A DNA stretch of 41,441 nucleotides from a virus, in the IMG/VR virus record IMGVR_UViG_3300047546_001385, positions 1 to 41,441 of that record. One strand, written 5' to 3'. The position numbers were made by a program, and so were the translations under genes. The notes beneath the pieces are model-generated. The model searched no databases. It saw only the letters and a program-made list of their open reading frames with translations, and was not told where the DNA came from. Below, piece by piece: positions 1 through 41,441 of the stretch (its first letter is position 1; each line of letters opens with the position of its first letter).

Positions 1-220
1 TGGTGGTGGTGACGGGCCTGGGGCCTGTGTGATGGGTGCCACGGGCCCTGCAGCTGGGGTGTGGTGACGGGGTGGCAAGGGTGTGAGGCGTTGGCGAGGG
101 CTGGTGGTGACTGGGCTGCTGTGGTTGCGCTGCACTTGACTGTTGACAAGTGGCAATGGGGTGTGCAGGATGGTGATGCAGCTGCGTGATGCGGCTGTGA
201 TGCACCTTGTATTTGGACTG
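1..220. other. Left-end non-coding leader, G/T-rich
   Basis: No convincing gene starts before 221. The stretch is strongly G- and T-rich on the plus strand, with repeated short words (GGTGACGGG, GTGAGGCGT), and the same composition continues the last ~130 bases of the window. If the molecule is circularly permuted, the two ends would form one control region. It holds a 14-bp element at 143-156 and the CACCTTG leader at 203-209. A clear sigma-70 -10 box was not found. Confidence 0.5.
143..156 (+). promoter_or_regulatory. 14-bp TTGMCA-type element, copy 1
   Basis: TTGACAAGTGGCAA is an imperfect inverted repeat (TTGACA / TGGCAA), 64 bases before the first early start codon. It belongs to a family of about a dozen similar sites at gene boundaries. 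It could be a -35 box, a repressor site or a phage polymerase signal. Confidence 0.35.
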
Positions 221-724
221 ATGAGCACCACCACCACGCGCACCACCGCCTACCGGGAGCTCGTGCAGCAGTTCTGCCACTGCCTCGAGATCCGTCGCCG
301 TGATGACGGCAGCGCCTACTGGGCCGCGAATCACGAGTCCCGGCGCTGGGATGAGGAGTTCGAGTCTGTGATCCGGGAGCTGCACGATGGTGAGCTGCCG
401 AACGACTGGCGTTACGGCGAGATCGCTCGCATCGCTGGGGACCTGCTGGACCTGCTGCAGGAGGCTGAGCTGGCCGGTGAGGAGGATGCGTGCCCGACCG
501 ATCTCGCTGATGAGATCAAAAGCGAAGCCGATCCGTACCGCAGTGAGCTGCTGGCGTGGCTTGAGATCGGCGAGCGTTGGACGTCACGTGAACCCAGCGA
601 GATCGAACCGACCGGCGACGTGTACACGCTCGTGCAGCAGCTGATGACGCAGGAGCGCCAGTGGATGGCGCAGGAGCTGGCTTGGCAGTTTGAGCAGCTT
701 GCAAACGAGCGCTCAGCCTCTTAG
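221..724 (+). CDS. Hypothetical early protein, 167 aa
   Basis: First gene of the early block; I do not recognise its family. The protein is acidic and probably soluble and helical, with no signal peptide or membrane segment. The frame is open from 143, but I prefer ATG 221 (MSTTTTRTTAYRELV). It is preceded at 11 bases by the CACCTTG leader that stands in front of the next five early genes, and the codons before it look non-coding (runs of GTG/ATG repeats). There is no Shine-Dalgarno sequence. Its position at the edge of the genome, before the RNA polymerase gene, suggests early expression and a possible host-takeover role by analogy with T7 class I genes; that is inference only. Confidence 0.7.
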   Translation: MSTTTTRTTAYRELVQQFCHCLEIRRRDDGSAYWAANHESRRWDEEFESVIRELHDGELPNDWRYGEIARIAGDLLDLLQEAELAGEEDACPTDLADEIKSEADPYRSELLAWLEIGERWTSREPSEIEPTGDVYTLVQQLMTQERQWMAQELAWQFEQLANERSAS

Positions 725-734
725 TGGCCTTGCA

Positions 735-748
735 TTGCCACTCGGCAA
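735..748 (+). promoter_or_regulatory. 14-bp TTGCCA element, copy 2
   Basis: TTGCCACTCGGCAA is a near-perfect inverted repeat between the first two early genes. The longer context CATTGCCACT...CAACAGTCAA also occurs, inverted, around copy 1 (about 134-160), so the two genes are bracketed by related sequences. Confidence 0.4.
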
Positions 749-780
749 CAGTCAACACTGCACGCCTTGTATTTGATCCG

Positions 781-1014
781 ATGACACGCCTCGAACTGCT
801 GCACACCATCCAAGACAACGCCAAGGCTTTGCCTCTGACAGATGCGGTCTCACTTGTGGCCGGCCGCCTGGGAGATCTCGGCAACGCCTGGCAAGCGCCT
901 GAGGTTCTTGCCGCCTGGGAACGATTCACACAGGAGCTCGAATACTGCCTCTGGACTGAGGCGCAACTGCCAGATAAGGCCGAACTGCAGCCGGAGGAGA
1001 TCACCGATTGCTGA
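781..1014 (+). CDS. Hypothetical early protein, 77 aa
   Basis: Small acidic protein of unknown function with no recognised domain, predicted helical (MTRLELLHTIQDNAKAL...). The frame is open from GTG 724, but ATG 781 is preferred: it lies 11 bases after the leader GCCTTGTATTTGATCC, which closely matches the leader of the preceding gene. Its stop codon TGA leads into the first repeated hairpin module. It belongs to the early small-gene cluster and probably shares regulation with its neighbours through the common leader. Confidence 0.65.
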   Translation: MTRLELLHTIQDNAKALPLTDAVSLVAGRLGDLGNAWQAPEVLAAWERFTQELEYCLWTEAQLPDKAELQPEEITDC

Positions 1015-1099
1015 GCCCTGACGCTCCTACTGAGGCCCTGCGGGGCCTCTCTAGGGGCCTCACAACAGCCCCAATCGTGAACCTTGCAACTGCAAACAA
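1012..1099 (+). repeat. Early intergenic module 1 (hairpin + leader)
   Basis: Begins at the TGA of the upstream gene and ends at the next ATG. It contains a perfect 7-bp stem GAGGCCC (1032-1038) / GGGCCTC (1043-1049) closed by TGCG, a UNCG-type tetraloop. This is followed by CTAGGGGCCTCA and then the leader ACCTTG 13 bases before the ATG. The module recurs at 1355-1433 and 1896-1975, and in a form lacking the hairpin at 1602-1637. No long T run follows the stem, so termination is not certain. Confidence 0.7.
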
Positions 1100-1357
1100 A
1101 TGACCAAAGCTCTTTATCGCACCATGGCTTACGGCTACCGCAGCGGTGAGCTGTTCACTCGCTACGGAATCTGCACCGATCGACTGGGCTACGCGCAGGG
1201 CTCCTACGAGGCCCTGGTGGGCGATCCCGAATACGACGGAGCAGTGCTGATCGAGGGCGAGGGCCCAACGTGGCGACTTGTCAGCCAGTGCGGCTTGCAC
1301 GATCACGAGGTGTGGCAGCCGCAGCGTGGCCTGTTCCGCATTGAAGCGATCGCCTGA
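1100..1357 (+). CDS. Hypothetical early protein, 85 aa
   Basis: Unknown function. It is rich in Tyr, Gly and Arg near the N-terminus (MTKALYRTMAYGYRSGEL) and has the look of a compact beta-rich small protein. ATG 1100 is the first start after repeated module 1, 13 bases from the CACCTTG-like leader. The stop is embedded in module 2. No transmembrane segment, signal peptide or metal-binding cysteine pattern is present. Confidence 0.65.
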   Translation: MTKALYRTMAYGYRSGELFTRYGICTDRLGYAQGSYEALVGDPEYDGAVLIEGEGPTWRLVSQCGLHDHEVWQPQRGLFRIEAIA

Positions 1358-1433
1358 CGCCCCTACGGAGGCCCTACGGGGCTTCCCTAGGAGCCTCATC
1401 GGCTCCCTATTTGCACACCTTGCAATGCCTGTC
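1355..1433 (+). repeat. Early intergenic module 2 (hairpin + leader)
   Basis: Same layout as module 1: TGACGCCCCTACG, then stem GAGGCCC (1368-1374), loop TACG (UNCG type), stem GGGCTTC (1379-1385) with one G-U pair, then CTAGGAGCCTCA. The leader TTGCACACCTTG follows, 11 bases before ATG 1434. Confidence 0.7.
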
Positions 1434-1604
1434 ATGACCGTGATTCTCCGAAAGCTCGACAAACAGGGCCAGCCCGTTGATCTGCTGATGAATGACGACA
1501 GGAGCCTGTCTCGTGCTGATCAGCAGCAGTGGGCTGCAGCGATGAACCGCTATCTGGTGAGCCAGGGGAGCCAGTTGCACGCCGTGTACTTGGTGAAGGC
1601 CTGA
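1434..1604 (+). CDS. Hypothetical early protein, 56 aa
   Basis: Short protein beginning MTVILRKLDKQGQPVDLL; function unknown. There are three in-frame possibilities. ATG 1434 is chosen over ATG 1425 because it keeps the 11-base distance from the CACCTTG leader (1416-1422) seen at the first two early genes, and the far longer open frame from 1278 overlaps the previous gene. The sequence is soluble, with a predicted helix rich in Gln and Ala. It ends in a shortened copy of the intergenic module. Confidence 0.55.
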   Translation: MTVILRKLDKQGQPVDLLMNDDRSLSRADQQQWAAAMNRYLVSQGSQLHAVYLVKA

Positions 1605-1637
1605 CGCTCTATTTGCACACCTTGTAACTGCCGAATC
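1602..1637 (+). repeat. Early intergenic module, hairpin-less form
   Basis: TGACGCTC runs directly into TATTTGCACACCTTG and the next ATG, 13 bases after CACCTTG (1618-1624). The two ends of the repeated module are kept while the hairpin is missing, as if a deletion had removed it. Confidence 0.55.
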
Positions 1638-1898
1638 ATGCCGAAACTCACCACCATCCCAGCCGCAACGCCAGTGCAGCTCTGGCCGGTCGAAATGGCT
1701 CCCAGCGCTCAGCTGATGGCCGACATACGGGCCGGGATTCGCCGGCTCGATGCCCTAGGCGCCACGGGGCACGCTGACTACTGGGTGCAGGAACTGCACC
1801 GCATTGATGGCCACCCAATCGAGCGCCGGTGGACGGCTGGCGCACTGCGGCTGATCGAGCGGGACGTGATCCAGGCCGAACTCGAAACCGGCGCCTGA
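1638..1898 (+). CDS. Hypothetical early protein, 86 aa
   Basis: Unknown function. The N-terminus is Pro/Ala/Thr-rich (MPKLTTIPAATPVQLWP). A helical, charged C-terminal half follows, with aromatic and His residues and the segment ADYWVQELHRIDGHPIERRW. ATG 1638 follows the shared leader by 13 bases. The stop TGA opens module 3. No membrane or secretion signal is visible. It is probably co-regulated with the other early genes. Confidence 0.65.
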   Translation: MPKLTTIPAATPVQLWPVEMAPSAQLMADIRAGIRRLDALGATGHADYWVQELHRIDGHPIERRWTAGALRLIERDVIQAELETGA

Positions 1899-1975
1899 CG
1901 GCTGCACTGAGGCCCTACGGGGCTTCTCTGCAGCCCTCACAAGCTGCTGTATCGCACACCTTGGATTGTTTTGAA
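1896..1975 (+). repeat. Early intergenic module 3 (hairpin + leader)
   Basis: TGACGGCTGCACT, stem GAGGCCC (1909-1915), loop TACG, stem GGGCTTC (1920-1926), then the leader CGCACACCTTGG 12 bases before ATG 1976. The hairpin core GAGGCCCTACGGGGCTTC is identical to that of module 2. Confidence 0.7.
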
Positions 1976-2152
1976 ATGTCTTATCACTCCTTTGCCACGC
2001 GGAAGCCCAAGAGGCTCACCATCACGGTCTCTTACATGACCTTTGAACGTGTCCAACAGCTCGCCATGGAGCAGGGTCGATCTGCCTCAAATTTGGCGTG
2101 CTATTTGATCGACAAAGGGCTGGAATTGATCAGGAAGGAGGGCTCACTGTGA
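1976..2152 (+). CDS. Small ribbon-helix-helix-like (CopG/Arc) protein, 58 aa
   Basis: The residues RLTITVSYMTFERVQQLA and the following QGRSASNLACYLIDKGLEL fit the beta-strand/helix/helix pattern of ribbon-helix-helix DNA-binding proteins: an alternating strand, then two amphipathic helices with a SxSNLA-type turn. Such proteins usually act as dimeric repressors that place the strand in the major groove. ATG 1976 follows intergenic module 3; the longer frame from 1829 overlaps the upstream gene and is rejected. The stop overlaps the GTG of the next gene (GTGA), which suggests translational coupling. The family assignment rests on pattern only; the target is unknown, but the neighbouring repeated leaders are candidates. 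Confidence 0.6.
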   Translation: MSYHSFATRKPKRLTITVSYMTFERVQQLAMEQGRSASNLACYLIDKGLELIRKEGSL

Positions 2153-2400
2153 AAAGTGCCGCAATTTGCTGCCTTTTGCTGTTGTCTGCTGCACCTTGTG
2201 CGGCGCAGATCGGGAACACCGACTGCAGCCAAGACGTGATGGGCAACTGGCAGTGCCGCAGCTTGAAAGGCAACTTTCAGCTGTACAAGAGCCCGTTCAA
2301 GCCGGATACCTGGGAGATGGTGCCGGCACCGGGCTCAGCGTCGCCCAGGTGCACGATCCGCAGGGATCTGCTGGGCAACGTCCAATCCACCTGCTACTGA
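2149..2400 (+). CDS. Small secreted protein with signal peptide, 83 aa
   Basis: GTG 2149 overlaps the preceding TGA (GTGA). Residues 1-20 (MKSAAICCLLLLSAAPCAAQ) form a classical Sec signal peptide: one Lys, a hydrophobic core and an Ala-X-Ala-like cleavage site. The mature part is about 63 aa with several Cys (DCSQD, WQCRS, PRCTI, STCY), compatible with two disulfides in an oxidising compartment such as the periplasm. The function is unknown. An early phage gene for an exported disulfide-rich protein could act in the envelope, for example in superinfection exclusion; that is conjecture. Confidence 0.65.
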   Translation: MKSAAICCLLLLSAAPCAAQIGNTDCSQDVMGNWQCRSLKGNFQLYKSPFKPDTWEMVPAPGSASPRCTIRRDLLGNVQSTCY

Positions 2401-2403
2401 CCC

Positions 2404-2580
2404 ATGGAACGTGATCTGAATCCAGCTGTGGCCGCTGCTGTTGAGCTGCTGGTGGCCCATGGCTGGCACTGGGTAGGCCGCGGCCTGCAGCCAGCAATCG
2501 ACGGCAAACAGGCCTACAAAATCGAGGCAAACATGCAATTTCTGCATAACCTTTTGCGCGAGGAGGCGCATCTGCTATGA
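2404..2580 (+). CDS. Hypothetical protein, 58 aa
   Basis: An ATG four bases after the previous stop opens a 58-codon frame (MERDLNPAVAAAVELLVAHG...) that ends in ATGA overlapping the next gene, typical of an operon. The content is helical and soluble: an Ala/Val/Leu helix, a WHWVGRGLQPA segment, and a second amphipathic helix near the C-terminus. The sequence GCGCGAGGAGGCGCA just before its end supplies the Shine-Dalgarno (GAGGAGG) for the downstream gene. Function unknown. Confidence 0.6.
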   Translation: MERDLNPAVAAAVELLVAHGWHWVGRGLQPAIDGKQAYKIEANMQFLHNLLREEAHLL

Positions 2581-2798
2581 AGACGAGCCGCTTCCATTGG
2601 GCGGGCCTTGCCACAGGACTACTGTTGTCCTGTGGCGCGATCAGTCTTGGCTGTCCTGAGTTCTTTACTGCTGAACACCTTGAAGCGCTTACTGGGAATC
2701 CATTTCCGACAAACTTCGTCTGGCGAGGAGCAACCTGGCATGTGGATGCCAGTGGACTTCCACTTCGGCCTGTATCGGAGCTACCAGCGGGTCCTTGA
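2577..2798 (+). CDS. Small exported or lipoprotein-like protein, 73 aa
   Basis: ATG 2577 overlaps the preceding TGA (ATGA) and has a good Shine-Dalgarno, GAGGAGG, about 11 bases upstream. The N-terminus MKTSRFHWAGLATGLLLSC has a basic start and a hydrophobic core ending at Cys, so it may be a signal peptide with a weak lipobox. The rest (residues 27-73) is short and contains NFVWRGATWHVD. Together with the gene at 2149 it gives two putatively exported small proteins in the early block. Function unknown. Confidence 0.55.
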   Translation: MKTSRFHWAGLATGLLLSCGAISLGCPEFFTAEHLEALTGNPFPTNFVWRGATWHVDASGLPLRPVSELPAGP

Positions 2799-2799
2799 A

Positions 2800-2940
2800 A
2801 TGCCGCTGCTGATGAGCCACAAGCTGGGGCAGCGGCACGTCGCGTTACAGCTCACTGCCACATTCCTGCTGCACGTAAGCATCATTATCGACTTACAAAA
2901 GGTGCAGTTAAACGGTGGCAAACATCATGCAGTGCGTTGA
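2800..2940 (+). CDS. Possible tiny protein, 46 aa
   Basis: ATG 2800 lies just after the previous stop and opens 46 codons (MPLLMSHKLGQRHVAL...) with a hydrophobic stretch around residues 17-31 (LQLTATFLLHVSIII), so it could be a one-pass membrane peptide. There is no Shine-Dalgarno. A longer version of this frame begins at 2608 inside the preceding gene and is less likely. Alternatively the stretch is simply the regulatory region in front of the MarR-like gene: it carries a copy of the 14-bp element near its end. Confidence 0.25.
   Translation: MPLLMSHKLGQRHVALQLTATFLLHVSIIIDLQKVQLNGGKHHAVR
2908..2921 (-). promoter_or_regulatory. 14-bp element, copy 3 (minus orientation)
   Basis: Reads TTGCCACCGTTTAA on the minus strand. 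It sits 58 bases before the MarR-like gene, in the region where a lysis/lysogeny control site would be expected. Confidence 0.35.
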
Positions 2941-2960
2941 CGTTGCCCTAGGTTGAGCTT

Positions 2961-2977
2961 TGACACATCAGTTGTCA
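2961..2977. promoter_or_regulatory. Putative MarR operator
   Basis: Inverted repeat TGACA-catcagt-TGTCA ends one base before the MarR ATG. MarR proteins commonly bind such short palindromes over their own promoter, so autoregulation is plausible. No Shine-Dalgarno sequence stands between the repeat and the start codon. Confidence 0.45.
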
Positions 2978-2978
2978 G

Positions 2979-3329
2979 ATGCGAAACCTTGAATCTCTTG
3001 TCAAAGCAATGCAGTTACTCAAGCAGGTGCACCCACAATTAAGGGTGTCGCAGGTTGAGTTCCTGCTCACCGTGGCTCAAAACCCCAACCGCTCTCAGTC
3101 CGAACTGGCCATCGAGTGCGGCTACACCCTCGCTGCTGTGTCCCGCCTGGTGGACACCATGGGCGAGACCGGCAGACGAGACGGAAAAGGCGGCGCCTTG
3201 GGCCTGCTCCAGGCCAAGCCCGATCCAAAAGACGACCGCTACATGCTCGTCTCGTTGACACCAAAAGGGAAGAACTTGATCAAACTCTTGGAGGAATTGA
3301 CCCTTGGCAGTAAGACAAGCGGGGACTAG
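2979..3329 (+). CDS. MarR-like winged-helix transcription regulator, 116 aa
   Basis: The protein fits a MarR-type winged helix-turn-helix: helix 1 (residues 1-15), SQVEFLLTVAQNP, then the HTH segment SELAIECGYTLAAVSRLVDTM with the recognition helix around AAVSRLVDT, a wing with DPKDDRYMLVSLTPKG, and a C-terminal helix. MarR proteins are dimeric DNA-binding repressors or activators. It lies directly upstream of the integrase and overlaps it by 26 bases, so the pair is probably one transcript. A role in controlling integration or lysogeny is inferred. At 116 aa it is shorter than most MarR proteins (about 140), so the dimerisation helices are reduced. ATG 2979 is chosen because the frame opens there right after the inverted repeat. 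Confidence 0.75.
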   Translation: MRNLESLVKAMQLLKQVHPQLRVSQVEFLLTVAQNPNRSQSELAIECGYTLAAVSRLVDTMGETGRRDGKGGALGLLQAKPDPKDDRYMLVSLTPKGKNLIKLLEELTLGSKTSGD

Positions 3330-4347
3330 GTGGAAAGCTTTTGCTGAACACCTAGGCAAAAGACAATCCAAAACATTTGACACCAAGTTAGAAGCTGAGC
3401 AATGGGAGGCCGCCACGCTTGCCATCTGGGGCAAGGAGGAGCGGGCTGAACGGGAGCGGGTTGAGGCCGCACCCAAGGGCTCAATGGGGGACCTGCTCCG
3501 GGTGGCCCAAGGCCTCGATTGGGCCGGGAAACATCAAGGCCAGGCCGAAGCGGCTGAACGCCTGATCCGCCTCCACTTCGGAGCGCGGACGCTGCCCTGC
3601 GAGATCGACGCTCGTGCGATCGACGACTTGGTGATCTGGCTGCGCAACAAAGGGCCCAACGGGAACGGCTGCAGCAATGCCTCTATCAACCGCTACCTGT
3701 CAGCCCTGAGCGTGCTGCTGAAGCGTGCCCAGCGGCTCGGCATGATCCAGGAGGTGCCGCTGTTCCCAGAGCGCCGGCTGCTCAAGGAGTCCGAACCGCG
3801 GGACCTAGTGCTGCCCGAGGAGTGGCTGGCTGAACTGCTGGACGTGATGGAGAAGAAGGAGCAGCGCCTTGAGGTGGCTGTGACCTTGTTCCTGTGGCAC
3901 ATGGGCTGCCGTGTGGGTGAGGCCCTGAAGCGTGGTGACAAGCCAGGCCTGCTCTGGGATCGGGTGAACCTCGAGCAAAAGTCCATCAGCTTCGTCAAAA
4001 CCAAGGGCTGTATGCCCCGGCGTCTGCCCATGCCGCGGCCAGTACAAGCACTGATGCGTCAGTTGCGCGGGCAGGATCCTGAGCGGGTGTTCCCGATCGC
4101 TTACCGCCCGTACCTCGATCACTACGGGGAAGCTGTGCACGAAGCCTGCGATCGGCTGGGCTTGAGCCCTTCTGTCCGGCAGGAATGGTGCGTCCACACG
4201 CTGCGTCACACCTGCCTAACCAACCTGGCCAGGAAGGGGTGGAACGCGAGCGCTATTCAACAGTGGGGTGGGCACAAATCGCTGCAGGTCACGCAGCGGT
4301 ACGTTCACCACTCAGCTATTGCGCTGGAGGAGCTCGTGGACTGTTAA
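3304..4347 (+). CDS. int: Tyrosine recombinase (phage integrase), 347 aa
   Basis: Catalyses site-specific strand exchange between attP and attB through a covalent 3'-phosphotyrosine intermediate. The N-terminal arm- and core-binding regions span about residues 1-170; the catalytic domain follows. Visible catalytic residues are Arg203 (GCRVGEAL), His298 and Arg301 (HTLRH), His324 (GGH) and the nucleophile Tyr333 (QRYVHH), so the set is complete. The start is TTG 3304, supported by GGAGG at 3290-3294, nine bases upstream, inside the end of the MarR gene. The stop lies in a copy of the 14-bp element. The tRNA-Leu-like segment 80-120 bases downstream is the expected attP. This suggests the phage can integrate or did so in its recent past, although most T7-like phages are strictly lytic. 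Confidence 0.93.
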   Translation: MAVRQAGTRWKAFAEHLGKRQSKTFDTKLEAEQWEAATLAIWGKEERAERERVEAAPKGSMGDLLRVAQGLDWAGKHQGQAEAAERLIRLHFGARTLPCEIDARAIDDLVIWLRNKGPNGNGCSNASINRYLSALSVLLKRAQRLGMIQEVPLFPERRLLKESEPRDLVLPEEWLAELLDVMEKKEQRLEVAVTLFLWHMGCRVGEALKRGDKPGLLWDRVNLEQKSISFVKTKGCMPRRLPMPRPVQALMRQLRGQDPERVFPIAYRPYLDHYGEAVHEACDRLGLSPSVRQEWCVHTLRHTCLTNLARKGWNASAIQQWGGHKSLQVTQRYVHHSAIALEELVDC

Positions 4348-4357
4348 ACGGTGTCCA
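4344..4357 (-). promoter_or_regulatory. 14-bp element, copy 4 (minus orientation)
   Basis: Reads TGGACACCGTTTAA on the minus strand and includes the integrase stop codon. It is one of three copies on this strand bracketing the MarR-int-attP segment. Confidence 0.3.
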
Positions 4358-4413
4358 GCGTGTGAGACTGAGTTGCGGGCCGCGCAACTACCACGCGCAA
4401 CTAAATCGCCCAA

Positions 4414-4507
4414 ATCCCAGTGGGAGCGTGCCGGAATTGGTAGACGGACTCGACTCAAAAGCGAGAGCTGGATTGCCACGAGTCAACTACCGCGCCACCA
4501 CTGGGAT
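4414..4507. repeat. 10-bp inverted repeat flanking the tRNA-like segment
   Basis: ATCCCAGTGG at 4414-4423 and its exact complement CCACTGGGAT at 4498-4507 enclose the tRNA-Leu-like sequence. These could be integrase arm sites, or a stem that presents the segment in RNA. Confidence 0.6.
4429..4465 (+). other. attP: Putative attP core: 5' half of tRNA-Leu(CAA)
   Basis: TGCCGGAATTGGTAGACGG is the D-arm signature of bacterial tRNA-Leu. It is followed by an anticodon arm with loop CTCAAAA (4454-4460, anticodon CAA). The 3' half does not form a normal T-arm (no TTCGA loop) and the acceptor strands do not pair, so this is a tRNA fragment and not a working tRNA gene. Temperate phages often carry such a piece as attP so that the host tRNA is rebuilt on integration, and the marine podovirus P-SSP7 is known to carry a tRNA-Leu match just after its integrase gene. 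The predicted host site is the tRNA-Leu(CAA) gene. Confidence 0.75.
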
Positions 4508-4527
4508 CCGCACTGAGATCCCTGAGA

Positions 4528-6924
4528 ATGTCGAATCAACCGTTAAACGGTGGCAAGCAACTCGATTGCGCCGGCTACGCGGAACAAACCGAGCTGGAAT
4601 CGTGGTCTAAATCCACAGGTGCAGGCCGCGTACTTTCCGGCAAATGGGAACAAGGAGCAGCTGGTGCACTGGGCAACCATCTGTCCCGTCTTTACCTGAA
4701 AGAAGTCCTCGAGACGTACCGCCGATCGAAGACACAACCCGGGCGGCAGGCCCTGATCTGGGAGCTGATGCACGACGAGAAGGCCGTCGTCCAGGTGGCC
4801 CTCGAGTCGCTGTTCTATCTGCTGGGCAACCTGCACGAGGAGCGCTCCTACAACCAGGTCTGCAGCCAGCTGGGCAAGCGTGCTGAGTACGCCCTCTGGC
4901 TGACACACCCGGTGTGGAAACACAGCTGGCACCTGAAGGGCATTCGCCTGGCCAGCAACGGCGACATGGACATGAAGCTGCTAGTGAAGCGGCTCAAGGA
5001 CAAGGGCTTTGCCAAGGCTGCGCTGTACCGCCCGCTCAGCAACGTCGAACGCATTGCCCTGGGCGCGTTCTTCGTGGAGTGCGTGGCGCAGTGCACCCAC
5101 CTGATCGGGATCGACGTGCGGGGCACCGGCAAAAAGCGGCGCAAGACCATCCACCTGACGCAGATCTACTGGGACTTCCTGCGGCAGTGGCGCCAGAACA
5201 TCGTGATGTTCCGCCCGCTGTACATGCCGATGGTGACGCCGCCGCGGCCGTACACAGAGGCCAATGACGGGGGGTACGAAACGATCCGCTGCCCGGTCAG
5301 CACCGTGGATCCAGCCTTGTTCCACAGGCAGTTCAGACGGGCCAAGCCGGTGATCCTGCAGGCACTGAACACGCTGCAGGCCCAGCCGTACTGCCTGGAT
5401 CACGCGGTGGTGGATCTGCAGCGCAGCTGCTGGGAGCTAGGGCACGAGGTGGGCGACCTGCCGAAGCGTGACCGGATGAGCCGGCCCATCGACAGGGAGT
5501 TCAAGTTCGCTGGACTTGGACCTGAGGCCTACTGGCAGGCGCACTGGGCGTACAAGGCGGATCGGAGGAAAGACCCGCTGCGCAGCAGGTTCGTGAACGG
5601 GCTGATCGGATACGAGCGAGTGAAGGCTTTCACAAATCTTTACCTGGTGCACTTCTTTGACCATCGGGGCCGGATCTACAGCCGCGGCGCCCAGCTCAAC
5701 ATCCAAGGCGGCGAGGTGTACCGCTCGACGTTCAAGTTCGCCCAGCAAGGGCCCATGAAGGGGCACGAGCGCGGGTTTGCCTGGTCCCTGGGTGAATCCA
5801 TGGGCTTGCCGCCCAGCTACGACACCCGCACCCGCTACCTGCAGGAGCACAGCAGCACCATCCGCCAGGTAGGGGAGGACCCGCTCGGCTACGTGGCCTT
5901 CTGGGCTGAGCAGAAAGAACCCTGGCGGTTCATCCAGCTGTGCCGTGACTGGGCCCAGTACATGGACGATCCGGGCTACACGACCGGCACCATCCACTGG
6001 CTCGATCAGACCAGCAGCGGCTACGGACACGCCGCCTGCCTGATGCTCGACCGTCAGCTGGCCAAGTTCACCAACGTGATCGGCCAGAACCCAGCCGATC
6101 TGTACACAGGCGCTGGCCTTGTAACAGATGCACGCCTCAAGGCGCTGCTGCGAGACGAAGAGGACGAGAAGCGACGCCAGATCCTGCAGTGGTGGGTTGA
6201 CTTCAAGCCCGGCCGCAAGCTGTGGAAACAGGTGTTCATGCCCCTCGTCTACGGCAGCACCTTCCAGGGGATGAAGGACACCATCGCCCTGTACCTGCGC
6301 GAAGAGCTGGCCAACTTCCGCACGGAGGAAGGGCTGCGGGTGGTGGAGCTCGCCACGGTGCTGGCCAGCGAGGCCCTTGCGGTGAGCAAGGAGGTGATGC
6401 CCGGGGTGCTGGAGCTGCAGCGCTGGCTCACCAAGCTGGCCCGCATCCAAATGGAGAAGGAGTTCCGCCCGCACTGGTACACACCGGACGGTCTGCTGGT
6501 GGAGGTGTTCCACAGCATCACGTCGCTCGAGCAGATCAAGTTGGTGCTCAGCAATCGGACGGTGCGGATCGCAGCCAGGACAAACGAGGGGGCACCAATG
6601 GATCCACGCCGATCAGCGGCTGGCATCGCTGCCCATTTCGTGCACAGCCAGGACGGGGCGTTCCTCCGCAAGTTCGTGAACCACTGGGCCGGCTACGGGC
6701 ACCCAATCAGCACGGTGCACGACTGCTTCGGCACCACCGTGGACAAGGTGGAGACGATGCGCAGCGAGCTCAACGACCAGTGGGCCAGGTTCTACAGCCA
6801 GGACTATCTGACCCACCTGCAGGGCTACGTGGAGGCCCTGACTGAGCTCGAGGTGCCAGCTCCACCGAAGGTCGGAGACCTGGACCGAAATGAGATTGGG
6901 GAGAATCCCTTCCTCTTCAGTTGA
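4528..6924 (+). CDS. Single-subunit DNA-directed RNA polymerase, T7 type, 798 aa
   Basis: Transcribes the middle and late phage genes from phage-specific promoters. The key residues of the T7 family are present with conserved spacing: Asp493 in motif A (HWLDQTSSGYGH; T7 Asp537), Arg563, Lys567 and Tyr575 in motif B (RKLWKQVFMPLVYGS; T7 Arg627, Lys631, Tyr639), and Asp732 in motif C (HDCFGT; T7 Asp812). The FFDHRGRIYS segment matches the T7 DWRGRVY region. At 798 aa it is shorter than T7 (883), as in cyanopodoviruses. ATG 4528 lies 60 bases after the putative attP core and follows CCTGAGA, so integration at attP would separate the gene from anything upstream. A copy of the 14-bp element lies within codons 6-10. 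Confidence 0.96.
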   Translation: MSNQPLNGGKQLDCAGYAEQTELESWSKSTGAGRVLSGKWEQGAAGALGNHLSRLYLKEVLETYRRSKTQPGRQALIWELMHDEKAVVQVALESLFYLLGNLHEERSYNQVCSQLGKRAEYALWLTHPVWKHSWHLKGIRLASNGDMDMKLLVKRLKDKGFAKAALYRPLSNVERIALGAFFVECVAQCTHLIGIDVRGTGKKRRKTIHLTQIYWDFLRQWRQNIVMFRPLYMPMVTPPRPYTEANDGGYETIRCPVSTVDPALFHRQFRRAKPVILQALNTLQAQPYCLDHAVVDLQRSCWELGHEVGDLPKRDRMSRPIDREFKFAGLGPEAYWQAHWAYKADRRKDPLRSRFVNGLIGYERVKAFTNLYLVHFFDHRGRIYSRGAQLNIQGGEVYRSTFKFAQQGPMKGHERGFAWSLGESMGLPPSYDTRTRYLQEHSSTIRQVGEDPLGYVAFWAEQKEPWRFIQLCRDWAQYMDDPGYTTGTIHWLDQTSSGYGHAACLMLDRQLAKFTNVIGQNPADLYTGAGLVTDARLKALLRDEEDEKRRQILQWWVDFKPGRKLWKQVFMPLVYGSTFQGMKDTIALYLREELANFRTEEGLRVVELATVLASEALAVSKEVMPGVLELQRWLTKLARIQMEKEFRPHWYTPDGLLVEVFHSITSLEQIKLVLSNRTVRIAARTNEGAPMDPRRSAAGIAAHFVHSQDGAFLRKFVNHWAGYGHPISTVHDCFGTTVDKVETMRSELNDQWARFYSQDYLTHLQGYVEALTELEVPAPPKVGDLDRNEIGENPFLFS
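4543..4556 (-). promoter_or_regulatory. 14-bp element, copy 5 (minus orientation)
   Basis: Reads TTGCCACCGTTTAA on the minus strand, identical over 14 bases to copy 3. It overlaps the first codons of the RNA polymerase gene, a good place for a repressor to block expression. Confidence 0.4.
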
Positions 6925-6949
6925 CACCGTTTAACTGTCTCACTATCAT
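6921..6949 (+). promoter_or_regulatory. Sigma-70-like promoter with embedded 14-bp element
   Basis: TTGACA (6921-6926), a 17-base spacer and TATCAT (6944-6949) form a near-consensus sigma-70 promoter right at the RNA polymerase stop codon, 73 bases before the ssDNA-binding protein gene. The -35 box is the start of TTGACACCGTTTAA, a copy of the 14-bp family. The same stretch contains CTCACTAT, which matches eight consecutive bases of the T7 promoter core, so recognition by the phage polymerase is an alternative. Confidence 0.6.
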
Positions 6950-7021
6950 CTGTCGGCCGGCGGTTGAGCGTGCAATCTGCAGCCACGTAAGCCCGGCAAT
7001 TCCACGAATCTCATTCAACAC

Positions 7022-7606
7022 GTGACAAACCTTTTGACCCCTGTTGGTCGCATCGTTTGGGGCAGCCTCATCGAGCCCCGCGAGAACCAGGCCAACGGCG
7101 AAATGGAATGGTCCCTTGGCCTGGTGTGCAACGAAGAGGAGTGCCAGCCCATCTTCGAGGCCATTGAATCTGCACTTTCTGAAGCACGCGCCAAGGACCT
7201 GAAGTTCCCTCGCGACAACAGCAAGCTGTACCTCCCGTTCCAGCCTGCAATGAAAAAGACAGAGGACGGTGAGCTCGAGCCTGAAGAAGGGTTTGTCACC
7301 CTGAAGTTCAAGCGCAAGCGCATGATCCGCAAGCGTGGCGCCACCGAGAAGACCACCAACACTCCGCCCCGCATCTACGACAGCGACGGCAAGTTCGTGC
7401 AGCTGCCTGAGGTTCCCCGCGGCAGTCGTGGCAAGGCTGTGTTTGACATGTACACCTACAACACAGCAACGACAAAGGGACTGTCGTTTGGCCTGCGTGG
7501 TTTCCAGGTGGTGGAACTGTTCGAGCGTGACGACACCATCCCCGCTGTGGAAGGCGGCTGGCGTGCTGAGACCGAGCTAGACCAACTGCTGGCGGCTGAT
7601 GCTTGA
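7022..7606 (+). CDS. ssDNA-binding protein, gp2.5/DUF2815-like, 194 aa
   Basis: By position (after RNA polymerase, before endonuclease I) and by general character this is the counterpart of T7 gp2.5. That protein coats single-stranded DNA and coordinates helicase and polymerase. The sequence has an N-terminal beta-rich OB-like region, a basic patch (LKFKRKRMIRKRG, about residues 99-111) and a C-terminal part with Glu/Asp (ETELDQLLAADA), less acidic than the T7 tail. The start is GTG 7022 (MTNLLTPVGRIVW), with no clear Shine-Dalgarno. The promoter at 6921-6949 lies in the leader. It overlaps the endonuclease gene by 8 bases. Length is near the family norm (T7: 232 aa). Confidence 0.75.
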   Translation: MTNLLTPVGRIVWGSLIEPRENQANGEMEWSLGLVCNEEECQPIFEAIESALSEARAKDLKFPRDNSKLYLPFQPAMKKTEDGELEPEEGFVTLKFKRKRMIRKRGATEKTTNTPPRIYDSDGKFVQLPEVPRGSRGKAVFDMYTYNTATTKGLSFGLRGFQVVELFERDDTIPAVEGGWRAETELDQLLAADA

Positions 7607-8135
7607 GCACTTCAACCGGCATCGTCCACGCAGGAAGCCGGGTGAATACCGCTCAAAGCTAGAGGAGCAAGTCGGGGCGGCCCTCACCAAGCAGGGCCTC
7701 GACTATCAGTACGAATCGGAAAAGTTCCGGTATGTGCTGCACAAGAAGTACACACCCGACTTCCGAGTTGGCAACGTGTACATCGAGGTCAAAGGCTGGT
7801 GGCCTCCAGCTGAACGCACCAAGTTCTTGGCAGTCATGCTCTCCAATCCAGGGCTACCGATCTTTGTAGCCCTTCAACGTCCGTTCGCGACGCTGAACAA
7901 GAAGAGCAAGACGACCATCGCCGAGTGGTGTCAGAAGCATGGAATCGCCTGGTCCCCGATCCCAATCCCCTCCGACTTCCTGGATCAATGGCTCCGTGGA
8001 TCGAGACCCACATTCCATGTCCCGCCCCGGACTGCGAAAGCAGCGACGGAGCAAGCGTCGATGACAAAGGAGTTGTCCACTGTTTTGTTTGCGATCGAAA
8101 CCTCAACCCAGATGGAACTGAATGGAGGCCCATGA
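7599..8135 (+). CDS. Endonuclease I (Holliday-junction resolvase), gp3-like, 178 aa
   Basis: Resolves branched phage DNA and helps degrade host DNA. The PD-(D/E)XK active site of T7 gp3 is visible: Glu in YRSKLEEQV (about residue 22), Asp in YTPDF (about 53), and Glu-x-Lys in YIEVKGWW (about 64-66). EWCQKHGIAW matches the conserved EFCEKHGIKF of T7. T7 gp3 is 149 aa; here about 30 extra C-terminal residues are encoded where the frame overlaps the primase gene for about 148 bases. The tail is Ser/Thr/Ala-rich and probably unstructured. It starts at ATG 7599, inside the end of the preceding gene. Confidence 0.9.
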   Translation: MLEHFNRHRPRRKPGEYRSKLEEQVGAALTKQGLDYQYESEKFRYVLHKKYTPDFRVGNVYIEVKGWWPPAERTKFLAVMLSNPGLPIFVALQRPFATLNKKSKTTIAEWCQKHGIAWSPIPIPSDFLDQWLRGSRPTFHVPPRTAKAATEQASMTKELSTVLFAIETSTQMELNGGP

Positions 8136-9676
8136 AAACGGGAGTCCGCACAGCGGCCAGCTATCTGGACCGTGTGCGCAACGAGGCACCACTCAGCCTC
8201 AAGGATCTACCTCGCACTGATGAGCCGATTCGCCTACGCAAAGGTGAGGCGTTAGCGCTTGACACACGCTGCATCCAGCAGCAGACCTGCAAGCGCTACG
8301 ACTACATCGTCGGTTCCTACAACGGACACGAAGCGCAGTTCGCCAACTACCGGGATAGCGATGGCGTCGTCATTGCGCAGCACATCCGCTATGGCGACAA
8401 GCAGTTCTCCTGGATCAGGCCCAAGGGTTCCAAGCTCCAGCTGTTTGGCCAGCACCTAGGCAGCGACGGCGTGCTCGTGATCACCGAAGGTGAGATCGAC
8501 TGCATGAGCGTCTATCAAGTGATGCACGAGTGGGGCTTCCACAGGAAGTTCTGCGTCGTGTCCATCGCTGACGGTGCAGCCAGCGCCAAGAAGAACGTCA
8601 CCGAACAACTCAGCTGGGTGCTTGGCTTCACGCTTGTCGTGATCTTCATGGATCAGGACGAGCCAGGGGTCAAGGCTGCCAATGCCCTAGCCGAAGTGAT
8701 CGGCCACAAGGCAGCAGTCGTAGGCAATTTCCCCTACAAGGACGCCAACGAGGCGCTGCAGGCTGGCGACGACAAGGCCATCCGCGAGGCAATCCGCACT
8801 GCCAAACGGCACAGGCCCGACACCGTTGTCCACGCCCCGGACCTGATCGAAAAGATCCTCAAGCCCGAGCATCGCTACGGCCTGCCTTATCCATGGGACG
8901 GCTGGAACACGATGACCGAGGGCATGAAGCCAGGTCAGCTGGTGATGGTGGCCGGCGGAACTGGCATCGGCAAGAGCCTGTTCACTCGCAGCATCTGCCT
9001 CAACCTCTGTCAGCAAGGCGTCAAGTGCGCCTACATCGGACTGGAGGAAAGCTGCGAGACCAGCCTCGAACGGATGCTCAGCGAAGTGCTGGCCTACGCC
9101 CCGGGGTTTCACCTTGACACCGCCGAGCAGCGGGCCCGCCGTGATCCAGACGTGATCCGCAACGCGCTCAACACCTTCGCCGACAACCTGTTCTTACTTG
9201 ATCAGTTTGGGAGCGAAGACTTTGACCGTTTTGTTGCCACCGTTAAACATTACGTGCTGGGTGAACAGTGCCAGGTTGTCTTCCTCGACCACTTCTCTTT
9301 GCTTGCTGATGGTATTTCCCTTAACACTGATCAGCGTCGGGCTATTGATAAGTGCATCAAGGATCTCAAGACGTTGTGCGTCGAGCTCAACTTCACGATG
9401 GTCGTCGTGTGCCATCTCTCCCGAGGCAGTGGTATTGGCCCATCTCACGAAGAAGGAGGCGAGCCGACTCTTGCGGAACTTAGAGGAAGTCACTCACTAG
9501 CCCAGATCCCAGACTTCGTGGTGATGCTTCAGCGGAATCCTCGAGCTGAGGACAAGGTTGATGCGAACACAACGAACTGCTGGTTGAAGAAGAACCGAGT
9601 CAAAGGCGAGCTTGGCCTTATGTCCAGGCTCCAGTTCCTTGAGTCCTGTCGCTTCCATGAAATTAAGACACACTGA
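7988..9676 (+). CDS. Bifunctional primase-helicase, gp4-like, 562 aa
   Basis: Unwinds the replication fork and makes RNA primers. The zinc-binding N-terminus has CPAPDC ... CFVC (about residues 11-36). The TOPRIM primase core includes VLVITEGEIDCMSVYQ and the FMDQDEPG segment. The RecA-type helicase has Walker A at residues 322-330 (AGGTGIGKS, Lys329) and Walker B near VVFLDHFSLL, followed by VVVCHLSR and AELRGSHSLAQIPD. Length matches T7 gp4 (566). The frame is open from 7925; ATG 7988 (MAPWIETHIPC) is preferred because the zinc motif begins right after it, as in T7. It overlaps endonuclease I heavily and ends inside the next small gene. Confidence 0.95.
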   Translation: MAPWIETHIPCPAPDCESSDGASVDDKGVVHCFVCDRNLNPDGTEWRPMKTGVRTAASYLDRVRNEAPLSLKDLPRTDEPIRLRKGEALALDTRCIQQQTCKRYDYIVGSYNGHEAQFANYRDSDGVVIAQHIRYGDKQFSWIRPKGSKLQLFGQHLGSDGVLVITEGEIDCMSVYQVMHEWGFHRKFCVVSIADGAASAKKNVTEQLSWVLGFTLVVIFMDQDEPGVKAANALAEVIGHKAAVVGNFPYKDANEALQAGDDKAIREAIRTAKRHRPDTVVHAPDLIEKILKPEHRYGLPYPWDGWNTMTEGMKPGQLVMVAGGTGIGKSLFTRSICLNLCQQGVKCAYIGLEESCETSLERMLSEVLAYAPGFHLDTAEQRARRDPDVIRNALNTFADNLFLLDQFGSEDFDRFVATVKHYVLGEQCQVVFLDHFSLLADGISLNTDQRRAIDKCIKDLKTLCVELNFTMVVVCHLSRGSGIGPSHEEGGEPTLAELRGSHSLAQIPDFVVMLQRNPRAEDKVDANTTNCWLKKNRVKGELGLMSRLQFLESCRFHEIKTH

Positions 9677-9911
9677 CGGAATCATCAGCAACGAGGGCTT
9701 TGATCCTCGAAACCGTGGCGTCACCTTTTCCGACAATCCCAAGCACCCACTATGGAAAGTCAAGGTCGAGTTCCCAGCGATGAAGCCGATGGTCGAGACG
9801 ATCAAAGCGCCGACATACGTGTCTGCACTGGCATACGCAAGGCGTCGCTATCCAGATGCAAAAGCTGTGACGTACCTGGGGAAGGCGGGGCCCTTACCCC
9901 ATCTCAGCTGA
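9657..9911 (+). CDS. Hypothetical protein, 84 aa
   Basis: ATG 9657 lies within the last codons of the helicase gene, a typical tight overlap; the frame is also open upstream to 9612. The protein (MKLRHTDGIISNEGFDPRN...) is basic and rich in Pro and Lys, with KHPLWKVKVEFPAMKP and a helix with ALAYARRRYPDAKAVTYLG. The last segment resembles small phage DNA-metabolism accessory proteins but no family is recognised. It occupies the place where T7 has small genes before the DNA polymerase. Confidence 0.6.
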   Translation: MKLRHTDGIISNEGFDPRNRGVTFSDNPKHPLWKVKVEFPAMKPMVETIKAPTYVSALAYARRRYPDAKAVTYLGKAGPLPHLS

Positions 9912-9946
9912 CAGCCTCCGGCTACAAGCAGATTGAGGTGGAGTTT

Positions 9947-10075
9947 GTGCGAGATCTTCACGAGCTCGCTATCCACAAGTTCAACGAATCGAAGGGCGAC
10001 TTTGCCCTTGGCTTCTGGAACGGATACGGCTGTGCCCTCAAGGCCATCATCGAAAAGCTACAGCAATCCTTATGA
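9947..10075 (+). CDS. Small protein, 42 aa, paralogue of the gene at 10456
   Basis: Frame 9752-10075 has a shadow-like first half, but its end is convincing. GTG 9947 with GAGG at 9935-9938 gives 42 aa ending FWNGYGCALKAIIEKLQQS. The pattern L-x-x-x-AI, N-x-x-G, W-x-GY-x-x-AL recurs in the gene at 10456, so the two are probably paralogues. It ends with TGA overlapping the next ATG (ATGA). The start is uncertain; GTG 9938 is possible. Function unknown. Confidence 0.5.
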   Translation: MRDLHELAIHKFNESKGDFALGFWNGYGCALKAIIEKLQQSL

Positions 10076-10278
10076 GATTCATTGACAAATGCACGAGCGC
10101 CTACTGGGGCGCAGACAACAATGACTACACCATTGATGCTGCTGATCGGATGCGGGGTGTGCTTGCTCTGGTTGCGCAGGAGATTGAAGCGATGGCGCCG
10201 TCAAAGACGGTTGCCAAGATATGTCATCTCCAGTGCATGGAGATTGCCGACAAGATCAGAAGACTTAGTGATGAGTAA
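10072..10278 (+). CDS. Hypothetical protein, 68 aa
   Basis: ATG 10072 overlaps the previous stop (ATGA). The protein is all-helical by appearance (YTIDAADRMRGVLALVAQEI... and KICHLQCMEIADKIRRLSD), small and soluble. There is no recognised family. It is part of a tight chain of overlapping small genes between the helicase and exonuclease genes, at the place where other T7-like phages encode DNA polymerase. Confidence 0.6.
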   Translation: MRFIDKCTSAYWGADNNDYTIDAADRMRGVLALVAQEIEAMAPSKTVAKICHLQCMEIADKIRRLSDE

Positions 10279-10456
10279 GCAGGAACTGATGGTTGAGTGC
10301 ATCTCCCGCAATGGCTTCAGCGAGCTGTACGTCGGCTACGCAGACGGCGCTTGCCAAACCTTCTACACCCTGGCTGAGCTCACGGAATGGTTCGTCTCCA
10401 AAGGCGTGCCAGAAGACGACGAGCTCTGGATTGAACTTCAACACCTACAAAACTGA
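10271..10456 (+). CDS. Hypothetical protein, 61 aa
   Basis: ATG 10271 overlaps the end of the preceding gene by 8 bases and its stop overlaps the next ATG (TGATG). The frame upstream (open to 10082) lies over another gene and is rejected. The sequence alternates short strands with an acidic helix (YADGACQTFYTLAELTEWFV). Function unknown. Confidence 0.6.
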   Translation: MSKQELMVECISRNGFSELYVGYADGACQTFYTLAELTEWFVSKGVPEDDELWIELQHLQN

Positions 10457-10635
10457 TGACAACACCAAAGGAAGTAAAGGCACCTGTGCCGATCGACGTG
10501 CCACGCGATGCGATTGCTGACTTATACCGCGCAGCGATCAAGCACCTGAAGGACAACCGCGGCGGCCAGGCGGAAGTCTGGTGGGACGGCTACATCCGCG
10601 CCCTTGAACACGTACTTGAAATGGAGGGTCAGTGA
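10456..10635 (+). CDS. Small protein, 59 aa, paralogue of the gene at 9947
   Basis: Starts in a TGATG overlap with the previous gene. After a Pro/Val-rich N-terminus (MTTPKEVKAPVPIDVP) comes LYRAAIKHLKDNRGG and WWDGYIRALEHVLEM, which matches the 42-aa product at 9947 in spacing and key residues (AI, N, G, W-GY-AL). Two helices are likely. Two degenerate copies a few hundred bases apart suggest an old local duplication. Function unknown; the stop overlaps the GTG of the zinc-ribbon gene. Confidence 0.6.
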   Translation: MTTPKEVKAPVPIDVPRDAIADLYRAAIKHLKDNRGGQAEVWWDGYIRALEHVLEMEGQ

Positions 10636-10928
10636 TCATGCCACTCAATCAGATGACGCCAGACTGCCCCGGCTGCGGAGCATGGATCACGAAGGTGATC
10701 ACAACAAAGTTCGACAGCGAGTGCCAGCATGTGATCCGTCGAAGGCACTGTGAATACTGCGGCCACCGCTTCTACACCAAGCAGTATCACGAAACACTGG
10801 TGAAGGTGAAATGGACCGGGACTGGGAAAGGGACCATTCCTACTGTCGTGGAAGACATTCCAACCAAGTTCAAAGGGCAATTATCTGAGCCGCTCTCTAT
10901 CAAGCCCAAAGGGATTGACGCAGCATGA
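10632..10928 (+). CDS. Zinc-ribbon protein, 98 aa
   Basis: Contains CPGCG (about residues 12-16) and CEYCG (about 40-44) with an intervening basic stretch VIRRRHC and the following HRFYTKQYHET. This layout matches the zinc ribbon of NrdR-like regulators (CPxC ... RRRxCxxCGxRFxTxE), but the ATP-cone domain is absent. The C-terminal 50 residues are Lys/Pro-rich. It could bind DNA or RNA as a small regulator, or assist the exonuclease encoded next (ATGA overlap). Start: GTG 10632 in a GTGA overlap, or ATG 10638. Confidence 0.65.
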   Translation: MIMPLNQMTPDCPGCGAWITKVITTKFDSECQHVIRRRHCEYCGHRFYTKQYHETLVKVKWTGTGKGTIPTVVEDIPTKFKGQLSEPLSIKPKGIDAA

Positions 10929-11761
10929 AGATCATCCTTGATTCCGACATGCTTCTGTTCCGCGTGACGAGCGCGACGGAAGTGGAGATGGAGCTGGAGC
11001 CTGACGTGTGGATTCGGCACAGCGAACTGCCCGAAGCACGCGAGGCGTACTGGACTGCAGTGGATCAGTGGTGCGAGATGTATGGCTGCACGTTGGATGA
11101 CGTGCTGCACTGCTTCACCGACCGCAGCACCTTCAGAAAGCGCATTGATCCTGGCTACAAGGCCAACCGGAAAGGCAAGCCCAAGCCCCTGGGCTACGGG
11201 GCCCTTAAGAGCCAGCTGCTCCAGGAGAGCGGGGCCTGGCTGCACCGAGAGATCGAGGCCGATGACCTGATCGGGATCTTCGCCACCATGCCCGACTTGA
11301 AAGATGAGGGCGTGGTGATTGCCTCGGGGGACAAGGACCTGATGCAGATCCCTGGTGAGCACATCTGGTTCGAGACCAGCAAGGAACCAGACCTGGAGCC
11401 AGGCCTTACTGTCGCCACTCGTGACGGCTGTGTCATCAAGATCAATACCAACGAACATGCGGAACGCTTCACTTACCAGCAATACCTATCGGGCGACAGC
11501 ACCGATGGAATACCTGGTTGCCCAGGACTGGGTGCGGTCGGAGCAAAACGAATCGCAAAGGATCTCCCCGTCGCAGAGCCAGTGGATTGCTGGGAAGCGA
11601 TTGTTCGGTCGTATGAGGAGGCACAGAGGAAGAAGAAACTTGATCTATACAACGCATCCCAATTCGCTACGCAACAGGCGCGACTGGTAAGGATCCTGCG
11701 CCATGGCGAGTATGACTTCATCACGCACGAGGTAACACTGTGGAATCCCCCGACACGCTGA
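10925..11761 (+). CDS. 5'-3' exonuclease, gp6-like, 278 aa
   Basis: Member of the FEN/5'-nuclease (PIN-like) family, equivalent to T7 gp6, which removes primers and degrades host DNA. Visible metal-binding acidic residues are in IILDSDMLLFR (N-terminal Asp), EADDLIGI (Glu/Asp pair, about residues 112-115) and ASGDKDLMQIPG (Asp pair, about 136-138). A helix-hairpin-helix-like region GDSTDGIPGCPGLGAVGAKR follows at about residue 190. Length is close to T7 gp6 (300). It overlaps the upstream gene (ATGA) and the next gene by 22 bases. The usual upstream neighbour, DNA polymerase, is missing. Confidence 0.92.
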   Translation: MKIILDSDMLLFRVTSATEVEMELEPDVWIRHSELPEAREAYWTAVDQWCEMYGCTLDDVLHCFTDRSTFRKRIDPGYKANRKGKPKPLGYGALKSQLLQESGAWLHREIEADDLIGIFATMPDLKDEGVVIASGDKDLMQIPGEHIWFETSKEPDLEPGLTVATRDGCVIKINTNEHAERFTYQQYLSGDSTDGIPGCPGLGAVGAKRIAKDLPVAEPVDCWEAIVRSYEEAQRKKKLDLYNASQFATQQARLVRILRHGEYDFITHEVTLWNPPTR

Positions 11762-11922
11762 AACGCATCATCGCTCAACAGTTGACAGATGAAGTGCTCG
11801 ATGCACTGGACAAGCTGTACCCAGAGAAGACACCAGAGCTGAATGACTCTGTTGATCAGATTCGGTACGCTGCAGGGCAGCGGTCTGTCATCCGTTTCTT
11901 GAGGAGTCTCACTGATGGCTAA
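11740..11922 (+). CDS. Hypothetical protein, 60 aa
   Basis: GTG 11740 lies within the end of the exonuclease gene; GAGG about 7 bases upstream supports this start. The product is helical and acidic (MESPDTLKRIIAQQL, VDQIRYAAGQRSVIRFLRSL). A C-terminal segment of the type IRYxxGxRSVIxFL is common in small phage head-operon proteins preceding the portal, but I cannot name a family. It overlaps the next gene by 8 bases. Confidence 0.65.
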   Translation: MESPDTLKRIIAQQLTDEVLDALDKLYPEKTPELNDSVDQIRYAAGQRSVIRFLRSLTDG

Positions 11923-12853
11923 GAAGAATCAGCAGAAGCTCAGTCAGGCCGTCAGGAATGTCGGCCCGGTTATCAGCAAGAGCGAAGCCCAACAAGTTGC
12001 CAAAGCAACGGGCAAGTCTGTTGAGCAAGTCGTTGCAAAGGCGACAAATGCTGGGGTCGGTGTTGGGTCAGCTCTTGTCAACCAAGTCAGCAAGGCGATC
12101 TCTAGCCCGGCTGCACAGTTCACCACCCCGGCCCAAACACTTCAGGCCCTAGCTCCACTGCAAAACCTGCGGCTAAACAAGGGCACTGCCTATTACGGCA
12201 GCAGCACGACAACAATCCCAGCCACACAAACGCGCACTCCCAACGGCGGGGTCGCCACCACAGCAGGGAGCACTACCTACAACCCGATCGTGCTGCCACG
12301 CAACACAGCCGTGGCAGGCGGTGGCAACACCACGCAGAACAACGGCGGGAACAACAACGCCAACGATCCGTACCAGGACCTGCGAGATCAGATCGCCGCG
12401 GCGCAGCAAACAATCAACGACCTGCAGAACCAGCAAGTCGATCCATACGCCGACATAACCAACCTGCTCGCCGAGCAACAGGCCGCTGCAGCCGCGCAGC
12501 AGGAGGCCATGGCGGCGCAGGCGGCACAGCAACAGCAGGCCCTGCAGGACTTGATGATCCAGCAGCAGCAGGCCTACGAAACACAGATGGCCGATGCTCG
12601 GCGGCAGCAGGAGGTGATGGCGGCACAGGCAGCGGAAGCCCAGCGCCAAGCCATGGCAGTTGCCAATGCCTACGTGCCAGGCCTTGAGCCCACTGCTGCT
12701 GCTCCTGCCCTGGGCGACGCACGGAACATGACCCGTTCCTCTGCCACGAACACACTCTCCAACCTGTCGATCCTCACAGGCATGGGCGTTAGTGGTGGCG
12801 TCACCGCTACTCCCGCTGCCGCTTCTCCCCTCGCCGGCCTGCAAATCGCATGA
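11915..12853 (+). CDS. Gln/Ala-rich putative virion protein, 312 aa
   Basis: Located immediately before the portal gene and overlapping it (ATGA), which in cyanopodoviruses is the site of a variable structural protein. Layout: a basic N-terminus (residues 1-60), a Thr/Gly/Asn-rich low-complexity part (about 85-150), a long Gln/Ala coiled-coil-like segment (about 155-250: AAQQEAMAAQAAQQQQALQD and similar), and an Ala/Gly/Pro-rich tail. There is no enzyme motif. The composition suggests an elongated, possibly trimeric structural or decorating protein. ATG 11915 follows TGAGGAGTCTCACTG, with GAGGAG as Shine-Dalgarno. Confidence 0.65.
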   Translation: MAKKNQQKLSQAVRNVGPVISKSEAQQVAKATGKSVEQVVAKATNAGVGVGSALVNQVSKAISSPAAQFTTPAQTLQALAPLQNLRLNKGTAYYGSSTTTIPATQTRTPNGGVATTAGSTTYNPIVLPRNTAVAGGGNTTQNNGGNNNANDPYQDLRDQIAAAQQTINDLQNQQVDPYADITNLLAEQQAAAAAQQEAMAAQAAQQQQALQDLMIQQQQAYETQMADARRQQEVMAAQAAEAQRQAMAVANAYVPGLEPTAAAPALGDARNMTRSSATNTLSNLSILTGMGVSGGVTATPAAASPLAGLQIA

Positions 12854-14466
12854 ACACCACTGCTGCTTCTCGCTGGCGTGCTCTTGAGCTGTATCGCTCG
12901 CTGTACCTACGCCGCGCTGTGGATGCGTCAGCACTGACCATCCCCACCCTGATCCCTGAGACAGACCAGAACGATCCGGTTTCAGGCCTAACGCACAACA
13001 GCATCCCGTCTCTGTACCAGGGAGCAGGTGCACGTGGTGTCAGCAGCCTCAGCGCAAAGCTGCTCCTTGCCCTCTATCCACCCAGCCAGCCGTTCTTCCG
13101 CCTGGCAATCAACAAGGGTGCGATCGAGCAGTTCGTGCAGGACAACGGTGGTGATGTGCAGAACATCATGTCCACCATGGATGTAGCCCTGAGCGACATG
13201 GAGCGCCAGGTGCTGCAGAAGCTGGACAAGCTGCAGGCCAGGCCCGCCATGTTCGAGGCGGTCAAGCACCTAGTGGTCGGTGGCAACGCCCTCCTCTACA
13301 TCGGGGAGGACAGCATCAGGATGTACAGCCTGCGCTCCTTCTGCGTGGACCGTGATCCCGAGGGGAACGTCACGGAGATTGTGGTGCGCGAGCAGGTCGC
13401 TCATCAATACCTGCCCCCTGGCGTTGCGGGCGAGGAAGGCAAGGAAGACGGTGAGCACGACGATCGAGAGGACGTCTACACGCATGTGACGATTGATCCG
13501 CAGAAGGATCAGGTGGAGTGGTATCAGGAGTACGACGGCAAGCGCATCAAAGGATCCGCAGGTTTCAGCCGTTTGGCCACCAACCCCTGGATCGTTCTGC
13601 GCTTGCACCGGATCGCAGGTGAAAGCTACGGCCGCGGCCTAGTGGAGGAGTGCATTGGTGATCTTCAGTCACTTGAAGCACTGAGCAAAGCGATCGTGCA
13701 AGGTGCCCTGATCAGCGCCAAGGCCCTCTTCCTCGTCAACCCCAACGGCACCACACGTGCTGATGTGTTGGCCCGGGCTGAGAACGGGGCGATCGTTGCG
13801 GGCAATGCAGCTGATGTGGAAGCGCTGCAGGTGCAGAAGCAGAACGACTTTGCTACGGCGTTGCAGACCATGCAGCTGCTCGAGCGCCGGCTGCAGTTCA
13901 CCTTCCTCACGAATGAAGCCGTGCAGCGTGATGCTGAACGCGTGACGGCTGAGGAGATCCGCTTGATGGCGGAGCAGCTGGAGCAGGGATTGGGCGGTGT
14001 GTACAGCGTGCTGAGCGCTGAGCTGCAGCTGCCGTTGATCCGCCGGGTGATGTTCATGATGGAGCGCAGCGGTGAGCTGCCTCCGATCCCGAACGGACTG
14101 GTGGATCCTCAGATCACTACCGGCGTGGAGGCCATTGGCCGCGGCAATGACAAGCAGCGGTTGACGATGTTCCTGCAGACGATTGCAGCAAGCATTGGAC
14201 CCGAACAGTTCCTGCAGTACATCAACCCATCGGAGCTCATCCGTCGCTTTGCAGCGTCAGACGGTATTGACATTGCAGGGTTGGTGAAGACAGAAGAGGA
14301 GATACAAGCTGAACAAGCACAGGCGCAACAAGTAGCATTGGCGCAACAGCTTGCACAAGGAGCTATCCAGAGTGGAGCAACAGCCCCGCCGCCGCCGACT
14401 CAGGGAGTTGAACCTACAGGCGCAGCAGGACAGCCAACAGGACAACCAGAAGGAGTCAACGCTTGA
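12850..14466 (+). CDS. Portal (head-tail connector) protein, gp8-like, 538 aa
   Basis: Forms the dodecameric ring through which DNA is packaged and ejected. Size (T7 gp8: 536) and position before scaffold and capsid fit. The N-terminal region reads SRWRALELYRSLYLRRAVDA and is followed by SIPSLYQGAGARGVSSLSAKLLLALYPPSQPFFRL, typical of the T7-type portal. The sequence FLTNEAVQRDAERVTAEEIRLMAEQLE is the conserved stem-helix block of this family. The C-terminus is Gln/Ala/Pro-rich and disordered. ATG 12850 overlaps the upstream stop (ATGA). Confidence 0.95.
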   Translation: MNTTAASRWRALELYRSLYLRRAVDASALTIPTLIPETDQNDPVSGLTHNSIPSLYQGAGARGVSSLSAKLLLALYPPSQPFFRLAINKGAIEQFVQDNGGDVQNIMSTMDVALSDMERQVLQKLDKLQARPAMFEAVKHLVVGGNALLYIGEDSIRMYSLRSFCVDRDPEGNVTEIVVREQVAHQYLPPGVAGEEGKEDGEHDDREDVYTHVTIDPQKDQVEWYQEYDGKRIKGSAGFSRLATNPWIVLRLHRIAGESYGRGLVEECIGDLQSLEALSKAIVQGALISAKALFLVNPNGTTRADVLARAENGAIVAGNAADVEALQVQKQNDFATALQTMQLLERRLQFTFLTNEAVQRDAERVTAEEIRLMAEQLEQGLGGVYSVLSAELQLPLIRRVMFMMERSGELPPIPNGLVDPQITTGVEAIGRGNDKQRLTMFLQTIAASIGPEQFLQYINPSELIRRFAASDGIDIAGLVKTEEEIQAEQAQAQQVALAQQLAQGAIQSGATAPPPPTQGVEPTGAAGQPTGQPEGVNA

Positions 14467-14473
14467 CAAGCCA

Positions 14474-14487
14474 TTGACACTGGGCAA
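14474..14487 (+). promoter_or_regulatory. 14-bp element, copy before scaffold
   Basis: TTGACACTGGGCAA lies between the portal and scaffold genes, 63 bases before the scaffold start. The arms TTGACA / GGGCAA are imperfectly inverted. No -10 box is evident at the right distance. Confidence 0.35.
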
Positions 14488-14549
14488 AGGTCAACACACG
14501 TCACCACTGCCTAGTGGTGGCTACATGATCATCACTGACGGATTCAATC

Positions 14550-15257
14550 GTGCCTGAAATCATCACAGGTCAAGACGGCAGCATGTCTTACGAGACAGGC
14601 GCCGCCACTGAAGAGGCTGCACGTGTTGAGACCGCAAGGGCTGAGCTCTACGACGAGGCTCAAGGCGTCAGCAGTGAAGGGGATGGAGGCCTGCTGCTCG
14701 GCAAGTACCGCTCGGCAGACGATCTCGCCGAGGCATACAAGAGCCTGCAGGCTGAGTACACCCGGCTGAAGAGCGGTCTGCCCCCGCAGGAGCCGCAACT
14801 TAATCAGCAAGAAGTTGTCGAGGAAGGCGGCGTCGAGCAGGAAAGCGACGAGCCTCAGGTTCCACAGATCGACGAGGCAACCGCTAATGCAATCCAGCAG
14901 CGGGTGTTCGAGATGGCTGGTGGCCAGGACGGCTACACCAGGCTGGCGAATTGGGTGGCCGGCAACCTGCCCGCTGATCGCGTCAACAGCTGGAATGAAG
15001 CGCTGGCTCAGGGCAATGAGAGCCAAATCATCACCACGCTGAAAGGCCTGCAGTACGACTACATGATGGCCAACGGCTATGAGCCAAGGCTGACTGGTGG
15101 CCGTGCCCCGAGCAATGAAGTGCGTGGCTACAGCTCTGAAGCGCAGGTGGTGGAAGCGATGAGCGACCCCCGTTACTCAGGCGACAACCCTGACCCTGCA
15201 TACATCCGCGAAGTGGAACGTCGTCTTGCAGCCAGCAACGTGTTCCAATCACGTTGA
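14550..15257 (+). CDS. Scaffolding (capsid assembly) protein, gp9-like, 235 aa
   Basis: Acidic, Glu/Gln-rich, largely helical and disordered, placed between portal and capsid as in T7. A conserved cyanophage-type segment is GKYRSADDLAEAYKSLQAEY (about residues 50-69). The product helps build the procapsid and is then expelled. The start is GTG 14550; ATG 14583 (MSYETGAATEEA) is an alternative, and neither has a strong Shine-Dalgarno. T7 gp9 is 307 aa, so this one is shorter. Confidence 0.85.
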   Translation: MPEIITGQDGSMSYETGAATEEAARVETARAELYDEAQGVSSEGDGGLLLGKYRSADDLAEAYKSLQAEYTRLKSGLPPQEPQLNQQEVVEEGGVEQESDEPQVPQIDEATANAIQQRVFEMAGGQDGYTRLANWVAGNLPADRVNSWNEALAQGNESQIITTLKGLQYDYMMANGYEPRLTGGRAPSNEVRGYSSEAQVVEAMSDPRYSGDNPDPAYIREVERRLAASNVFQSR

Positions 15258-15275
15258 CCTGGGGTAATAATTGAT

Positions 15276-15303
15276 GGCAGATCAAACAACCAAGTGATCT
15301 GCC
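15276..15303. promoter_or_regulatory. Hairpin upstream of the capsid gene
   Basis: Perfect 9-bp inverted repeat GGCAGATCA (15276-15284) / TGATCTGCC (15295-15303) with a 10-base loop, in the 141-base gap before the capsid gene. No T run follows, so RNA processing or mRNA stabilisation is as likely as termination. Confidence 0.6.
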
Positions 15304-15398
15304 CCTGGGCCCGGTGCGCCGATACCCCAGCACGCGACGTTGGCGGAGCTGAGCTCCATTTGTTGATCGCCCCGTAAACCTCAACAAGGAGACCGAAG

Positions 15399-16442
15399 GT
15401 GGCTGCACCCGACGTAACCCTGTCCAGGCCCGGTGTAATTAACAACGCATCCGGCACCTGGGCACAAGACAACGCCCTGTTCCTCAAAGTCTTCTCCGGC
15501 GAAGTGCTGTCCGCGTTCCAGCGGAATTGCATCTTCAAAGGAATGGTGCAAGAGCGCACCATCCAGAACGGCAAGAGCGCCCAGTTCCCTGTGACTGGTC
15601 GTTTCCTCGCTCGCTTCCATACCCCTGGGAAGCAGATTGAAGGCCAGGGCAACATGGCCCAGAACGAAGTCGTGATCAAGATCGACGATCTGCTGATTGC
15701 AGATGCGGCGCTCTACGATCTCGATGAGGCCAAGAATCATTTCGACATTAGAAGCATCTACAGCCGCGAATTGGGGCAGGCTTTGGCCCGCGCCTATGAC
15801 AAGCGACTGGCTCGCGTGCTGACTCTTGGCGCTCGTCAGAGCACTTCTGACCTGACTGCCAACCTGCCGACCGGCCTGACTCCTGATCAGGCTGCTCGCA
15901 CTGGCACCCGCATCAACATCAACGATGCGACTCCTACCGCCGACGACTACGTGGCCGCTGTGTTCGCAGCTGCCAAGGCGCTCGACGAGAAGGACGTGAG
16001 CTCTGACGGCCGCGTGCTGGTGTGCAGCCCCGAGGTCTACTACACGCTGATTCAATCCAGCCGTGCGGTGAACTTCGACTTCAACCAGCAGGGTGCCAAC
16101 GGCTCTTACTCCAAGGGTCAAATCAGCCAGCTGGCAGGCTTCAGCATCTACAGCAGCAACCACATCACCCAGGGCAACGTCACTGCTCCCACTGGCGAGC
16201 AGGGCTTCACCTGGAATGGCAGTGACACTGTGCTGTCGTCGGTCAACATGACTGACACCAAGATGATCGCCTTCCAGAAGGGTGCTGCTGGTGTTGTCAA
16301 CCTGCGTGGTATCTCCATGCAGATGACCGGCAATGACTACAACGTCATGTACCAGTCCACTCTGATGGTTGCCAAGTACGCATGTGGCTTCGGCTATCTG
16401 CGTCCTGAAGCAATCGTCGAGATCTACAACACTCCTGCCTAG
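15399..16442 (+). CDS. Major capsid protein, gp10-like, 347 aa
   Basis: Builds the icosahedral shell (HK97-type fold). Length equals the T7 family norm (345). Recognisable segments are NALFLKVFSGEVLSAFQRNC with KGMVQERTIQNGKSAQFPVTG near the N-terminus and VYYTLIQSSRAVNFDFN in the A-domain region. GTG 15399 is the start, with AAGGAG seven bases upstream; this is the strongest Shine-Dalgarno among the late genes, as expected for the most abundant protein. A strong terminator follows the stop, so the mRNA level can be set separately from the tail genes. Confidence 0.96.
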   Translation: MAAPDVTLSRPGVINNASGTWAQDNALFLKVFSGEVLSAFQRNCIFKGMVQERTIQNGKSAQFPVTGRFLARFHTPGKQIEGQGNMAQNEVVIKIDDLLIADAALYDLDEAKNHFDIRSIYSRELGQALARAYDKRLARVLTLGARQSTSDLTANLPTGLTPDQAARTGTRININDATPTADDYVAAVFAAAKALDEKDVSSDGRVLVCSPEVYYTLIQSSRAVNFDFNQQGANGSYSKGQISQLAGFSIYSSNHITQGNVTAPTGEQGFTWNGSDTVLSSVNMTDTKMIAFQKGAAGVVNLRGISMQMTGNDYNVMYQSTLMVAKYACGFGYLRPEAIVEIYNTPA

Positions 16443-16468
16443 CGACAAAGCGGGTGGGGATACAGAAT

Positions 16469-16493
16469 GAGGGGCAGCAATGCCCCTCTTTTT
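16469..16493 (+). terminator. Rho-independent terminator after the capsid gene
   Basis: Stem GAGGGGCA (16469-16476), loop GCAA, stem TGCCCCTC (16481-16488), then TTTTT. A perfect 8-bp GC-rich hairpin with a U tract, it matches the position of the T7 T-phi terminator after gene 10. Confidence 0.92.
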
Positions 16494-16494
16494 C

Positions 16495-16725
16495 ATGGCT
16501 ATCACAGTTGATGGAGTGGAGTTAAACGTCAGATGGGCAGAGGATCAATCAGTTGATCCATGTGCTCCACCTGCACCCAAGGTCAAGGTCAAGCCTGACT
16601 TTGCCGGCATGAAGAAAGCTGAACTGGTGGAGTACATCTCCCCCGATGGCAGCGATGTAGACACCAGCCTCACCAAAGCCGAGCTGATCAAGCTTGCGGA
16701 ACAACTGTTCGCCACCAAGGGCTGA
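16495..16725 (+). CDS. Small head-completion-type protein with HeH/SAP-like motif, 76 aa
   Basis: ATG 16495 (MAITVDGVELNVRW) is preferred to ATG 16480, which lies inside the terminator hairpin. The C-terminal half has KKAELVEYI and TKAELIKLAEQL, the repeated K-x-ELI-x-x pattern of the helix-extension-helix (HeH/LEM/SAP) motif found in small phage proteins near capsid genes. It may bind DNA or other head proteins at the neck. The gene ends 5 bases before the tail-tube gene. Function is inferred from motif and position. Confidence 0.65.
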   Translation: MAITVDGVELNVRWAEDQSVDPCAPPAPKVKVKPDFAGMKKAELVEYISPDGSDVDTSLTKAELIKLAEQLFATKG

Positions 16726-16730
16726 ATCAA

Positions 16731-17357
16731 ATGACGGAGCTGGAAGCTGTCAACACGTTGCTGAGCGTGATCGGTGAAGCACCGGTTGACAAGCTCAGCG
16801 ACATATCCATCAACGAGATCACAGACTCATCCCTGGCTCGCAAGACGCTGGGCGAAGTGTCGCGTGACGTTCAAGCCGAAGGCTGGAGCTGGAACACGGA
16901 CTGGAACGTGCCGCTCACCAAGACGTCGGCCAATGAGTTTGTGCTGCCCAGCAACACGCTGAGCACGCAGTTCAGCCCTAACCGCTACCCCGACAAGCAA
17001 TACGTGCAGCGTGGCCTCAAGGTCTACGACCGGGCAAAGCGCACGTTTGCCTTCGGGGCTGACATGTCCACAGCTCTGATCGTGGACTACGTGGTGAGCC
17101 AACTGAGCTGGGACGAGCTGCCCCACACAGCACAGCAGTACGTGACGATCCGAGCTGCGCGGATCTACTCCGATCGCTACCTGAACAGCAACGCGATCTA
17201 CACGTACACCGCCCAGGACGAGGAGTACGCCCGGGCCATGTTGATCCGTGATGAGGAGCGTGGACTCAGCAACAACTTGCTCTGGGGAAATGACCGTGGT
17301 GTTGGCCAAGGCATTGGCTACATCCCTTCTGATGGCCTTCGTTACCGAGGTGTGTGA
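16731..17357 (+). CDS. Tail tubular protein A (gatekeeper), gp11-like, 208 aa
   Basis: The ring protein between portal and nozzle in T7-like tails. MTELEAVNTLLSVIGEAPV is the hallmark N-terminus of the family, followed by ALARKTL-like and DVQAEGWSWNTDWN segments. Length fits (T7 gp11: 196). ATG 16731 is at a normal distance from the upstream gene; the stop overlaps the next start (TGATG). Confidence 0.95.
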   Translation: MTELEAVNTLLSVIGEAPVDKLSDISINEITDSSLARKTLGEVSRDVQAEGWSWNTDWNVPLTKTSANEFVLPSNTLSTQFSPNRYPDKQYVQRGLKVYDRAKRTFAFGADMSTALIVDYVVSQLSWDELPHTAQQYVTIRAARIYSDRYLNSNAIYTYTAQDEEYARAMLIRDEERGLSNNLLWGNDRGVGQGIGYIPSDGLRYRGV

Positions 17358-19945
17358 TGCGTCGTAAGTCCAACGTCACCGGCACACGCCGCGTTCCCCA
17401 GAGCCTGATCCAAGGGAAGCTCGACACGCTTACCCAAGGCATCAGCCAGCAGCCTCCTCACCTGCGTCTGCCAGGGCAAGGCGAACGGCAGGTCAATGCC
17501 TACAGCTCGCCGGTGGAAGGACTCACCAAGCGGGCTCCCACCAACTACGCAGGCCGGATCTTCGACACGTCCTTCCAGGACCTGTACGTCGAGATGATGC
17601 CGGTGGTGAACGAGGAGAACTACAGCGTCACCCTGACGCCCGTAGGCAGCACGACGGAGTTGCGCATCCTGCTGAACGGACTGACCTGCAAGCTCGATGT
17701 GCATGGCAATGGAATGACAATCAACGCTTCGCCGTATGAGCGGATCGTTGGCGACAGCACGAGCTACATCTATCAGCTGACTGAGCTGTACAAGAAGTTC
17801 GTCCTAATCAACAACGGGCCCCTGGGCCTGCTGCTGAACCGCGAGAAGAGCACAGCCCTGTCGGCAACGACCGCACCTGCTGCCAAGACCGATGCCCTGA
17901 TCTTTGTGCAGGGCGTGACCTACGACGTCAGCTACACGGTGACGCTGGCAGGCACGGCTTTAACGGCTGTCACGACCCCCAAGGTCACAGACACCAACAA
18001 CACGATCAGCACTGCCACGGTGGCCTCAGGCCTAGCCACACAGATCAACGGCGTGAGTGGCTACACCGCCACCGCTAACGGGGCCGTGGTGCTCGTCACC
18101 AAGAACGACGGTGGTGCCTTCACCCTGCAGCTGGACGACAGCCGCTCCAACACGCTGGCCCGGGTGATCCGCAGCACGGTCTCCAAGTTCTCCGACCTGC
18201 CGGCCAGGGCGTACAACGGCTTTGTTGTCAAGGTGGATTCAGAGCCGGCCAACGCGCAGGACGACTACTGGGTGAAGTTCGTCACCAACGACGGCAGCTC
18301 GTTCGGTGAAGGCACATGGGTCGAGACCTTAAAGCCCGGGCAGAAGTTCAAGCTCGACGAGAACACGATGCCGCTGGTGATCTACCGGGCAGCACCCCAG
18401 GTGTTCTTCGTTGGCCCAGCAGATGGCGCCACACGGAGCTTGACTACTGGCGGAGTCACCTACACGTACACGTTCCCCACATGGGGTAGCCGCACGGCGG
18501 GCGACGAGACAACGGTGCCGACCCCAAGCTTCGTCGGGCAGATCATCAAGGATCACGTGCTGTTCCGCGGCCGCTACGCGATCTGCGCTGGCGAGAACGT
18601 GGTGATGAGCGAGACCGATGACATCTTCAACTTCTTCCCTGACACATCTGTCGCGGTTCTGGAGACAGACCCGATTGACCTACGTGCCACATCAGAGACG
18701 AGCACCAGGCTGAACTGGTTGCTGCCGGTGAATGAGTCGCTGCTTGTCTTCAGCGGGAACAGTCAGTTCCAGATCAAGCCAGCCGACGTGGATGTATTGA
18801 CGCCACGCACAGCCACGATCCTGCGGCTGAGCAACATCTTGATGAACCCTGACCTGCGCCCCAAGATCGCTGGTCCCGTTGTGATCTTCGCCACCAACGA
18901 GTTCAACTACACAAACTTCCGCGAGTACCAGTTCATCGAGACGATCTCGCGGCGACTCGGCTTGAACCTGGGCGGCAGCCTGAACATCACGTCCTCACTG
19001 CCGAAGTACATCGACGGCCTGGCCACACACTGGGATGTGGGAGAGACGATTGACATGGCCGTGTGCCGCACGCCCAACAACAAAAAGAAGCTGTACGTCT
19101 ACAAGTATCTGTGGCAGTCGGGCACTGACAGCCTTGCCAAAAGCCAGGCCAGCTGGAGCGAGTGGACCTTTGATGGCGACATTGTTTGGCTGAAGTTCAT
19201 CGGGAACGAGCTGTGGTTCCTGATGGCCTATCCAGACGGAACATACAGCTGCTACATGAACAGCGAGGAGCTGGATCAGATGAGCACGCCGACAATCCAC
19301 ATGGATCGCCAGCTGCGGTATCCCGAGTGCAACAGCGACTACACGACGACGAACAACATCACGGCTAGCTACAACTCCACAACAAACAGGACCACGTTCA
19401 CCCTGCCGTATCAGATGCAGGGCTTAACCAGCATCGTCACCAGGCCGGATAACAGCGGGCCGAAGATGTATGAGATCGGCTCAGCATCATCTGGCACCAC
19501 GATCACCTGCAATGTGCCTGGTGACTGGAGCAGCTCCAAGCTGGCGATCGGCCGCCGCTACTCAATGGAGTACGAGTTCACGCAGGCCTTTGTCCCGTCC
19601 CGAGATCAGGCACGGCAGCGCGTGGTCGGGGAGCAGGCCGGGCGCCTGCAGGTGGCGACGTGGCAGATCAACCACTTCAACACCGGTTTCTACGACGTGG
19701 TGGTGAAACGGAACGGACGGGCGATCGACAGCCGGTACGAGTACAGAAGCAGAAAGCTCAACGTGCTCAACAACGAATTGACAACAGAAACGAGCTTCGT
19801 TGATACAGGGACATTCCGGGCTCCGGTGTATAGCAAGAACACAGAGTGCAGAGTTATCGTCGAGAGTGACAGCTACCTTCCCGTGACGATCACTGGCGCC
19901 ATCTGGGAAGGCAATTACAACGATCGGTCGAGGAGCGTGGGCTGA
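17357..19945 (+). CDS. Tail tubular protein B (nozzle), gp12-like, 862 aa
   Basis: Forms the hexameric nozzle of the short tail. The N-terminus includes the family signature LIQGKLDTLTQGISQQPPHL and RLPGQGERQVNAYSSPVEGL, followed by beta-propeller-type repeats. T7 gp12 is 794 aa. The insertion about residues 160-290, with many Thr/Ala/Val residues (VSYTVTLAGTALTAVTTPK...), looks like an Ig-like/beta-sandwich domain and may be exposed. ATG 17357 sits in TGATG with the upstream stop; GTG 17354 is an alternative. The stop overlaps the next ATG. Confidence 0.95.
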   Translation: MRRKSNVTGTRRVPQSLIQGKLDTLTQGISQQPPHLRLPGQGERQVNAYSSPVEGLTKRAPTNYAGRIFDTSFQDLYVEMMPVVNEENYSVTLTPVGSTTELRILLNGLTCKLDVHGNGMTINASPYERIVGDSTSYIYQLTELYKKFVLINNGPLGLLLNREKSTALSATTAPAAKTDALIFVQGVTYDVSYTVTLAGTALTAVTTPKVTDTNNTISTATVASGLATQINGVSGYTATANGAVVLVTKNDGGAFTLQLDDSRSNTLARVIRSTVSKFSDLPARAYNGFVVKVDSEPANAQDDYWVKFVTNDGSSFGEGTWVETLKPGQKFKLDENTMPLVIYRAAPQVFFVGPADGATRSLTTGGVTYTYTFPTWGSRTAGDETTVPTPSFVGQIIKDHVLFRGRYAICAGENVVMSETDDIFNFFPDTSVAVLETDPIDLRATSETSTRLNWLLPVNESLLVFSGNSQFQIKPADVDVLTPRTATILRLSNILMNPDLRPKIAGPVVIFATNEFNYTNFREYQFIETISRRLGLNLGGSLNITSSLPKYIDGLATHWDVGETIDMAVCRTPNNKKKLYVYKYLWQSGTDSLAKSQASWSEWTFDGDIVWLKFIGNELWFLMAYPDGTYSCYMNSEELDQMSTPTIHMDRQLRYPECNSDYTTTNNITASYNSTTNRTTFTLPYQMQGLTSIVTRPDNSGPKMYEIGSASSGTTITCNVPGDWSSSKLAIGRRYSMEYEFTQAFVPSRDQARQRVVGEQAGRLQVATWQINHFNTGFYDVVVKRNGRAIDSRYEYRSRKLNVLNNELTTETSFVDTGTFRAPVYSKNTECRVIVESDSYLPVTITGAIWEGNYNDRSRSVG

Positions 19946-21096
19946 TGCCTTTCCCTATCGGAGCTGTTATTGGAGCAGTCGCCGGGATCGGCAGCTCAGT
20001 CTTTGGTGCAGCCTCATCGAAGGCTGCTGCAGATGCGCAGTACAAGGAAGCGGAGCGGCAAGCCAAGGCTCGCTTCAAGCGGGACGTGCAGGAGTGGCGG
20101 CTGTCCAACCTGGCAGCCAAGACTCAGTGGTGGTGGGACAAGGCCCGTGTCGAACAGCTGCGCTTCAACGAGCGGCAGAAGGCTGCGGACTACAAGGCCT
20201 ACCAGTCCCAGATGCTCAATGCTGCGTCCCAGCAGCTGAGCACCCGTATCGGGGAGATCACAGCTCGGGCGTCGCTGGAGCAGAACAGCGAGTTCGCCAA
20301 AGCATCGGTGGACTATCCGTACCGGATGCAGGCGCTGACGATCGACACGCTCGAGACCACACGGCAGTTCCTGAACCAGGTCAACCAAACCGCGCTGCAA
20401 AGCGCTCAGGCCACCAGCAAGATCAACCGGGAGACCGAGGAGCTGGTGGGCAGCCTGGCACTCGAGGAGCAACGTGACTACCTGGGCTGGCAGCTGAACA
20501 AGATCCAGGCCCTGGTGGAGGACAGCAAGGCTGGAGCTCGTGGATCTGATCGCCAGGGCGGCGGACAGACCGGCAAGCTGCTGATGGCGCAGGCCGCCAA
20601 GCAACTGGGCCGCAGCTGGGGCGAACTGCAGAACAACGCCACGTCACGCAAGGTGCGGCTTGGCTTGCTGAACAGCGCCATCAAGGGCGAGTTCGCTCAG
20701 CAGATGGGCATCTATGCCCTAGGGATGCAGGACATGACGGAGCGTGCCGCGGCCACGATCAAGCGCAGCGACAACGAAGCGTCGATGCTGAATCAAACAA
20801 TGTCGAAGCTGACGATCCCGTCCTTCGGCTGGCGTGCCAATGCCTACGGAGCGCAGCTGGCGTCGGCTCAGGCTGACTACACCAGCTCGGTGGTGAGCCT
20901 CAGCAAGCCGTACCGCGAGGAGATCTACTTCGATCCGCTCAAGCCCATCAAGGGCCTGAAGCCGGAGTACATCGGCCCAACGCAGCCCTCGACAGGCAAC
21001 CTTGGATTCACCATCGGCAACTCCATCTTGAGTGGTGTTCAAGGTGCAATGAGCTTCAGCTACATGAACGATGCTGGTCAACTCAAGTTCTATTGA
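19945..21096 (+). CDS. Internal core protein, gp14-like, 383 aa
   Basis: Ejected virion protein expected to form the outer-membrane pore during DNA entry. Features are an N-terminal hydrophobic Gly/Ala helix (PIGAVIGAVAGIGSSVFGA), then AAADAQYKEAERQAKARFKRD, and long Gln/Ala/Glu helices, like T7 gp14, but about twice as long (196 in T7). ATG 19945 overlaps the nozzle stop (TGATG). In T7, gp15 and gp16 follow on the same strand; here the corresponding large proteins are encoded on the opposite strand 13 kb away. Confidence 0.85.
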   Translation: MPFPIGAVIGAVAGIGSSVFGAASSKAAADAQYKEAERQAKARFKRDVQEWRLSNLAAKTQWWWDKARVEQLRFNERQKAADYKAYQSQMLNAASQQLSTRIGEITARASLEQNSEFAKASVDYPYRMQALTIDTLETTRQFLNQVNQTALQSAQATSKINRETEELVGSLALEEQRDYLGWQLNKIQALVEDSKAGARGSDRQGGGQTGKLLMAQAAKQLGRSWGELQNNATSRKVRLGLLNSAIKGEFAQQMGIYALGMQDMTERAAATIKRSDNEASMLNQTMSKLTIPSFGWRANAYGAQLASAQADYTSSVVSLSKPYREEIYFDPLKPIKGLKPEYIGPTQPSTGNLGFTIGNSILSGVQGAMSFSYMNDAGQLKFY

Positions 21097-21101
21097 TACA
21101 C

Positions 21102-21115
21102 TTGACACCGTACAA
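21102..21115 (+). promoter_or_regulatory. 14-bp element before the AbrB-like gene
   Basis: TTGACACCGTACAA starts 25 bases before the ATG. It shares its first nine bases with the element in the promoter at 6921. If TTGACA were a -35 box the -10 would fall on the start codon, so a leaderless or non-sigma-70 reading is needed; an operator role is equally possible. Confidence 0.4.
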
Positions 21116-21126
21116 GCATTTGTCAC

Positions 21127-21534
21127 ATGGCACGCCTACAAGGGCAGGAGCTCCTCGACTACCTGAAGGCGAATGAGGGTGGTGAGCTCGAGAAGCTGAT
21201 CGAAGGCGCTGGCTACACCGCCAGCCGTGGCGGTCGCCGCACCCTGCAGAAGAGCAAGTTCTTCTCCGCCTTCAGCCAGGCCAATGGCTACGACCTTGGA
21301 TCATTCACCGTGAACATGCCAGAAGGACTCGGCAAGGAACCCACTTACCGCCTCAAGGTTGGCCCGAAGGGCTTGGTGCCTGTGAGCCGCGCCTACACCG
21401 ATCAGATCGGCCTGAAGCCTGGCGACTACGTGAACGTCGAGATCGACGGCGACGCCATCCTGCTAGTCCGCGAGGACAAGACAGAACCTGCACCTTTTGA
21501 CAGCAGTGCTTGCCTTGTGTCAACTGCTGCCTAA
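21127..21534 (+). CDS. Cyanobacterial AbrB-type (cyAbrB) transcription regulator, 135 aa
   Basis: DNA-binding regulator of the family that in cyanobacteria helps control carbon/nitrogen metabolism and other genes. The N-terminal part GQELLDYLKANEGGELEKL ... AGYTASRGGRRTLQ ... KFFSAFSQANGYDL matches the family pattern (xGxxLLxxVKEL ... CGYxxxxxxxRVNxxxFxxAxLxAxG). Residues about 72-115 (KEPTYRLKVGPKGLV ... SRAYTDQIGLKPGDYVNVEI) match the swapped-hairpin AbrB domain (EPTYRVSV ... YTxxMGLKPGDEFEI). The 135-aa length is typical. It has a promoter-like element upstream and a terminator downstream, so it is a separate unit inside the late region. It was probably acquired from a host and may reprogramme host transcription. 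Confidence 0.85.
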   Translation: MARLQGQELLDYLKANEGGELEKLIEGAGYTASRGGRRTLQKSKFFSAFSQANGYDLGSFTVNMPEGLGKEPTYRLKVGPKGLVPVSRAYTDQIGLKPGDYVNVEIDGDAILLVREDKTEPAPFDSSACLVSTAA

Positions 21535-21562
21535 CGTGCAGTGCGGAGGCAAAGGTCGGACC

Positions 21563-21585
21563 GAGGGGGCGTGTCCCCCTCTTTT
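21563..21585 (+). terminator. Rho-independent terminator after the AbrB-like gene
   Basis: Stem GAGGGGG (21563-21569), loop CGTGT, stem CCCCCTC (21575-21581), then TTTT. It lies just before the endolysin ATG, which excludes the longer start at 21541. Confidence 0.9.
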
Positions 21586-21588
21586 GCT

Positions 21589-22773
21589 ATGACGATTGAT
21601 CAGGTGCAATTCACGGACCAGCGCTGGCTGCAGTTCTGGGACAACTACAAGGGGCTCGATCACCAGATGCGGGCCATCGTCAAGCTTGGCCGGCACATCA
21701 AAGAAGCAGACCCTGGGCTGCTGTGTGAGTCAGCCGAATGGGTGCAGGACTGGCGGGATGCAGGCTCAACAGCTGGCTATGAACCCGCCGCGAAGCTGAT
21801 CAAGGACTTCGAGGGATGCCACCTGAGTGCCTATCCCGACCCGCTAAGCGGCGGTGATCCTTGGACGATTGGCTACGGCACCACCCGTTACCGAGATGGG
21901 CGCAAGGTGCAGCGCGGAGACCAGATCACCGTCGTCGATGCCAACGAACTGCTCGAGGGCGACGTCGCATCCATCGCCAAGAAGCTGCGCAGCACGATCC
22001 CCCACTGGCCGGAGATGAACCAGGGGCAGCAATGCGCCCTGATCAGCTTTGCCTACAACCTTGGCGCTGGCTTCATGGGTGCTGCTGGGTTTGAAACCAT
22101 CAGCCGCTGTCTGCGTGACAAGGCATGGGACAAGGTACCAGCCGCATTGGAGCTCTACCGCAACCCAGGCACCAACGTGGAGGCGGGCCTGCTGCGCCGC
22201 CGCCGCGCCGAAGGGCAGCTATGGCAGGGCAACACAACGCCCCTCACCAAGAAGTCCACGCTGCTCAATGTGAAGTGGCAGAGCCAGCTGGATAACAAGA
22301 GCGGCACTGGCTACCGCGAGTGCTTCTCCTCCAGCTGCGCCATGCTCGCCATGTTCTGGGGCAAGGTGGCCAACGACGACGCCTACAACGCTGTTCGTGC
22401 GAAGTACGGCGACACCACCTCAGCAGAAGCTCAACTCGCTGCACTGCGATCCCTGGGCCTCAAGGCCGACTTCCACACGAACGGCACGCAGAAAGACCTG
22501 GAGCACGAGATTGATGCCGGCCGGCCCGTCGCTGTTGGCTGGCTGCATCAAGGACCTGTAAGCGCACCCCGCGGCGGGGGCCACTGGACCGTAGTGATCG
22601 GCTACACGGACGTGGCCTGGATCCAGAACGATCCCAATGGGGAGGCCTTACTGGTGCAAGGCGGCTACGCCAAGAACACCAAAGGCGCCGGCATGATCTA
22701 CAGCCGCAAGAACTGGGATCCACGCTGGATGCCAGGTGGTTCCGGTGGCTGGTATCTGACCTGCCGCCCATGA
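21589..22773 (+). CDS. Modular endolysin: GH24 lysozyme plus C39-like peptidase domain, 394 aa
   Basis: Degrades peptidoglycan for lysis. After about 60 N-terminal residues of unknown role comes a T4/P21-type lysozyme domain with the triad Glu75 (DFEG), Asp84 (AYPD) and Thr93 (WTIGYGTT), and the conserved CALISFAYNLGAGF. From about residue 235 a second domain has CFSSSCAMLAMFWGK, GGHWTVVIGY and WIQNDPNGE, the Cys, His and Asp motifs of papain-like C39-type peptidases. The fusion could cut both glycan and peptide bonds, or the second domain could bind the wall. ATG 21589 follows the terminator. There is no signal peptide, so release should need a holin. Confidence 0.9.
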   Translation: MTIDQVQFTDQRWLQFWDNYKGLDHQMRAIVKLGRHIKEADPGLLCESAEWVQDWRDAGSTAGYEPAAKLIKDFEGCHLSAYPDPLSGGDPWTIGYGTTRYRDGRKVQRGDQITVVDANELLEGDVASIAKKLRSTIPHWPEMNQGQQCALISFAYNLGAGFMGAAGFETISRCLRDKAWDKVPAALELYRNPGTNVEAGLLRRRRAEGQLWQGNTTPLTKKSTLLNVKWQSQLDNKSGTGYRECFSSSCAMLAMFWGKVANDDAYNAVRAKYGDTTSAEAQLAALRSLGLKADFHTNGTQKDLEHEIDAGRPVAVGWLHQGPVSAPRGGGHWTVVIGYTDVAWIQNDPNGEALLVQGGYAKNTKGAGMIYSRKNWDPRWMPGGSGGWYLTCRP

Positions 22774-23105
22774 AGCGTGAACGCCTTCACCTGTCCGTGC
22801 ACACCAGCATCGAGACAGGCCGCGACTGGAACGGTCGCTTCTACATCGTCTACAGCAACAACGCCTCCGTCTTCCTGCGCTGTCCCAAGGAGGTACGGAA
22901 GTGGCTCAAGCTGCCTAGCAAGATCCCATCACGGGAGGCCTACGACAGCTGGATCGCATCCCTTGAGGCGGCTGATGCAGCACGTGGCAAGAAAGCTGAA
23001 CCTGTTGAGGGCCTCAGCGATGAACTGCTGGCCACAGGCTTTGGCCCGGAGGTCCACGGCCTGGACGAGAGCGACCCCAACCACAACACCAGGACGGTCA
23101 TTTAG
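22770..23105 (+). CDS. Hypothetical protein, 111 aa
   Basis: ATG 22770 overlaps the endolysin stop (ATGA). The sequence has a beta-rich first half (LHLSVHTSIETGRDWNGRF, FYIVYSNNASVFLRCP) and a helical acidic second half. Family not recognised. This is the last gene of the rightward block: its stop (TAG, 23103-23105) overlaps the end of a leftward gene by 8 bases, so transcription from both arms converges here with no visible terminator between. Confidence 0.6.
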   Translation: MKRERLHLSVHTSIETGRDWNGRFYIVYSNNASVFLRCPKEVRKWLKLPSKIPSREAYDSWIASLEAADAARGKKAEPVEGLSDELLATGFGPEVHGLDESDPNHNTRTVI

Positions 23106-23316
23106 ATCGGCTGGCGTCCCAGGCCTCACCCAGGTTCTCCGCAGCCTCGTGGGCAAACCACCTAGCAATCGCTGTCTGCTGGATCCACAGCTTGTTCAGC
23201 AGCAGCGCTGCATCCATCAAGCCCTGCAGGTCGTTGTCGTCGAACAGCTCCTGCAGGACTCGCCTCGTCGCCTCCTCACGAAATGCAAGCTCGGTGGAGG
23301 GGACAAAGGGTTGCAT
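23098..23316 (-). CDS. Hypothetical protein, 72 aa
   Basis: Last gene of the leftward block. Helical and soluble, with two acidic/amphipathic helices: REEATRRVLQELFDDNDLQG and LLLNKLWIQQTAIARWFAHE, then AAENLGEAW. No signal peptide or membrane span. I do not recognise a family. It ends tail to tail with the plus-strand 111-aa gene, overlapping it. ATG 23316 lies 3 bases from the end of the upstream small membrane-protein gene. Confidence 0.6.
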   Translation of the reverse strand: MQPFVPSTELAFREEATRRVLQELFDDNDLQGLMDAALLLNKLWIQQTAIARWFAHEAAENLGEAWDASRSK

Positions 23317-23319
23317 GGC

Positions 23320-23526
23320 TCAGCGCTTCACCCTTGGGCTGATGATGCCGGCGATGATCTCAATCGCCCTATACAACTTCACGGCAATGCGCCGGTAATT
23401 GTCCAATGCCTCGTTGTCCTTCGGTGTGGGCGTCATGTTCACGATGACGAGCGCAACACCATGCAGGGCAACGATTAGCGCTACATAGTCAGACAGGTGA
23501 CTCACGGCTGGAAGTCGTCTGAACAA
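23320..23526 (-). CDS. Small membrane protein, holin candidate, 68 aa
   Basis: One transmembrane helix near the N-terminus (DYVALIVALHGVALVIVN, about residues 13-30) follows a positively charged start, then a hydrophilic part MTPTPKDNEALDNYRR and a second amphipathic helix. Size and topology resemble the T7 class II holin gp17.5 (67 aa), and the endolysin on the other strand needs a holin. The start is uncertain: TTG 23526 gives the full N-terminus, GTG 23505 gives 61 aa, and neither has a Shine-Dalgarno. Membrane localisation is well supported; the holin role is inferred. Confidence 0.6.
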   Translation of the reverse strand: MFRRLPAVSHLSDYVALIVALHGVALVIVNMTPTPKDNEALDNYRRIAVKLYRAIEIIAGIISPRVKR

Positions 23527-23533
23527 ACCCTAC

Positions 23534-23761
23534 TTACTCATTGCCACCTGGCAAGTGTTTGTGCTCCAGCCTGCGGATGCGCACTTCATGATCACGCAGG
23601 TCGTCTTCTAACAGGTGTATGTCCTTCTGCAATTCACTCCGCAGAAGACGCACCTCATTGAGGATGGCGTCCATGCCTCGCTTCATTGAGCCGTGCTCCA
23701 CCGCCATCTTCCATAGTGCGCCAGTGGCGGCAACACCTACAACAGAAGCGACTTCGAGCAC
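23534..23761 (-). CDS. N-anchored coiled-coil protein, spanin-like candidate, 75 aa
   Basis: Residues 1-20 (MLEVASVVGVAATGALWKMA) form a short membrane-type helix. The rest is a continuous charged coiled coil (NEVRLLRSELQKDIHLLEDDLRDHEVRIRRLEH; heptad-like Leu/Ile spacing). A membrane anchor followed by a coiled coil is the layout of inner-membrane spanins (Rz-like), though this is half the usual length, and no outer-membrane partner is obvious. The 14-bp palindrome at 23541-23554 lies within its last codons. Confidence 0.55.
   Translation of the reverse strand: MLEVASVVGVAATGALWKMAVEHGSMKRGMDAILNEVRLLRSELQKDIHLLEDDLRDHEVRIRRLEHKHLPGGNE
23541..23554. promoter_or_regulatory. 14-bp palindromic element, best copy
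   Basis: TTGCCACCTGGCAA has perfect 6-bp inverted arms (TTGCCA / TGGCAA) about a 2-base centre. It is the most symmetrical member of the recurring family and lies at the junction of two small lysis-type genes. The symmetry favours a dimeric protein-binding site over a plain -35 box. Confidence 0.45.
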
Positions 23762-23804
23762 GGCTCATGATTCTTCACCCTCGCAGGGTAACTGCCATGG
23801 AGCG

Positions 23805-24056
23805 TCAAGCCAGAGCCGCTTCAACCTGTTGGCGAGACGTAAATCCCCAGGCAGCAGCCGCGCCTGCGTTCCACTCCTGGCGAATCACAGGGGCGATGTA
23901 GCCGTCATCACCTGGCTGCAGCGCCTTGTCATAGTCAGCGGGGTAGACCGCATCGTCAAAGGTGATGTAATCGTTCAACAGGCTGGTGAGAAATGCCGTC
24001 CGCTCCTCGCCGGCTTCGGCCGCAGTCAGGTCGGACGGAGTGTTGATGATCAGCAT
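23805..24056 (-). CDS. Hypothetical protein downstream of the DGR reverse transcriptase, 83 aa
   Basis: ATG 24056 overlaps the reverse-transcriptase stop by 7 bases. The protein starts MLIINTPSDLTA, a start reminiscent of small phage proteins that accompany tail-fibre genes (INTPxDL), and continues with an acidic central part and Trp/Ala-rich helix (RQEWNAGAAAAWGF). It is acidic and soluble, with no membrane span. Whether it is part of the diversification system (a third component) or a tail-fibre chaperone cannot be told from sequence. The overlap shows that it is translated with the reverse transcriptase. Confidence 0.6.
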   Translation of the reverse strand: MLIINTPSDLTAAEAGEERTAFLTSLLNDYITFDDAVYPADYDKALQPGDDGYIAPVIRQEWNAGAAAAWGFTSRQQVEAALA

Positions 24057-25024
24057 GGTGAAGCGAGCCCCAGAGATACAAGGCCATTCTGACCATCACC
24101 ATGGCGCAGATGCCCCATCCAGGCAATCTGCGAGCACTTCCAGCCTTCGTAATCTTCGTGCTGGAGCAGTAGCTTGAGCCGCCTCCGCTGGCGGATCATC
24201 GACTGCCGCTTCACCAGCTTGAACTTCCGCCGGATACGGAACCCGCAGAACGTGACCCCGCGTTCAACCGGCCCTAGGCTCCACTTGCCGATGTGTTGAT
24301 TCATCTCGCCTGCGACGAAGGCGCAGATCCGATCCTTTAGCGCCAGGCCGGCCACCTTTGACGGCACGATGATCACCGCATCATCCATGTAGCGCACGAA
24401 GCAACCGATGCCCTGCTGGGCAATGAAGCGGTCTAACTTGCCGCCCCAGTAGTTGGCAAAGGTCTGGCTGGTGAGTGCGCCGATTGGCACGCCAGAAGGT
24501 TGCACCGACAGCACCTGCTCGATCAACAGCAACGTGCGCCGGCAGGCCAGCTTCTTCCCCAGGTAGGCCAGCAAAAGATCCTGCGGAATAGTTGGGAAGA
24601 ACTTGCTGAAGTCCACGTGCAGCACCCACGCCTCTGGGTTCTGGCGCATCAGCTGCTGCATCCGCGTGACACATCTGTGCGTGCCCAGTCCGACCCTGCA
24701 GGCGAACACCTGCGGCATCATCGCTGCATCCAAGATCGGCCCGACCACCTGGATCAGGGCGTGGTGCAGCACCCGGTCACGAAAGCTCTGGCAGGCAATC
24801 GTGCGCTTCTTGGGATCAACAATGTCGAATTGCAGCTGCGGGTCTGGTTTCCAGCCGCCTTCAATCAACCGCAGTTGAAGATGCCTGAGGTTGGCATAGG
24901 CGTACTCCTTGAAGCGCAGATAGGAGCCGCTGTAGGTCTTGCCGCGCCTTGCTTCTGCATAAGCCGCAAGCAAATTATCCCACTGGTAAATCTGCTCGTA
25001 GAGGTTGCGAAACTTCTTGCCCAT
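24050..25024 (-). CDS. DGR reverse transcriptase, 324 aa
   Basis: Copies the template-repeat RNA into cDNA with errors at adenines, which then replaces the variable repeat. Fingers/palm motifs are DFSKFFPT (Asp138, first catalytic Asp), the DGR-type motif 4 IGALTSQ (181-187; retroviral and group II enzymes have QGxxxSP here) and YMDD (212-215). There is no maturase, endonuclease or RNase H domain. Size and many segments match the BPP-1 enzyme (328 aa), including the N-terminus MGKKFRNLYEQI and LRFKEYAYANL. The template repeat lies just upstream on the same strand. The final 25 residues differ from what I expect of the family but no frameshift is evident. Confidence 0.97.
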   Translation of the reverse strand: MGKKFRNLYEQIYQWDNLLAAYAEARRGKTYSGSYLRFKEYAYANLRHLQLRLIEGGWKPDPQLQFDIVDPKKRTIACQSFRDRVLHHALIQVVGPILDAAMMPQVFACRVGLGTHRCVTRMQQLMRQNPEAWVLHVDFSKFFPTIPQDLLLAYLGKKLACRRTLLLIEQVLSVQPSGVPIGALTSQTFANYWGGKLDRFIAQQGIGCFVRYMDDAVIIVPSKVAGLALKDRICAFVAGEMNQHIGKWSLGPVERGVTFCGFRIRRKFKLVKRQSMIRQRRRLKLLLQHEDYEGWKCSQIAWMGHLRHGDGQNGLVSLGLASPC

Positions 25025-25311
25025 TGGAAGGTGACGGCAGGTTTCGATGAGCTACTCCCTGCCATTGCCACCACTCGGCCCTGAGTTCGCCGAAGCTGGA
25101 CTTGATGGCTGGCACCTGGTTGGCACCGGCCTGCTGCCCCGTGGAAACAGCAGAGCGTGGTGGTGTTTGGCAGTGGCCACGGCCGCAAAACGCGCCCCAA
25201 TGTTGTTGTTGGAGTTCCAAGGAGTGTTGTTCCAGTTAGCAGCACGCGAACCGGAATTCGACGTGTTGTTCCAGTTGCCCCCGAGGATGACGGCGCTCCC
25301 ATCAAGCCCGC
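25025..25311 (-). ncRNA. DGR template RNA region
   Basis: The 287-base gap between avd and the reverse transcriptase carries the template repeat (25180-25296) and a 155-base spacer. In BPP-1 the equivalent transcript, including the spacer next to the reverse-transcriptase gene, is the RNA on which cDNA synthesis is primed. The open frames seen here on either strand are by-products of the repeat and are not considered genes. Confidence 0.8.
25180..25296 (-). repeat. DGR template repeat (TR)
   Basis: 117 bases aligned without gaps to the variable repeat at a constant offset of 571. 104 positions are identical and 13 differ; all 13 are A in the template on the coding strand (T on the plus strand). 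The template holds 26 adenines, mostly in AAC codons (it would read GGNWNNTSNSG ... ANWNNTPWNSNNNIG), the codon choice typical of DGR templates because AAY can mutate to many residues but not to stop codons. Confidence 0.97.
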
Positions 25312-25707
25312 TTACACCTTCGCACTTTTCTTCTGTTCGTGCAGCCGCTTGATCCAGCTGCCGAGCATGGCGCCCACCTCGCCGACCAGGGCTTGGCTGG
25401 TCTCCAGCTGGTGTTCGGTCATCAGCTTGCGCTTGTGGTGGACCATGAAGCGCAGCAGCAGGCGCAGTTGCCCCAGGCCCCCGTCAAGCACGTAGCAGCG
25501 GCTGAGCTGATTGGCCTTGATGGCGTCATTGAGCTGTTCAGCCACCAGGAACAACTGACGGATGAACAGCTCGCGGAAGGTGCCGTGCTTGCGGGGGATC
25601 GTCTGCGCGAGCGGGTAAAGGTAGTCGATCACCCGCTCGTACTTCTCGACCATGTAGAGGCCATGAGCCTCCTTGGAGGGATCCGCAGAGGCTCGCTTAC
25701 TGGTCAT
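25312..25707 (-). CDS. avd: DGR accessory variability determinant (Avd), 131 aa
   Basis: Avd is the pentameric, basic four-helix-bundle protein that binds template RNA and the reverse transcriptase and is required for retrohoming. The sequence MVEKYERVIDYLYPLAQTIP, RKHGTFREL, LLRFMVHHKR and the end LVGEVGAMLGSWIKRLHEQ agree closely with BPP-1 bAvd, including length (128 aa there). ATG 25707 is the likely start; the frame is open further upstream but that part lies in the variable repeat. The order target-Avd-TR-RT is the same as in BPP-1. Confidence 0.95.
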   Translation of the reverse strand: MTSKRASADPSKEAHGLYMVEKYERVIDYLYPLAQTIPRKHGTFRELFIRQLFLVAEQLNDAIKANQLSRCYVLDGGLGQLRLLLRFMVHHKRKLMTEHQLETSQALVGEVGAMLGSWIKRLHEQKKSAKV

Positions 25708-25714
25708 GGGAGTC

Positions 25715-25728
25715 GGCCCTGCCGGGCC
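25715..25728 (-). promoter_or_regulatory. Hairpin/cruciform downstream of the variable repeat
   Basis: Perfect 5-bp stem GGCCC / GGGCC with a 4-base loop; on the coding strand the loop reads GGCA. It lies 22 bases after the 3' end of the variable repeat, just past the target stop codon and before avd. DGRs of the BPP-1 type need a short hairpin with a GRNA-like tetraloop at this place for target recognition, and GGCA fits that pattern. The stem is shorter than in BPP-1. Confidence 0.65.
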
Positions 25729-25730
25729 TC

Positions 25731-26978
25731 CTAGCCAAGCACCAGGTGCCCGGCCGCAAAACGCGCCCCAACGCTGTAGTTGGAGGCCCAAGGAGCGTCG
25801 TACCAGTCAGCAGCACGCGAACCGGAATTCGACGTGCTGCCCCAGTCGCCCCCGAGGATGACGGCGCGGGAGAAGCCGCTGTCGTAGACATCGCCTCGAC
25901 CCTCTGTGGGGTTGGTTGTCCAAGCCGCCGGGCTGCCTGCCAGCGCGTAGTCAGAGCCCCACTGCCAGAGCGTTCCTGTGGCCTGTGCCAGGCCGAATTT
26001 GCTGGCTCGCTCCCAGATCACCGTGCCCGGGTCCGTGCCCCGGCTGGTGGCCTCAGGGGCACCAAAGGCAGCGGCAGAAAACTCGCCATAGGACGGCAAG
26101 CGCTTGCCAAAACTGGCCGCCATCTCCGACGCTTCGTACCAGGTGAAGCTGCCATAGGTGGTGCTGCCATTACCGCCGTACTGGGCGGGCACCAGGGGGG
26201 CGCTGGAACCGTCTGCAATCGTGAGCCCGATCTTGCTGCTGGGCACTGCTGAAAACGTGCTGCCGGCATAGCTGGTGGCGCCAGCCAGATAGAGGTCAAT
26301 CCAGAACGCGTCGTTGATGCAAGCCATGCCACGCGGATCTGGGCAGCTGGGCCGATAGGTCAGATCCCAAAGGCTGAACTCCAGAATCTCGGCCGAGCCA
26401 GTCGGGCTGCCGTTGTTCACGGCCGTGGGCCGGCCACTCGGGATGTAGTGGTAGCCGCCAACAATCGAGCCGCCAGTGGCACCCGCCGGTGCTGTGGTGA
26501 AGCTCGCATCGCCCACCAGAGCACCCGTGCTGGGGTTTTGCCAAATGGCGTAATCAGTGTTGTTGCTGTGGCTTGGCATCGTCACAGCTGTAGCTGTGGC
26601 GTAATACTTGCCATTCAGCACAGCACCCGCTGCCACGCTGATTGTGGCCGCAGCTGTTTTGTAGAACAGCGAGCCGCGATACAGCGCCGGACGGCGGTTG
26701 TAATACACAGCTCCGCCGCTCAGCGCTGCAATCGCTTGCGCTGTGCGTTGCGGTGTCATCAGCTTGGTGCTGCTTGCGCCGGCCTCTGCTTCGGCCTGGC
26801 TGGCCACGTCAGCGCTGATCGTTCGGTTCGCGGTCAAATCACCGCCACCGCTCAGCCCCGTGCCTGCGCTAATCGTCCGAGAAGACGGGATCGAAGTCGC
26901 CGTAGTGGCGAGATCATCAACGTTGATTGACTGCGTGCTCGACTCAATCGAGTCGGCTTTGACTTTTCCGTAGGCCAT
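25731..26978 (-). CDS. DGR target: variable tail-fibre tip with FGE/C-type-lectin fold, 415 aa
   Basis: Receptor-binding protein diversified by the DGR. The N-terminus (residues 1-95) resembles fibre stalk segments (ISAGTGLSGGGDLTANRTIS, AEAGASSTKLMTPQRTAQ). Residues about 200-415 look like a formylglycine-generating-enzyme/C-type-lectin domain: FGKRLPSYGEFSAAAFGAPE, GTLWQWGSD, VILGGDW and the end GARFAAGHLVLG. The variable repeat covers residues 371-410. The 11 residues altered from the template are 378, 380, 381, 391, 393, 394, 395, 398, 401, 402 and 403, all in the surface pocket region expected for this fold. The start overlaps the stop of the upstream fibre gene (TAATG), suggesting both are made together. 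Confidence 0.93.
   Translation of the reverse strand: MAYGKVKADSIESSTQSINVDDLATTATSIPSSRTISAGTGLSGGGDLTANRTISADVASQAEAEAGASSTKLMTPQRTAQAIAALSGGAVYYNRRPALYRGSLFYKTAAATISVAAGAVLNGKYYATATAVTMPSHSNNTDYAIWQNPSTGALVGDASFTTAPAGATGGSIVGGYHYIPSGRPTAVNNGSPTGSAEILEFSLWDLTYRPSCPDPRGMACINDAFWIDLYLAGATSYAGSTFSAVPSSKIGLTIADGSSAPLVPAQYGGNGSTTYGSFTWYEASEMAASFGKRLPSYGEFSAAAFGAPEATSRGTDPGTVIWERASKFGLAQATGTLWQWGSDYALAGSPAAWTTNPTEGRGDVYDSGFSRAVILGGDWGSTSNSGSRAADWYDAPWASNYSVGARFAAGHLVLG
25751..25867 (-). repeat. DGR variable repeat (VR)
   Basis: 3' part of the target gene, 117 bases, aligned to the template repeat with 13 substitutions, all at template adenines (eleven codons changed). Its last 21 bases (25751-25771, coding-strand sequence TTGGGGCGCGTTTTGCGGCC plus G) are identical in both repeats and are the likely initiation-of-mutagenic-homing site. 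Similarity ends abruptly at both borders. Confidence 0.97.
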
Positions 26979-28855
26979 TAGAGGATCACCCAGGTGGAGT
27001 TGGCTGAAATGGTGACAGTCGCGCCCGCATCAATTGACACAGGCCCAACTGACGAAGCGTTTTTGCCAGATGGAATCGTGTAACTGGTCGTGATTGCCTG
27101 GTCATTCTGGACAAACACCTTGTCGGTTCCGCCGCCTGTTGCACCAGATGCTGATAAGGCCAGGTCGTAAGCAGACTTGACTGATGCCGGTGTCGCAGCC
27201 GTTGTCGTGCTGGTGCTGCTCGTAGAGTCAGTCAGCTGAACAACTCCTACGTTGACAGTGCTTGCGGCTTGAATTTTGCTGCCGGCAATCGCAGCGCCTG
27301 CGCTAACCTTTGCATCAGTGACACTGCCGTCGGTCGGTGTGCGTACATCAGTAAGCCGAGGATCATTCGTGACGACAACAGCCTGACCACCAACTGCTAC
27401 AGCCCCACCAATCGAAACGGCACCGGACGAATCAATCGCCAGACGGGCGACGCCACCAGTTGCCAGCGCGAGTTCATCCGCCCCAGTTGTAAACAGACCG
27501 GTGTTTGAGTCTCCGTCAAAGGCGTAGCCAGGCGTGGAGGCCGATGTGCTGTTATCACCCAGGATCTGACCGGTCATCGTGCCGCCGGTCAGTGGCAGAC
27601 CACCAGAGCTGGCCACGTTGTCCACGTACTGCTTGGTGGCAGCCTGCAGGTTCTGCGTCGGGTCAGCGTTCAGCGTCAAAGCACCAGTCAGTGTGCCGCC
27701 GCTCTTCTTCAGATACCGAGTGTCAGAGTCGTTAGCGAAGTAGTTCAGCCAGTTCCAGGTCGATCCAGACGTGGTGTACTGCATCCGAACGCTGAGTCCG
27801 GTGTCACCAACGAAGCCAGCAGGACGGTTCGCCAGTGGAGAGAAGCTTTCAATCCCTGTCGAGTTGGCAACCTCAACTGCATCACCATCTGCAGGCGAAG
27901 AGGGAATTGCCGCGACGTTCGCGACAAGCTGGTATTGAACGCTGCTTGCAACGGCGTTCAGAGCCGCAGAAGCGTTGGCGTTCGCAGTATTCGCCGTAGA
28001 CAGCGCGGTTGATGCGTTTGACGCAGCAGTAGTCGCCGTGGCTGACGCTGCGTTGGCGGTGGAAAGCGCAGTATTCGCAGTCGAAAGAGCAGTCGATGCG
28101 TTAGACGCCGCACTGTTGGCGGTGCTGACTGCAGACGCCGCGTTAGTTGCAGCTGTGTTTGCCGTTGTGACAGCAGATGATGCGTTTGTGCTCGCCGTGT
28201 TCGCGGTGTTAAGAGCGGTTGTCGCGTTTGTGCTTGCGGTGTTTGCCGTTGACACAGCAGCACTCGCGTTCGTTGACGCTGTGTTTGCCGTGTTGACCGC
28301 GGCCGAGGCGTTGGTGGCCGCTGTATTGGCCGTCGAGAGGGCCGTTGCTGCAGTCGCCGAGGCGGCGTTCGCTGTTGTTGTTGCCGTCGTTGCGGCAGCT
28401 GTTGCAGCGTTTGCAGCGGTTGTCGCAGCCGTTGCCGCAGCCTCAGCACTGGCCGCTGTTGTCGCCGACTGATTGCCCTGGTCGAAGAGCTCTTGATTGA
28501 GATACGTATTAAAGAGTGACTCGTCGTTCAGCTGATCTGCCGTCAGCAGTGACGAAGGCTGGAAGGTCACATAAGCGGAGGAGGACGGAGTAATCCGCTG
28601 CACCTTCACCCATTCACCCGCAGCAATGCCGGAGGCAAGACGTGCGACCGTACCGCTGGTCACAAAGTCCCACTGGGACGGTCGAGTCAGCTCAGTCCAG
28701 GTCGCACCTTGATTCGCGCTTTTGTAGACGTGTATGTGAGATGGCTCTAGGTATGGGATCGCATTGCCTGTCGTAGATACAAGTGCGAAGTCAACCGTTC
28801 CCGCCGTACCTGCGGTGTAGACATTGCCGCTGTAGGTAAAGGAGGGAGCGGACAT
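26978..28855 (-). CDS. Tail fibre protein with T7 gp17-like N-terminus, 625 aa
   Basis: The N-terminus (about 1-120: FTYSGNVYTAGTAGTVDFAL ... GATWTELTRPSQWDFVTSGT, SLLTADQLNDESLFNTYLNQ) resembles the tail-attachment domain of T7 gp17. Residues 130-300 are Ala/Thr/Asn/Ser repeats of 14 residues, a likely trimeric coiled-coil or helical shaft. The C-terminal part (300-625) includes the AATKQYVDN motif common in phage fibres, GALTLNADPTQNL and an SIGGAVAV-type beta region. The fibre thus ends in a region that may bind the DGR-variable tip protein encoded next, with which it shares a TAATG overlap. ATG 28855. Confidence 0.85.
   Translation of the reverse strand: MSAPSFTYSGNVYTAGTAGTVDFALVSTTGNAIPYLEPSHIHVYKSANQGATWTELTRPSQWDFVTSGTVARLASGIAAGEWVKVQRITPSSSAYVTFQPSSLLTADQLNDESLFNTYLNQELFDQGNQSATTAASAEAAATAATTAANAATAAATTATTTANAASATAATALSTANTAATNASAAVNTANTASTNASAAVSTANTASTNATTALNTANTASTNASSAVTTANTAATNAASAVSTANSAASNASTALSTANTALSTANAASATATTAASNASTALSTANTANANASAALNAVASSVQYQLVANVAAIPSSPADGDAVEVANSTGIESFSPLANRPAGFVGDTGLSVRMQYTTSGSTWNWLNYFANDSDTRYLKKSGGTLTGALTLNADPTQNLQAATKQYVDNVASSGGLPLTGGTMTGQILGDNSTSASTPGYAFDGDSNTGLFTTGADELALATGGVARLAIDSSGAVSIGGAVAVGGQAVVVTNDPRLTDVRTPTDGSVTDAKVSAGAAIAGSKIQAASTVNVGVVQLTDSTSSTSTTTAATPASVKSAYDLALSASGATGGGTDKVFVQNDQAITTSYTIPSGKNASSVGPVSIDAGATVTISANSTWVIL
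27956..28342 (-). repeat. 42-bp (14-residue) tandem repeats in the fibre gene
   Basis: Residues 172-300 of the fibre run in a 14-aa period of the type A-V-S-T-A-N-T-A-S-T-N-A-S-A, with six consecutive copies in phase and two further, less regular ones. Fourteen residues equal two heptads, so a coiled-coil shaft is likely. Such repeats can change length by recombination between isolates. Confidence 0.85.
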
Positions 28856-28885
28856 TGCACCAAACGACTTTTCCCTAAGCTAACG

Positions 28886-31714
28886 CTAGAAGCCCTGTCG
28901 AGCACGATCAAAGAGTGCATCAAGGGCCGACAGATCTTGCTCGTATGACATGTCATTGACGCGAGCTTTCTGTCTTGCCGTCTCAAGGAATGAGCGACGT
29001 TGCAGCAGGTTAGTGTTCCGCATCGACAAGTTATCTAGCGCCTGATTCATGTAGGCGCTCTTCATCCGGCTGAACTCAGCCTCCACACCATCGCGCAGCT
29101 CAGTCAGCGTTCCGTTCTTGTTCCTGATGTACGACTGCACCTCAGCCGTGCCATGGAACTGGTTCACCCATTCAGCAAACGTCAGGCCATTCAGCCGGAT
29201 GCTCGCCATCTCCCTGTTCAACGACTGCTGCTCTTGATTCGTCAGCCGCATCCCCTGGGGCTTCGCCTCGCTGTAGCTGCCCATGATCTCGAAGATCTTT
29301 GTCCAGGTCTGGTCCGCGCTCTTCTGTCCACGCGGCAGGAACGGAATCGCCATCTGGAACGGGTTCAGACCTGTCGTGCCCACTCCTGGGTACACCGGAA
29401 CCGGCAGGCCCGTCACCTGATCAATCAGGTTCGGCGCTGTGTTGACCCCAGGGATCCGATCGGCGAACTTCGCCAGGATTCCCGTGCCGAGGCTGTCCTC
29501 ATGCACGCGCATCACCTCAGCGAATGACGCACCGCTGTACGCCTTGCGGTACGGATCAGTGGCCTTGTCGAGGAAGTTGAGCAGGCTGCCAAAGGGCGTC
29601 TGCGTCGCCACGTAGTTCTGTACCGCCCGGGCCTTCAGCACACCGGTATCGGTGTCGCCGAACGCTGCACCCATCAGGTCGTCCACACCCTTCAGGAACG
29701 ACGCCTGGTACAGACCAGACACCGCGATGCCGGCGATCGTGAACATCGCCTCGTCTTTCTCCGCCTCGCTGATCTCGCCGCTGTATTGCGCCACGTCGGC
29801 AACCATGCGCATCACAACGGCGACCGGCTCACCGAAGCGGTCAAACGGCATGGCACCGAAAGGCGTCATCACCGAATACGGCGTCCGGCCTTGCTCCGAC
29901 AGCGCCCGCTCCCAGGCCTTCTGCTGATCACTGGCCTTGCCACCTTTGCTCCAGCGACCAGGGCCACCGCCGATGATCTGCCCGTTCATCACCCCGCCGT
30001 AGATCATTGCGGCCAAACCTCCGGTCATCGCGATCTGGCCAGCGACGCGGAAGCTCTCGCCAGGATCACGGCGCAGCTCGTCAAGGATCGCCAGGTGCGC
30101 CCGGGTTGGATTCGCCAAGGCCAGCTGCCCAGCCTTAACTGCAGCACCCAAGCCAGTGGATTCGTAGAAGCCCTGTTTGAGGATGTTGAGCGGGGTCCGC
30201 ACAAAGGGAATGAACGGCTTGAGCATCGGGAACTTCGTGTTGATGCTCGTCACCCAGTTGGCAAAGCTGTTCTGCTCCTGGAAGGTGGCGACATTGGCCT
30301 CGTCACGTACGGCCAAGGCGTAGTCGTACACCCGCTGCACGGCGAACTTGTCGCGCAGGTCAGGGGCATCGAGGCGGAAGGCCTTGCCGAACTCCTGGTC
30401 GATGAACGGCTTCAGTGCCGCCTTATCCGTCAGATCCGCACCGGCCTTCGCCGCGGCCTCCACGCCTCGAGCGGCAACCTCGCCGCGCACCACCAGGTGC
30501 TTCACGAACTCGTCACTGCCGAGCAACGCACGGCTGGGCAACCGCACGATCCGCCCCAGCGTGTCGAACATCTCGGCGTACTGGTCCGCCTGCTGATCCC
30601 AGCCACGCTTGGCAGCAAACTCACTGACTGCAGCGCCGCTGATCGCACGCCCCTTCGCAAGCTCCGTGGTGCCGGTCAACGGGGCGTAGACGCTCTGCTC
30701 CGTTTTCCAGGCGTTCCATCCCAGCTTGACGCCATCATTCAGCGCCGTGTACATCGCGCTCAACGTGGCGCCGGCCTCTGCTGCAGCCTGCTGCGCAAAC
30801 TCCTTGCCCGGCAGTCCGGCCATCTCGTAGGCCTTGGCCGTCATGAACTGAGCCATTGGCCGTGCCACAGCCCAGGTCACGCTCAAGGCGTTAGTGGCCA
30901 CCGTGGCGGGGCTCGAGAGCAAGCCGTTCACCCACACCTCATTCCAGGCGCTACCCGCCAGCTCGATGGAGCTGCTGATGCGGAAGGCTTTCAGCGGTGA
31001 GTCAGCGAACTTCACCCGCTTGGCCAGCGTCACCAGATCGTTGATCGCATCGACGTACTGCGCCGGGTCCTGCATCTTCTTGGCGATCTCCTGAAAGGCA
31101 TCGCCCATCGCCTGGGCCATTCCCTCCGTGACACCAGATTCCGCAATCTCCTGGGAGCTACGGCGGATCACCTCCGGTCCCGCATTGCGCAGGCCCTGGA
31201 TGCGAACAGCTCGGCCGTAGTCCTGGTCCCAGCCCAGCACGAATCCAGCAAAGCGGCTGGCGTGCTGCATCTGGCTAGCCAGGAACAACCCCTCCTGTGT
31301 CGCGGCCTCACCCGCGTTCACCTTCATCAGGAAGTTGTCAGCAGCCTGCTGCAGCCCTCCACCCATCGACTCGAGGTAGGTCTTGGTGACAGCCGCCGCG
31401 GTGCCTGCCTCTTGAGCCGAGATGCGGCCAAGGCTGAACAGGTCCGTTCCAGCTTTTTTGGATGCAGCTCGATCAACCTTGATCCAGCCGTTCTTGACGA
31501 AATACTCCGTCAGCTGCTCCCAATCCATTGGCAGCGTGTTGCGGAGGAGCACCTGGTAATCACTCATCCACTTCGCGTCATACCCCTCACGCGGGAGGAC
31601 GTTCCTGTCGTTCTCGTTGGCCTGACGCAAGACACGGCCAAGGATCCCGCCGCGATCGTTCTCCTCAGTCCGCTCAATGAACCTCGAGGAGCCGTAAGGG
31701 GAGCAGATAGCCAT
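28886..31714 (-). CDS. Large internal virion (DNA ejection) protein C, 942 aa
   Basis: Unidentified in detail but typical of very large ejection proteins: long helical, Ala-rich regions with scattered hydrophobic stretches such as NGLLSSPATVATNAL and FIPFVRTPLNILKQGFYEST, found in polyvalent/gp16-like proteins of podoviruses. No catalytic motif recognised. ATG 31714 overlaps the stop of the previous large gene (TGATG). With the 989- and 965-aa proteins it probably replaces T7 gp15 and gp16. The first residues MAICSPYGSS look truncated compared with a domain start, so the 989- and 942-aa genes may descend from a split of a single gp16-like gene. Confidence 0.7.
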   Translation of the reverse strand: MAICSPYGSSRFIERTEENDRGGILGRVLRQANENDRNVLPREGYDAKWMSDYQVLLRNTLPMDWEQLTEYFVKNGWIKVDRAASKKAGTDLFSLGRISAQEAGTAAAVTKTYLESMGGGLQQAADNFLMKVNAGEAATQEGLFLASQMQHASRFAGFVLGWDQDYGRAVRIQGLRNAGPEVIRRSSQEIAESGVTEGMAQAMGDAFQEIAKKMQDPAQYVDAINDLVTLAKRVKFADSPLKAFRISSSIELAGSAWNEVWVNGLLSSPATVATNALSVTWAVARPMAQFMTAKAYEMAGLPGKEFAQQAAAEAGATLSAMYTALNDGVKLGWNAWKTEQSVYAPLTGTTELAKGRAISGAAVSEFAAKRGWDQQADQYAEMFDTLGRIVRLPSRALLGSDEFVKHLVVRGEVAARGVEAAAKAGADLTDKAALKPFIDQEFGKAFRLDAPDLRDKFAVQRVYDYALAVRDEANVATFQEQNSFANWVTSINTKFPMLKPFIPFVRTPLNILKQGFYESTGLGAAVKAGQLALANPTRAHLAILDELRRDPGESFRVAGQIAMTGGLAAMIYGGVMNGQIIGGGPGRWSKGGKASDQQKAWERALSEQGRTPYSVMTPFGAMPFDRFGEPVAVVMRMVADVAQYSGEISEAEKDEAMFTIAGIAVSGLYQASFLKGVDDLMGAAFGDTDTGVLKARAVQNYVATQTPFGSLLNFLDKATDPYRKAYSGASFAEVMRVHEDSLGTGILAKFADRIPGVNTAPNLIDQVTGLPVPVYPGVGTTGLNPFQMAIPFLPRGQKSADQTWTKIFEIMGSYSEAKPQGMRLTNQEQQSLNREMASIRLNGLTFAEWVNQFHGTAEVQSYIRNKNGTLTELRDGVEAEFSRMKSAYMNQALDNLSMRNTNLLQRRSFLETARQKARVNDMSYEQDLSALDALFDRARQGF

Positions 31715-34683
31715 CAGAGGTAATCGCAGAGTTTGCCGGTGTCCATGAACGCTCTCGCTTCCTGCGTGAGCTCATCGACGAACTTTTGTGCTCTTGCTTC
31801 TGGAGCAAGAAGCTTCATTTGCGTGTCTAGCTTGTCGGCCAGATTGCGCAATGCACGCAGCTTGGCGCTGCCCTTCAGGTCGCCAGCGTCTTGCAACACC
31901 TGACGGATCCCTTCGCCCAGCGCCTTCATGTCGCCCTGGGTGAGCTCGAAGGTGCGCTGCTGTGGGCCCAGCTGGTTGATGTTGAAGAAGGCCGACTCAC
32001 CACGACGCTTCATCCACGCCTGATCGAGCATCGAATCAAGGCGAGGCAGGACGCCCTGCACAGCACTGATCTGTGCATCAGTGAGCTTGATCTTGCCCAC
32101 AATGTCGGAGTCAAACACCGGCACACCTACCTGCACGTTCAGTGCCTCATCTGTCGCGTCTGCTTCCATCTGTCGTGCGCGAGCAAGCAGTGCATCACGA
32201 TCCTTGCGAAGCTGTTGCTCAGCCAGCTTACGAGCGGCTTTCTGTGTTGTCGTCCGGCCAATCAGTTCGCCATTCTGATCAAACACTTCCCAGCCTCGAC
32301 CCACCTCAGCACGCAGCACTTGAGGGGGTTGAACGGTGTCAAGGGTTGTGCCCAGCATTTCGCGGACAACCTCTTCATCGCCCATACGGCCACTGACCTG
32401 CAGCAGCTCCGCCTCAGACAGCCGCAGCGCCTCTGACGCATCCAGCCGGTCCACCTCATCGGCCGCGGCGGCAGCTTCCTCTGCTGCAAGACGCAGCGCG
32501 GGGTCCTGCTCCATCTCCGCAAGCCGGGCGGACTGCTGCGCATCAATCGGGATGGGCTGCTCCTGCTGCGCTGCCTTGAAACTCTCGGCCACGTCAACCA
32601 GCTCAGTGTTGAACTCGTCGATCTGCCGAGCCTGATCCAATGCTTCCGCCTGGCGGATCACAGCGCTCGAGCGGTCAAACTCAGCTGCCTTGGCCCGGTT
32701 GAACCTGATCTGGAACGTATCCGGGTCGATGCTTGCCCAACCTTCCTGCAGTCCGCGGTCGTACAGGAAGTTCGTCCAGATCGAGTCGATGCCATTGGGC
32801 ATCCCCACCTCGTTCAACTGCGGCGGGAAGTTCTGCAGATACTCGAGTGCATCCACACGAGTGCGCGGCACCAAGCGCTTGATGGTGTCGCTCATCTGTG
32901 TGAAGACCCCATCGGCGCCCTCCACGAAGGTGAGCTCGTTCATCTCGCGCATCACCCGCAGCGCATCCTGCGCAAAGCCGTTGCGGATCGTCTGCGGTGT
33001 CACCACCGGCTCCGGTGGCCGTGGCACAGCACCACCCAAGTCGCGCACGGTGACGGGCACCACCCCTGGGGTCACAGGGACCGGCGGACCACCAGCGCCA
33101 AGTAATCCAGCCGGATCAGCCCCGGGCTGGCCCACCTGACCCTCTGCAGCAGGAAGCTGCATTGTGTTGACGCCGGTGCCAGGCAGGGCCTGCGGATCAG
33201 GTGCGCCTGCCAAGGTGCGACCACCTGCGGCACGCATGGCTGCCTCGTCAAACGCACCTTGCGACATGCCAGGCACAGGCGAATCCATGCCCTGCTGGGC
33301 CATCGCATCCGTCGCCTGCTGCTGGCCCTGGACGCGGTTCGTCATCCACTGCTGTAGGTCAACCTGCTGCTGGGCAAGGCCGGCCTGCTGATCCGCAACC
33401 TGCCGCTGCAGGTTCAGCGACTCGAACAGCTCGTCGGTCGTCAATCGACCTGGCGGCAGCAACGGCATCACCGAGCGGCCGATACTGTCACCAATCTCCT
33501 GCGAAGAACCACCCAGGCGCCGCAGCATCTCGGCTTTCACCTGATCGCTGCCAGCCTTGAAGTTCTTCGAGTACCGGTACACCCGGTACATGTCGAACGC
33601 CGCGTTGATCGGGGCTGCCATCGCAATGCCCTCAACCATCTGCTTGAACTTCCGCGTCAGCGCGTTGTCCTCCGCCATCGTCGCCAACGGCGAGCCGATG
33701 GTCTGTGCAATCGGGTTGTCGAAGCTGGCCAGAAAGTCCGAGAACGTCTCATCCATCTCGGCGTCGCCCTCGCCGTAGACGTTGAAGGCCACGAAGGCAT
33801 CCCACGCCAGAGCCTCTCCGATCGTCTTGATCTTCTGCGGAGTGCTGGCCTTGCCGAGCTGCGTCAGTGCCGCGGTGCTGCGCCGCACGTTGTCGAACCA
33901 GTCCGCAACACCGGTCAGCTCAGCTTTGCCGCCCTGGATGGCACGGCCCACATCGTCGTAGGTGGCAAACAACCAGTCGTTGCGGGTAACGCTGTCCAGG
34001 AGCTTGGCGTCCTTCGAGGCGTTCGGGACCGTCCGGCGCAGGCCTTGCAGCGCGGTCATCGTGTCACCGGCGCCGTCCACAGCAGTGATGCCCTTGTAGG
34101 CGTCGCTCACCTTGTCGAGGCCCTTCAGTGCGGCACCCGCTGCGCCACCAACAACCGGCGCCCGTTTTGCGGCCTGCAATGGCAGCGTCACACCCTTGGC
34201 CGCCACCTTCGGCAAGGTCAGCAGGCTGACGCCCACCCGCACCACATTGCTAACAAGCTGGCCCGCTTGGCTCTTCGGCTCAAACTGCTGCCGGCGCCAC
34301 TTCGTCCACGGGTTGTCGCTGTCGTCCAGCACCTTGTCCCAGTTGAAGCCTTGCCCAGCCACGTATTGCTGGGACTGGACGGCCAAATCACCCAGGCCTG
34401 CTGCCAGGTCCAGGTAATCCGTCACCAGAGCAGTGCCGGCGTTGGCCGCGATGTTGAACGCTTCACCCAGCGGGTTCTCCGCAAACATCGGGCGACGTTC
34501 AGCGTTCTGCTGCGACAGGGCCTCGCCTGTCTGCAGGTTCATCTGGTTATCGCGTCGGTCCAAGAACGCGCTCTGCTGAAACGGGCTGGACCCGACAGCA
34601 GGCATTGCGTTGGCAGTAGCGACCGGTGCCAGCGGATCGTCGTAGACCCAGCGACCGGTTTTGGCGTCGTAGCGAGCTGGCAT
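31714..34683 (-). CDS. Large internal virion (DNA ejection) protein B, 989 aa
   Basis: ATG 34683 overlaps the preceding stop (TGATG). The N-terminus MPARYDAKTGRWVYDDPLAP is followed by a long helical region (residues 60-330, AAGLGDLAVQSQQYVAGQG ...), a Gln/Pro-rich middle (about 420-560, QQVDLQQWMTNRVQGQQQ ...) and a coiled-coil C-terminal third rich in Arg/Glu/Ala. No enzyme motif seen. It is probably an ejected core protein of gp15/gp16 type. A copy of the 14-bp element (TTGACACCGTTCAA, minus strand, 32329-32342) lies inside the gene. Confidence 0.7.
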   Translation of the reverse strand: MPARYDAKTGRWVYDDPLAPVATANAMPAVGSSPFQQSAFLDRRDNQMNLQTGEALSQQNAERRPMFAENPLGEAFNIAANAGTALVTDYLDLAAGLGDLAVQSQQYVAGQGFNWDKVLDDSDNPWTKWRRQQFEPKSQAGQLVSNVVRVGVSLLTLPKVAAKGVTLPLQAAKRAPVVGGAAGAALKGLDKVSDAYKGITAVDGAGDTMTALQGLRRTVPNASKDAKLLDSVTRNDWLFATYDDVGRAIQGGKAELTGVADWFDNVRRSTAALTQLGKASTPQKIKTIGEALAWDAFVAFNVYGEGDAEMDETFSDFLASFDNPIAQTIGSPLATMAEDNALTRKFKQMVEGIAMAAPINAAFDMYRVYRYSKNFKAGSDQVKAEMLRRLGGSSQEIGDSIGRSVMPLLPPGRLTTDELFESLNLQRQVADQQAGLAQQQVDLQQWMTNRVQGQQQATDAMAQQGMDSPVPGMSQGAFDEAAMRAAGGRTLAGAPDPQALPGTGVNTMQLPAAEGQVGQPGADPAGLLGAGGPPVPVTPGVVPVTVRDLGGAVPRPPEPVVTPQTIRNGFAQDALRVMREMNELTFVEGADGVFTQMSDTIKRLVPRTRVDALEYLQNFPPQLNEVGMPNGIDSIWTNFLYDRGLQEGWASIDPDTFQIRFNRAKAAEFDRSSAVIRQAEALDQARQIDEFNTELVDVAESFKAAQQEQPIPIDAQQSARLAEMEQDPALRLAAEEAAAAADEVDRLDASEALRLSEAELLQVSGRMGDEEVVREMLGTTLDTVQPPQVLRAEVGRGWEVFDQNGELIGRTTTQKAARKLAEQQLRKDRDALLARARQMEADATDEALNVQVGVPVFDSDIVGKIKLTDAQISAVQGVLPRLDSMLDQAWMKRRGESAFFNINQLGPQQRTFELTQGDMKALGEGIRQVLQDAGDLKGSAKLRALRNLADKLDTQMKLLAPEARAQKFVDELTQEARAFMDTGKLCDYL

Positions 34684-37580
34684 CAGAGTCTCCGCTTGTA
34701 ATCCCAGGTCCCTGCCCGGGACCGTTGATCCCGCAGCAAGGTCTGGTAGTTGTTGCCGAATCCGGCGGCCTCAAGACGTCCGGTGGCTGGATTGATGAAT
34801 GAATCCGCCCGCGCCTTGGCAATCGCTTCGATCGTCACGCCCTGGCGCACGATCTGCGGCAGACGCTTGATGAAATCAGGCACTGCTGCTGGGGCCTGCA
34901 CCTTCAAGTCCGCGATGTTGAACAGCATCCGCTGGAATCCGACACTGTTCTGCGGCAATCCGCTGCGCACCAGGATCGGCGTCGCGGACAACATGGTCTG
35001 GCTCAGGATCCCTGCCCAACGCTGATCCGTTGCCTGAGGGCTCCCGCCTTGCTGGCCGCTGACAGTGCCGACGTTGAACGCGCCGTTCCCCGGGTCGCGG
35101 TGCCCGTAGTACGCCTTGGTGTACCCGCCATTTGGCGTGCGCGTGCCCTCGTTGATTCCGATCGCCACAAACAATGGGTGCATGTCGTTGTTGATGGCCA
35201 ACGGCACTGGGCGGACAGGCACACCAGCCGCTGTCTGAGGCAGCACTGGGGTGGTGATGCCCAGCGTCTGCGCTGCACGGCCAGGCAGCTTCATCAATTC
35301 AGCCAGGATCGGGATGTTCTCAAGGCCAACCGTGCTCTGCTGCGGAGCTCTGTTGGGCTGAGTCGTGCCGCCCTTGGGCATCTCGCCGGCCGCGGCGGGT
35401 GATGCACCCACCAACAAGTTCAACGCACCGCCAATCAGCTGCTCCGGCATGGTCTGCTGCGGTTGCGCAGACGTTTGCTGCGGTTTTGCAGGTGTCTGCG
35501 GCTTGGGTGACTGACCTGTCTGCTGCAGATAGCGGTCTTTCAAACCAAGCTTGTCAGTCAGCCACTGCAACCCTTCTCCAATCTTCCGCAGTCCAACAAA
35601 GCCAGGGTTGTTATCCAGACGCAACGGGCTTTGCTGCGGAGCAATCTGCGACTGCTCTCCGCCCCTCACCGATCTCATCGTGTCCCGATAGACCTTGGCC
35701 GGATCCGGGAATACCTGTTTCTGACCGCCCTGGCCGTCGTCTTCCAGGGCGCTCTTCATCCGATTCAGGAAGTAGCGCTGGACCCCCACATAAGTGCTGG
35801 GATAGCCCTGCTGTGCAGCACGCTGCCGCACGGCCTCTGGGAACACCTCCACACTGGGCTGGCCGCCATTGCGCATCAAGTTCTGACGCACAGTGTCCAG
35901 CTCACCTGTCACAACAGCCGCGAAGTTCTGCGGACGCTGCCGTGCAGCTTCACCCGCCTGCCGCAGCTGCGAGCGCGTGTAGGCATCAAGCTCGTTGCGG
36001 AAGATCGCAGCGGTCTCATCAGCGCTGGGCATCTTGCCCTGGTCCTTCATCTGCTGAACGCGCTGCTCGGTCATGCGCGTTGCAGCAATCGCCGCGTTAC
36101 GTGCCGCGGTGTCGGCATCAGGAATCTGTACGCCCGGATTCAACCGTCCTTGTGCCTTGGCCGCGGCCAGTGCCTGAGCAACAGATTCACCTGATTGCTG
36201 AATCTCGAGCTGGTTGTAGCTCCGTGCCCCAGCGATCGTCCGCGCTTCTTGGCCAGGCTCCGCCTGCACCTGTGGTGCAAACTTCAACCGCTGCTCCCAC
36301 GTCAGACCAGGAGCATTGAGCACAAGGTTCTTCTTCTGCTCGTAGTTCAGGCCGTCTTTGTTCAGCTCCATCTGCAGCAACGCCATCGTCTGCTGCTGGG
36401 CCTGTGTCGGCTGATCGGCAATACCGCCGGCCTGATTCAACATCGAATAGGCCTGCATCATCTGCCGCGGGTCACTGAAGACCGACGGCAACATCGCCGA
36501 AGCCTGTGCACGCACCGCATCTGCAGCACCAGGCTGCATCGCCTGCTGGAACAGCGGCATGGTCTGCCGCCAGCGCTCGTCTTCCTCGAGCTTGTCCCGC
36601 ATCGGCTTGAGCTTCAGCCGCAGCTCAGCCAGCTTTGAGCCAAGGCTGCTGCCGTCTTGGAAGCTCATCTCGCCCAGGCTCTGCCCAGACTTCAACTTGA
36701 CCTTTGACAACGACAACGCAGTCGTCGTCGATAACAGTTGCTCAGCAGCGTCTACATCCGCCAGCTCACCGCCTTGCAGCAGCTCGTTGTACTTCTGCGA
36801 GAACCCCTGCCACGTAATGTCCAGGATCTGCTGCGGTGTACGCGTCTCTTGCCACTGCTCGAGATTGCGCCCCCACCACTCATCAAGACCAGCCGCAAAG
36901 TCTTCGTAACGGCTGTTCTGCAGTGCCTGCCGTCTTGTCTCGTTCAGCTCGAATAGACGCGAGCCCATCCCCCGGGCCATCGCGTCGCTGTCGCGCTTGT
37001 CCAGCGCTTCAACCTGCTTGCCGTAGGCAAACGCCTTGATGTTTGCGTTGACCTGCTGGATCTGCGGGATCTTCGTCCCGAGCCACTCCGGGTCGATCGT
37101 CTCGAACCCAGCCTGTTGCGCAGCCTTCTCCTCGAGCTCCTTGAAGCGCAGGGCCTTCGTCTTGGCAAACTCCGCCTCTGACACGCCCTCAGGTGGTGCA
37201 CCGATCAGCACCGGATCCCGCGCCACCAGCACCGGCAACGTGCGGTTGTACTGCTCAACCCCTGCGTCAGCTACGGAGTTGTTGACGAAATCCCTGGTCT
37301 GCGGACGCAGCGCACCGATGAACGCCTTGGCCTCCTCATCACCACGGCGATAGGCATCCAGCATCTCGGGCTGGGCCATGATCGTGGCCCGTTCCTTCGC
37401 CACCTGCCCACTGACGTAGGCGTCGTAAACCGGCTTGGCGGTCTTGACGAAGTTGTCGAGGAACGTAGCAATCTGCTGATACGGCAGGGCCGCGTTACGC
37501 CCGGCCTGCTCAGGCGAGCGGTAGTCGCGCAGCGGACCACTCGGCCCGACATTCACGATCTGGCGCTCACCGCTGTACAT
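34683..37580 (-). CDS. Internal virion protein A, gp15-like with lysozyme-like C-terminal domain, 965 aa
   Basis: The N-terminal and central parts are helical and Gln/Ala-rich (RQTRDFVNNSVADAG, AEFAKTKALRFKELEEKAAQ ...), like T7 gp15 and related core proteins. A Pro/Gln-rich linker at about 700-760 leads to a compact C-terminal domain with HPLFVAIGINEGTRTPNGG, YYGHRDPGNGAFNVGT and LPQNSVGFQRMLFNIADL. The EGT ... YYGHxDPG pattern resembles lambda-type/COG4678 muramidases, so the Glu in INEGT may be catalytic and help the DNA through the cell wall. That call is moderate. ATG 37580 overlaps the stop of the small gene upstream (TGATG). Confidence 0.75.
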   Translation of the reverse strand: MYSGERQIVNVGPSGPLRDYRSPEQAGRNAALPYQQIATFLDNFVKTAKPVYDAYVSGQVAKERATIMAQPEMLDAYRRGDEEAKAFIGALRPQTRDFVNNSVADAGVEQYNRTLPVLVARDPVLIGAPPEGVSEAEFAKTKALRFKELEEKAAQQAGFETIDPEWLGTKIPQIQQVNANIKAFAYGKQVEALDKRDSDAMARGMGSRLFELNETRRQALQNSRYEDFAAGLDEWWGRNLEQWQETRTPQQILDITWQGFSQKYNELLQGGELADVDAAEQLLSTTTALSLSKVKLKSGQSLGEMSFQDGSSLGSKLAELRLKLKPMRDKLEEDERWRQTMPLFQQAMQPGAADAVRAQASAMLPSVFSDPRQMMQAYSMLNQAGGIADQPTQAQQQTMALLQMELNKDGLNYEQKKNLVLNAPGLTWEQRLKFAPQVQAEPGQEARTIAGARSYNQLEIQQSGESVAQALAAAKAQGRLNPGVQIPDADTAARNAAIAATRMTEQRVQQMKDQGKMPSADETAAIFRNELDAYTRSQLRQAGEAARQRPQNFAAVVTGELDTVRQNLMRNGGQPSVEVFPEAVRQRAAQQGYPSTYVGVQRYFLNRMKSALEDDGQGGQKQVFPDPAKVYRDTMRSVRGGEQSQIAPQQSPLRLDNNPGFVGLRKIGEGLQWLTDKLGLKDRYLQQTGQSPKPQTPAKPQQTSAQPQQTMPEQLIGGALNLLVGASPAAAGEMPKGGTTQPNRAPQQSTVGLENIPILAELMKLPGRAAQTLGITTPVLPQTAAGVPVRPVPLAINNDMHPLFVAIGINEGTRTPNGGYTKAYYGHRDPGNGAFNVGTVSGQQGGSPQATDQRWAGILSQTMLSATPILVRSGLPQNSVGFQRMLFNIADLKVQAPAAVPDFIKRLPQIVRQGVTIEAIAKARADSFINPATGRLEAAGFGNNYQTLLRDQRSRAGTWDYKRRL

Positions 37581-37747
37581 CAGTTGCTCTCAGCTCGTCC
37601 GTTGGTTGCGAAGTTTTTAGCGGCCTCCACGTTGGTGAAGAACCGCACAATCTGCTGCGACGTGCAGCGCCAGATCGCCATGTAGGTGTACTGAGGATCG
37701 GCGTCCTCAACACGCCAGACATTGGGGGCAACCTGGCCGGCGTCCAT
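37580..37747 (-). CDS. Hypothetical protein, 55 aa
   Basis: Runs from ATG 37747 (MDAGQVAPNVWRVEDADPQY) to TGA 37580, with TGATG overlaps at both ends. The product looks like a small alpha/beta protein with TYMAIWRCTSQQIVRFFTN. Function unknown. The overlap chain places it at the head of the ejection-protein operon. Confidence 0.6.
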   Translation of the reverse strand: MDAGQVAPNVWRVEDADPQYTYMAIWRCTSQQIVRFFTNVEAAKNFATNGRAESN

Positions 37748-37806
37748 CAGTACGCCTTCTTACCGCCGCCCTTAGAGCCCTTGCCCTTACAGCTTTTGCC
37801 GGCCAT
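37747..37806 (-). CDS. Possible 19-aa basic peptide
   Basis: ATG 37806 to TGA 37747 encodes MAGKSCKGKGSKGGGKKAY. Its stop overlaps the next ATG (TGATG) as in the rest of the operon, and tiny Lys/Gly-rich peptides of this kind occur in cyanophages. The ...GKKAY ending is also found near the end of the plus-strand 44-aa protein (GKKAYRGQG). It is too short to be sure it is translated. Confidence 0.35.
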   Translation of the reverse strand: MAGKSCKGKGSKGGGKKAY

Positions 37807-37809
37807 TGC

Positions 37810-37823
37810 TTGAATGGTGTCAA
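37810..37823 (-). promoter_or_regulatory. 14-bp element in the divergent region
   Basis: Reads TTGACACCATTCAA on the minus strand, just upstream of the leftward ejection-protein operon and 22 bases before the rightward terminase-small-type gene. It could control both. Confidence 0.45.
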
Positions 37824-37844
37824 CTACATCCCGAGGGTAGCTCT

Positions 37845-38087
37845 GTGTCACGCGCTTCGGAAGACTTCCTGGCCCAAATACATGGGCTAGTTGGCGCAAG
37901 CATTAAAGAAATGCTCCAGTCAGATGATCCACGTGAGCGCCTCGCTGGGATACAAGCAGGGATGCGCTTCCTCAAAGACAACAACATCACGACAACTATC
38001 GAAGCGTCTGTGCCGATTCAAGACATACGCGCCGCGATGCCTACTCCAGAGGAGCTGGAGCGCCTCATGACCATGACCCCCGACTAA
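37845..38087 (+). CDS. Terminase small subunit-like protein (gp18-like), 80 aa
   Basis: GTG 37845 with GAGG eight bases upstream gives VSRASEDFLAQIHGLVG ... RERLAGIQAGMRFLKDNNIT ... AMPTPEELERLM. The pattern ASExxxxxLHxLV ... AxxFLKDNxI ... is that of the short T7-like small terminase found in cyanophages (T7 gp18: 89 aa), which recognises concatemer DNA for packaging. TTG 37806 would add 13 residues but has no ribosome site. Unusually, it lies on the plus strand while the large subunit is on the minus strand and upstream of it in the map. Confidence 0.7.
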   Translation: MSRASEDFLAQIHGLVGASIKEMLQSDDPRERLAGIQAGMRFLKDNNITTTIEASVPIQDIRAAMPTPEELERLMTMTPD

Positions 38088-38090
38088 CCC

Positions 38091-38225
38091 ATGGCAGTAC
38101 GCGCAAAAGTCGGCACCGGCGCAGTTCAGCGCAAGGAGCCCGTCCACCACAAGACCACTCAAGGGTCAGGCCGCGGCAGTAAGCCAAAGCCCGGCAAGAA
38201 GGCCTATCGCGGGCAAGGGCGTTAG
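38091..38225 (+). CDS. Small basic protein, 44 aa
   Basis: ATG 38091 follows the terminase-small-type stop by three bases. The product (MAVRAKVGTGAVQRKEPVHH ... GKKAYRGQGR) is strongly basic and disordered, with Gly/Lys/Ser, like small nucleic-acid-binding or packaged proteins of marine phages that end in KKxYRGQGx. Its TAG stop overlaps the TAA of the leftward 53-aa gene (tail to tail, 4 bases). Function unknown. Confidence 0.6.
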   Translation: MAVRAKVGTGAVQRKEPVHHKTTQGSGRGSKPKPGKKAYRGQGR

Positions 38226-38383
38226 TTCACCTTCCACGGCATCGTGCCGTACTTGAGAGCCAGCCCGGTGTACTTGCAGTGCTTCGGGTGGCTTTCGTGG
38301 TGCCGTCCGTCCAGTCTGTACAGCTTGTCCAGCCACTGGAGACGGCGCTCGTCCTCAACGCGCCACTTGGGGTCGTAGCTCAC
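38222..38383 (-). CDS. Hypothetical protein, 53 aa
   Basis: GTG 38383 overlaps the TGA of the DUF3310-like gene (GTGA) and the frame runs to TAA 38222: MSYDPKWRVEDERRLQWLDK ... HHESHPKHCKYTGLALKYG. A compact basic protein with clustered His and one Cys (HHESHPKHC), possibly metal-binding. No family recognised. Codon use and overlaps support that it is real. Confidence 0.6.
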   Translation of the reverse strand: MSYDPKWRVEDERRLQWLDKLYRLDGRHHESHPKHCKYTGLALKYGTMPWKVN

Positions 38384-38628
38384 TTGCCACCGTTTGAGTG
38401 TTCGGCTTCCAGTTTGGCGATCAAACGGTCGAGATAGAAGCGGGCCTTCTTGGCGTCCTGCAGCGTGCTGCCTTTAAGCCACAGCCTGCTGCCGAGGTAC
38501 TTCAACACCTGCCACTGCAAGCCACCCAGGACCGCATCAGGAGCGTGCTGCACGCAGTCCTCGATGTAGTCGATCGTCTCGATCTGACCAGCGGTGTAGT
38601 GCGGCGGGTGGTTGACGAGATCAGCCAT
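38380..38628 (-). CDS. DUF3310-like phage protein, 82 aa
   Basis: NHPPHYTAGQIETIDYIEDC ... VLGGLQWQVLKYLGSRLWLKG ... DAKKARFYLDRLIAKLE carries the hallmarks of the DUF3310 family (HPxHYxxGxIExIDxI ... KYxxRxxxK ... DLxKAxWYLxRLI), small helical phage proteins sometimes annotated as nucleotide kinases without firm proof. ATG 38628 overlaps the terminase stop. The 14-bp element at 38384-38397 lies in its last codons. Confidence 0.85.
   Translation of the reverse strand: MADLVNHPPHYTAGQIETIDYIEDCVQHAPDAVLGGLQWQVLKYLGSRLWLKGSTLQDAKKARFYLDRLIAKLEAEHSNGGK
38384..38397 (+). promoter_or_regulatory. 14-bp element at the end of the DUF3310-like gene
   Basis: TTGCCACCGTTTGA on the plus strand, overlapping the last codons of one small gene and ending at the start of the next. 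It is one base different from copies 3 and 5. Confidence 0.35.
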
Positions 38629-40346
38629 CAGATCCAGCTGTACGAACCACCAGCGTCCGCCATTCGTGCCTGCTCGAGGGACATGCCCATCGCGGCTCGG
38701 TCCGCGGTCATCAGCACACGGCCGCGGAAGTCAGCGACTTCAGCTTCAAGCATCTCCTGCAACCGGGCCTGCTGCTGCGAGCGCTGGTCCTGTGCCGCTT
38801 GCTGCTGGAACCACTGGATGCACATCGCCCAGGCATCCAGGCGGTCATCGTGCAGCAGGCTGCCGCGATCCGCTGTGAGGCGGGTCATTTGATAGAAGAG
38901 GCTGTAGGAGCTGTCCTTGTCCTCGACAGCAGCCTTCAGCAGTTCTGCATCGGCTTCAACGACGCGGCGATCCACCACCATCCGGTGGGTCTGCATCACC
39001 GGGGCGAGGGTGTCGATGATCCGCAGCTCCTTGCGTTGGTTGGAGCGGATCGGTTCCACACGGCACTGCGCCCCGGCCTTCACCAGGTAGGGCTTGAGGA
39101 GCTGGGCGTACACCTCCAGGCCACCGAAGTTCGTCTCGACCAGGATCTCGTTGACGTGGTGTTGCTTGGCCAGGGAGGCGATCTTCTGCCACAAGCTCTC
39201 GCCAACGCCCCCCAGGCGACCACCTGACTCCATCAGGTAGTAGTTGCCAGCCCATGCCTTGACGATGGCCCAAGCGAACTCGTCAGAGCCCCCACCGGAG
39301 GGGTCAAGGGCCATGACGGTGGGCACCTCTCCTGCAGGCACTGTGCCCTCAACTTGAGCTGGGCGGTAGAAGCGCGGGTCATGCGCCATCCCCACACAGG
39401 GCAGGTCATCAAGGGCCAGGTGCTTGGCCTTTTCGTAGACCACCACCTCAGGGAGGTATTGATCCACGGTGGAGACCATCAGGTCAGCACAGCGGAGTGG
39501 GTAGCGCTCAATGTCGCTGAGGGTGGCATCCAGGAGGAACTGGAGCTTCCACTGCATGGGCGACATGGAGAGCTCACGTTGGAGCAGCTCGTCGTCGCTG
39601 AAACGGGTGTCAGTGGGCCTGCCATTGGCTTGACCGACACGGCGTTCGATCAGCGGTGCCAGGGCGCCTTTGTAGGGGGTGGTGTCAGAAGGAACTCGAG
39701 CGGGCCACATCCGCATCGAGTAGTTGAGCTCCCGCTGCAGAGCGAAGTAGATCGAGTCAGTGCTGCTGTGCGGCGTGCCGAGGTAGACGATCTCAGGGCC
39801 ATCACCGGGCTTGAGGATGGCTTCGAGCTCGTTGAGGGACCCGCGGAGCTTCTCGCGCTGCACCTGCGTCAGACAGGTCTGGGGGGTTTCACAGTCGTCC
39901 ACCAGGATCGTGCTGGCACGGGAGCCAGTGATCTGTCCTGTGATTCCCGCAGCGCGGACACTCGGGCTCTGCTCGATGTTCCGGCAGGTGCCGACATCGA
40001 AGTTGATCCTCGAGTAACGCCCGTCATGGGAGTCGGGCTCCATGTGCTTCAGCCAGGACACCCGGCCGATGGTCTGCAGCATCCATGCCGTCATGGCCTC
40101 AGCGCGGGACATGGAGGCGGAGATGACGAGGATCTTCTCGTCAGGGTCGTGATACAGCTTCCACAACAGGTACATGGCGGAGAGGGTGCTCTTGCCACAA
40201 CCACGGAAGGCAGCGATCACACGACGCTTGGGTCCGTTCTCCAGGTAGTCACAGATCTGTAGCTGTACCGGTGTGGGTGCATCAGCCATCAGCAGTTCAC
40301 GCATCAGGAGCGTGATGAACTGCGGCAGGGGGATGGCTTGTTGCAT
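38628..40346 (-). CDS. Terminase large subunit, gp19-like, 572 aa
   Basis: ATP-driven DNA packaging motor and nuclease. The N-terminal ATPase has Walker A AAFRGCGKST (about residues 44-53) and Walker B STILVDDCE (about 145-153). The C-terminal RNase H-like nuclease has MALDPSGGGSDEFAWA (Asp), ILVETNFGG (Glu region) and HDDRLDAWA (Asp). Length fits T7 gp19 (586). ATG 40346 (MQQAIPLPQF). In T7 the terminase gene follows the small lysis genes on the same strand as the head genes; here it opens the leftward block. Confidence 0.95.
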   Translation of the reverse strand: MQQAIPLPQFITLLMRELLMADAPTPVQLQICDYLENGPKRRVIAAFRGCGKSTLSAMYLLWKLYHDPDEKILVISASMSRAEAMTAWMLQTIGRVSWLKHMEPDSHDGRYSRINFDVGTCRNIEQSPSVRAAGITGQITGSRASTILVDDCETPQTCLTQVQREKLRGSLNELEAILKPGDGPEIVYLGTPHSSTDSIYFALQRELNYSMRMWPARVPSDTTPYKGALAPLIERRVGQANGRPTDTRFSDDELLQRELSMSPMQWKLQFLLDATLSDIERYPLRCADLMVSTVDQYLPEVVVYEKAKHLALDDLPCVGMAHDPRFYRPAQVEGTVPAGEVPTVMALDPSGGGSDEFAWAIVKAWAGNYYLMESGGRLGGVGESLWQKIASLAKQHHVNEILVETNFGGLEVYAQLLKPYLVKAGAQCRVEPIRSNQRKELRIIDTLAPVMQTHRMVVDRRVVEADAELLKAAVEDKDSSYSLFYQMTRLTADRGSLLHDDRLDAWAMCIQWFQQQAAQDQRSQQQARLQEMLEAEVADFRGRVLMTADRAAMGMSLEQARMADAGGSYSWI

Positions 40347-40368
40347 CTGTTGAGCCTATTGCCCTTGC

Positions 40369-40542
40369 TCAACGCTTGCCACGTGTCTTCCTCCGCTTCT
40401 TCACCACCTCCCCTCCACAAGCCTCAGCAAGGGCCCTCCGCTCCTCCTGCAGTAGTTGCACCAGCTCAGGCCTGCCAGGGGGTTCTCCTGGGCCTCCTAG
40501 GGCTGGATCCAGGAGCTTCGTCCAGTCCAACCCGTCCGTCAT
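40369..40542 (-). CDS. Small basic-tailed protein upstream of terminase, 57 aa
   Basis: ATG 40542 (MTDGLDWTKLLDPALGGPGE) to TGA 40369. It consists of a short N-terminal part, a helix (PELVQLLQEERRALAEACGG) and a strongly basic end (VVKKRRKTRGKR), suited to binding nucleic acid. It sits 22 bases before the terminase gene and is the first gene of the leftward block. It could be an alternative small packaging factor. No family recognised. Confidence 0.6.
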   Translation of the reverse strand: MTDGLDWTKLLDPALGGPGEPPGRPELVQLLQEERRALAEACGGEVVKKRRKTRGKR

Positions 40543-40552
40543 CCCTTAAGCC

Positions 40553-40566
40553 TTGCCACGTAGCAA
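40553..40566. promoter_or_regulatory. 14-bp palindromic element near the terminase block
   Basis: TTGCCACGTAGCAA, eleven bases upstream of the leftward 57-aa gene. TTGACACACGTG follows four bases later. Proximity to the start of the leftward block fits an operator or promoter role. Confidence 0.4.
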
Positions 40567-40715
40567 TAGGTTGACACACGTGCATAGACTCACAAGTGAA
40601 TCACGTGTGTAACACCCTTAAGGCACAGCAGCATCACTCAGGTGCCTCAAGGAGCAACACCCCATAACTTCGGAGAACAAAATCCGAAACAGCCTCGCTC
40701 AGCCTGTGGCTGACC

Positions 40716-40741
40716 GGGCCCGGGAGGGCCCTAATCTTTTT
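40716..40741 (+). terminator. Hairpin followed by T-rich stretch
   Basis: GGGCCC (40716-40721), loop GGGA, GGGCCC (40726-40731), then TAATCTTTTTC. A second small hairpin, CAGCC-TGT-GGCTG, lies just before it. It is oriented to stop plus-strand transcripts, although no plus-strand gene precedes it closely; it may block read-through into the end region. Confidence 0.55.
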
Positions 40742-41382
40742 CTATAGACAACACGTGTGTTAATCAAACTGTCATTCAAAATGTTATTCCTTAACTAATC
40801 ACGCGTTAATCATGTGCTATTCACGTGTTGCACGTATGTGAAAACCTATGTAGCCCACTGCTGCAGATAAAGAACACATAGCAACACACCTGCATCACTC
40901 GTGTTTCACTCCTTGATTCACTCGTGCGTAGACCTCCTCAATCCCTCCTCAATCCCGTTGCTAATTCCTGTGCGGCATAAGTAACACCCACCCATTTCTC
41001 ATCCCTAATTCCTGTGTGGCTGTGTGTATGTGTGTGTGGGCGCACGTCCCCCATGGGGGGTCCGTGCTCACCCAGGCCCTACACATCGTTCTCCTGGCCG
41101 CGCAACAGCCCAGTCCCTGACTGTGTTCTCTCTCGATAGGCAATCGAGTGCAGCCGCAACTCCTCCAACTGCAGCCGTGTTGTGCTACACTTCTCACATA
41201 CGATTGCAGCTGCTATTGCATACAAATTGCAGCCGACCCAGCATCACGCTGCACCTGCAACATGCGTGCAACGGGAGTGCACCACAAGTGCAGTGGGTGA
41301 GTGATGCGGGAGTGCTGCGTTAGGTGATGAAGGAGTGCTGATGAATGTGTGTCGTTAGGTGATGGAGAGGGAGAGGAAGGAA

Positions 41383-41398
41383 GGGCCCTGCCGGGCCC
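41383..41398. repeat. GGGCCC-TGCC-GGGCCC hairpin
   Basis: A perfect 6-bp stem with loop TGCC. The core GGCCCTGCCGGGCC is identical to the hairpin downstream of the DGR variable repeat (25715-25728), which is either a coincidence of GC-rich hairpins or a repeated element. Confidence 0.5.
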
Positions 41399-41441
41399 GG
41401 TGAGGCGTGGTGATCACGGGTGCCTGTGAGGTGTGCTTGTG

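Follow-up and report, generated by a model that had tools for sequence, protein, structure and literature searches.

Components of the cassette and the phage that carries it

The window analyzed here is the whole of a 41,441-bp linear IMG/VR virus record (IMGVR_UViG_3300047546_001385). On its minus strand lie, in this order, a tail fibre gene, a target gene, avd, a template repeat (TR), the RNA of a diversity-generating retroelement (DGR), a reverse transcriptase (RT) gene and an 83-aa gene. The order, strand and coordinates proposed in an earlier note on this DNA for the element of target, Avd, TR and RT were confirmed. The features are as follows:

26978..28855, minus strand: tail fibre gene whose N-terminal domain is that of T7 gp17 (Pfam Phage_T7_tail, 1.6e-10)
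25731..26978, minus strand: target gene, Mtd-like receptor-binding protein of 415 aa (Pfam mtd_2nd, 3e-16; PHROG 11262, 1e-122)
25751..25867, minus strand: variable repeat (VR), spanning target codons 371-410 (alignment with TR)
25715..25728, minus strand: hairpin/cruciform site, GGCCC-GGCA-GGGCC, located after the mtd stop and before avd
25312..25707, minus strand: Avd accessory protein of 131 aa (Pfam bAvd, 3e-21; PDB 4dwl, 2.6e-31)
25180..25296, minus strand: TR of 117 nt with 26 adenines (alignment with VR)
25030..25156, minus strand: DGR RNA, a structured spacer that separates TR from RT (Rfam RF03022 Phage_DGR, 71.9 bits)
24050..25024, minus strand: DGR RT of 324 aa (PHROG 1423, 2e-84; PDB 8ub7, 1.3e-66)
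23805..24056, minus strand: conserved 83-aa gene with no assigned function, kept downstream of RT

The target matched the Mtd structure 1yu4 over residues 104-414 (1e-58), the region in which all solved Mtd variants were matched, and it also matched Pfam FGE-sulfatase. These sequence matches were used in place of an AlphaFold2 model built with 17 homologues, which was discarded at a mean pLDDT of 37. By sequence, the target is a true homologue of the Mtd protein of Bordetella phage BPP-1, with a C-type-lectin variable domain at its C terminus. The Avd protein scored above the NCBIfam DivGenRetAVD cut-off (NF033474) and also matched PDB 8ub7. The RNA spacer exceeded the 50-bit gathering cut-off of RF03022, and this RNA was also found in BPP-1 and in 15 of 15 intact relatives scanned. 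The RT carries the motifs FVRYMDD, with YMDD intact, and IGALTSQ; its match to the BPP-1 DGR RT (8ub7) contrasts with matches of only about 5e-18 to group II intron RTs. The tail fibre gene adjoins the target gene on the upstream side, and its product is the probable carrier of the Mtd-like protein.

The window also encodes a T7-type RNA polymerase (RNAP), portal, capsid, tail tubes and terminase, and outside the cassette it contains:

3304..4347, plus strand: tyrosine integrase (Pfam Phage_integrase, 4.8e-19)
4413..4460, plus strand: putative attP site 66 nt past the integrase, formed by the 5' half of a tRNA-Leu
4528..6924, plus strand: T7-type RNA polymerase (Pfam RNA_pol, 1.4e-43; 41% to Krakvirus S39C11)

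A family A DNA polymerase is usual in T7-like phages but not strictly defining. No match to this enzyme (PF00476) was obtained in the window or in the 4 relatives tested, including AP013549, which is classed in Autographiviridae although it is without it. From its gene content we assign the window to the phages related to T7 (Autographiviridae-type).

The search for complete tRNA genes in the window gave none. In T7-like cyanophages, attP consists of the first half of a tRNA-Leu that immediately follows the integrase (PMC8776855). The putative attP of the window is 95.8% identical to a stretch of Synechococcus phage S-CBP3 located 73 nt past the integrase of that phage. Because of this half-gene and the homologues of the cassette in Synechococcus phage isolates, we consider the window a cyanophage, very probably of a Synechococcus/Cyanobium-type cyanobacterium. 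A non-cyanobacterial host, for instance an alphaproteobacterium, would make this label wrong. In favor of such a host, the RNAP and capsid genes are nearest to Krakvirus S39C11, an uncultured Mediterranean phage without a known host, and some further portal matches are roseophages and pelagiphages. However, the cultured phage that best matches the portal is Prochlorococcus phage P-RSP2 (51%), the C39 domain of the lysin is 78% identical in nucleotides to that of the Synechococcus phage S-SRP02, the window shares the attP-like half-gene with S-CBP3, and homologues of the cassette occur in Synechococcus phages S-CBS1 and S-CBS3 and in S-SRP02-like contigs. We consider a host outside the cyanobacteria very unlikely. 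Altogether, the position of the RT in the DGR tree (see below), the Avd and Mtd homologues, the T7-type genes and the attP-like half-gene support the proposal of the earlier note that a complete DGR resides in a T7-like cyanophage.

Differences between template and variable repeats and recent activity

TR and VR of the window aligned over 117 nt without gaps. They differed at 13 of the 26 template adenines and at none of the 91 other positions, a distribution with a chance probability of 1.7e-10; re-running the alignment gave the result first noticed from the sequence. Ten of the VR changes are A>G, 2 are A>T and 1 is A>C. The identity between the repeats ends abruptly on the downstream side. 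The TR adenines sit mostly in AAC codons, and the 15 adenine-bearing codons allow approximately 2e15 possible proteins, with no adenine change giving a stop. Across 33 independent intact loci with a readable TR/VR pair, the window included, differences were found at 510 of 898 adenines and at 25 of 2949 other positions. Eighteen of the 25 non-adenine differences are T-to-G and 2 are T-to-A, with no T-to-C, among 742 template T positions; the remaining 5 lie among 2207 template C or G positions. The RT of the cyanophage clade may have a second, weaker mutagenic channel in which dC is mis-inserted opposite template U, giving T-to-G in the VR, although we lean slightly against this reading. A degenerate VR pattern search of IMG/VR returned 3 already known contigs only and no further alleles of the TR of the window.

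Strong diversifying selection acts on receptor-binding tips and recombination of cassettes between phages does occur, and either process might in principle generate VR diversity in place of retrohoming. Selection, however, is not expected to confine changes to the adenine positions of a separate, non-coding TR, and the non-adenine sites are near-identical across the 33 loci. Selection or recombination alone was rejected as the source of the adenine-only pattern, and we regard it as extremely improbable that VR diversity arose in this way instead of by retrohoming.

Homing of BPP-1 needs a hairpin just behind the VR, and the hairpins of phage DGRs have GC stems of 7-10 bp and GRNA loops (PMC3240598). 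A hairpin located 20-23 nt after the VR, with a stem of 5-7 bp and a GNYA loop, was present in 34 of 34 intact loci compared and in S-CBS1 and S-CBS3. The stem varies in a coordinated way, from GGCCC/GGGCC to GGCGC/GCGCC, and the loops at the 36 loci are GACA (21), GCCA (7), GGCA (5), GTCA (2) and GTTA (1). The GGCA loop of the window fits GRNA and its stem has 5 bp, while the loops of 10 of the 36 loci are non-GRNA. The stem is thus shorter than described for other phage DGRs, which is a small departure from type.

The earlier note had proposed looking for VR variation at the template adenines among metagenomic relatives, and this search yielded two near-identical pairs of loci with adenine-only differences. 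L031 and L032, which come from different metagenomes and are 99.9% identical over 6.8 kb, differ at 4 VR positions, all at A, and at 3 positions in the 6698 nt outside (p=1.7e-6). L020 and L021, with identical RT and TR, differ at 8 VR positions, all at A, and at 5 positions in 2889 nt outside the VR (p=4.5e-9); both come from one metagenome and the L021 contig ends in the cassette, which makes assembly chimerism possible for this pair, a problem that L031 and L032 do not have. Two further copies (L009 and L011) lie in a single 58.6-kb contig with exactly alike VRs and different flanks, and they were left out of the activity evidence because this contig may be chimeric. The VR-only divergence between near-identical relatives indicates that hypermutation was recent in the cyanophage DGR family, and recent activity would apply to the window itself by extension from its relatives.

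The cassette might instead be a relic that was active in an ancestor and is no longer homing in the window phage, its VR being a frozen allele. Decay of the DGR is frequent in the family: S-CBS1, S-CBS3, L056 and L061 retain only remnants of avd or RT. Moreover, L036, L012 and L035 have eroded TRs, and the hairpin stem of the window is short. Against this, the RT, Avd, TR with its 26 adenines, RNA and hairpin of the window are all intact, relatives show VR-only divergence, and the VR of the window has no substitution outside adenines, which places homing later than any drift. We consider a frozen allele very unlikely, and with high confidence interpret the cassette of the window, from these sequence comparisons, as a complete and recently functional DGR of the BPP-1 type.

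By analogy with BPP-1, Avd and the DGR RT would bind the TR RNA together with the RF03022 spacer, and cDNA would be primed and copied from the TR RNA with random bases at template adenines. This cDNA would then take the place of the VR, at the 3' end of the Mtd-like gene, with sequence identity to the VR and the hairpin that closely follows it as guides. The mutated residues would map to the C-type-lectin head of a protein probably placed on the T7-type tail fibre, so that progeny would differ in receptor specificity. The priming of the cDNA, the role of the hairpin, the placement in the virion and the effect on host range are inferred from BPP-1.

Relatives, exchange and decay of the cassette

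Searches of IMG/VR recovered 46 relatives of the RT, 76-93% identical to it, and 47 relatives of the target. In an IQ-TREE analysis, the 47 cyanophage RTs formed one clade (100/100) on a long branch. This clade was sister to BPP-1 (100/96) within the DGR RTs, and the 58 DGR RTs were split from the group II intron RTs (100/99). The RT of the window therefore falls inside the DGR clade, the placement that the earlier note had asked to have checked with a tree. The same note described a proteobacterial-phage-type cassette; the BPP-1 type stands, but the cassette is not recently borrowed, because the 47 RTs have a fully supported long-branch clade of their own. Its expectation that such elements are rare did not hold, given 46 IMG/VR relatives in several cyanophage lineages including siphoviruses, while within the open-access literature searched they do appear undescribed, as no description of a DGR in a cyanopodovirus was found there. 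When cellular genomes were scanned once with an alignment of the RTs, one relative only was found, 34% identical; the scan relied on no more than two peptide patterns and therefore does not prove the absence of RT relatives from cells.

The carriers of the cassette comprise at least 2 T7-like lineages, namely that of the window (G001) and S-SRP02-like podoviruses (G002, G004 and G005), as well as S-CBS-type siphoviruses. In one siphoviral contig (L005), structural proteins are mostly 94-98% identical to those of S-CBS3 and the RT is 89% identical to that of the window. Constraining the siphoviral RTs to one clade was rejected (p-AU 5e-52), as was constraining the S-SRP02-like RTs (p-AU 3e-47), whereas a single clade for the RTs of the T7-like lineage of the window was compatible with the data (p-AU 0.285). 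Transfer is thus shown for the siphoviral and S-SRP02-like RTs and not for the lineage of the window alone. Because one RT clade spans T7-like lineages and S-CBS-type siphoviruses, the cassette has moved between morphotypes. Target residues 1-90 are unrelated between the siphoviral and most podoviral versions and residues 93-370 are 67-95% identical, a pattern that points to an Mtd built of an exchangeable N-terminal adaptor and a common head. The unit that moves between unrelated picocyanobacterial phages is mtd-avd-TR-RT-(83-aa gene), and its N-terminal adaptor is swapped. In G023, a close relative of the window (terminase 96%, capsid 97%, neighbor gene g25 94%), the site between the fibre gene and g25 is occupied by an unrelated 791-aa protein in place of the cassette.

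What remains of the cassette in S-CBS1 and S-CBS3 is mtd, the hairpin, approximately the last 40 RT codons and the 83-aa gene. Since avd, TR and most of the RT are deleted, their receptor protein is fixed. In L056, 23 avd codons are fused to the last 18 RT codons, in L061 60 avd codons are fused to the RT tail, and in other relatives the 83-aa gene directly follows mtd. The deletion end points differ, which indicates that DGR loss is recurrent, and the cassette has repeatedly been cut down to a fixed mtd by internal deletion. Of the 46 RT loci, 43 have the 83-aa gene, the remaining 3 contigs ending before its position. The gene also comes after mtd in most relatives that lack a DGR. It has weak similarity (E=0.002) to bbp4 of BPP-1, with the same size and place. 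That it stays behind mtd with or without a DGR, in a bbp4-like place and size, suggests that it serves Mtd rather than retrohoming.

Receptor change is a main route by which cyanobacteria escape from phages. A phage-borne, exchangeable and recently active receptor diversifier in T7-like and siphoviral cyanophages concerns hosts that are abundant primary producers, and it makes host-range evolution testable directly from 117 VR bases in existing metagenomes. The loss of the DGR in the cultured mtd carriers found, S-CBS1 and S-CBS3, would explain why culture collections miss the cyanophage DGR. New here are the cyanophage-wide DGR clade, the exchange of the cassette, its repeated decay and, possibly, a minor T-to-G class of changes.

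Comparison with known systems

Roux et al. (PMC8144416) mined more than 30,000 metagenomic DGRs, with phage clades mostly of gut hosts, and their main text makes no mention of cyanophages; cyanophage DGR sequences may already lie, unrecognized, inside earlier metagenome surveys. Synechococcus and Prochlorococcus genomes reportedly lack DGRs, and the cellular DGRs of cyanobacteria work on the same principle but in filamentous and other taxa and on cellular targets, not on phage tail proteins (PMC7517822).

Of the named phage genomes, that of Krakvirus S39C11 (AP013549, Autographiviridae) is closest to the window. The two are syntenic over the whole genome, with identities of 69% for the portal, 70% for the capsid and 71% for the terminase, but Krakvirus S39C11 is without a DGR and has a 1892-aa putative lectin at the place of the mtd-DGR cassette. 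The cyanopodovirus Synechococcus phage S-SRP02 is T7-like and has the same MarR-integrase-RNAP order as the window; the isolate has neither Mtd nor RT, in contrast to its relatives G002, G004 and G005, which have the cassette. In the Synechococcus siphoviruses S-CBS1 and S-CBS3, which have an annotated mtd, Mtd is 65-77% identical to that of the window over residues 91-413, the 83-aa gene is 70% identical, and the same hairpin lies behind the VR.

The tropism-switching cassette of BPP-1 (mtd-avd-TR-brt-bbp4) has the same gene order as the window. The two share Avd, the RF03022 RNA, the Mtd family, adenine-specific changes and a hairpin behind the VR, their TRs follow a near-identical codon pattern (GGC AAC TGG AAC AAC ACG TCG AAY ...), and in both a small gene overlaps the RT end. 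They differ in that the RT and Mtd are only 38% and 42% identical, respectively, the TR has 117 nt in the window and 134 in BPP-1, and the hairpin stem 5 bp against 8. The window also has an RT of a separate long-branch clade, an inferred cyanobacterial host, and a different, exchangeable N-terminal adaptor of Mtd. In all features tested apart from the exact form of the hairpin, the cassette of the window is a DGR of the BPP-1 type.

Non-adenine differences between template and variable repeats

The template repeat (TR) and variable repeat (VR) were compared in 33 pairs, from the window and related IMG/VR loci (L002-L071). T-to-G changes accounted for 18 of the 25 non-adenine TR/VR differences and recurred at TR positions 10, 42 and 97; T-to-C changes were absent among these 25. 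Changes at template C/G positions were nearly nil (Fisher p 1e-8).

Altered templates and a VR deletion

The TRs of L036, L012 and L035 carry VR-like substitutions where other TRs have adenine, and retain 13, 21 and 23 adenines, respectively. The L013 TR has such a substitution at position 9. These TRs look like templates that have themselves undergone overwriting. The L024 VR contains an in-frame 60-nt deletion flanked by AAC-rich repeats (L024:4190-4330 versus L023:2870-3060), the kind of loss that a template jump in the course of cDNA synthesis should produce.

Replication genes and cassette surroundings

Window 4528-12853 and Krakvirus S39C11 (AP013549): replication genes, including SSB, endonuclease, primase-helicase and exonuclease
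L002:3994-4030: abiF RNA (RF03085, 52.9 bits) on the contig of a related phage, located downstream of its DGR

A family A DNA polymerase (PF00476) was not found in this T7-like group (the window and four relatives, AP013549 included). The abiF RNA is a candidate abortive-infection element adjoining the cassette. The 58.6-kb contig IMGVR_UViG_3300020179_000036 holds two cassette copies (L009 and L011), separated by 40 kb, with identical VRs and different flanks, and is possibly a chimeric assembly. In G023, a close relative of the window, an unrelated 791-aa receptor-type protein takes the cassette's place (L135:13294-15666).
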